Positions 1 through 34,538 of a DNA stretch of 34,538 nucleotides are shown here, piece after piece. This DNA comes from Phycisphaerae bacterium (GTDB lineage Bacteria; Planctomycetota; Phycisphaerae; Phycisphaerales; UBA1924), in contig JAEUJA010000063.1 of the NCBI GenBank assembly GCA_016793195.1, positions 1 through 34,538 on the forward strand, in the 5' to 3' direction. The position numbers were made by a program, and so were the translations under genes. Under the pieces are notes generated by a model that was not told where the DNA came from, searched no databases, and saw only the letters and a list, made by a program, of their open reading frames with translations. How positions within the stretch are numbered: the first letter of the stretch is position 1; each line of letters begins with the position of its first letter.

Positions 1-2777
1 ACGCGGCCAGGTCGGATGCGATCAAGTCGGACGCGGCCAAGAGCCGCCCGGTGGTGACTCCCAAGAGCGAGCCGCCCCCGCCGCCGCCAACACCGGCGCC
101 CCCGCCGATGCGGATGGAGGAGCCGCGGGTCGAGCCGGCGAAGGCCACGCCCGCGGAGCCGGCGCCCGCGCCGATGGCGGAGCGGCCGCCCTCGCGCCCG
201 CCCGCGCCACAGCCGGTGCCACAACCCACGCCGACTCCGGCTGCGATGGACGCGGACGTGACGCAGGACCTTCCGTCGCACGAGAGCGGCGTGGCGGCGG
301 TCGAGGCGTCGAAGTCGCGGGCGGCGTCGGGCGCGCCGGCCAAGACGCCGCCGGCGCCTGTCGAGGCGTCGATGGCGCGTTCGCGTCCGGCGTCGCTGTC
401 GAACGTGGGGCGAGTGTCGACGGCGAGCGTGGCGGGCGATGCGCCCAAGTCGTTCGAGGAGCTTGAGCGGGAATCCGAGCGCCGCAAGGCCGAGCCGAAG
501 AAGGCCGGCGCGGGCAAGTGGATCGGGATCGGCGTCGGCGCGGTGGGGTTGGTGGCGGTGGCGGCGATCGTGATCGCGAACCTGCCGAAGGATGATCCGA
601 AGAAGGATGGACGGATCGTCATCAACCCCCCCGAGCCCGAGCCGCCGAAGCCGAACCCGAGCCCAAACGTTGATCCTCCGATCGACGATGGGTCCAAGCC
701 GTCGGTGACGCCCGACCCCGACGCGGAACGGAAGGCCGAGGAAGCCCGCAAGCGGAAGGAGGCCGAGGAGGCCCGCAAGCTGAAGGAAGCCGAGGAGGCC
801 CGAAAGCGGAAGGAGGCCGAGGACGCCGCGGCCCGCGAGGAGGCGGAGCGCAAGACGCGGGAGGAGGCAGACCGAAAAGTCAAAGACGAGGCCGATCGGA
901 AGGCCGCGGCGGATCGCAAGGCGGAAGAGGACCAGAAGTCCGAGGACGCCCGCAAGGCAAGCGAGGCCGCGGCGCGTACCGCGGGCGAGCGGGCGGCGAA
1001 GGTGACGGCGGCGCGGGGCGCGCTGGGCGCGATCGCCGCGAACCTGGCGGCGGGTCTGGACGCGGGAGAAGTGCCGAGCGGCGGGCAGTCGATCCAGGCG
1101 CTGCTGGCGCTGGTGCCGGCGGACCTGGAGGCCGACGCGATCGGGAGCGACGCGGCGCTGCGCACGGCGTTGGCGCGGGCCCGGGGGCTGGGCGCGATCG
1201 CGTCGATCGCGGGCGCGGACGCGGCGGCCACTCGCGCGGCGGACGAGAGCAAAGCGGGGAACGCCTCCGGGTCGATCGCGGCGGGGCGGCGGGTGCTGGC
1301 GCTGGTGAAGGACGGCGCGCCCGGGGACCTGAACGCGGTCGAGTCGACGGGCGCGATCCTGGAGCGTGTGCGTGAGGCGGCCCGCGCGCTCCCCGACGCA
1401 GCCAAGGCCAAGCGCGACGCGCTGGCCAAAGACGCCGACGATCGCAGGCGGGCGTTGTTTGTCGCGGGCGTCAAGGGCGTGAAGGTGGACGACGCGGCGG
1501 CGATCCGCAAGGCGATGGCGATGGCGGCGGGGTTCGGCGCGACCGCCGAGGACATCCCGGCCAAGGCGCGCCTGAACCTGTTGGTGCTGGCATTGAAGGA
1601 TGACGTGGCCAAGGCGGGCGACGACGCGGCGGCCAAGGCGGCGGCGGACAAGTTCCGTGGCGGCGCGGGGGCGCTGGGCGCCGCGGTGGCGGCGGAAGTC
1701 GCGCCGATCGTGGCGGCGCTGGACGCGGCGGAAAAAGAACCCGCGCCGACCGGCGGCGGGAGCGTGAACTTTGCCACGGCGGGCCCGGGGAGCGCGGGCT
1801 GGAGCGCCAAGCCCGGCGCGGACGGCGCGTCGGTGGTGTATACGACCCCCTCGGGCCAGTCGATCGAGTTCATCCGCATCGCGGGGACCGAGACGTTCCT
1901 GTCGGCGTCGGAAGTTTCGATCGGGGTGTTCCGCGACGCGGCGTTTGGCAAGCCGACGATGACGCGCCTGGCCAAGCGGGCTGACCTGGTGGGACCGATC
2001 GGCTGGCAGCCCAAGGGCCAGGGTGACATCGAGCCGGCCCGGGGCAAGGGCGGGCGTGGCGGGGACAAGTTCGGGTGGTTGGAGACGGCGCCGGGGCTTC
2101 AGAACGCCGGGCAGGCGCCGTTTCCCGTGGAGCTTGAGCCAAAGATCGGCGCTCCGTCGGCGTCGCACCCGATGCAGCAGGTGTCGGCGCGGGTGGCGAG
2201 CGAGGCCGCCGCGGCGATCGGCTGCCGATTGCCCACGGCGTCGGAATGGTCGGCGGCGGCGGGGATGGGGCCCAAGGTCGATGGATCGGCGAACCGGCGA
2301 GACGCGGCGTGGAAGGCGATGCGCGACCACATGATCGGCGTGACGCAGGGCGCGGCCAAGCCTCGGTTCGACACGCTCCCGTGGCCCGACGACGGCGCGT
2401 TCGTGCCGACCGGCGTCAAGGTGCCGGTGCGCATGGACGCGGTGGAAGTTGATGGCGGGGACGACGGGACGGTGTGGTTCCGCACGGCCGCCTCGCCCGA
2501 TGGACGCTTCCATGACCTGGTGGGCAACGTGGCGGAATGGGTGCTGGCGCCCGGGGCGGCGGCGGGCCAGGCGCAGGTGATCGGCGGGTCGGCGATGTCG
2601 GCCAAGGAAGTGGCGGCGGACCAGGCGCAGCGGGCGACGGGCGCGGCGACGCAGGGCTACGCGGACGTTGGGTTCCGCCTGGCGTTCGAGGCGTCGGGTG
2701 GTGGGCCGGCGACGGCGTCGTTGCCGCTGGCGGGGCGGCTCAAAAACGCCGCCGACGCCCTTTCACTGCTGAAGTGA
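1..2777 (+). CDS. Membrane-anchored FGE-sulfatase-like protein, 5' partial (possibly the C-terminal part of a T6SS Ser/Thr kinase)
   Basis: The frame is open to the left edge (in frame from base 3), so the true start is probably outside; a GTG at 51 is the first possible start inside. Numbering from that GTG: a Pro/Ala-rich linker (about 1-155), one TM helix (about 157-177), a Pro-rich stretch, a charged coiled coil of repeated KEAEEARK-type units (about 225-312), an Ala-rich helical part, then an FGE-sulfatase/SUMF1-type fold (about 590-890). Its marks are RLPTASEW, RRDAAW, LVGNVAEW, VIGGSA and DVGFRLAF. No cysteine lies in the C-terminal catalytic segment of true FGEs, so a binding role is more likely than catalysis. 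A cytoplasmic head before a Pro-rich linker and TM is typical of Hanks-type kinases such as PpkA in T6SS loci. The kinase itself is not visible, so that name is inference. The 11266-14709 gene has a similar tail. Confidence 0.8.
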   Translation, partial: AARSDAIKSDAAKSRPVVTPKSEPPPPPPTPAPPPMRMEEPRVEPAKATPAEPAPAPMAERPPSRPPAPQPVPQPTPTPAAMDADVTQDLPSHESGVAAVEASKSRAASGAPAKTPPAPVEASMARSRPASLSNVGRVSTASVAGDAPKSFEELERESERRKAEPKKAGAGKWIGIGVGAVGLVAVAAIVIANLPKDDPKKDGRIVINPPEPEPPKPNPSPNVDPPIDDGSKPSVTPDPDAERKAEEARKRKEAEEARKLKEAEEARKRKEAEDAAAREEAERKTREEADRKVKDEADRKAAADRKAEEDQKSEDARKASEAAARTAGERAAKVTAARGALGAIAANLAAGLDAGEVPSGGQSIQALLALVPADLEADAIGSDAALRTALARARGLGAIASIAGADAAATRAADESKAGNASGSIAAGRRVLALVKDGAPGDLNAVESTGAILERVREAARALPDAAKAKRDALAKDADDRRRALFVAGVKGVKVDDAAAIRKAMAMAAGFGATAEDIPAKARLNLLVLALKDDVAKAGDDAAAKAAADKFRGGAGALGAAVAAEVAPIVAALDAAEKEPAPTGGGSVNFATAGPGSAGWSAKPGADGASVVYTTPSGQSIEFIRIAGTETFLSASEVSIGVFRDAAFGKPTMTRLAKRADLVGPIGWQPKGQGDIEPARGKGGRGGDKFGWLETAPGLQNAGQAPFPVELEPKIGAPSASHPMQQVSARVASEAAAAIGCRLPTASEWSAAAGMGPKVDGSANRRDAAWKAMRDHMIGVTQGAAKPRFDTLPWPDDGAFVPTGVKVPVRMDAVEVDGGDDGTVWFRTAASPDGRFHDLVGNVAEWVLAPGAAAGQAQVIGGSAMSAKEVAADQAQRATGAATQGYADVGFRLAFEASGGGPATASLPLAGRLKNAADALSLLK

Positions 2778-2824
2778 GCAAGGCGTCGGCGCTCTCTCCG
2801 ATCGTGGCGTCTCCGGGCGGCGCG

Positions 2825-3079
2825 CTAGTCGGCGTTTTGCTCATGGGCGCTGGCGGTCGAGGGCTGTGTTCGACCGGCGGGCGGCCTTTGATTCTGGTTG
2901 ATCGGGCGCTTGGCGCCGGGGTCGTCGACGAAGAGGTAGGTGCCGAAACGATCGCCGGCGCCGAAACCCTTCTCGCTTGTGTAGACGGCGGGGGATTGGT
3001 TGCCGGCGGAGCAGCCGGCGAGGGCCGCGACCAGCGTGAGGGCGGCGGGGACGAGAACCTTCCGGGGATTGAATTGCAT
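2825..3079 (-). CDS. Small lipoprotein, 84 aa, function unknown
   Basis: The only minus-strand gene I accept. ATG (complement of 3077-3079) is preceded by GGAGGAGT about 6 bases away, which decides this start over longer upstream readings in the same frame. The N-terminus is a classic lipoprotein signal: MQFNPRK, then a hydrophobic stretch ending in the lipobox L20-A21-G22-C23, with Ser at +2. The mature part is about 61 residues, Gly/Asp/Pro/Gln-rich, with GFGAGDRFGTYLFVDDPG as its most ordered piece and a low-complexity tail. I recognise no family. It converges on the FGE-like gene (47 bases between stops) and diverges from the T6SS operon at 3326. It is far shorter than the T6SS lipoprotein TssJ (about 150 aa or more) and shows no visible TssJ features, but a lipoprotein beside tssKLM is notable because no tssJ is present. 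Confidence 0.75.
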   Translation of the reverse strand: MQFNPRKVLVPAALTLVAALAGCSAGNQSPAVYTSEKGFGAGDRFGTYLFVDDPGAKRPINQNQRPPAGRTQPSTASAHEQNAD

Positions 3080-3254
3080 GGGACACTCCTCCGACACATG
3101 GGCGGTCGGTCGGGGGAAGGAATCGGCGGGCGCGGTGGTCGGGTCGCGGGTCGTGGCGCGGAAAATGCGTGATGGGACCCTGTGGGGCGCGGGTGGCGCG
3201 GTTTGCTGGAGTGGAGCGTGCGTGCGGGGTGGTCGCGGGGCGCGGGCGGGGCGG

Positions 3255-3285
3255 TTGCTCCGGGCGGGCGTGCGGTCTGTATGAT
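3255..3285 (+). promoter_or_regulatory. Candidate sigma70-type promoter for the tagH-like/tssKLM operon
   Basis: TTGCTC at 3255-3260 and TATGAT at 3280-3285 are separated by 19 bases, slightly long. TATGAT matches five of six bases of the -10 consensus and stands out in very GC-rich DNA. It would start transcription about 35 bases before the GTG at 3326. The alternative is that TATGATG is simply the ATG pair opening a longer version of the gene. Confidence 0.35.
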
Positions 3286-3325
3286 GGCGTCCGGTGTTTT
3301 CGGGCCGAGGGGCCCGGGGGGTTGT

Positions 3326-4267
3326 GTGCACGACGCTTCGAGCGAGGTTTCCCGCAAGGTGATGGCGCTGGTGGCGCGTCTGCGGCTGGTGCAGAGCCAG
3401 CTTTCGGACGAGTCCGTGGACGTTCGGCGCGAGCAGCTGGACGGGGAGATTTCGCGCGCCCTGCAATCGATCGCGTCGGGCGATCGCGAGGAGTTCCTGA
3501 AGGAATTGATGGGGGCGTTCCCGACCGCGGACGGCGCGGGGCGGAACGGGGCGGCGGGCGCGGCCGGGGCTGTCACGCAGACCAAGGTCGTCGAGGTCGT
3601 CAAGCCGCGCGAGCTGACGTTTGAAGAAATGGTGGACGGGCTGGTGAAGCAGTGGGGGCTGGCGACGCCGGAGCAGAAGGCCAAGGCGGCGGCGCGGTTG
3701 TCGCAGTCGGGGGTGGCGCCCGCGGGGGGCGGGGCGGGGCTCTCCGAGGCGCAGGTGTCGAAGCTGCGGGACAAGCTGGCGTTCGGGGTCGGCGAGATGC
3801 CCGACGCGGCGCGGGTCGCGGAGCTGTCGGTGGCGATGTTCGAGTTTGCGATGGGCGTCGACAACCTGGTGTGGGGCATGTGGTCCAAGAAGCTGGCGCC
3901 CAACTCGCCCCTGCGGCGCAACGGCACGCTCCAGCGGTTCCTCCGCGACTATGTCACGGGCAAGGGCGAGCTGGCGGGCGGCGGGCCGGTCGCGCCCGAG
4001 GTCCGTCGCCTGCTCCAGATGGCCATCGCGGTGGTGAGTTCGATCGGGCAGGCGGGGACGGCGTTCGGCGAGAAGTATGTGTCGCAGCTCTCGCCCGGCG
4101 CGATCGAGGACGGCATCGGCGACTCGGCGTTCCGCAGCAAGGACGCGGATTGCTGGAAGGCCTACAAGCTCCGGGCCGGTTCGCTGGACCGCCAGGCGAT
4201 CGACGGGGAGATCACGCAGGCGATCGCGCGGTTCGTCGAGGATTGGATGAAGAAGGCCGGGTTGTAG
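3326..4267 (+). CDS. T6SS-associated protein upstream of tssK; possible TagH C-terminal-like protein without FHA domain
   Basis: 313 residues from GTG 3326, which has a G-rich stretch about 5 bases upstream; ATG 3362 and ATG 3281/3284 are alternatives. There is no signal peptide or TM, so it should be cytoplasmic. The N-terminal third is charged and helical, followed by an Ala/Gly-rich linker. The C-terminal half (about 150-313) is well ordered, with MFEFAMGVDNLVWGMW, NSPLRRNGTLQRFLRDY and a final segment with DCWKAYKLRAGSL and FVEDWMKK. This pattern of a 'NPL' helix, a loop, and a final 'W..Y' helix reminds me of the C-terminal domain of the T6SS FHA protein TagH. TagH commonly sits just before tssJ/tssK, so position agrees. 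No FHA domain is present. The family call is tentative; that the gene is real is secure from its codon use and the tssK gene 74 bases downstream. Confidence 0.6.
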   Translation: MHDASSEVSRKVMALVARLRLVQSQLSDESVDVRREQLDGEISRALQSIASGDREEFLKELMGAFPTADGAGRNGAAGAAGAVTQTKVVEVVKPRELTFEEMVDGLVKQWGLATPEQKAKAAARLSQSGVAPAGGGAGLSEAQVSKLRDKLAFGVGEMPDAARVAELSVAMFEFAMGVDNLVWGMWSKKLAPNSPLRRNGTLQRFLRDYVTGKGELAGGGPVAPEVRRLLQMAIAVVSSIGQAGTAFGEKYVSQLSPGAIEDGIGDSAFRSKDADCWKAYKLRAGSLDRQAIDGEITQAIARFVEDWMKKAGL

Positions 4268-4341
4268 CGGGTCTGGATCGGGTTTGCACGGGCTTTGTCG
4301 CGGGGATCGGCGCGGGACGCGCTTTGACGATGGGAGTCCAG

Positions 4342-5751
4342 ATGGCCAAGGGAACGGCGCAGACGCAGGTCGGTTCGCTCAGCCCCGTGCACTGGCACGA
4401 GGGGCTGTTTCTCCAGCCGCACCACCTGCAGGTGACGGCCCGCCAGGGCGAGGAGCGCTTCGGGCGCGAGCGCCGCCTGGGCTGGTCGCACCCCTACGGC
4501 GTGGTGGACATGAAGCTCTCGGTCGACTCGCTGGAGAACCTGACGGTGCGCTTCGAGCGCCTGCGGGCGGTGATGCCCAGCGGGCTGGAGGTGGATGTTC
4601 CCGAGACCACCGACCTGCCGGGGCTGGACATCAAGAAAATCTTCGCGGGCACCAGCGGCGCGTTCACGGTGTCCTTGGCGGTGCCCCTGTGGCAGGCGGC
4701 CCGCGGCAACACGGTCGACCCCTCGTCTGGGGCGGCGGGCTCGCAGGTCAAGCGCCTGTACAACGTGTCGGAGGCGACGCGCCCCGACGAGAACACGGGC
4801 GAGAACAAGCAGGCGATGCTGGTGCGCCGCGTCAACGCGCGCCTGGTCGTCGAGGGCGACGACGTGAGCGACATGGAGGTGCTCCCCCTGGTGCGGATCG
4901 CGCACGCCACCGGAGACGACATCGGGCGCCCGCAGCAGGACAAGACCTATGTCCCGCCGTGCCTGGTGCTGGGCGGGTCGGGGGCGCTGCTCAACCTGGT
5001 GCGGGACCTTGGGAACCAGCTGGAGACCACCCGGCGCGAGGGCGTGATCGAGCTGACCCGAGGCGGGTTCTCGATCGAGAACCTGCGCGGCATCCAGTAT
5101 GAGCAGATGCTCCGGCTGCGCACGCTCAACGTGTACGCGGCGCGGATCGCGTCGCTGGCGGGCGTGCCGGGCGTGACGCCGTTCGAGATGTACCTGGAGA
5201 TGCGCGGGTGCCTGGGCGAATTGGCGGCGTTGTCGCCGGACCGCGACCCGTGGGAGGCGCCCAAGTACGACCACGACAACCCGGGGATCGCGATCTTCGA
5301 GCTGGACCGCAAGATCCGCCAACTCCTGGCGCGCGGGACCGTGGCCAAGTTTGTGAAGGTCGCGTTCGCCAAGGACGGCGCGGTGCTGGCCGCCAACCTC
5401 GAGGACAAGCACATCACCCAGCCCAACGAGTATTTCCTGGGCATCAAGACCAAGATGGACCCGATGGAGTTGGCCAAGCTGGTGGAGGACGCGGACAAGT
5501 TCAAGCTCATGCCGCGGAGCATGGAGCGGCTGATGATCTACGGCGTGCGGTTGGCGGAGGAGCGTCACCCGCCGTACGAACTGCCGGCGCAGGTGGGGCT
5601 GAACTATTTCCGCCTGCTCCGGGCCGAGAGCAAGAGCATGTGGGAGCGGATCGCGGCAGAGAAGAAGGTGGCGATCCGCTGGCCGGAGAACGAGAAGTTC
5701 GAGTTCACGGAAGTGCACTTGTACATGACGGTTCCGGGCGAAGCGACGTGA
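4342..5751 (+). CDS. tssK: TssK, T6SS baseplate protein (ImpJ/VasE family)
   Basis: 469 residues from ATG 4342, the usual length for TssK. GGGAG at 4332-4336 sits 5 bases before this ATG, favouring it over the in-frame ATG at 4330. The family signature is near the N-terminus: V-H-W-H-E-G-L-F-L-Q-P-H-H-L-Q, followed by FGRERRLGWSHPYGV. Typical later parts include RLMIYGVRLAEERHPPYELPAQVGLNYFRL and a C-terminal segment with FEFTEVHLYMTVPG. In studied systems TssK is a trimeric cytoplasmic adaptor joining the baseplate (TssE/F/G) to the membrane complex through TssL and TssM. It is followed by tssL after 127 bases and then tssM, the usual order K-L-M. Confidence 0.95.
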   Translation: MAKGTAQTQVGSLSPVHWHEGLFLQPHHLQVTARQGEERFGRERRLGWSHPYGVVDMKLSVDSLENLTVRFERLRAVMPSGLEVDVPETTDLPGLDIKKIFAGTSGAFTVSLAVPLWQAARGNTVDPSSGAAGSQVKRLYNVSEATRPDENTGENKQAMLVRRVNARLVVEGDDVSDMEVLPLVRIAHATGDDIGRPQQDKTYVPPCLVLGGSGALLNLVRDLGNQLETTRREGVIELTRGGFSIENLRGIQYEQMLRLRTLNVYAARIASLAGVPGVTPFEMYLEMRGCLGELAALSPDRDPWEAPKYDHDNPGIAIFELDRKIRQLLARGTVAKFVKVAFAKDGAVLAANLEDKHITQPNEYFLGIKTKMDPMELAKLVEDADKFKLMPRSMERLMIYGVRLAEERHPPYELPAQVGLNYFRLLRAESKSMWERIAAEKKVAIRWPENEKFEFTEVHLYMTVPGEAT

Positions 5752-5878
5752 GGCGCGGAGAAAGTCCGGCGGGGGGTGCGCCGCGGGGCGGGCCCCGTGT
5801 CTTTCTTGCTTTCTGGTCCTGGGACAGATCGGGTGGGTGAAGCGGGCGCGCCAAGGCGGCGGCCCGACGGGAGGATCG

Positions 5879-6586
5879 ATGGCGACGCTCGTGGAGACCT
5901 GTGAGCCTTTGTTCCAGTACATCTGCCGCCTGAACCGGCTGGGTCGCAAGGGCGGGCTGGTGGACGCCGGGCAGGTGCGGAGCGAGCTGCGCTCGATGCT
6001 GTCGGAGGTGAAGCTGCGGGCCGAGGGCTCGGGGCTGGGCGAGCAATTCGCCAAGGTGCGCCTGCCTCTGATTTATTTCGTGGACTTCATGGTGCGTGAG
6101 AGCGCGCTGCCGTTCGCGCGGACGTGGAAGCACCTGCAGGAAGAAGAGCTGAAGCGGATCGCGGGCGATCAGGATTTCTTCGTGCAGCTCGACGAGACCC
6201 TGAGCGAGCAGGGCGAGGCGGCCAACCAGCGGCTGGCGGTGTTCTACAGCTGCCTGGCGCTGGGGTTCACGGGCATGTACACGGGCCAGGCGGACGGGCC
6301 GATGTTCCTGCGCAAGAAGATGCTGGAGATCGCGGCCCGCATCCGCCCCATGATGGACGCGGAGGAGAACTCGCGGATCTGCCCCGAGGCGTACCAGAAG
6401 GTCGACACGCGCGAGCTTGAGATCGCGGCGGCGCCGGGCGTCTTGCGCTGGGTCGTGGTGCTGGCGATCATGGTGGTGGCGCTCCTGGCGGCCAACTGGA
6501 TCGGATACCGAGAGGCCACCGACACCATCGGGCAGGCCCTGGACGGGATCAAGAACAACACCGCGTCGGCGGAGGCGGCCAAGTAG
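5879..6586 (+). CDS. tssL: TssL, T6SS inner-membrane protein (DotU/ImpK family)
   Basis: 235 residues from ATG 5879, with GGGAGG about 5 bases upstream; GTG 5837 in frame has no comparable site. The protein is a helical cytoplasmic domain with DotU-family features (PLIYFVDFMVRESALPF, ETLSEQGEAANQRLAVFYSCLALGFTGMY) followed by one C-terminal TM helix (about 191-211) and a short tail of about 24 residues. This is the tail-anchored topology of TssL. There is no OmpA-like peptidoglycan-binding extension, so another protein must anchor the complex to the wall, if it is anchored. TssL dimerises, and together with TssM and TssJ forms the trans-envelope complex that docks the TssK-bearing baseplate. 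It lies 89 bases upstream of tssM. Confidence 0.93.
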   Translation: MATLVETCEPLFQYICRLNRLGRKGGLVDAGQVRSELRSMLSEVKLRAEGSGLGEQFAKVRLPLIYFVDFMVRESALPFARTWKHLQEEELKRIAGDQDFFVQLDETLSEQGEAANQRLAVFYSCLALGFTGMYTGQADGPMFLRKKMLEIAARIRPMMDAEENSRICPEAYQKVDTRELEIAAAPGVLRWVVVLAIMVVALLAANWIGYREATDTIGQALDGIKNNTASAEAAK

Positions 6587-6675
6587 ACACGGGCGGGATG
6601 GCGGCGGAGCGAGACGGCGGGGCACGATCAACGGGGTGAAGCGCCCGGGGCGATCCGGGCGATCAGGAAGCGATC

Positions 6676-9600
6676 ATGGATTCGATGCTGGTCATGGCGT
6701 GGATGCTGGCGCAGAGCGGCGGGCTCTCGAGCGTCCTGAAGTTCTTCGGGCTCTCGCCCAAGATGCTCCTCATCATCGTGATCGGCCTGGTGGTCGCGAT
6801 CGCCGCGTGGTGGCTGGTCAAGTTCATCTACAAGCACCGCGAGAAGGCCAAGGAACTGACGCTGGTGCGGCGCATGTTCGCGTCGACTTCGGGCGGTCCG
6901 GCGGCGGGCGCGGACCCGGCCAAGCGGGCGGCGATCGACGGGATGCGGCGCTCGTTCGAGGAGGGCGTGGAGAAGTTCCGGGCCGCGGGCAAGAACGTGT
7001 ACACGCTCCCGTGGGTGCTCTTGGCGGGCCCGTCGGGCTCGGGGAAGACCGAGGCGATCCGCCACTGCAACGTGGGATTCCCGCCGGGGCTTCAGAACTA
7101 TCTCCAGGGCGCGGGCGGCACGCTCAACATGCACTGGTGGTTCACCAACGACGCGGTCATCATCGACACCGCCGGGCGAATCTTCATGGAGAACGCCGGC
7201 ACGGGCGGCGGCGAGGAGTGGCGCGAGCTGCTCAAGATGCTCAAGGACGTCCGGCCCCTGTGCCCGATCAACGGGATGCTCCTGTGCATCGGCGTCGACA
7301 GCCTCATCAAGGACTCGGGCGACGACATCCAGGAGAAGGCCGGAAAGATCGCCCAGCAGCTCGACACCATCCAGCGCATGCTCGACGTGCGCTTCCCGGT
7401 CTTCGTGGTCGTCACCAAGTGCGACCTCATCACCGGCTTCCGCGAGTTCTTTGAGAACGTCACCGACCCCGGGCTCCAGCACCAGATGCTGGGCTGGTCC
7501 AACCCCGCGGCCCTGGACACGGTCTTCAACCCCGAGCAGGTCTCCGAGCACATCGAGACGGTGCGCCAGCGCCTGCTCCGGCGTCGCTACGCGCTCATGA
7601 TCGACCCGGTCCACACCGACGACCCCCAGGCGAGGCGCACGGACCAGGTCGACGCGCTCTACGCCCTCCCCGACAGCCTGGCGCGGTTGTCGTCGCGCCT
7701 CCGGCGCTACCTCGAGCTCATCTTCGTGCAGGGCGAGTGGTCGCCCAAGCCCCTGTTCCTCCGCGGCATCTACTTCACCTCGTCCATGCGCCAGGGCGCC
7801 GAGCTCGACGAGGAACTCGCCAAAATGCTGGGCGTCAGCGTCGACAAGCTCCCGGGCGGCGTGTCCGAGGAAAAGTCCTACTTCCTCCGCGACGTCTTCA
7901 AGGAAAAAATCTTCAAGGAGAAGGGGCTCGTCACCCGCGCCACCAACGTCGACAAGCACCAGGCGCGCCAGCGCCGCGTCGTCGTCGGCTCGGCGATCGG
8001 CGCGGCGGTGCTCTTGCTTGGCCTCACGCTCCTGTCGTCGTACTCGTTCCGCCAGGAAGTCGGCAAGAAGGAAGAGTCGTGGCGGACGATCTGGGGGCGG
8101 ATGGGCGACCTGTCGCCCCTGGGCCTGGGCGGCGCGGCTCCGGCGTACCGCGATCAGAAGGACGTGAAGATCGGGCTCGACGACCTGACGCGCACGGGCG
8201 CGGTGGTGCTGTCGCGCCAATTGGCCGAGCAGCCGCCCAGCGTGCCGCTCCTCCTGAAGCCCGTCGATCTCCTGGGCGTCTTGGGGCGTGGCGGCGACTT
8301 TGAGGCGCGCCTGAAGGGCGCGTCGACGGCGCTGATCGAGCGCGAGGTGGCGGCCAAGCTGGTCGAACAGGCCCGGGCCCGCATGACCCGCGACCTGAAG
8401 GAAGGCAAGCCCTGGAGCGACGAGGCCACCGCCGTGCTGGCCGGGCTCGTCCGCATCGAACGCGGCGAGGTCGGGCCCGCGCAGCCCGTTCCCTTCGATG
8501 TCGACGCCTTCGCGCGCTATGTGCTGGCCAAGGACGAATACGCCAAGGCCGGCGGCGAGGCCAAGCAGCTCCAGGAGCTGGTCACCTGGGCCTACGCCAA
8601 GGACCAGGGCGGCGGCGAGTGGCCAGGAGCCGAAGGGTCGCTGGGACGCGACGCCAACCTCGTCAAGGCCGGCGTGGCGGCGTTCAACGCCCACTGGTCC
8701 AGCGCGCTGGCGAGCGACCCGGCGCTGGGCAAGCTCGTCGCGCTCCGCGACAAGGCCGGGGCGTTCGAGACCGCCGAGCAGGCGCTGCTCTCGGGCGCTG
8801 ATCCGGTGATCGTCAAGACGCTGGCGGAAGGCGACGGGTCCTACGCCCGCTTCGAGAAGTCCTGGAGCGAGAAGTTCGGCGCGATCAAGTCGGCGCACGA
8901 CGAGCTGGACGCGGCCCGCAAGGCCGCCGACTTTGGAAAGCCCGACGCACTTGCCAAGACACTGGAGGCGGCGCGGACGAGTCTGATCGCCAAGGCGAGC
9001 GCGGCGTACGCGACGGTGCTCGACGAGGCCGCCCCCGAGGGCGCGCCGGGGGCGCTGCTCCCGACGGGCGTGAGCTCGACCACGGACAAGGTGGCGGGCC
9101 AGGTCAACCGCGCCGGCGAGGCGGCCGGCAAGGCGATCGACGCGCTGGGCATCGGTTCCAAGGACTGGGCGGGCGACCTCAAGGCCCGCCAGCAGGAGAT
9201 GAAGGACGCGCGCGGCAAGCTGGCGACGGCGATCGGCGCCGAGATCGACAAGCTCAAAGCCCAGTTGGACGAGAAGAGCAAGTCGGGCGGCGTGCTGGCG
9301 TCGCGCCCGAGCGATGATTTCGAGTTCGCGGCCCGCTTCCGCGCCTACGCCGCCGCCGACGGCGCCGTCCGCGCCTCGGCCCCTCCCGCCGGCGACACCA
9401 AGCCAAAGTGGGGAGAGCTCACGACCGCGGAGAAGGCCCGCGTCAACACGTTCGGGGCGGCCCGGACCGCGATCCAGAAGGACTTCGCCCAGGCCGGCGA
9501 CGCGGCGTCCGCCGGGACCGGCGCGGGCAAGGCCTGGCAGGTGGTGGGGCTGGCCGAGAAGGCGGCCCGCACCCGCGCGGTGGCGTCGGCGCTCGAGGGC

Positions 9601-11163
9601 ACTTCGGGCGACGCGGGCTGGGTCAAGGACCGCGTGCGCGACCTTTCCAAGGCGCTCCCCGCGGGCGTTGAGGCGCGGGTCGACAAGCGGCTGTTCAAGG
9701 GCAAGCTCGATCTGCCCGGCGCGCCCTTGGCGTCGGCGTCGTCGACCGAGCTGTTCGACCCCAACGGGGCCGCGATGGTGCTCGACGATTTCAAGTTCGC
9801 CAAGACCGACGCGGCGGCGCGATTCCTGAGCGACTCCGGCGTGGGCGCCAAGCTCGACGCGGCCGAGGTCGCGGTGAAGGGCTACGCGGGCGAGTATTTC
9901 ACGGCGTGGACGCAAACGACCATCGGGAACGCCGCGCCCCGCTTCGAGAGTTGGGACGCGGCCCGCGACGCCGCGGGCAAGCTGGGGCTCGGCTCGTCCG
10001 ACTGGTCGCAGAAGCTGGCCGACCTCGAGGCCTTGATGATCGTGGCGCTCGACATCCCCGGGCTGGACCTGGCCCTTGGGGCCCGCGCCGAATCGCTGAA
10101 GCAGTGGCAGCAGAAGCTCGGCGCCGACCGCGACGCCCTCAACAACTCGGGCTCCTCGCTCCGCGTCGACGTGCCCAACGCGGTGGGCCAGAAGTTCGCG
10201 GCCCTGGCGGGCAGCCCGGTCGAGGCACGGCGTCAGATCGGCAATATGGCCGCCACGGATTTCGCCAAAGGCTACTTTGCCAGCTTTGATCCCAAGGTGC
10301 TCGAGGGCGGCGTGCAAGGGGTGGGCGAGTCGTACTGGTCGCTGGCGCGCTTCGAGATGCTCCGCGTGCTGGCCGAGACCTATGCGAATCACCCCGATCG
10401 CGTGCGCTTCGACCAGGCCAAGCAGTTCCCGCTGTATTTCGACGGGGCGGCCCTGGGCGGCGGCAAGCTCTCCAAGGAGCGCGTGCAGAAGATCATCGAC
10501 GCGCTCCCCGCCAGCGCCAACGCGGCGGCCGGCGGGACGCGCGTGCAGGACGGCGCCAAGACCGGCATCGTCCGCGTCGATGAGCAGCTCGACGAGCTGT
10601 TCAAGGCCGATCCGTTCCTGGCCGGGAAGCAGGAGCTCGTCGCGTCGCTCCGCGCCTGGGGCGGGTGGCTCTTGGCCGACAAGACGGTCAGCGTGGTCGC
10701 GCTGGCGGACCACGGGTATGTCTCCGACAAGGCGAGCGAGCAGCTGCGCTCGCCCGCCGGCGCTCAGGCCGCCATCGGCGGGGCGATCTTCACCGAGTTG
10801 AAGATGAACGGCGTGACGGTCGGCATCACCAACGAGGGCACCGAGCTCATCACGGGCATGGGCGTTCCTTCGTCGGATGTCGGCAAGCTCAAGGTGGACA
10901 TGAAGGGCGGGGCGGCCAACCAGACCGGGACGTGGGCGCCGTCGAGCGAATGGGGCGCGCTGGAATTGCTGTGCCAGAACGGCGCCGAGCCCGCCGACGC
11001 GAGCTGGAAGCCGCTGGCCGACGCCAACGCCCCGAGCAAGTTCTGGCGTGTGCCGGTCTTCTTCACCGACGCGGGCGGCAAGGCCTACTTCGTCCGCGTC
11101 GGGCTCAGGTTCAGTGTGGACGTGCCGGCCCGGGCCCTGTGGCCCCAGGGCGGGAAGTGGTGA
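6676..11163 (+). CDS. tssM: TssM, T6SS inner-membrane complex protein (IcmF/VasK family)
   Basis: 1495 residues from ATG 6676, with AGGAAG 6 bases upstream. An N-terminal TM helix (about 30-52) leads to a cytoplasmic GTPase-like domain with an intact Walker A motif GPSGSGKT (118-125) and a Walker B-like VIIDTAGR (161-168). A VVTKCDLITGF segment resembles an NKxD motif. A second TM (about 435-458) is followed by a very long, Ala/Lys/Asp-rich periplasmic part of about 1000 residues. The C-terminal beta-rich end has KVDMKGGAANQTGTWAPSS and FFTDAGGKAYFVRVGLRFSV. TssM usually spans about 1100-1300 residues, so this one is long, with the extra length in the Ala-rich helical periplasmic part. TssM bridges the inner membrane to the outer-membrane lipoprotein TssJ, which is not found here. 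Confidence 0.95.
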   Translation: MDSMLVMAWMLAQSGGLSSVLKFFGLSPKMLLIIVIGLVVAIAAWWLVKFIYKHREKAKELTLVRRMFASTSGGPAAGADPAKRAAIDGMRRSFEEGVEKFRAAGKNVYTLPWVLLAGPSGSGKTEAIRHCNVGFPPGLQNYLQGAGGTLNMHWWFTNDAVIIDTAGRIFMENAGTGGGEEWRELLKMLKDVRPLCPINGMLLCIGVDSLIKDSGDDIQEKAGKIAQQLDTIQRMLDVRFPVFVVVTKCDLITGFREFFENVTDPGLQHQMLGWSNPAALDTVFNPEQVSEHIETVRQRLLRRRYALMIDPVHTDDPQARRTDQVDALYALPDSLARLSSRLRRYLELIFVQGEWSPKPLFLRGIYFTSSMRQGAELDEELAKMLGVSVDKLPGGVSEEKSYFLRDVFKEKIFKEKGLVTRATNVDKHQARQRRVVVGSAIGAAVLLLGLTLLSSYSFRQEVGKKEESWRTIWGRMGDLSPLGLGGAAPAYRDQKDVKIGLDDLTRTGAVVLSRQLAEQPPSVPLLLKPVDLLGVLGRGGDFEARLKGASTALIEREVAAKLVEQARARMTRDLKEGKPWSDEATAVLAGLVRIERGEVGPAQPVPFDVDAFARYVLAKDEYAKAGGEAKQLQELVTWAYAKDQGGGEWPGAEGSLGRDANLVKAGVAAFNAHWSSALASDPALGKLVALRDKAGAFETAEQALLSGADPVIVKTLAEGDGSYARFEKSWSEKFGAIKSAHDELDAARKAADFGKPDALAKTLEAARTSLIAKASAAYATVLDEAAPEGAPGALLPTGVSSTTDKVAGQVNRAGEAAGKAIDALGIGSKDWAGDLKARQQEMKDARGKLATAIGAEIDKLKAQLDEKSKSGGVLASRPSDDFEFAARFRAYAAADGAVRASAPPAGDTKPKWGELTTAEKARVNTFGAARTAIQKDFAQAGDAASAGTGAGKAWQVVGLAEKAARTRAVASALEGTSGDAGWVKDRVRDLSKALPAGVEARVDKRLFKGKLDLPGAPLASASSTELFDPNGAAMVLDDFKFAKTDAAARFLSDSGVGAKLDAAEVAVKGYAGEYFTAWTQTTIGNAAPRFESWDAARDAAGKLGLGSSDWSQKLADLEALMIVALDIPGLDLALGARAESLKQWQQKLGADRDALNNSGSSLRVDVPNAVGQKFAALAGSPVEARRQIGNMAATDFAKGYFASFDPKVLEGGVQGVGESYWSLARFEMLRVLAETYANHPDRVRFDQAKQFPLYFDGAALGGGKLSKERVQKIIDALPASANAAAGGTRVQDGAKTGIVRVDEQLDELFKADPFLAGKQELVASLRAWGGWLLADKTVSVVALADHGYVSDKASEQLRSPAGAQAAIGGAIFTELKMNGVTVGITNEGTELITGMGVPSSDVGKLKVDMKGGAANQTGTWAPSSEWGALELLCQNGAEPADASWKPLADANAPSKFWRVPVFFTDAGGKAYFVRVGLRFSVDVPARALWPQGGKW

Positions 11164-11265
11164 GCGTGCGTGCGCGGCGCCGGGGTGTGTGATCGGGACG
11201 AAACGAACCGGGACGGCGTGATCGGCTGAATGACGCCCACGCCCGGCGAACTGGGAACGACGACG

Positions 11266-14200
11266 ATGGCCATCCAAGGCAAGCCTCAGCTTTTTCTCGC
11301 GGTGTTCGGCAAGCACCCGGGCTGGGACGATCACATCGACGACCTGGGCATCGAGACCAAGCGCCTCGCCGAGGTCAAGCGCGTGATGTACGAGGAGTGC
11401 ATCGCCGGCAACATCGACTCGGGCTCGTGGGAGGCGCTGGACGATTCGGCGCGCCTCGCCGCCTTTGCGCACGAGTTCGTGTGGAGAAGTCCGGGCGGGC
11501 TCGTGGTCGGGCGCTTGTGGTCAAGCAAGGACGGCAAGGGGCGCAGCAAGTATCCGATGGTGGTGGTCGCGCAGTGCGACAACGTGCCGACGCCGTTCCT
11601 GGCGTCGCAGGTGATGCCGGCGCTGGCGGGCCTGCAGGAGCGGTTCCAAGCCGCCGTGAGCGCGGGCGAGGTGATCCAGGCCGCCGCCGACGCGCGCTCG
11701 CGGTTGCGCGAGGCGCTGGCGGGCGCCGGCGCCGGCCCGGGCGATGCGTTCGTCGCGCCGCCCAAGGAGCTGGCGTCGACGCTGGCGGGCGCGGGGCTGA
11801 GCGGCGATTCGGTGGCGATGCAGCGGGTGATGTACGAGATCGACCGCGAGATGGCGCCGTTCCGCCCGATCGGAAAGGGTGACGGGAAGAAGAGCACGCG
11901 ATTGATCGACGCGCGGGCCCAGCACCTGCGCGTGCCGATGATCGGCGTCACCAGCCTCGACGCGGCCAGATTCTGGATGGGCGTGCTGGCGCGCGAGGTC
12001 GATGGCGGCGTCTCGCAGATCACGCTGGTGCCCCTGGCGCCCGCGGGCGAGATCGGCTTTGCCGACCTGGTCGTGGGCGACCCCGGCCCGCCGCAATTGT
12101 TCTGCCTGCGCGCCGGCGGCAAGGCCCTGGCCCCCGCCAGCGACGTGCCCTACACGATGACGCCCGATTTCATGGCGCGCTGCAAGGCGACGGTGGCGGC
12201 GTGGTCGGGCGAGGTGGTCAAGGCGCCCGAGCCCGCCGCGCCCAAGCCTCCCGCGCCACAGGCCGCGAGCCCGACGCCGGAAGCCCAGGGCTCGCCCGCG
12301 CCGAACCCGGCGCCCGCGGCGAACGCTCCGGCGAAGAAGAAGTTCCCGTGGTTCCTGCCGGTGGCGGCGGTGGTGGTGGTGGGCGGCGCGCTGGCGGCGT
12401 GGCGACCTTGGGAAGAAACGAAGCCCAACATCGCGATGAGCGACAAGCCCGCCAACGAGAAGCCGATCACGCCGCCCGAGGCCAAACCATCTGAAGTCAA
12501 GCCACCCGAGGCAAAGCCCGATCCCGCGGCCGAGGCACGCAAGGTCGAGGAGGCGCGCAAGCTCGAAGAAGCCCGAAAGGCCGAGGAGGCTCGCAAGGTC
12601 GAGGAAGCGCGCAAGGCCAAGGAAGAGGCGGACCGCAAGACCAAAGAAGAGGCCGAGCGCAAGCTGAAAGAGGACGCGGACCGCAAGGCCAAGGAAGAGG
12701 CCGATCGCGTCGCCCGGGATGAGGCCGATCGCAAGGCCAAGGACGAGGCGGCTCGGAAGGCCAAGGAAGACGCGGATCGCGTCGCGCGCGAGGAGGCAGA
12801 GCGTAAGACCCGGGACGAGGCCGAGCGCAAGGCCAAGGAAGAGGCGGCCCGGAAGGTCAAGGAAGAATCCGATCGCAAGGCCAAGGACGAGGCGGATCGG
12901 AAGGCCAAGGAGGCCGCCGCCCGCACCGCCGCCGAGGTCGAGAAGCAGCGCGACGATCTGCGGCGTCAGTTCATCCAGCTCGATTCGCTTCTGCAGCAGG
13001 CGTTCGTGGTCGGCGAGAAGACCGCCGACGGCTCGAGCGTCGACGCGATCTTCGCCAAGGTCAGTGCCAACCCCGAATTCGCCGCGTTCCGCGACGCGAC
13101 GCCCGCGGCCCGCGAAACACTCGAACGCATCGAGGCGCTCCGGGCCATCCCCGCCAGCTCCAACGCCGGCGAATTGGCGGCCCACGCGACCGGCGCCAGG
13201 CTCGCCGAGCAGATCGCGGCCTGGTCGCGCCTGGCCTCGGGCGCGGCGAGCTGGCCCGCCAACGCCACCGACCTCAAGGGCGCCGCCGCCACGGTCGCCA
13301 CCATGGAGACGTCCACCAACGACGTGGGCGGCGAGCGCGGCGCGCTGCTCAAGAAGCGCGTGCTCGCCGACGCGGCAAAGATCTGGACGCGCTACGCCGC
13401 GGCCCAGACCAGCGCCGAGTCTCTTCTCGAGGCCGAGTCCTACCGCGACGACTTCCGCGTCAAGCCCGGCGATCTCCCCGCGCCGGTCAGGTACAACATT
13501 GAGATCGCCAAGCTCCGGCGCGACGCCGCAGCGTTCAAGAACGACGCGGGCGATGACGCGCTCCGCGCGCGCCTCGCCGCCTTTGTCGCCGGCGCGGGCG
13601 AAACCAAGGGCGCCGGCCTGGACGCGGTTCGATCGCTCCTGAGCGCCACCGCGTCCGCCGGCGTCGATCCGACCAAGAGCGGCCCGGGCGCCAAGGGCTG
13701 GCGCGCCGAGGTCCGCGACAACGGGCAGGTTGTCGCCTTTACCCTCACCGGCGTCAACCGCCCGGCGCGCACGCTCGAATTCGCCCGTCTCGAAATCGGC
13801 GGCGTGACGTCGTACCTGGCGACCACCGAGGCCTCGATCGGGCTGCTCGTCGACGCCGCCGACAACGCCCAGGCCTGGCCCGACGTGCTGGGCGTGCTCC
13901 CGCCCGCGTCGCGGAGCGAGCAGGTGACGTGGGTGCGCGGCTGGGAATGGAAGATGACGGGCAAGCAGGCGACCGCCATTCAGCCCGCCACCAACGCGCG
14001 CGATTGGACCGCCGGCTGGTTCGCCGTCGCCAACTTTGGCTCCATGACCAGCGCCAAGAAAGAGATGTATCCAAGCGGCCCGCGCCCCGCGTCGCCCACC
14101 GCCGAAACGCCCATGCAGTATCTCTCGGTGGGGGCGGCGGCGTATGTCGCCGGGCTCGCCGGATGCAGGCTTCCAACCGCCGCGGAATGGGCGGCGGCGT

Positions 14201-14709
14201 CGGCGGACGCGGGTGGAACGCCCAACCTCCGCGACGCGGCGTGGAAGAAGGTCTTTGACCAGTGCCGCCCCATCGTGCAGGCGCCCAAGCCCTACGACGG
14301 CGTCTTTGCCGGCGAGGTGAAGGCCGCCGACGTCGCGCCCGCCGTCACGACCGACGACGGCGTGGTGTGGTTCACGGAGGTCGGCGCCGGCCCCGGCTCG
14401 CGATTCAAGAACCTGATCGGCAACGTCGCCGAGTTTGTCACCACCGTCCCGGTCGATCCGGTGGCGAGCCGTGCCGAAGCGGCGAAGGTTTCCGAGTTCG
14501 GGCGCGTCATCGGCGCGTCGGCGCTCTCGCCGTCCAAGGTCGATGCGGCGACGCCCATGACCATCGCACGCGGCAGCGCGGGCTTCGAGTTCAGCGACGT
14601 GGGCTTCCGCCTGGCGTTCACCGCCGGGGCGGCGGCCAAGCCGGTCCCCATCACCCACGCCGCGTTCCAATCCGCGGTTCAGGGGCTGCAATTCGCGGGG
14701 AGCAAGTGA
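11266..14709 (+). CDS. TagF/ImpM-like protein fused to TM, coiled coil and FGE-sulfatase-like domain
   Basis: 1147 residues from ATG 11266; ATG 11230 is in frame but has no ribosome site. The N-terminal head (about 1-320) has FGKHPGWDDHIDDLG and, further on, VVGRLWSSKDGKGRSKYPMVVV. These resemble the GKxPxxGDF start and the GR.FP core of TagF (ImpM), a cytoplasmic post-translational repressor of T6SS in other bacteria. A Pro/Ala linker, one TM helix (about 360-382) and a long KAKEEADRK-type coiled coil (about 422-565) follow. The helical stretch then leads to an FGE/SUMF1-like fold (about 809-1125) with GCRLPTAAEW, NLRDAAW, LIGNVAEF, VIGASA and DVGFRLAF. The C-terminal catalytic cysteines of FGE are absent. 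The tail parallels that of the 1-2777 gene. Position right after tssM is common for tagF. Membrane and periplasmic fusion of TagF is unusual; the head's name is the least certain part. Confidence 0.75.
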   Translation: MAIQGKPQLFLAVFGKHPGWDDHIDDLGIETKRLAEVKRVMYEECIAGNIDSGSWEALDDSARLAAFAHEFVWRSPGGLVVGRLWSSKDGKGRSKYPMVVVAQCDNVPTPFLASQVMPALAGLQERFQAAVSAGEVIQAAADARSRLREALAGAGAGPGDAFVAPPKELASTLAGAGLSGDSVAMQRVMYEIDREMAPFRPIGKGDGKKSTRLIDARAQHLRVPMIGVTSLDAARFWMGVLAREVDGGVSQITLVPLAPAGEIGFADLVVGDPGPPQLFCLRAGGKALAPASDVPYTMTPDFMARCKATVAAWSGEVVKAPEPAAPKPPAPQAASPTPEAQGSPAPNPAPAANAPAKKKFPWFLPVAAVVVVGGALAAWRPWEETKPNIAMSDKPANEKPITPPEAKPSEVKPPEAKPDPAAEARKVEEARKLEEARKAEEARKVEEARKAKEEADRKTKEEAERKLKEDADRKAKEEADRVARDEADRKAKDEAARKAKEDADRVAREEAERKTRDEAERKAKEEAARKVKEESDRKAKDEADRKAKEAAARTAAEVEKQRDDLRRQFIQLDSLLQQAFVVGEKTADGSSVDAIFAKVSANPEFAAFRDATPAARETLERIEALRAIPASSNAGELAAHATGARLAEQIAAWSRLASGAASWPANATDLKGAAATVATMETSTNDVGGERGALLKKRVLADAAKIWTRYAAAQTSAESLLEAESYRDDFRVKPGDLPAPVRYNIEIAKLRRDAAAFKNDAGDDALRARLAAFVAGAGETKGAGLDAVRSLLSATASAGVDPTKSGPGAKGWRAEVRDNGQVVAFTLTGVNRPARTLEFARLEIGGVTSYLATTEASIGLLVDAADNAQAWPDVLGVLPPASRSEQVTWVRGWEWKMTGKQATAIQPATNARDWTAGWFAVANFGSMTSAKKEMYPSGPRPASPTAETPMQYLSVGAAAYVAGLAGCRLPTAAEWAAASADAGGTPNLRDAAWKKVFDQCRPIVQAPKPYDGVFAGEVKAADVAPAVTTDDGVVWFTEVGAGPGSRFKNLIGNVAEFVTTVPVDPVASRAEAAKVSEFGRVIGASALSPSKVDAATPMTIARGSAGFEFSDVGFRLAFTAGAAAKPVPITHAAFQSAVQGLQFAGSK

Positions 14710-14783
14710 GCGCACAAATTGCGCGTGTGAATCTTGGCAGGTGGCGTGGTTGGGCCGTGATGGGGGGAATCGGGCGGGTCGGG

Positions 14784-14813
14784 TTGACGGTGTTCGGTGT
14801 TTGGAGCTAGGCT
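14784..14813 (+). promoter_or_regulatory. Candidate sigma70-type promoter for the tpsB-tpsA pair
   Basis: TTGACG at 14784-14789 (five of six -35 bases) and TAGGCT at 14808-14813 (three of six -10 bases, including the outer TA and T) are spaced by 18 bases. It lies in the 262-base gap between the TagF-like gene and tpsB and would give a leader of about 150 bases. The -10 is weak. Confidence 0.35.
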
Positions 14814-14971
14814 GGCCTGTGATTTGGTGCCGTGGAGGTCCTTCTTGACCTTTCCGGGAAGAACGGGGTCGTGGTCATTGAGCGGGCGTGGCGGTGCGGT
14901 TTGACGGCGTCGGCCGCCTCGGGGCGGGGTTGTCGAATCGGCGTGGCGGTGCCCGAGAGCGAGGAACGCGA

Positions 14972-16963
14972 ATGGGTCGTGCGCGCGAGGATCGGAAATT
15001 CGGCGTGATGGGTTTCGGCGGCGCGTGGGTGCTGGCGATGTGCGCGGGGATGGCGGCGGGCGTGCGGGCCCAGGACGCCCAACCGCCGGCCCAACCCCCG
15101 GTTGATCCCCCGGAGGCCAAGGCCCCCGAAGGAAAGGCTGAGGACGCCGGGGTGTTCGTGAAGGTCGACGACGCCGCGGCGGACAGCCGCGTGTACCCGA
15201 TCTCGCGCGTGCTGATCGTGCACGGGCGCGACCACGCCGGCCAGCCCGACCTTCAGGACGAGCGATTCCAGAACCTGACGGTGCGGCTGGGCAAGACCCC
15301 CGAGGGGTACGCCGCCGCGGGCACGGGCGACGCGGTCACGCTGAAGCTGGCCGACCTGACCGAGGGCTCGGGCGGCATGTTCCGCAAGAGCGCCATCGAG
15401 GCGATCGCCGGGGCCATCGTCGGCGAATTGAACCGGCGCGGGGTGTACGGCGTGCACGTGGCGCCCAGCGACGAGGACATCAACGAAGACACCGGCGAGG
15501 ACATGCGCGACGGGCGCACCGCCCTGGTGTTTGTCGTCTACACCGCGATCGTCAAGGACGTGCGGACCATCGCCAGGGGCGAGCGCTTCGAGGGCGAGCA
15601 ATCGATCAACCACCCGGCCCACGCCAACGTGCGGGCCCGCAGCCCGGTGGTGCCCGGCTCGCTCCTGCGCAAGGACAAGCTCGACGACTACGCCTACCAG
15701 CTCAAGCGCCACCCCGGGCGCGTGGTCGACATCGCGGTCTCGGCCGCCGACGAGGAGGGCGGGGCCCAGGTCGATTACCTCGTGGGCGAGAACAAGCCCT
15801 GGACGCTGTACTTCCAGATCTCGAACACGGGCACCAAGAACACCGAGGACTGGCGCGAGCGATTCGGCTTCACCCACAACCAGCTGACGAATCACGACGA
15901 CATCCTGCAATTGGAGTACTCGACCGCGGGGTTTGATTCCTCGCACGCGATCACGCCCAGCTACGAGTTCCCGCTCCTCTCGAACAAGCTGCGGGCCAAG
16001 GTGTACGGCTCGTGGACCGACTTCACCGCGTCGGACGTGGGCCTGAGCGAGGCCAAGTTCACCGGCGACGGGTGGAGCCTGGGCGGCGAGCTGGCGTGGA
16101 ACGTGGCGCAGTGGGGCCCGGCGTTCCTGGACCTGGTGGGCGGCGCCCGCTGGCAGAACGTGCACATCCGCAACGAGACCGACCCGATCAACGTGATCGA
16201 GGGCGAGGACGACTTCTTCATGCCGTATGTCGGGGCGCGCCTGACCCGCGACACCAACTTCGCGCGCACCTATGCCGAGGCGCTGGTCGAGTTCAACGTC
16301 TCGGGCATGGCGGGCACGGAGGAGGCGGAAATCGGGAACATGGGCCGCTCGAACCCCGACGATGAATTCGCGGTGTTCCGCTGGGACCTGACGCAGTCGC
16401 TGTTCATCGAGCCGCTCTTCAACCCGCGCGGGGGGACGGCGGACGGCAAGGGCATGACGTTGGCGCACGAGCTGGTGGGGAGTTTCCGCGGGCAAAACGC
16501 GCTGGGCTCGCGCCTGGTGCCGACGTTCGAGGCCGTCGCCGGCGGGTTCTACAGCGTGCGCGGCTACCCGGAGTCGGTGGTGGCGGGCGACAACTCGGTC
16601 GTCGCCAGCTTCGAGTATCGCTTCCACATCCCCAACGCCTTCACGGCGCGCGAGCCCACGCGGCTCTTCGGGCGCGACTTCCGCGCCACGCCCCAGACGC
16701 CGTACTACGGCACGGCGGACTGGGACCTGATCGCCAAGGCGTTCATCGACGTCGGGCGGGTGACCAACAACGACCGCCTGTCGTTCGAGAACGACGAGAC
16801 GCTGGTGGGCGCGGGTCTCGGCCTTGAGCTCCAGGTGCTGCGGAACGTCAACGTCCGCGCCGACTGGGGCGTGGCGATGGAGGAAGTGAACAAGGAGGGC
16901 GGCGGGGAGTTCGTCTCCGACGGGAGCAGCCGCTTCCACCTCTCGTTCACGCTGCTGTTCTAG
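14972..16963 (+). CDS. TpsB-type outer-membrane transporter (ShlB/FhaC-like, Omp85 superfamily)
   Basis: 663 residues from ATG 14972, with GAGGAA about 5 bases upstream. A signal peptide ends near AGVRA-QD, followed by a Pro/Ala-rich linker. A periplasmic POTRA-like part (about 60-280) includes VYPISRVLIVHG and the helix KSAIEAIAGAIVGELNRRGVYGV. A beta-barrel then starts around LYFQISNTGTKNTEDWRERFG. The Omp85 L6 motif VRGY is at 529-532 (FYSVRGYPES), and the protein ends in FHLSFTLLF, a typical terminal-Phe beta-signal. This family inserts in the outer membrane and exports a partner exoprotein with a TPS domain, which is encoded 160 bases downstream. Finding such a pair between a tagF-like gene and tssA is unusual. 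It could transport something other than its neighbour, but the pairing is the simplest reading. Confidence 0.9.
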   Translation: MGRAREDRKFGVMGFGGAWVLAMCAGMAAGVRAQDAQPPAQPPVDPPEAKAPEGKAEDAGVFVKVDDAAADSRVYPISRVLIVHGRDHAGQPDLQDERFQNLTVRLGKTPEGYAAAGTGDAVTLKLADLTEGSGGMFRKSAIEAIAGAIVGELNRRGVYGVHVAPSDEDINEDTGEDMRDGRTALVFVVYTAIVKDVRTIARGERFEGEQSINHPAHANVRARSPVVPGSLLRKDKLDDYAYQLKRHPGRVVDIAVSAADEEGGAQVDYLVGENKPWTLYFQISNTGTKNTEDWRERFGFTHNQLTNHDDILQLEYSTAGFDSSHAITPSYEFPLLSNKLRAKVYGSWTDFTASDVGLSEAKFTGDGWSLGGELAWNVAQWGPAFLDLVGGARWQNVHIRNETDPINVIEGEDDFFMPYVGARLTRDTNFARTYAEALVEFNVSGMAGTEEAEIGNMGRSNPDDEFAVFRWDLTQSLFIEPLFNPRGGTADGKGMTLAHELVGSFRGQNALGSRLVPTFEAVAGGFYSVRGYPESVVAGDNSVVASFEYRFHIPNAFTAREPTRLFGRDFRATPQTPYYGTADWDLIAKAFIDVGRVTNNDRLSFENDETLVGAGLGLELQVLRNVNVRADWGVAMEEVNKEGGGEFVSDGSSRFHLSFTLLF

Positions 16964-17008
16964 TTCGGGGAGAGGGGCGTCGCGGGCGATGGCCCGGGCG
17001 CGGGTCCT

Positions 17009-17068
17009 CGCGACTGGGTTTCACGCGACTGGGTTTCACGCGACTGGGTTCCACGCGATTTGGTTCGA
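17009..17068 (+). repeat. 15-bp tandem repeat upstream of tpsA
   Basis: Two perfect copies of CGCGACTGGGTTTCA (17009-17023, 17024-17038), a third with one change (17039-17053, ending TTCCA) and a degenerate fourth (17054-17068). The array lies in the 160-base tpsB-tpsA gap, about 55 bases before the tpsA start. It could be a protein-binding array, an RNA element, or a simple slippage repeat. Confidence 0.85.
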
Positions 17069-17123
17069 TCGGGATGATGCACACGAGCCGGGGCGAGGAT
17101 GCCCGGGCGACACGAGGTTTGCC

Positions 17124-20100
17124 ATGAACACGAAGCTGTTGAACGCCGATTCGTTGAGCCGGGGCCGCACGAATGGTCTGTCGCTGTCGCTGGCCGCCGG
17201 GCGGGCGCTGCGGTCGCGATTCGCGTGGCACGGCGCGTTCTCGGGCGGGCTGCTGGCGATGGCGGGTGTCGCGGTGGGGCAGGTGCAGGGCGTGTCGGGC
17301 GAGCAGGTGGCCGCCGGCCAGGCGAAGTTCGTGCGCTTCGGCAACAACGTGACGATCACCGCCGCCCACAACACGATCATCAACTACAACTCGTTCAACA
17401 TCCGGTCGGGCGAGTCGGTGAACTTCGTGCAGCCCGACGCGCTGGCGCGGGTGCTCAACCGCATCAACTCGGCGGAGCCCTCGCGGATCGACGGGTCGCT
17501 CTCGTCCAACGGGCGGGTGTACATCGTCAACCCCGCGGGCGTGTACTTCGGCGCCGGCTCGGTGGTCAACACCGGGAGCATCTTCGCCGCCGCCGGCAAC
17601 CTGTCGAACGCCGACTTCCTCCGCAACATCAACCGCTTCACGGACGTCAAGGGCAAGGTGGTCAACGAGGGCGCGATCACGACCGCGCCGGGCGGGGTGG
17701 CGGCCCTGGTCGGCTCGGCCGCGATGAACTACGGCACGATCCACGCGCCCCAGGGCACCATCATCATGGCCTCTGGCTCCAACGTGCTCATCGGCGAAGA
17801 GGGCGGGCACGTCTACGCCCAGGTCGACACCGCCAAGGCCAGCGGCATGGGCCCCGAGGGCGACGGCGCCCCCGCCGCCCAGAAGGCCCGCTTCGGCGCC
17901 GGCGACGTCTTCGCGGTCGCCGTCTTCAACAAGGGCGTCGCCAAGGCCAAGCGCGTCCAGATGGAAACCTCGCGCGGCGTGACGGTCGCCTCGGGCACGA
18001 TCGATGTCTCGGACAAGGCCGCCGGCGGCAAGGGCGGCTCGGTCGAAATCCTCGGCGATCGCGTGGCGCTCGTCGACGCGACCATCGACGCCTCGGGCGA
18101 CGTCAAGGGCGGGCAGGTGCTCGTCGGCGGCGACCTGCAGGGCAAGGGCGCCCAGCGCAACGCGGCGCTGGCGAACGTCGACGCCAAGTCCGTGGTTCGC
18201 GCCGACGCGATTTCGTCGGGCGACGGCGGCAAGGTCATCGTCTGGTCCGACGACACCACCAAGTTCCAGGGGCTCATCACCGCCCGCGGCGGGGCCCAGG
18301 GCGGCGACGGCGGCTTCGTCGAAATCTCCGGCGCGCAGTACCTCCACGCGGCCCACAACGTCGACCTCTCGGCCCCCAAGGGCAAGGCCGGCACCGTTCT
18401 TTATGACCCCTTGAACATCCGCATCGACGGCTCGGCCGCCGGCAACGCCGACGGCTCGGACGACACCGACGCCAGCGCCACCAACCTCATCAACGACTCG
18501 GGCTCCAACACCCAGGGCTCGATCACCTTCACCGACGAGGGCGCGGGCACCCCCGATCCCTTCATCGTCACCGAATCCGAGATCGAGAATACCGACGCCA
18601 ACATCATCCTCCAGGCCCGCAACAGCATCCTGACCAACGGCGATTTCGCCGGCGACGAACTCACGATCGCCAGCAACCGCACCCTCACGCTCGAAACCCG
18701 CAACAACGCGGGCGACGGCGCGGGCTCGATCGACCTCACCGGCTCGACCGAGGGCGCCGCCCTGGTCATCCGCACCCAGGGCACCGGCACGATCACCATC
18801 AACGCCTCGACCGACGGCGGAAGCGTCGGCGACATCGACCTGTGCGCGCTCACCACCGCCGGGCAGGCGATCAACGTTTCCACCCTGAACGGGGCCATCT
18901 CCGTCCAGGGGGCGATCGCGACCAGCAACGGCGCGGTCACGCTCACCTCCACCGGTGCGCTCTCGACCAGCGCCACCATCAACTCGGGCAACGGCCTGCT
19001 CAGCTTTACGTCCTCGGCCTCGACCATCACCATCGGCAGCGCCCTCACCGGCGGCACGGGCGGCGCGCTGATCCTTTCGTCGGGCGACCTGACGTTCAAC
19101 GCGGGCCTCGCCGCCGCGGGCGGCACGGTCCGCCTGGCGTCCAGCGCGGGCCAGGTCACCCAGGCCGGCGCCACCGCCCTCACCGGCGCGACCCTCGGCG
19201 TGCGCGCCGCCACCGGCATCTCGCTCCCGGAATCCGGCAACAGCTTCACCTCGTTCGCGGCGTTCGCCAGCGGCGCGGCGGCGCCCATCAGCTACCGCGA
19301 TACCAACGCGCTGAACGTTTCGAGCGTCACCGCCTCGGGCGGCTTCGGCGCCACCTTCGGCATCGGCACCACCGGCAATGGCGCCGTCACCCTCCAGACC
19401 GGCGCCGGGCTCACGCTCCTCAACAACGTCGACTCCGACGCCGGCGCCATGGCCCTCACCGCCGCCAGCGGCAACGTGCTGGAATCCGGCGGCGTCGTCA
19501 TCGCCACCGGCACGCTCACGCTCTCCGGTGGCGCGTCGTTCCTCCTCTCCAACTCCTCCAACGACCTGGGCACCGTCACCGGCTCGGTCTCCGGCAGCAC
19601 CATCATCCTCAACGACGGCACGGGCTCGCTCACCCTCGACACCTTCAGCCACACCAACGGCGCCGGCTCCTTCACCGCCATCGCCACCACCGGCAACATC
19701 ACAGACACCACCAGCGCGACCTTCGCCGGCTCGTCGTCCTTCAGCGCGGGCGGCTCGATCACGCTCGACAACCTCGCCTCCACCGGCGCGCTCTCCGTCG
19801 CCACCGGCGCCGGCAACGTCACCCTCGTCAACGCCACCGGCGTCAATCTCGACGCGTCCTCGACCGTCGTCGGCGACCTCTCCGTCACCGCCACCACCGG
19901 AAACATCACCGACGCCGCCCCCGTCGACGTCAACGGCAACGCCACCTTCAGCGCCCCGGCCAACGGCGCCTCCATCACCCTCGACCAGCTCGACGTCTCC
20001 GGCACCTCATCGTTCACCACCGCCGGCACCGGCTCCACGATCACCCTCACCAGCCCCGTGCTCGGCTCGGCCGCGTCGTTCACCACCGGCTCGGGCGGCA

Positions 20101-23100
20101 CCGTCTCCCTCACCATGCCCGCCGCCACCTCGGTGTCCATCGGCGCCTCGACCGTCGACGGCAACGTCACCCTCAACACCGACGACGTCGACTTCACCGG
20201 CGGCAACGACAGCGTCGGCATCACCGGCACCCTCGACATCCTCCCCGTTACCACCACGCGCGAGATCGTGCTGGGCACCGCGGGCGCGGGCACGCAGCTG
20301 GTCCTCGACGACACCGACCTCGACGCCCTGGCCGACGGCATCGACCTCATCACCGTCGGACGCACCAACAGCAACGCCGACTCCACCATCGACGCCTTCT
20401 CCATCGCCGATCCGCTCTACGTCCGCACCCCCTCGGGCGGCGTGATGACCATCTCCGGCGCCGTCGTCGGCTCGGGCGATTCCTCCCTGTGGTTCAACAC
20501 CGGCGGCACCCTCGACCTCAACGGCTCGCTCACCGTCGCCGCCCAGAACATCCTGCTCCTCTCCACCGGCAACATGGACCTCGGCGGGAACATCAACACC
20601 GCCGGCGGCACGCTCCGCCTCGTGACCGGTTCGGCCGCGGGCGTCACCCAGTCCGCCGGCGCTATCACCACCACCGACCTGGGCGTCCGCGCCGGCTCCA
20701 TCGACATCGCGCAGAGCGGCAACACCTATTCGCAGGTCGCCGCCTTCAGCTCCGGCTCCGGCAACGCCCTGACGCTCGACACCGACAACGCCCTCACCAC
20801 CACCACCATCGCCGCCGATTCGCTCGGGCTCTTCCTGGCCACCTCGGGCGTCGCCACCACCGGCGGCGGCGACATCCTCCTCGACACGCCCCAGCTCACC
20901 ATCAACCAGCAGATCGCAAGCTCCGGCGACGTCCGCCTCCAGACCGTCAACGGCGTGACGCAGTCGGCCCGCATCCTCGCCGACGCGCTGGGCGTCGTCG
21001 CCTCCGGCGCGGGCGACCTGGTGCTGACCGATTCGGCCAACAACGCCGCCACCATCGCCCTCTCCACCGCCAACGCCGCCGACACCATCAGCTACACCGA
21101 CCTCGACGACGTCGCCGTCGGCTCCGTCGCCGCCAGCGGCTCGTTCACCGGCGCCAGCGGCGTGGGAACCAACGCCGGCGACATCCTGCTCTGCTCCGCC
21201 GGCGAACTCACCATCGCCCAGAGCATCAACGCCGGCGCCGCCGTCGTCCGCCTCTGCGCCACCAATGCCATCCTCCAGACCTCCGGCGGGATCACCGCCT
21301 CGGCCCTGGGCGCGACCTCCGACAACGCCGGCATGGTCCTGGCCTCCACCACCAACGACGTCGACACCTTCGCCGCCTCCGGCGTCGGCACCGGCAACGC
21401 CATCTCCTTCCGCGATTCCGATGGCGTCTCCATCGGCACCGTCTCGGCTTCGGGACTCTTCGCCGGCGCCACCGGCGTTTCCATCACCGACGGCAACGTC
21501 ACCCTCCGCACCGGAAACACCATGGCGCTCGACCAGAGCGTCCTCACCGGCACCGGCATCGTCTCCCTCACCGCCGACGCCGGCGGCATCACCCAGGGCG
21601 CCACGATGGGCGTCACGGGCGCGTCGCTCTCGCTGAGCGGCGTGGGCACGTTCACCCTCAACGGCAACGCCAACGCCGTCACCACCCTCGACGCGACCAC
21701 CACCGGCAACGTCACCTACATCGACACCACCGCCCTGGACCTGGCCGCGTCGACCGTGACGGGCAACCTCGACGTCACCGCCGCCTCGGGCAACCTGACC
21801 GACTCGGGCACGGTCGACGTGAGCGGCACGGGCACGTTCACGACCACGACCTCCAACGCGACCATCACGCTCAACCAGCTCGCCGTCGACGGCGCGATCA
21901 GCGCCAACACCAGCGGCGCGTCGGGCGACGTGACGCTCACCAACGCGACGGGCATCGACCTGGCCGCGTCTTCGATCGGCGGCATCCTCGACGCCGTCGC
22001 CACCACCGGCAACATCACCGACTCGGGCGCGGTGACGATCAGCGGCTCGGGCGCCTCGGCCCTCACCACGCTCGGCGCCAACGCCGACATCACCCTCGAC
22101 ACCACCAACACTTCCGCCGGCTCCATCGGCGTCAACACCACCGGCGCCACCGGCGACGCCTCGATCACCAGCACCGCCGCGATCAACCTCGACGGCTCCA
22201 CTCTGGGCGGAAGCCTCACCCTCGTCAGCGACGATATCGACCTGGTGGGCGGCGCGGGCAGCGTCGTTTCCAGCGGCGGGTCGGCGACCATCACGCTCGG
22301 CTCGCTCAACGCCGCCACCTCGATCGGCGTGGGCACCGGCGCGGGCACGCTGGCGCTGGACGCCACCGACCTGGCCGGCATCGGCGCGTTCTTCGGCGGG
22401 ATCAACATCGGCAACGCCGCCGGCACCGCCGCCCTCACCATCGGCGACGCGACGCTCCCGCTCTCCACCACCTTCACCATGACCGGCGCGGGCGGCTCGA
22501 TCGTCACCACCGGCGGCACGACGCTCAGCGCGCCGGGCTCCAACAACCTCACCTTGAACGCCGGCTCGGTCTCGCTCGCCGGAACCATGAACGCCGGCAC
22601 CGGCACCGTCCGCGTCGTCTCCGCCGGCGCCGTCAACCAGACCGCCGGCTCCATCACCGCGACCAACCTGGGCGTCCGCGCCGGCGGCGCCGTCACGCTC
22701 AACCAGAGCAACAGCGTCACCACCTTTGCCGCCAACTCCAGCGGCGGCGGCTCGGCGGTCCAATACACCGACGCCTCGGGCCTTGACCTTGGAACCATCT
22801 CCGCGCTCGGCGCCTTCAGCGCGACCAGCGGCATCACCACCAGCAACGGCGACGTGCTCGTCTCCGCCGGTGGTGCCCTCACCATCCCGCAGTCCGTCAG
22901 CGCCGGCGCCGGCACCGCACGCCTGGCGTCCACCGGCGCCGTCACCCAGTCCGGCGGCTCGATCACCGCGGCGTCTTTGGGTGTCCGCGGCGGCGGGGCG
23001 ATCACGCTCAACCAGACCTCCAACAACGCCGGCGCCTTCGCCGCCACCACCAGCTCGGGCAACGTGAGCTATGTCGACGCCGACGCGCTGACGATCGGCT

Positions 23101-26100
23101 CGGTCTCGACCAGCGGGAGCTTCTCGGCCGTCTCCGGCGTCACCAGCGCCGGCACGCTCAGCGTCTCCACGCCCGGCGCCCTCACCATCAACACCAACGC
23201 CACCGCGCCGACTTCCGTCGCGCTCTCGTCCGACACCGACGGCACCGGCGGCAACCTCGCCTTCGGCGCGGGCGTCACCGTCGCCTCACCCTCGCAGACC
23301 TTCCGCGCGGGCGCCGGCGCGGGCTCCGCGACGGCCGACATGATCACGAACAGCCCGACCTTCCAGGGCGTCACCGCCGGCACTTCGCCCGGCACCTTCA
23401 TCGTGCGTCAGGACGGCGCCATCGCCGACGCCGGCACCGCCGCGGGCGCGCAGTTCGCCGGCGGGCTTGCGGGCATGGACTACACCCTCCGCTCCGACGC
23501 CTCCACCGTCACCATCGCCACCGCCAGCAAGGTTGATGGTTCGTGCCTCACCCTCTCGGGCACCAGCGTCACCATCATCCCCGCCCTCACCCTCGAGTGC
23601 CTCAACACCAGCGGGCCGATCACCATCAACGACGACCTGACCATGACCCAGGACACCACGTTCTCGGGCGCGGTCACCATCGGCGGCGCCGACGTCACCA
23701 TCAGCACCGGCACCGGCACGCTCACCTTCGGCTCCACCATCGCCGCCGGCGCCAACGCCCTCACCCTCGAGGCCGATGAGCTCCAGATCGATGGCAACGT
23801 GTCGGGCACCGGCACGCTCACCATGCAGCCCTTCACCCAGAACCGCCCCGTCGACCTCGCCCAGACCGAGGGCTCGACCCCCGGCGATCCCACCGCGGGC
23901 ATCTTCGACCTCACCGCCAACGAACTCGGACGCGTGCAGGACGGCTTCACCCAGATCAACATCGGTCGCGCCAACGGCACCGGCGCGATGCGCGCCGTCA
24001 ACGGCACGGTCTTCAGCGACCCGCTCGCCCTCCGCGCCCCCGGCGCCGGCGGCTCCATCACCGTCAGCTCCCTCATGGTCAACGACGGCGGCGCGATCCT
24101 CTTCGACGCCCCGACCACCCTCGGCGCCACCGTCCGCACCAACGCCGGCGTCATCACCTTCGCCGAAACCCTCGACGTCTCCGGCACCGCCAGCATCGAC
24201 ACCACCGACAGCGGCGGCACCCCCGGCGGCGCCAACGTCGTCTTCACCGGCGACGTCAACAGCACCGGCGGGAGCAACGCCCTCCTCATCGGCGCCGGCA
24301 CCAACGGCGACGTCACCTTCGGCGGCGACGTCGGCCTCCGCTCGCCCGCCGACCGCCTCTCAAGCCTCACCGTCGCCGCCCGCTCCATCGCCCTCCAGAA
24401 CGTCAGCACCACCTCCTTCCAGTCCTACACCGGCGCCGTCACCCTCTCGGGCACCACCACCCTCCAGACCAGCGGCACCGTCACCGACCAGATCACCTTC
24501 AGCGACACCATCGACGGCGCTCAGACCCTCAACATCGGCGCCGGCGTCGCGGACGTCTCGATCGGCGGCGCGATCGGCGGCACCACGCCGCTCGCCAGCG
24601 TCGTCTTCTCCGGCGGCTCGATCTCCCTCGCCGATGTCACCACCACCGGCGCTCAGACCTACAACGGCACCACCACCCTCGCCGGCAACCTCAGCAGCAC
24701 CGGCGCGGGCGCGATCCGCCTCGAGGGCGACACCGTTCTCAGCGGCGCCACCCGCTCGATCACCACCAGCGGCGCGGCCGCCACCGACGACATCCGCCTG
24801 GGCGGAACCGTCAACGGCGCCTCGGCCCTCACCCTCAGCGCCGGCGCGGGCGACGTGGTCGTCACCGGCGCGGCGGGCGGCGCCACGCCCCTCACCAGCC
24901 TCGCCGCCACCGGCAACACCATCAGCCTTCAGGGCGTCACCACCACCGGCGCGCAGACCTACACCGGCGCGACCACCCTCGCGGGCAACCTCGCCTCCAC
25001 CGGCGCCGGCGACATCACCATCACCGGAAACACCATCGTCTCCGCCGCCACCCAGTCCATCACCACCGCCGGCGGCGCGGGCGACGACCTCACCATCACC
25101 GGCACCCTCGACAGCCAGCTCGCTGGCACGGGCACCGGCCTCACCCTCAACACCGGCGCGGGCGCGATCTCCATCACCGGCGCCACCGGCGGCACCACGC
25201 CGCTCTCCGCCCTGGCCGCCACCGGAAACGCCATCGGCGTCGCCGGCGTCCGCACCACGGGCGCCCAGACCTACACCGGCAACACCAGCACGTCCGGCGA
25301 CCTGGTCTCCACGACCTCGGGCGCGATCGGCGTCACCGGCAACCTCGCCCTCTCCGGCGCCACCCGCACCATCAGCACCGAGATCGGCGCGATCTCCGTC
25401 ACCGGCACCACCAACGGCACCACCGCCCTCACCCTCGACGCCAACCAGGGCGATGTCACCCTCGCCGGCGCCGCCGGCGGGACCACGCCCCTCACCAGCC
25501 TCGCGATCTTCGGCCAGAACATCGGCGTCAATGACGTCACCACCACCGGCGCCCAGGGCTACACCTCCGCCACCAACTTCAGCGTCACCTTGGGCGGCAA
25601 CCTCACCTCCACCAACGCCGGCGCCATCGGCGTCGACGGGAACACCATCCTCGGCGCGCCCTCCGTCAACATCGCCACCGCCGGCGCCTCCGGCGACGAC
25701 ATCGTCTTCGACGGCACCGTCAACGGCGCGTCCAACCTCTCCCTCAGCGCCGGGGCCGCCAACGTCGCCATCAACGGCGTCGCCGGCGGAACCACCCGCC
25801 TCCAGAGCTTCGCCGCCGTCGCCGCCAACACCACCACCGCCGGCATCAACACCGGCGGCGGGCAGAGCGTGACCGGCAATCTCTCCCTGGGCGGCGACCT
25901 CAGCAGCAACGGCGGCGGCACCATCGTCGTCTCCGGCGACACCACCCTCACCACCGCCAACACCTCCATCTCCACCGCCGGCGCCTCCGGCGACAACATC
26001 ACCCTGGCCGGCGTCAACGGCACCACCGCCGACGCAAACTCCCTCACCATCAACGCCGGCGCGGGCAACGCGACCCTCGGCGCCGTCGGCGCGACCACCC

Positions 26101-28115
26101 GCCTGGGCGCCCTCAACGTCACCGGGGCGGCCATCAACGCCGCCTCGCTCAACACCGCCGGCGCCATCACCCTCGCCGGCAACACCAACGTCGCCGGCAA
26201 CCTCACCGGCGGGAGCCTGGCCTCCACCGGCACGACCACCATCGGCGGCAACGCCACCACCGTCGGCGCCCAGACCTACACCGGCAACACCAGCGTCACC
26301 GGCAACGTCGTCGGCGGCGCGATCAGCGTCGCCGGAACCGCCGGCTTCGCCGGCAACGTCACCGGATCGAGCCTCAGCGTCACCGGCGGCGCCGCGACCA
26401 TCGGCGGCAACGCCACCACCTCCGGCACGCAGACCTACGCCGGCGGCGCGAGCGTCACCGGAAACGTCACCACCACCACCCTCACCACCGGCGCCGCGTC
26501 CAGCTTCGCCGGCGATGTCAACGCCACCGGCGCCATCGACCTCACCGGCGCCTCGACCCTCGCGGGCAACGTCGGCGGCTCCTCCCTCAACGTCAACGGC
26601 GCCAGCACCCTGGGCAACACCGGCGGCTCGCGCACCCTGACGCTTTCCAGCGGCGCCCTCTTCCAGGGAGCCGTCAGCATCACCGGCGCGACCACCATCA
26701 ACTCCGGCAACGGCCCGATCTTCTTTGCCTCCACCCTCAACTCCGCCACCGCCACGCCCCGCGATCTCACGCTCCTCTCCACCGCCGACGGCGACGTCGA
26801 CACCAGCCTCCCCGCCGGGCCGTTCATCAACACCGGCGTCCGCTTCGGCTCCTCCGTGGGCGAGACCAACCCGCTGGGCGTGCTGACCATCGGCGGCTCG
26901 CGCACCGCCCCGCCCAAGGCCGCCACCATCGTCATGGCCTCCAGCTACATCGGCGGCTCCAACGGCTCGCGCGTGTCGTCCGCGGTCGACGCCGCCGACG
27001 TGCTCACCATCAACGCCGGCCAGTTCGTCATGGGCGTCAATGAGAAGCTCACCGCCTTCGGCGCGCTCACCATCAACGCCTCGACCAGCGCCACGCTCAG
27101 CGACATCACCACCCTGGGCGACCTCAACGTCAACGCCCCCGCCATCAGCGTCCTGGGCCGCTCCGCCGGCAACGTGCTCTCGCAGTTCGTCTCCGGCGGC
27201 GTGCCCACCACGGCTCTCGACGGCGGGCTCGACTTTGTCTCCGGCGGAAAAATCATCTTCGGCGTCGCCCCCTCCGGCACCGCCCGCTACGCCACCGCCA
27301 ACCCCGCCGACGTCGACCTCAAGGGCGGCGCCGGAACCGTCACCATCTTCGAGGGCGGCCTGACCGAGTCCCTCTTCGTCCCCAAGACCACCGGCGGCGC
27401 CGACATCGGCACCTCCACCACCGAACTCCTCGCCCTCGACATGCGCTCCGAGGGCTCCATCGACAACCCCGCGTCGGCCCTGGCCTCCGCCCTCCCCAGC
27501 GACCAGTCGCTGGGCGCCCCGGGACAGACCGTCTCTCTCTCCGAGTCCGTGAAGGAACTCCTCGGTCAGCTGGGTATCTTCATCAAGGAAGGCGGCTCGT
27601 TCTCCGAGGCCGTCGACGCCGCCACCGGCATGGCGCTGTACAACGACTGGCCGCAGACCACCCGCGCCACCCCCGACGACTCGACCTACCGCATCAGCGT
27701 CAACCGCCTCTCCGTTCAGCGCATCAACGCCGTGCTCGATTCCTACAAGAACCTCTTCGGCGATGACGACGCCACCCGCAACGACAAGATCGGCGAGGCC
27801 AAGGCCGCCATGGCCGAGTCCATCCAGGCCTACCTCGACACCATCGGCGATCGCGAGCCCGACGGCATCGCCTTCCGCGCCTTCCTCGAATCCAACCCCG
27901 CCCACGAGTCCTCGCTCAAGACCCTCAACGGCATCCGCGATCTCTACGCACGCATCGACGACCTGGGCCTCTCCCCGGTCGAGGCCCGCGGCCCGCGCCG
28001 CACCATCGCCAAGCTCGTCAACGCCGGGCTCCCGCCCGAGCAGTTCCAGGCCGCCGTCACCGGCGTCCCCGCCCCCGTCGCCGAGACGGCCCCCGCGGGC
28101 GCCGAGGCCCAGTAA
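17124..28115 (+). CDS. Giant TpsA-type exoprotein (filamentous haemagglutinin-like adhesin)
   Basis: 3663 residues from ATG 17124, preceded by GAGGT 7-8 bases upstream; in-frame ATG 16989 would read through the 15-bp repeat and is less likely. A long basic-then-hydrophobic signal ends near residue 50 (GVAVGQ). The TPS domain follows with NVTITAAHNTIINYNSFNI, a 'VLNRI' core, SRIDGSLSSNGRVYIVNPAG and FGAGSVVNTGSIFAA. Around residues 400-430, FVEISGAQYLHAA and GTVLYDPLNI are typical of this family. The rest, to about residue 3440, is Ser/Thr/Gly/Ala-rich beta-helix repeat of at least three families. A final part of about 200 residues is charged and helical. It should leave the cell through the TpsB at 14972-16963. 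The family adheres to cells or surfaces. tssA starts 62 bases after the stop, leaving no room for an immunity gene. Confidence 0.93.
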   Translation: MNTKLLNADSLSRGRTNGLSLSLAAGRALRSRFAWHGAFSGGLLAMAGVAVGQVQGVSGEQVAAGQAKFVRFGNNVTITAAHNTIINYNSFNIRSGESVNFVQPDALARVLNRINSAEPSRIDGSLSSNGRVYIVNPAGVYFGAGSVVNTGSIFAAAGNLSNADFLRNINRFTDVKGKVVNEGAITTAPGGVAALVGSAAMNYGTIHAPQGTIIMASGSNVLIGEEGGHVYAQVDTAKASGMGPEGDGAPAAQKARFGAGDVFAVAVFNKGVAKAKRVQMETSRGVTVASGTIDVSDKAAGGKGGSVEILGDRVALVDATIDASGDVKGGQVLVGGDLQGKGAQRNAALANVDAKSVVRADAISSGDGGKVIVWSDDTTKFQGLITARGGAQGGDGGFVEISGAQYLHAAHNVDLSAPKGKAGTVLYDPLNIRIDGSAAGNADGSDDTDASATNLINDSGSNTQGSITFTDEGAGTPDPFIVTESEIENTDANIILQARNSILTNGDFAGDELTIASNRTLTLETRNNAGDGAGSIDLTGSTEGAALVIRTQGTGTITINASTDGGSVGDIDLCALTTAGQAINVSTLNGAISVQGAIATSNGAVTLTSTGALSTSATINSGNGLLSFTSSASTITIGSALTGGTGGALILSSGDLTFNAGLAAAGGTVRLASSAGQVTQAGATALTGATLGVRAATGISLPESGNSFTSFAAFASGAAAPISYRDTNALNVSSVTASGGFGATFGIGTTGNGAVTLQTGAGLTLLNNVDSDAGAMALTAASGNVLESGGVVIATGTLTLSGGASFLLSNSSNDLGTVTGSVSGSTIILNDGTGSLTLDTFSHTNGAGSFTAIATTGNITDTTSATFAGSSSFSAGGSITLDNLASTGALSVATGAGNVTLVNATGVNLDASSTVVGDLSVTATTGNITDAAPVDVNGNATFSAPANGASITLDQLDVSGTSSFTTAGTGSTITLTSPVLGSAASFTTGSGGTVSLTMPAATSVSIGASTVDGNVTLNTDDVDFTGGNDSVGITGTLDILPVTTTREIVLGTAGAGTQLVLDDTDLDALADGIDLITVGRTNSNADSTIDAFSIADPLYVRTPSGGVMTISGAVVGSGDSSLWFNTGGTLDLNGSLTVAAQNILLLSTGNMDLGGNINTAGGTLRLVTGSAAGVTQSAGAITTTDLGVRAGSIDIAQSGNTYSQVAAFSSGSGNALTLDTDNALTTTTIAADSLGLFLATSGVATTGGGDILLDTPQLTINQQIASSGDVRLQTVNGVTQSARILADALGVVASGAGDLVLTDSANNAATIALSTANAADTISYTDLDDVAVGSVAASGSFTGASGVGTNAGDILLCSAGELTIAQSINAGAAVVRLCATNAILQTSGGITASALGATSDNAGMVLASTTNDVDTFAASGVGTGNAISFRDSDGVSIGTVSASGLFAGATGVSITDGNVTLRTGNTMALDQSVLTGTGIVSLTADAGGITQGATMGVTGASLSLSGVGTFTLNGNANAVTTLDATTTGNVTYIDTTALDLAASTVTGNLDVTAASGNLTDSGTVDVSGTGTFTTTTSNATITLNQLAVDGAISANTSGASGDVTLTNATGIDLAASSIGGILDAVATTGNITDSGAVTISGSGASALTTLGANADITLDTTNTSAGSIGVNTTGATGDASITSTAAINLDGSTLGGSLTLVSDDIDLVGGAGSVVSSGGSATITLGSLNAATSIGVGTGAGTLALDATDLAGIGAFFGGINIGNAAGTAALTIGDATLPLSTTFTMTGAGGSIVTTGGTTLSAPGSNNLTLNAGSVSLAGTMNAGTGTVRVVSAGAVNQTAGSITATNLGVRAGGAVTLNQSNSVTTFAANSSGGGSAVQYTDASGLDLGTISALGAFSATSGITTSNGDVLVSAGGALTIPQSVSAGAGTARLASTGAVTQSGGSITAASLGVRGGGAITLNQTSNNAGAFAATTSSGNVSYVDADALTIGSVSTSGSFSAVSGVTSAGTLSVSTPGALTINTNATAPTSVALSSDTDGTGGNLAFGAGVTVASPSQTFRAGAGAGSATADMITNSPTFQGVTAGTSPGTFIVRQDGAIADAGTAAGAQFAGGLAGMDYTLRSDASTVTIATASKVDGSCLTLSGTSVTIIPALTLECLNTSGPITINDDLTMTQDTTFSGAVTIGGADVTISTGTGTLTFGSTIAAGANALTLEADELQIDGNVSGTGTLTMQPFTQNRPVDLAQTEGSTPGDPTAGIFDLTANELGRVQDGFTQINIGRANGTGAMRAVNGTVFSDPLALRAPGAGGSITVSSLMVNDGGAILFDAPTTLGATVRTNAGVITFAETLDVSGTASIDTTDSGGTPGGANVVFTGDVNSTGGSNALLIGAGTNGDVTFGGDVGLRSPADRLSSLTVAARSIALQNVSTTSFQSYTGAVTLSGTTTLQTSGTVTDQITFSDTIDGAQTLNIGAGVADVSIGGAIGGTTPLASVVFSGGSISLADVTTTGAQTYNGTTTLAGNLSSTGAGAIRLEGDTVLSGATRSITTSGAAATDDIRLGGTVNGASALTLSAGAGDVVVTGAAGGATPLTSLAATGNTISLQGVTTTGAQTYTGATTLAGNLASTGAGDITITGNTIVSAATQSITTAGGAGDDLTITGTLDSQLAGTGTGLTLNTGAGAISITGATGGTTPLSALAATGNAIGVAGVRTTGAQTYTGNTSTSGDLVSTTSGAIGVTGNLALSGATRTISTEIGAISVTGTTNGTTALTLDANQGDVTLAGAAGGTTPLTSLAIFGQNIGVNDVTTTGAQGYTSATNFSVTLGGNLTSTNAGAIGVDGNTILGAPSVNIATAGASGDDIVFDGTVNGASNLSLSAGAANVAINGVAGGTTRLQSFAAVAANTTTAGINTGGGQSVTGNLSLGGDLSSNGGGTIVVSGDTTLTTANTSISTAGASGDNITLAGVNGTTADANSLTINAGAGNATLGAVGATTRLGALNVTGAAINAASLNTAGAITLAGNTNVAGNLTGGSLASTGTTTIGGNATTVGAQTYTGNTSVTGNVVGGAISVAGTAGFAGNVTGSSLSVTGGAATIGGNATTSGTQTYAGGASVTGNVTTTTLTTGAASSFAGDVNATGAIDLTGASTLAGNVGGSSLNVNGASTLGNTGGSRTLTLSSGALFQGAVSITGATTINSGNGPIFFASTLNSATATPRDLTLLSTADGDVDTSLPAGPFINTGVRFGSSVGETNPLGVLTIGGSRTAPPKAATIVMASSYIGGSNGSRVSSAVDAADVLTINAGQFVMGVNEKLTAFGALTINASTSATLSDITTLGDLNVNAPAISVLGRSAGNVLSQFVSGGVPTTALDGGLDFVSGGKIIFGVAPSGTARYATANPADVDLKGGAGTVTIFEGGLTESLFVPKTTGGADIGTSTTELLALDMRSEGSIDNPASALASALPSDQSLGAPGQTVSLSESVKELLGQLGIFIKEGGSFSEAVDAATGMALYNDWPQTTRATPDDSTYRISVNRLSVQRINAVLDSYKNLFGDDDATRNDKIGEAKAAMAESIQAYLDTIGDREPDGIAFRAFLESNPAHESSLKTLNGIRDLYARIDDLGLSPVEARGPRRTIAKLVNAGLPPEQFQAAVTGVPAPVAETAPAGAEAQ
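19117..23190 (+). repeat. Two interleaved repeat families in the first half of tpsA
   Basis: Family A is about 100 residues per unit (roughly 300 bases) and shows LGVRAGG..TLNQS, an 'FAA...ISYxD' strand pair and 'GDVLL..GALTI.QSI'. Units lie near 19120-19465, 20600-21650 (three) and 22600-23190 (two). Family B is about 70 residues (roughly 207 bases) with GNITDSG and 'TNATGIDLAAS', near 19680-20200 and 21710-22260. Both fit coils of a right-handed beta-helix. Unit borders are by eye. Confidence 0.7.
24641..25860 (+). repeat. Near-regular ~300-bp repeat family in the second half of tpsA
   Basis: About four to five tandem units of roughly 96-104 residues. Each opens with TTGAQTYTG, then LAGNLASTGAG, 'GNT..S.AT.SI.TAG', 'GTVNGASALTLSAGAGDV' and GGTTPLTSLAATGN. 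Unit starts fall near 24641, 24941, 25251 and 25541, with a degenerate one near 25841. Copies are similar at DNA level (for example CACCACCGGCGCNCAGACCT recurs), so unequal recombination could change their number. Confidence 0.8.
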
Positions 28116-28124
28116 GCTCTTCAC

Positions 28125-28160
28125 GCGCGCGGGGGTTCACGCTCCCGCCCGCGCTTCTTT
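28125..28160 (+). terminator. Possible terminator after tpsA
   Basis: GCGCGCGGGGG (28125-28135) can pair with CCCGCCCGCGC (28144-28154) with two mismatches, followed by TTCTTT. It lies within the 62 bases between tpsA and tssA and could lower read-through from the adhesin gene. Confidence 0.4.
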
Positions 28161-28177
28161 CCGAGAGGTGTCCACGC

Positions 28178-29239
28178 GTGCCCATCGATGTTGAAGGTCT
28201 GCTCCGCCCCGTCTCCGACGCCGCACCCTGCGGCGAGGACCTGCGCTACGACCGCCGATACCTCGAGGTCATGCGCCTGGCCGAGGGCAAGCCCGAACAA
28301 CAGATGGGCGACACCATCGTCCCCGGCGAAGAGCCCAACTGGCGAGAGGTCGGCGACGGCTGCCTCGAACTCTTCGCACGAAGCAAAGACCTCCGCGTCG
28401 CCATGCTCCTCTGCCTGGCCCAGGTCCGCCTCGACGGATACCCCGGACTCCGCGACGGCCTGCGCCTCGTCAAGGGCATCGTCGAAAACTTCTGGGACGG
28501 CATGTTCCCGCTCCTGGACCCCGACGACGGGAACGACCCCACCGAGCGGATGAACATCATCGCCTCCCTCGCCGTGCCCCCCGGCAGCTTCGGCGACCCG
28601 ATGAAGTTCCAGGATCGCACCCGCGAGGCGTCGATCGTCGAGCACCGTCAGCTCGGGCGCGTCGGCCTGCGCGAGCTGCTCATCGTCGCCGGCGACCTGC
28701 CCGCGCCGACCGACGCCTCGGCCCCCAAGCTCGATTCGGGCGCCATCGAGGCGATCTTCGAGGAGGTCGAGACCCCGGCCCTGGAGGCCGTCGCCAAGAC
28801 CATCGAGGAAGCCGCCGAGCTGGTCAAGGGCCTCGAGGACACCCTGACCAACAAGGTCGGGGCCGGCAAGGCGGTCGACCTGTCGAGCTTCCGCACCCTG
28901 GTCGCCGACGCCGCCAAGGCCGTGCGAAAGCGGCTGTCCAAACGTGGCGTGGGCGGGCCCGCCGGCGCGATCGACGAGGCCACCGGCCTCCCCTCGGGCC
29001 CGGGCGGGCAGCGCCTCGCCGGCGAGATTTACTCTTCCTCCGATGTCCGCGAGGCATTGGACAAGATTGTGCGCTATTACGAGCTGCGCGAGCCTTCGAG
29101 CCCCGTGGCGCTGGTGATGCAGTGCGCCCACCAGCTTGTCGACAAGAACTTTTTGGAGATCGTGCGGGTGCTGACGCCCGACGCGATCCAGGTGCTGGAA
29201 AAGATCAAGACCCCGCCGGACCAGGGCCAGCCGAGCTGA
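28178..29239 (+). CDS. tssA: TssA, T6SS assembly/cap protein (ImpA N-terminal family)
   Basis: 353 residues from GTG 28178; a GAGAGGTG site lies about 9 bases upstream. The ImpA N-terminal domain covers about 1-140: LLRPVSDAAPCGEDLRYD, SKDLRVAMLLCLAQVRLDGYPGL, GLRLVKGIVENFWDGMFPLLDPDD and a 'ERMNIIASL' segment. A variable charged middle (about 190-290) is followed by a C-terminal helical part with SSSDVREALDKIVRYYELREPSSPV and IVRVLTPDAIQVLEKI, as in the VasJ/TssA C-terminal region. In other bacteria TssA primes baseplate and sheath assembly and then caps the growing tail. It opens the A-B-C-hcp part of the cluster; tssB follows after 248 bases. Confidence 0.92.
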   Translation: MPIDVEGLLRPVSDAAPCGEDLRYDRRYLEVMRLAEGKPEQQMGDTIVPGEEPNWREVGDGCLELFARSKDLRVAMLLCLAQVRLDGYPGLRDGLRLVKGIVENFWDGMFPLLDPDDGNDPTERMNIIASLAVPPGSFGDPMKFQDRTREASIVEHRQLGRVGLRELLIVAGDLPAPTDASAPKLDSGAIEAIFEEVETPALEAVAKTIEEAAELVKGLEDTLTNKVGAGKAVDLSSFRTLVADAAKAVRKRLSKRGVGGPAGAIDEATGLPSGPGGQRLAGEIYSSSDVREALDKIVRYYELREPSSPVALVMQCAHQLVDKNFLEIVRVLTPDAIQVLEKIKTPPDQGQPS

Positions 29240-29487
29240 CCGGGCGTCGCCGGCGTGGATGGAGAGTGGTGGGGTCGTGGCGGAAGAGTCTGGCGAAAGC
29301 GGTCTGGCGGAAAGTTTGGCGTGCCCGGCGTTGTGGTACGCTCATGCATGAAACGCCCCCGGCGGCGGGCAGGGTTGCCCCTCGTCGGGTAGGCTGGCGT
29401 CGGCTTTGTGGCCGGTCCCGGGCGCCGGGCGCGTGGCGAGAGGCGATTCGATCGCCACGTCCGGGCGGGATCGGAAGGAGTGAATTC

Positions 29488-30000
29488 ATGGGCAAGGCGA
29501 GCAGTCAGAAATTCATCGCCCGCAACCGGGCGCCGCGCGTGCAGATCGAGTACGACCTCGAGCTCTACGGCGCGGAGAAGAAGATCAATCTCCCCTTCGT
29601 GATGGGCGTGATGTCGGACCTCTCGGGCAAGCCCGCCGAGGCCCTCCCGCCGGTTGCGGACCGCAAGTTCCTCGAGATCGACGTCGACAACTTCGACGAT
29701 CGCCTGAAGAGCATGAAGCCCCGCGTGGCGTTCAACGTGCCCAACACGCTGACCGGCGAGGGGAACATGGCGGTCGATGTCACGTTCGAGAGCATGGAAG
29801 ATTTCTCGCCCGCCGCGGTGGCGCGGAAGGTCGAGCCGCTGCGCAAGCTGCTCGAGGCCCGCACCCAGCTGGCAAACCTGTTGACCTACATGGACGGCAA
29901 GAGCGGGGCCGAGCAGCTCCTGGGCAAGGTCCTCTCGGACCCCGAGCTGCTCAAGTCCCTGGCGGCGGCGCCCAAGCCGCAGGAGGGTGGCAATGGCTGA
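29488..30000 (+). CDS. tssB: TssB, T6SS sheath small subunit (ImpB/VipA)
   Basis: 170 residues from ATG 29488, with AAGGAG 7 bases upstream. The family features are complete: QKFIARNRAPRVQIEYDLE at the start, LPFVMGVMSDLSGKP, RKFLEIDVDNFDDRLKSMKPR, and the C-terminal pattern FSPAAVARKVEPLRKLLEAR with LL.YMDGKSGAEQLL. TssB pairs with TssC to build the contractile sheath. Its last codons overlap the tssC start by 8 bases (ATGGCTGA), which suggests translational coupling and matched amounts. Confidence 0.97.
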   Translation: MGKASSQKFIARNRAPRVQIEYDLELYGAEKKINLPFVMGVMSDLSGKPAEALPPVADRKFLEIDVDNFDDRLKSMKPRVAFNVPNTLTGEGNMAVDVTFESMEDFSPAAVARKVEPLRKLLEARTQLANLLTYMDGKSGAEQLLGKVLSDPELLKSLAAAPKPQEGGNG

Positions 30001-31483
30001 AGCCCAGGCACAATCGGCGGTCTCCAGCGTTCAGTTCGAGGGCAATCCGCTGGGCGACCTGCTCACCAAGGAGTTCAAGCCCAAGACCAGCAACGCCAGG
30101 AGCGCGATCGAGAGCGCGGTGCAGACCCTCGCCGAGCAGGCGCTCTCCACCACCAAGCTCATCTCCGACGACTCGGTGAAGACGATCGAGGCGATCATCG
30201 CGCAGATCGACGCCAAGCTCTCCGAGCAGATCAACCAGATCATCCACCACGCCGACTTCCAGCAGCTGGAATCCGCGTGGCGCGGGCTCCATCACCTCGT
30301 CAACAACACCGAGACCGATGAGACCCTCAAGATCCGCGTGATGAACATCTCCAAGAAGGACCTGTCGAAAACCCTCGGCAAGTTCAAGGGCACCGCCTGG
30401 GACCAGTCGCCCATCTTCAAGCGACTCTACGAGGACGAGTTCGGCACCCCCGGCGGCCAGCCCTACGGCTGCCTCGTCGGCGACTACTACTTCGACCACA
30501 CGCCCCCCGACGTCGAACTCCTCTCGGGCATCGCCCAGGTCGCCTCCGCGTCGCACGCCCCCTTCATGGCCGCCGCCGCGCCCTCCATCATGAACATGGA
30601 GTCGTGGAACGAGCTCTCCAATCCCCGCGACCTCACCAAGATCTTCCAGAGCGCCGAGTACGCGCCCTGGCGCAGCTTCCGTGAGAGCGACGACGCCCGC
30701 TACGTCGGCCTGGGCATGCCCCGGTTCCTCTCCCGCCTCCCCTACGGCTCCAAGACCAACCCGGTCAGCGAGTTCGCCTTCGAGGAGGACACCGCCGGCT
30801 CCGACAGCAACAAATACACCTGGTCCAACGCCGCCTACGCCATGGCCGTCAACATCAACCGCTCCTTCAAGGCCTACGGCTGGTGCGCCCGCATCCGCGG
30901 CGTCGAATCCGGCGGCATGGTCGAGGGCCTCCCCTGCCACACCTTCCCCACCGACGACGGCGGCGTCGACATGAAGTGCCCCACCGAGATCGCCATCACC
31001 GATCGACGCGAGGCCGAACTGGCCAAGAACGGCTTCATGCCGCTCTCTCACTGGAAGAACACCGACTACGCCGTCTTCGTCGGCGCTCAGAGCGCCCACA
31101 AACCGGCGGAGTACGACGACCCGGACGCGACCGCCAACGCCCAGCTCGGCGCCCGCTTCCCCTACCTCTTCTCCACCTGCCGCTTCGCCCACTACTTGAA
31201 GTGCATGGTCCGCGACAAGATCGGCTCGTTCAAGGAACGCGCCGAGATGGAGTCGTGGCTCAACAAGTGGATCATGCAGTACGTCGAGCCCGATCCGTCG
31301 GCCACCGAAGAGGCCAAGGCCCGCCGACCCCTGGCCGCCGCCGAGGTCGTCGTCGCCGAAGTCCCGGGCAACCCCGGCTACTACTCGTCCAAGTTCTTCC
31401 TCCGTCCGCACTACCAGCTCGAGGGCCTCACCGTGTCCCTCCGCCTGGTCTCCAAACTCCCCTCCGCCAAGGGCGGGAAGTAG
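29993..31483 (+). CDS. tssC: TssC, T6SS sheath large subunit (ImpC/VipB)
   Basis: 496 residues from ATG 29993; AGGAGG at 29981-29986 sits 6 bases upstream, inside the end of tssB, which favours this over GTG 29987. Clear family segments are DFQQLESAWRGLHHLVNN, SHAPFMAAAAPSIM, DDARYVGLGMPRFLSRLPYG, NAAYAMAVNINRSFKAYGWC, IRGVESGGMVEGLP, DRREAELAKNGFMPL and a C-terminal NPGYYSSKFFLRPHYQLEG. Length is as expected for the family. With TssB it forms the sheath that contracts to drive the Hcp tube. Third codon positions shift toward C-ending codons part-way into this gene. Confidence 0.98.
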   Translation: MAEAQAQSAVSSVQFEGNPLGDLLTKEFKPKTSNARSAIESAVQTLAEQALSTTKLISDDSVKTIEAIIAQIDAKLSEQINQIIHHADFQQLESAWRGLHHLVNNTETDETLKIRVMNISKKDLSKTLGKFKGTAWDQSPIFKRLYEDEFGTPGGQPYGCLVGDYYFDHTPPDVELLSGIAQVASASHAPFMAAAAPSIMNMESWNELSNPRDLTKIFQSAEYAPWRSFRESDDARYVGLGMPRFLSRLPYGSKTNPVSEFAFEEDTAGSDSNKYTWSNAAYAMAVNINRSFKAYGWCARIRGVESGGMVEGLPCHTFPTDDGGVDMKCPTEIAITDRREAELAKNGFMPLSHWKNTDYAVFVGAQSAHKPAEYDDPDATANAQLGARFPYLFSTCRFAHYLKCMVRDKIGSFKERAEMESWLNKWIMQYVEPDPSATEEAKARRPLAAAEVVVAEVPGNPGYYSSKFFLRPHYQLEGLTVSLRLVSKLPSAKGGK

Positions 31484-31527
31484 CGGAAAAACAGCCCGAA
31501 CACGGATTTTCATCGCCGCCGCGCACC

Positions 31528-31572
31528 GAAAGGGCCCGGCGGCCTTTCTTAGGGTGCCCCGCACCACGGGGC
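31528..31572 (+). terminator. Two hairpins between tssC and hcp
   Basis: Hairpin 1: GAAAGGGCC (31528-31536) pairs with GGCCTTTC (31541-31548) with one bulged G, followed by TT. Hairpin 2: GCCCCG (31556-31561), a 5-base loop, and CGGGGC (31567-31572). Neither has a long U-tract, so attenuation or RNA processing rather than full termination is the better guess. This could separate hcp expression from the sheath genes. Confidence 0.45.
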
Positions 31573-31642
31573 TGAACGAAACACGAGGTCGGCCACGCGG
31601 CCGGCACGATCCAAGGCCGACTCTTACCGAAGGGACTTGAAC

Positions 31643-32134
31643 ATGGCATACGACGCATACATGAACCTCGACGGGCACCCCGGCTCCGCCACCGACGAAA
31701 AGCACAAGAACTGGATCGAGGTCATCTCCTTCCACTGGGGCGTCGAGCAGGGCGGTTCGTCCCGCTCCAGCGGCGGTGACCAGACCGTCGGCAAGGCCAA
31801 CCTCCGCGACCTCACCATGGTCAAGGTCGTCGACCAGTCCTCCCCCAAGCTCGCCCTCACCTGCGCCACCGGCGCCCACGTCAAGTCCGCCATCCTCGAA
31901 TGGTGCCAGGCCACCGGCTCCAAGCACTGCTTCATGAAGTACACCCTCACCGATGTTGTCGTCTCCTCCGTCCAGGTCGGCGGCCAGTCCAGCGGCGGCG
32001 ACGCCAAGCCCACCGAGGAAGTCTCGATGCGCTACGCCAAGATCGAGTGGGAATACACCCCCGTCGACGAGAAGGGCAAGGCTCAGGCCGCCACCAAGGG
32101 CAACTGGGACCTCAAGCTCAACAAGGGCGCCTAA
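31643..32134 (+). CDS. hcp: Hcp, T6SS inner-tube protein (TssD)
   Basis: 163 residues from ATG 31643, with AAGGGA about 8 bases upstream; in-frame TTG 31637 is a less likely start. The Hcp pattern is clear: AYDAYMNLDGHPGSATDE, NWIEVISFHWGVEQ, a Gly/Ser-rich loop, LTMVKVVDQSSPKLALTCATG, YTLTDVVVSSVQVGGQSSGGD and EEVSMRYAKIEWEYTPVDEKG. Hcp forms stacked hexameric rings expelled by sheath contraction and is often the most abundant product. Here it stands as its own unit, with hairpins upstream and a strong terminator downstream, fitting separate high expression. There is no effector extension. Confidence 0.97.
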   Translation: MAYDAYMNLDGHPGSATDEKHKNWIEVISFHWGVEQGGSSRSSGGDQTVGKANLRDLTMVKVVDQSSPKLALTCATGAHVKSAILEWCQATGSKHCFMKYTLTDVVVSSVQVGGQSSGGDAKPTEEVSMRYAKIEWEYTPVDEKGKAQAATKGNWDLKLNKGA

Positions 32135-32183
32135 GACCCCCGCCAACCCAAGCCGCGGCCTGATCGCCGCGTGAACAATCCAC

Positions 32184-32220
32184 GGCTCCGCCGGAGGGAC
32201 ATCCTCCGGCGGGGCCTTTG
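32184..32220 (+). terminator. Strong intrinsic terminator after hcp
   Basis: GGCTCCGCCGGAGG (32184-32197), loop GACAT, and CCTCCGGCGGGGCC (32203-32216) form a 14-bp stem with one G-T type pair, followed by TTTGTGT. It is the clearest terminator in the window and lies 50 bases after the hcp stop. Confidence 0.8.
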
Positions 32221-32254
32221 TGTATCCTGAGAGCGGCTTCTGATCGCTGGTCGC

Positions 32255-32280
32255 GCGGGGGGTCCTCCCCGCCCGGGGAG
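32255..32280 (+). promoter_or_regulatory. Possible two-state RNA hairpin over the tagJ ribosome site
   Basis: GCGGGG (32255-32260) can pair with CCCCGC (32267-32272). Alternatively CTCCCC (32265-32270) can pair with GGGGAG (32275-32280), which is the ribosome-binding site 7 bases before the tagJ ATG. Both stems are perfect 6-mers and share CCCC 32267-32270, so they exclude each other. In such GC-rich DNA this can arise by chance. Confidence 0.35.
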
Positions 32281-32287
32281 TTCCGCC

Positions 32288-33226
32288 ATGCAGGCCGAGG
32301 CGTTGATCAAACAGGGCAAGCCCGTCGAGGCGCTGGCGGCGCTCGAGTCCGAAGTGCGCTCCAAGCCGGGCGATTCCAAGCTCCGCGTCTTCCTCTTCCA
32401 GCTGCTGTGCGTGCTGGGCCGATGGGAGCGGGCGCTCCAGCAGCTCGAAGTCGCCGCGCAGATGGACGCCAAAAACCTGCTCATGGCCCAGGCCTGCCGC
32501 CAGGCGATCATGTGCGAGAAACTCCGCGAGGAAGTCTTCGCGGGCAAACGCGCCCCCATGATCGTGGGACGCCCCGCCGAGTGGGTCGGCCTCCTTCTCC
32601 AGGCCGCACGCATGAACGCCGGCGGCGAGCACCGCGCCGCCTCCGAGATGCGAGCCAAGGCCCTCGAATCCGCGCCCACCACCTCGGGCGCCATCGAGGT
32701 CGAGGGCGGCGGCACGGAATCCTTCGAGTGGATCGCCGACGCCGATTCGCGCCTGGGCCCCATGCTCGAGCTGATCGTCGACGGGCGCTACTACTGGGCG
32801 CCCTTCGACCGCATCCGCGAACTGAAGATCGAAAAGCCCGCCGACCTCCGCGACACCGTGTGGGCCCCCGCCCAGCTCACCTGGAGCACCGCCGCCGCCA
32901 CCGTTGCGTTCGTGCCCACGCGCTATATCGCCAGCGACCGCTCGTCCGACGGATTGCTGCAGCTCTCGCGCACGACCGACTGGAGCGAGCTCTTCGCGGG
33001 CGAATACGCGGGGCTCGGCCAGCGCGTGCTCGCCACCGACGCCGGCGAGTATCCGCTGCTCGCCTGCCGAAAGCTCACGCTGAACTCCTCGGCGCCCGAG
33101 GCGGGCGAGGACGGTCGTCCGGCCGACATGCCGGTCGTCAAGGGCGAGATGCCCATGGGCCTTGGCCTCCGCGCCGGCCCGGCGGGCGGCAGTCCCGGCG
33201 GGCACGCCGGCAGTGGGGGAGGTTGA
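32288..33226 (+). CDS. tagJ: TagJ, T6SS sheath-associated accessory protein (ImpE/HsiE family)
   Basis: 312 residues from ATG 32288, with GGGGAG 7 bases upstream. The N-terminal half is tetratricopeptide-like (ALIKQGKPVEALAALESEVR, LCVLGRWERALQQLEVAAQMD). The ImpE core follows: FEWIADADSRLGPMLELIVDG, YYWAPFDRIRELKIEKPADLRD, VWAPAQLTW and VAFVPTRYIAS, with a Gly/Pro-rich tail. In Pseudomonas the homologue binds the sheath subunit TssB and the ClpV ATPase, and it is an accessory rather than core component. No clpV lies in this window; it may be downstream. The tssE start follows after 6 bases, so the two are likely coupled. Confidence 0.9.
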   Translation: MQAEALIKQGKPVEALAALESEVRSKPGDSKLRVFLFQLLCVLGRWERALQQLEVAAQMDAKNLLMAQACRQAIMCEKLREEVFAGKRAPMIVGRPAEWVGLLLQAARMNAGGEHRAASEMRAKALESAPTTSGAIEVEGGGTESFEWIADADSRLGPMLELIVDGRYYWAPFDRIRELKIEKPADLRDTVWAPAQLTWSTAAATVAFVPTRYIASDRSSDGLLQLSRTTDWSELFAGEYAGLGQRVLATDAGEYPLLACRKLTLNSSAPEAGEDGRPADMPVVKGEMPMGLGLRAGPAGGSPGGHAGSGGG

Positions 33227-33232
33227 TCGCGG

Positions 33233-33739
33233 ATGGCCGAATCGCTCCCCATCGAGAGGCTCCAGCCCGCGCTGCTCGATCGCCTCGTCGACGACGAGCC
33301 GCGCAACCCCAGCGAATCGCGCGAGCGCCGCGTGATGTCGATGCGCCAGCTCCGCTCCGCGGTGCTGCGCGACCTGGCGTTCCTCCTGAACTCGCCCGCG
33401 CACCCGCCCGAAAGCGAGCTCTACGACTACCCGCTGGTGGCGCGGAGCGTACTGAACTTCGGGATCCCGGATTTGTCGGGGCAGACGGCGTCGGCCCAGC
33501 GCGCCGCCAGGCTCGAGGCCCTCGTCCGTCGCGCCGTCGAAATGTTCGAGCCGCGAATCATCCCGGGCACGCTCCGCGTGTCGGGGGTGAAGGCCGGAGA
33601 GGACGCCGCCAGCCGCCAGACCGTCGGATTCGAGCTGACCGGCGACGTGTGCCCGCTCCCGGTGCCCGACGCGCTGTATGTTCGGACGCAGATGGACCTG
33701 GAGACCGGGCGGTGCGAGCTGACAGACCGTCCTTCGTGA
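33233..33739 (+). CDS. tssE: TssE, T6SS baseplate protein (gp25-like, ImpF)
   Basis: 168 residues from ATG 33233, with a GGGGGAGG site overlapping the end of tagJ about 10 bases upstream. The gp25-like pattern is clear: LQPALLDRLVDDEP at the start, SMRQLRSAVLRDLAFLLNS, YPLVARSVLNFGIPDLSG and EMFEPRIIPGTLRVSG, ending in a beta-rich QMDLETGRCEL. TssE is a phage gp25-related wedge component that helps to start sheath polymerisation. It lies between tagJ and tssF, the usual E-F order. Confidence 0.95.
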   Translation: MAESLPIERLQPALLDRLVDDEPRNPSESRERRVMSMRQLRSAVLRDLAFLLNSPAHPPESELYDYPLVARSVLNFGIPDLSGQTASAQRAARLEALVRRAVEMFEPRIIPGTLRVSGVKAGEDAASRQTVGFELTGDVCPLPVPDALYVRTQMDLETGRCELTDRPS

Positions 33740-33785
33740 GGTGAATGATCGCGCGGGCACGCCGCGCCGGAGGCCGGAACAGCCG

Positions 33786-33816
33786 GGAGCGTGGACCAGC
33801 CAGGAGCGTGGACCAG
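33786..33816 (+). repeat. Duplicated ribosome-site segment before tssF
   Basis: GGAGCGTGGACCAG occurs at 33786-33799 and again at 33803-33816 (17-base period). The second copy supplies the AGGAG site 10 bases before the tssF ATG; the first has an in-line GGGAG. A short tandem duplication of the translation-initiation region is the simplest explanation. Confidence 0.8.
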
Positions 33817-34538
33817 ATGGACAGGCGGCTGCTCAAGTACTACGACCGCGAGCTTCGGCACCTGCAGGGCATGGCCAAGGAGTTCGCGCGCGATTTCCCC
33901 AAGATCGCCGGGCGTCTTTCCATCGACGACTTCCCCTGCGCCGATCCCTACGTCGAGCGCCTGCTCGAGGGCTTCGCGTTCCTGGCCGCCCGTGTCCAGC
34001 TCAAGCTCGAGAGCGAGTTCCCCCGCTTCACGCAGAACCTCCTCGAAACCGTCTACCCGCACTACCTCGCGCCCACGCCCTCGATGGCGGTGGTCGAGAT
34101 CACCCCCGACCACGCCGAGGGCGGGCTCTCCAAGGGCTTCACGCTCCCGCGCGGCACCATCCTCCGCGGCGTGATCGGGCCCGGCGAACGCACCAGCTGC
34201 GAGTACCGCACCGGCCACGCCCTCACCCTCTGGCCCACCAAGCTCGCCGAGGCGCGCTACTACACCCGCGACGTCGGGCTGCTCGGCCTGGCCGGCGCGA
34301 TGGAAGAGGCCAACCCCGACGCCCGCGCCATGGGCACGCTCACGCCCGCCAAGAGCGCCCTGCGCCTGCGCGTCCGCGCGACCGCCGGCCTGACGTTCGA
34401 CAAGATGGACCTCGACGACCTCACCATCTACCTGCGCGGCGCCGACGCCACGCCCATGCGCCTCTACGAACAGATCATCGCCCACGGAAGGGCCGTCGTC
34501 GTCCGCGCCGTCAAGGGCGAGGGCGTCAAGGAAGACCC
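33817..34538 (+). CDS. tssF: TssF, T6SS baseplate protein (ImpG/VasA), 3' partial
   Basis: The first 240 residues from ATG 33817 (AGGAG 10 bases upstream); the frame is open to the right edge. The family is usually about 580-620 aa, so well over half is missing. The N-terminus is highly typical: MDRRLLKYYDRELRHLQGMA, EFARDFPKIAGRLSIDD, DPYVERLLEGFAFLAARVQL, SEFPRFTQNLLETVYPHYLA and PTPSMAVVEI, then FTLPRGTIL. TssF forms the baseplate wedge with TssG and TssE; tssG would be expected just beyond the edge. Confidence 0.96.
   Translation, partial: MDRRLLKYYDRELRHLQGMAKEFARDFPKIAGRLSIDDFPCADPYVERLLEGFAFLAARVQLKLESEFPRFTQNLLETVYPHYLAPTPSMAVVEITPDHAEGGLSKGFTLPRGTILRGVIGPGERTSCEYRTGHALTLWPTKLAEARYYTRDVGLLGLAGAMEEANPDARAMGTLTPAKSALRLRVRATAGLTFDKMDLDDLTIYLRGADATPMRLYEQIIAHGRAVVVRAVKGEGVKED

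What the first reader, a model, noticed from the sequence alone, without database searches (positions are those of the whole stretch)
1..2777. Two proteins in one cluster share a TM, coiled coil and FGE-like tail on different heads
The 1-2777 and 11266-14709 genes end in the same order of parts: Pro-rich linker, TM, KAEEARK-type coiled coil, Ala-rich helices, FGE-like fold ending DVGFRLAF. The heads differ, TagF-like in one and unseen in the other. If the unseen head is a PpkA-type kinase, the activating and repressing arms of T6SS control would carry matched periplasmic modules, perhaps pairing through the coiled coils.
Basis: partly seen in the sequence, partly recalled or inferred. Interest (0 to 1): 0.7.

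Follow-up and report, generated by a model that had tools for sequence, protein, structure and literature searches.

The report
Pseudokinase and TagF sharing one sensor
In a group of planctomycete bacteria, two membrane proteins of the type VI secretion weapon carry the same periplasmic sensor-like tail, one behind a kinase-shaped head that has lost its catalytic residue and the other behind the known assembly brake TagF, which suggests that go and stop signals for the weapon could be read by matched sensors without the usual phosphorylation step.

Summary
Gene 1 (3-2777, cut by the contig end) and gene 2 (11266-14709) have homologous tails (Z about 36 against shuffles): linker, TM, charged helix, Ala-rich helices, FGE-like domain. 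Head 2 is TagF: its AlphaFold model's best PDB matches are TagF crystal structures, and the GK and S-D-R residues published as needed for Fha binding are invariant. Head 1 is missing from this assembly. In relatives, both congeners included, it is a Hanks-type kinase domain, but a pseudokinase: the HRD aspartate is lost in 38 of 39 heads, while Lys, Asn and DFG-Asp are mostly kept. The FGE-like tails lack the catalytic cysteine pair. The 'coiled coil' has no heptads and occurs in 4 of 31 and 4 of 32 proteins, so pairing through it is not supported. All 38 order members found with the pseudokinase also carry TagF and TssM; about 16 carry the tail on TagF too. No match reaches the VI_FHA cut-off, and PP2C is absent from 9 of 10 genomes. 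Same-genome tails are more alike than chance. I read this as a variant of the PpkA/TagR-TagF control layer in which a pseudokinase replaces PpkA and both arms carry matched periplasmic modules. The mechanism is inferred.

The parts
1..2777 (+). gene 1, 3' part (P0002); head missing because the contig begins here; orthologues carry an N-terminal pseudokinase
   Evidence: orthologues L038:10599-14186 and L040:5948-10141 in the same operon position
60..497 (+). Pro-rich cytoplasmic linker of gene 1
   Evidence: sequence
522..578 (+). TM helix of gene 1 (IGIGVGAVGLVAVAAIVIA)
   Evidence: hydropathy
720..1007 (+). charged single-helix segment of gene 1 (KAEEARK type)
   Evidence: modelled as one long helix in the orthologue
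1008..1757 (+). Ala-rich helical domain of gene 1
   Evidence: confident helices in the orthologue
1776..2687 (+). FGE-like domain of gene 1, no catalytic Cys pair
4340..5751 (+). TssK (approximate start)
   Evidence: PF05936 E 1.6e-61
5837..6586 (+). TssL/DotU (true start probably downstream of 5837)
   Evidence: PF09850
6676..11163 (+). TssM/IcmF
   Evidence: PF14331
11266..14709 (+). gene 2 (P0001): TagF head + TM + tail
11266..12204 (+). TagF head
   Evidence: AlphaFold model pLDDT 85; Foldseek top matches 9t0n, 6iz8, 2qnu, all TagF
12343..12399 (+). TM helix of gene 2
12520..12960 (+). charged single-helix segment of gene 2
   Evidence: TolA-like score below cut-off
12961..13620 (+). Ala-rich helical domain of gene 2
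13633..14628 (+). FGE-like domain of gene 2, no catalytic Cys pair

Best explanation
The two genes encode a matched pair of inner-membrane regulators of a Phycisphaerales type VI secretion system. Gene 1 is a pseudokinase head, TM and periplasmic helical + FGE-like tail; gene 2 is a TagF head, TM and a homologous tail. SHOWN by computation: homologous tails, TagF fold, kinase fold of the gene 1 head in relatives, loss of the catalytic Asp and of the FGE cysteines, constant co-occurrence with TagF and TssM. INFERRED: the tails sit in the periplasm and bind the same envelope or cell-wall cue, as TagQ/TagR or RtkS do upstream of PpkA. The TagF head, tethered next to TssLM, blocks assembly of the membrane complex. 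The pseudokinase head, probably nucleotide-bound, is a scaffold that on signal relieves TagF or recruits baseplate/TssL without phosphotransfer. Because both carry the same sensor they could compete for, or jointly occupy, one periplasmic partner, so that go and stop are read from one signal.
For: Tail homology. Gene 1 orthologues directly upstream of the TssK region with a kinase-like head; head profile against PDB: the 60 best of 191 matches shown are essentially all kinases or kinase-like, best StkP E 7e-8; fold Z about 20 against kinases over residues 1-260. Catalytic Asp lost in 38 of 39 heads, beta3 Lys kept in 29, Asn in 32, DFG Asp in 33. TagF: Foldseek E 6e-7 to A. baylyi TagF; G15/K16, D22 and S87/D89/R93 invariant in the 10 aligned heads, matching the GK and S-D-R residues needed for Fha binding (PMC5995506). 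TagF directly follows TssM, as in S. marcescens, where TagF represses TssL focus formation (PMC6082577). 38 of 38 pseudokinase genomes have TagF and TssM. No match over the VI_FHA cut-off in 10 genomes; no PP2C_2 in 9 of 10. Same-genome tail excess: 0 of 200,000 permutations, 20 genomes.
Against: The gene 1 head of this genome was not seen: it lies off the contig, and a whole-genome search at E <= 1e-20 did not find it. Half or more of the genomes carry TagF without the tail, so matched tails are not obligatory. Some kinases lacking a canonical motif are active (my knowledge), so loss of the Asp does not prove inactivity; L069 keeps the Asp. TagF's known partner Fha is not in the locus. The same-genome tail excess is modest and could partly reflect shared substitution bias; the tree shows mostly two paralogous lineages.
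Confidence: 0.5

Rival explanations
1. The head of gene 1 is a catalytically active, unusual kinase that phosphorylates TssL or an FHA protein elsewhere in the genome, so this is an ordinary threonine-phosphorylation pathway with a divergent PpkA.
For: Nucleotide-binding residues are mostly kept; FHA-domain proteins exist elsewhere in these genomes below the VI_FHA cut-off; PpkA of V. alginolyticus and A. tumefaciens acts on TssL (PMC10482370).
Against: The catalytic Asp is replaced by N, R, A, M, E, G or Q in 38 of 39 heads and DFG has become DP in most; PP2C_2 phosphatase absent in 9 of 10 genomes.
Confidence: 0.15
2. The FGE-like tails are T6SS immunity domains that neutralise incoming effectors in the periplasm, joined to membrane anchors; the heads only regulate.
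For: [quoted passage not shown] seen only as a citation).
Against: The tails sit on regulators in the core TssK-L-M operon rather than beside a recognised effector, are conserved across families of the order and are fused to heads that work in assembly control. The source paper was not readable here.
Confidence: 0.12
3. The tails are structural: like PorK of the T9SS, the inactive FGE fold is a scaffold of the envelope complex and senses nothing.
For: PorK has a repurposed FGE fold without the two catalytic Cys and acts as an assembly hub (PMC12421860); the tail profile also finds PorK/GldK weakly, E 0.027.
Against: The heads are of regulator type; TagF carries the tail in only about 16 of 38 genomes, so the tail on TagF is not essential to the machine.
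Confidence: 0.2

Closest known systems
P. aeruginosa H1-T6SS TagQRST-PpkA-Fha-PppA pathway with TagF (PMC10482370, PMC6657622)
   Same: kinase-fold membrane protein, TagF brake, periplasmic sensor layer upstream; that TagR is itself FGE-like is from my memory, not tested
   Different: the sensor-like domain is fused to both the kinase-like protein and TagF; the kinase is a pseudokinase; no Fha or PppA found in the locus
A. tumefaciens TagF-PppA fusion (PMC5995506)
   Same: TagF fused to another part of the regulatory layer
   Different: fused there to a phosphatase, here to a TM and a periplasmic FGE-like tail
S. marcescens RtkS-PpkA with TagF downstream of TssM (PMC6082577)
   Same: periplasmic activator of the kinase arm; TagF encoded next to TssM and acting on the membrane complex
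   Different: RtkS is a separate protein; PpkA is active
T9SS PorK/GldK (PMC12421860)
   Same: FGE-like fold without catalytic cysteines in a secretion machine
   Different: outer-membrane ring component, not a TM regulator
FGE domains named as kinases in the PDB (5nxl, 7spq)
   Same: the names suggest that kinase and FGE-like domains are fused in other bacteria
   Different: no T6SS link shown; here the kinase is degenerate

Membership tests
TagF (DUF2094) | Fold of TagF crystal structures | tested here: met
   Foldseek best matches 9t0n E 6.3e-7, 6iz8, 2qnu
TagF (DUF2094) | GK and S-D-R residues needed for Fha binding | tested here: met
   invariant in A2 with the same S-x-D-x3-R spacing; pattern in 30 of 32 sequences
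TagF (DUF2094) | D44/W46 (DW) motif | tested here: inconclusive
   invariant D51 and W55 exist, but the spacing differs and no TagF sequence was at hand to align
TagF (DUF2094) | Match to the curated family models | tested here: inconclusive
   no Pfam or NCBIfam TagF match at E 0.1 or 1; single-sequence scans only, so divergence can explain it; membership rests on structure and motif
Hanks-type protein kinase fold | Sequence profile and fold | tested here: met
   in relatives, not in the window itself: PDB profile, best StkP E 7e-8; fold Z about 20
PpkA / active Hanks kinase | HRD catalytic Asp | tested here: not met
   lost in 38 of 39 heads
PpkA of the threonine-phosphorylation pathway | Accompanied by a T6SS Fha and a PppA phosphatase | tested here: not met
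   no match over the VI_FHA cut-off in 10 genomes; PP2C_2 in 1 of 10; other phosphatase families not searched
Formylglycine-generating enzyme | Sequence family | tested here: met
   Pfam over cut-off; PDB profile E 2e-8 to FGE
Formylglycine-generating enzyme | Catalytic cysteine pair after GGS | tested here: not met
   no Cys in 38 of 40 segments after the GGS motif; a single Cys in two, never a pair
TagR | Periplasmic activator of PpkA | not testable with these tools
   no TagR sequence could be fetched for comparison
Coiled coil | Heptad hydrophobic pattern | tested here: not met

The most novel reading that the evidence does not exclude
A phosphorylation-independent T6SS trigger in which a nucleotide-binding pseudokinase and the TagF brake are two transmembrane receptors with one shared, within-genome co-evolving periplasmic sensor, working as a go/stop pair on one envelope signal.
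Probability: 0.35. Interest if true: 0.78.

Novelty: new variant of a known kind. Interest (0 to 1): 0.6.

Why it matters
In the Proteobacteria studied, the periplasmic sensor, the kinase and TagF are separate proteins, and how an envelope signal reaches the switch is unresolved. Here the sensor-like domain is covalently joined to both arms, which names the physical link and makes it testable. A conserved pseudokinase in place of PpkA would show that the kinase fold can serve as a scaffold in T6SS control, outside the phylum where the pathway was worked out. I found no description of this arrangement in the papers searched; that library lacks most subscription journals.

Tried and rejected
C271 kinase fragment (L025) as the missing head: its ORF has an amidase-like ORF upstream and it matches none of the cluster heads. 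Pfam/NCBIfam for both heads gave no kinase or TagF match above cut-off; profile and structure were needed. TagF head profile against PDB sequences found nothing relevant. A single ancient duplication of the tail: the AU test rejects TagF tails as one clade in 25 rows, p 0.013, but the larger tree shows mostly two paralogous lineages with one well-supported same-genome pair (G372, 96/91), so I do not claim widespread gene conversion. Coil heterodimer: rejected. The ~660-aa upstream protein as a second pseudokinase: profile comparison gave nothing. VIA-align rows were filled by the kinase head, so the FGE and helical parts were barely tested by fold. The genome search with the full P0002 failed twice.

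Full report
Observation. The window is the first 34538 bases of contig C96 of G000 and begins at the contig end. Gene 1 is open from base 3 to 2777 and has no start in the window. Gene 2 is 11266-14709. The tails after the charged helix are homologous: score 441 against 67 +/- 10 for shuffles; the FGE part carries most of the signal and the helical part alone is weak in this genome. Both pass the Pfam FGE cut-off.

The missing head. TssK was used to find relatives, and their loci were fetched. In eight of them the gene upstream of the TssK region carries an N-terminal head, a TM (weak in G016), helices and the same tail. A profile of eight heads finds 191 PDB sequences; the 60 listed are kinases or kinase-domain proteins, best StkP E 7e-8. 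A full-length model of the congener's protein (L066) has head pLDDT near or above 90 in most blocks, and kinase structures align to residues 1-260 at Z about 20. Over 39 heads the HRD Asp is lost in 38 (N in 18, R in 9); Lys is kept in 29, the catalytic-loop Asn in 32, the DFG Asp in 33, and the residue after it is Pro in 35. The one exception, L069, has lost the DFG Asp. The G000 head itself was not found in its assembly, so its state is inferred from two congeners.

The TagF head. Curated models do not recognise it. The AlphaFold model (pLDDT 85) matches TagF structures first: 9t0n E 6.3e-7, 6iz8 and 2qnu near 6e-4. Residues published as needed for Fha binding in two bacteria, GK and S-D-R (PMC5995506), correspond to invariant G15/K16 and S87/D89/R93, with invariant D22 at the place of D29. 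The DW motif could not be placed.

The FGE-like tail. A profile of 19 tails finds FGE and its relatives in the PDB (best E 2e-8). The catalytic cysteines that follow GGS in FGE are absent: 38 of 40 segments have no Cys and two have one. PorK of the T9SS is a precedent for an inactive FGE fold in a secretion machine (PMC12421860).

The charged helix. In gene 2 it has 9 strongly hydrophobic residues in 147, no heptad bias and 76 i/i+4 opposite-charge pairs. It occurs in 4 of 31 kinase-type and 4 of 32 TagF-type proteins; in G002 only the TagF type has it and in G414 only the kinase type. A spacer across the periplasm fits better than a pairing device. This is inference.

Distribution. In 201 genomes of the order 38 carry the pseudokinase head. 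All 38 carry the TagF-like head and TssM. From the listed positions, pseudokinase and TagF lie on one contig within about 15 kb in 29 of 38; some of the rest are split between contigs, but G499 and G496 place them far apart on one contig. TagF carries the tail in about 16 of 38 by open-frame length, and 15 fetched genomes have it on both proteins (one, G524, with the TagF-type frame broken). In a phylum sample TagF-like heads are rare, 5 of 343. Most named relatives are Phycisphaerales or Phycisphaerae MAGs.

History of the tails. In 25 rows the TagF-type tails as one clade are rejected (p 0.013). In 20 genomes with both, same-genome pairs are more alike than expected after removing row and column effects: 0 of 200,000 permutations (six genomes with composition correction, best of 720). 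Simple ancient duplication followed by independent descent predicts no such excess. However the 40-row tree mostly shows kinase-type with kinase-type and TagF-type with TagF-type among close relatives, with one supported same-genome pair. I read this as an old duplication with some exchange or shared constraint; shared mutational bias is not excluded.

Context of control. Known T6SS control: TagQ/TagR or RtkS activate PpkA, PpkA phosphorylates Fha or TssL, PppA reverses it, TagF inhibits (PMC10482370; PMC6082577). TagF is encoded directly after TssM here as there. No match over the VI_FHA cut-off was found in ten genomes and PP2C_2 in one of ten, so the standard phosphorylation loop is not evident; other phosphatase families were not searched.

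Proposal. Two transmembrane receptors with homologous periplasmic modules act as scaffold/go and brake/stop on the TssJLM complex. Domain identities are computed; topology is predicted from one TM per protein with a basic N-terminal side; signal, ligand, partner and the absence of phosphotransfer are inferred. That P. aeruginosa TagR is FGE-like is from memory and was not tested.

Noticed in passing
L038:7801-9789 (G001), homologues upstream of the pseudokinase in about 30 fetched loci: Conserved ~660-aa protein of unknown family encoded before the TssJ-like lipoprotein and the pseudokinase; no Pfam, PDB or kinase-profile match.
   Followed up: partly
window 14888-28115: A ShlB-type two-partner transporter and a 3708-aa protein with a TPS secretion domain sit inside the T6SS operon between the TagF gene and the downstream T6SS genes; both are conserved in relatives.
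   Followed up: partly
L038:9935-10453: TssJ-like lipoprotein by position and a lipobox-like start; conserved in many loci but no Pfam match.
   Followed up: no
window 2778-4340: About 1.5 kb between gene 1 and TssK with no clear coding frame or Pfam match; may hold a regulatory region or a short unrecognised gene.
   Followed up: no
L184 (G524): The TagF-type gene appears split: the FGE tail lies in an ORF without the head, and the head match has an in-frame TGA.
   Followed up: no

What the first reader, a model, noticed from the sequence alone, without database searches (positions are those of the whole stretch)
11266..14709. TagF-like head fused to a TM helix, coiled coil and periplasmic FGE-like domain
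TagF is known as a cytoplasmic T6SS repressor, sometimes fused to the phosphatase PppA. Here the TagF-like head is tied to the membrane and to a probable periplasmic FGE-like fold, which could make repression respond to an envelope signal. I know of no described protein with this layout.
Basis: partly seen in the sequence, partly recalled or inferred. Interest (0 to 1): 0.75.

Follow-up and report, generated by a model that had tools for sequence, protein, structure and literature searches.

The report
Membrane-anchored TagF with periplasmic FGE-like domain
A brake protein (TagF) of a bacterial toxin-injecting machine is, in a group of planctomycetes, built into the inner membrane and joined to a domain predicted to lie in the periplasm, and the neighbouring kinase-like protein, apparently catalytically dead, carries the same domain, so the machine may be switched by contacts in the cell envelope rather than by phosphorylation.

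Summary
The ORF at 11266-14709 (1147 aa) follows tssM directly inside a T6SS operon of a Phycisphaerales MAG. Residues 1-320 are a divergent TagF: TIGR03373 matches 19 of 31 relatives, profile comparison with ordinary planctomycete TagFs gives E 5.5e-10, and the AF2 model (pLDDT 90) matches crystal TagF (9t0n, Z 16.1). A single TM helix follows, then a charged coiled-coil-like stretch, then an FGE-like fold (AF2 pLDDT 86; Z about 15.5) without the FGE cysteine pair. The same architecture is complete in 14 genomes of at least 11 genera, so it is no artefact.

The gene at the window's start (3-2777) has the same TM/coiled-coil/FGE module, and these are the only two copies in the genome. In relatives its N-terminus is a PpkA-like kinase fold lacking the HRD aspartate. 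Between it and tssK lies a short gene with weak similarity to the Fha C-terminus and no FHA domain.

Best explanation: a membrane-tethered TagF brake, paired through shared periplasmic domains with a pseudokinase, so control is by envelope protein contacts. Architecture is shown; topology, signal and mechanism are inferred. New variant of a known kind.

The parts
11266..12225 (+). TagF domain (residues 1-320) of the fusion protein; motifs GK-P (res 15-18), S-x-D-xx-GR (res 87-93), P97, P224, W237
12226..12342 (+). Pro/Ala-rich linker (residues 321-359), ends in KKK on the presumed cytoplasmic side
12343..12402 (+). single transmembrane helix (residues 360-379)
   Evidence: hydrophobicity and flanking charge; similar position in the relatives
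12403..12975 (+). Pro-rich spacer then charged, Pro/Gly-free coiled-coil-like stretch (residues 380-570), presumed periplasmic; scores as TolA-like, probably by composition
12976..13650 (+). Ala-rich region, presumed helical (residues 571-795), no family
13651..14640 (+). FGE-like domain without the two FGE catalytic cysteines, presumed periplasmic
3..2777 (+). second protein with the same TM (522-578)/coiled-coil/FGE module; N-terminus cut by the contig start; in the same genus the N-terminus is a PpkA-like kinase fold without the HRD aspartate
3326..4267 (+). Fha-C-like gene (about 313 aa), weak T6SS_FHA_C similarity in relatives, no FHA domain
   Evidence: start from alignment with L061
4330..5751 (+). 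TssK
5837..6586 (+). TssL/DotU
6676..11163 (+). TssM/IcmF, immediately upstream of the TagF fusion
14888..16963 (+). two-partner-secretion outer-membrane transporter (ShlB/FhaC type), conserved neighbour
16989..28115 (+). TPS-domain exoprotein, 3708 aa, conserved neighbour
28178..34536 (+). TssA, TssB, TssC, Hcp, TagJ/ImpE, TssE, TssF (cut by contig end)

Best explanation
This is a membrane-anchored TagF. The TagF head faces the cytoplasm beside TssL/TssM and holds back T6SS assembly. One TM helix and a long coiled-coil-like stalk connect it to a catalytically empty FGE-like domain in the periplasm, used as a docking or ligand-binding scaffold. The upstream PpkA-like pseudokinase carries the same module, so the two proteins most likely meet, or bind the same envelope partner, in the periplasm. 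That contact sets whether TagF can act on the membrane complex or on the FHA-less Fha-like protein, without phosphorylation. Shown: TagF identity, FGE fold, loss of FGE cysteines, sharing of the module by exactly two T6SS-linked proteins, loss of the kinase HRD aspartate in relatives, conserved operon. Inferred: topology, pairing, envelope signal, phosphorylation-free switching, and repression itself in this organism.
For: TagF identity by profile and structure. tagF lies directly after tssM, as in Serratia, where TagF represses membrane-complex assembly (PMC6082577). TagF residues needed for Fha binding in A. tumefaciens (GK, S-D-R; PMC5995506) are invariant or nearly so here. The tail module occurs exactly twice in the genome, both copies in this operon. 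The pseudokinase gene precedes Fha-like-tssK-tssL-tssM-tagF across the family. Eight of nine examined fusion genomes have one strong match to this pseudokinase family; the ninth (G015) also lacks TssC. One genome has the two genes as a divergent pair away from T6SS genes. TagF tails and kinase tails mix: one clade of TagF tails is rejected (p-AU 0.0017), which fits repeated copying or conversion of the module between the partners. PorK of the T9SS is a precedent for a cysteine-less FGE-like fold used as a docking hub (PMC12421860).
Against: No experiment. Topology rests on one hydrophobic helix and only a modest charge bias. Many relatives keep a stand-alone TagF beside the same pseudokinase, so the tether is not essential to the system. 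The Asp-x-Trp pair needed for Fha binding in A. tumefaciens is replaced. G015 has a divergent TagF-TM-FGE but no TssC and no pseudokinase in a 94% complete genome. The fused/stand-alone tree is poorly resolved.
Confidence: 0.55

Rival explanations
1. Constitutive tether: the TM, stalk and FGE-like domain only hold TagF at the T6SS membrane complex or act as a structural periplasmic part of it, as PorK does in the T9SS. No signal is sensed.
For: PorK precedent; FGE-like domain lacks the catalytic pair; TagF is stand-alone in sister loci, so the fusion may only raise local concentration.
Against: The same module on a kinase-fold receptor fits a signalling role better, since PpkA periplasmic domains receive input from RtkS or TssW (PMC6082577; PMC12607579).
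Confidence: 0.25
2. The periplasmic domain couples the T6SS to the neighbouring two-partner-secretion pair: its transporter or exoprotein is the ligand that relieves or imposes TagF repression.
For: The TPS pair follows tagF directly in 14 or more loci.
Against: The TPS pair is equally present next to stand-alone TagF (L041, L042, L049, L050, L051), so it is not tied to the fusion.
Confidence: 0.12
3. The head has left TagF function: it no longer represses the T6SS and the protein does something else in the envelope.
For: Asp-x-Trp pair lost; orphan copies in G015 (no TssC) and G023 (no T6SS gene nearby).
Against: Conserved loop residues, fold and tssM linkage in nearly all members.
Confidence: 0.08

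Closest known systems
TagF (TIGR03373 / PF09867; PA0076 2qnu, 6iz8; A. baylyi 9t0n)
   Same: Fold over the whole head, GK and S-x-D-xx-GR loop residues, position directly after tssM
   Different: Divergent subfamily below curated cut-offs; GWDDH motif, Asp-x-Trp lost; fused to TM, stalk and FGE-like domain
TagF-PppA chimera of Agrobacterium
   Same: TagF fused to another domain in a T6SS locus
   Different: Partner there is a PppA phosphatase-like domain; no membrane segment is described
PpkA (T6SS Ser/Thr kinase with TM and periplasmic domain)
   Same: The upstream paralogue has kinase fold, TM, presumed periplasmic part and a ppkA-like gene position
   Different: HRD aspartate missing in relatives, FGE-like tail; the TagF protein has no kinase part
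PorK/GldK of the T9SS
   Same: FGE-like fold without the two catalytic cysteines in a secretion machine
   Different: PorK is a ring subunit of another machine, not fused to a TagF or kinase domain
Formylglycine-generating enzyme (PF03781)
   Same: Fold (Z about 15.5) and RLPT-x-x-EW, GN-x-x-E, GFR motifs
   Different: Catalytic Cys pair replaced; not expected to be an enzyme

Membership tests
TagF | Match to TagF profile | tested here: met
   Below curated cut-off singly (window E 0.0041), but 19/31 relatives match TIGR03373, best 9.8e-5; profile-profile E 5.5e-10
TagF | TagF fold | tested here: met
   9t0n Z 16.1, rmsd 4.5, 275 residues aligned
TagF | Fha-binding residues GK and S-D-R | tested here: met
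   G15 K16 S87 D89 invariant, R93 97%
TagF | Fha-binding residues Asp-x-Trp | tested here: not met
   Asp column is Lys in 74% of heads; the need for these residues was shown for A. tumefaciens TagF, so this bears on the partner rather than on TagF identity
TagF | Linked to tssM in a T6SS operon | tested here: met
TagF | Represses T6SS assembly | not testable with these tools
   needs an experiment
Formylglycine-generating enzyme | FGE fold | tested here: met
Formylglycine-generating enzyme | Two catalytic/copper-binding cysteines | tested here: not met
   Alignment to FGE puts no Cys pair at the C336/C341 equivalents, and no tail shows the pair
PpkA active kinase (upstream paralogue) | Protein kinase fold | tested here: met
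   Profile of relatives to StkP E 1.7e-10, to PpkA 5hnv E 1.8e-3; the window copy is cut off before this domain
PpkA active kinase (upstream paralogue) | HRD catalytic aspartate with the other catalytic residues | tested here: not met
   In relatives HGN/HGG/HGR/HGQ/HGA and similar replace HRD; the one HGD (L102) lacks the Asn and the DFG Asp; the window's own kinase part is not visible
Fha (neighbour gene) | FHA domain | tested here: not met
   Only weak T6SS_FHA_C similarity (4 of 16 relatives, best 6.5e-4; none for the window copy); no FHA match on the T6SS contigs of the genus

The most novel reading that the evidence does not exclude
In this lineage the T6SS threonine-phosphorylation pathway has become a phosphorylation-free paired receptor: a pseudokinase and a TagF brake carry the same periplasmic FGE-like module and switch an FHA-less Fha-like protein by contacts across the inner membrane.
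Probability: 0.35. Interest if true: 0.8.

Novelty: new variant of a known kind. Interest (0 to 1): 0.62.

Why it matters
TagF is known as a soluble repressor whose input is unclear. A form built as a membrane receptor, beside a pseudokinase with the same predicted periplasmic domain, links the brake physically to the envelope and makes the question 'what relieves TagF?' directly testable. It also suggests that post-translational T6SS control can survive the loss of phosphotransfer.

Tried and rejected
Single-sequence Pfam and NCBIfam searches and a PDB sequence-profile search of the head were too weak to decide; family-wide scans and structure were needed. A viral-contig scan found nothing. 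The idea that the tail is an active FGE was dropped: no cysteine pair. Assembly or chimera artefact was dropped: 14 genomes share the layout. A single origin of the fusion is neither shown nor excluded by the head tree, but one clade of TagF tails is rejected. The Fha-like assignment has no PDB support and stays weak. PP2C_2 gave no hit in three genomes of the genus; other phosphatase families were not tried. A codon-trained gene caller missed genes in many loci and was replaced by ORF plus homology. Full-text searches found no described TagF-TM or TagF-FGE protein, but the library is open-access only.

Full report
Setting. The window is contig C96 of a 3.6 Mb genome whose close relatives are Phycisphaerales MAGs. 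The recognised genes, all on the + strand except a small lipoprotein, form one T6SS operon: kinase-like/FGE gene (cut by the contig start), Fha-C-like gene, tssK, tssL, tssM, the fusion, a two-partner-secretion pair, tssA, tssB, tssC, hcp, tagJ, tssE, tssF. In G001 the locus goes on with tssG, clpV, an Ssp4-like gene and a vgrG-position gene.

The head is TagF. Alone it scores weakly (TIGR03373 E 0.0041), but among 31 relatives TIGR03373 matches 19 and Pfam TagF_N 11, and no other family recurs. Against a profile of 18 ordinary planctomycete TagFs (one of them, L065, matches PA0076 at E 6.6e-12) hhalign gives E 5.5e-10 over 237 columns. The AF2 model (pLDDT 90) aligns with A. baylyi TagF at Z 16.1 over 275 residues and with P. 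aeruginosa TagF at Z about 13, against 7.7 for the next unrelated fold.

Functional residues. In A. tumefaciens, TagF needs GK, Asp-x-Trp and S-D-R to bind Fha (PMC5995506). The head family keeps GK, S and D invariant and R at 97%, but not Asp-x-Trp. This fits a kept interaction loop with a changed partner surface; the partner change is an inference.

Membrane and tail. One hydrophobic helix at residues 360-378, preceded by KKK, is placed similarly in the fusions. A 145-residue stretch with 66% charged residues and no Pro or Gly follows. The last 350 residues match Pfam FGE-sulfatase above its cut-off, and the AF2 model (pLDDT 86) matches FGE, PvdO, CarF and PorK at Z 14-16. The FGE cysteine pair is not kept in the tails. 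PorK, an FGE-like docking hub of the T9SS, also lacks it (PMC12421860).

Distribution. The full layout is present in 14 genomes of at least 11 genera, mostly one family, one from another family of the order. Two more are cut by contig ends after the TM helix. Stand-alone heads of about 310-340 aa are as common. In a class-wide sample 35 of 298 genomes have the head family; in a phylum-wide sample 6 of 392.

The partner. The tail module occurs exactly twice in the window's genome, here and in the gene at 3-2777 (33% identity, E 2e-49, partly low complexity). That gene is cut at its start, but in two genomes of the same genus and 13 further loci its N-terminus is a kinase fold (StkP E 1.7e-10, PpkA E 1.8e-3). 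The HRD motif reads HGN, HGG, HGR, HGQ and the like; no copy has all catalytic residues. It precedes the Fha-like gene and tssK in family loci, with stand-alone as well as fused TagF. Of nine fusion genomes searched, eight carry one strong member; the ninth, G015, has no TssC either. The neighbouring short gene resembles the T6SS Fha C-terminal domain only weakly (4 of 16 relatives, best 6.5e-4; none for the window copy) and has no FHA domain; FHA proteins of the genus lie on other contigs.

Evolution. The head tree is weakly resolved and needs about six changes between fused and stand-alone. In the tail tree a single clade of TagF tails is rejected (p-AU 0.0017), and the window's TagF tail lies in a supported group with kinase tails of its own genus (96/91). 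This fits repeated copying or conversion of the module between the two genes; long branches call for caution.

Mechanism. Established background: TagF blocks membrane-complex assembly, PpkA phosphorylation of Fha relieves it, and PpkA periplasmic domains receive input from RtkS or the outer-membrane protein TssW (PMC6082577; PMC12607579). Here the brake and the kinase-fold protein share one tail module, the kinase has lost its catalytic base in relatives, and the Fha-like protein lacks the phosphopeptide-binding domain. The simplest reading is control by protein contacts across the membrane, the shared module bringing both receptors together or to one envelope ligand. A constitutive tether is the main rival.

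Limits. Nothing is shown on topology, binding, repression or signal. The kinase part of the window's own copy is not visible. Two orphan cases (G015 without TssC; G023 with a divergent pair away from T6SS genes) are not explained.

Noticed in passing
window 14888-28115: A two-partner-secretion pair (ShlB/FhaC-type transporter and a 3708-aa TPS exoprotein) lies inside the T6SS operon between tagF and tssA; the same placement directly after tagF recurs in 14 or more loci, with fused or stand-alone TagF.
   Followed up: partly
L057 5357-13267 (G023): Pseudokinase-TM-FGE and TagF-TM-FGE form a divergent two-gene pair with no T6SS gene recognised within about 25 kb, while the T6SS operon of the same genome has a stand-alone TagF.
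   Followed up: partly
L056 6649-10023 (G015): A divergent TagF-TM-FGE protein in a 94% complete genome where no TssC and no pseudokinase of this family was found: relic or reuse.
   Followed up: partly
window 2825-3079 (-): Small lipoprotein on the opposite strand between the kinase-like gene and the Fha-like gene, also in G001 (L099:4249-4512 -); its place recalls tssW between ppkA and fha in Acidovorax.
   Followed up: no
L100 9156-10181: Gene near the vgrG position in the sister locus resembles the Ssp4 T6SS effector family (E 5.8e-25, below its cut-off).
   Followed up: no
L029 4160-5497: A TagF head followed by a TM helix but no FGE-like domain: an intermediate or a truncated form.
   Followed up: partly
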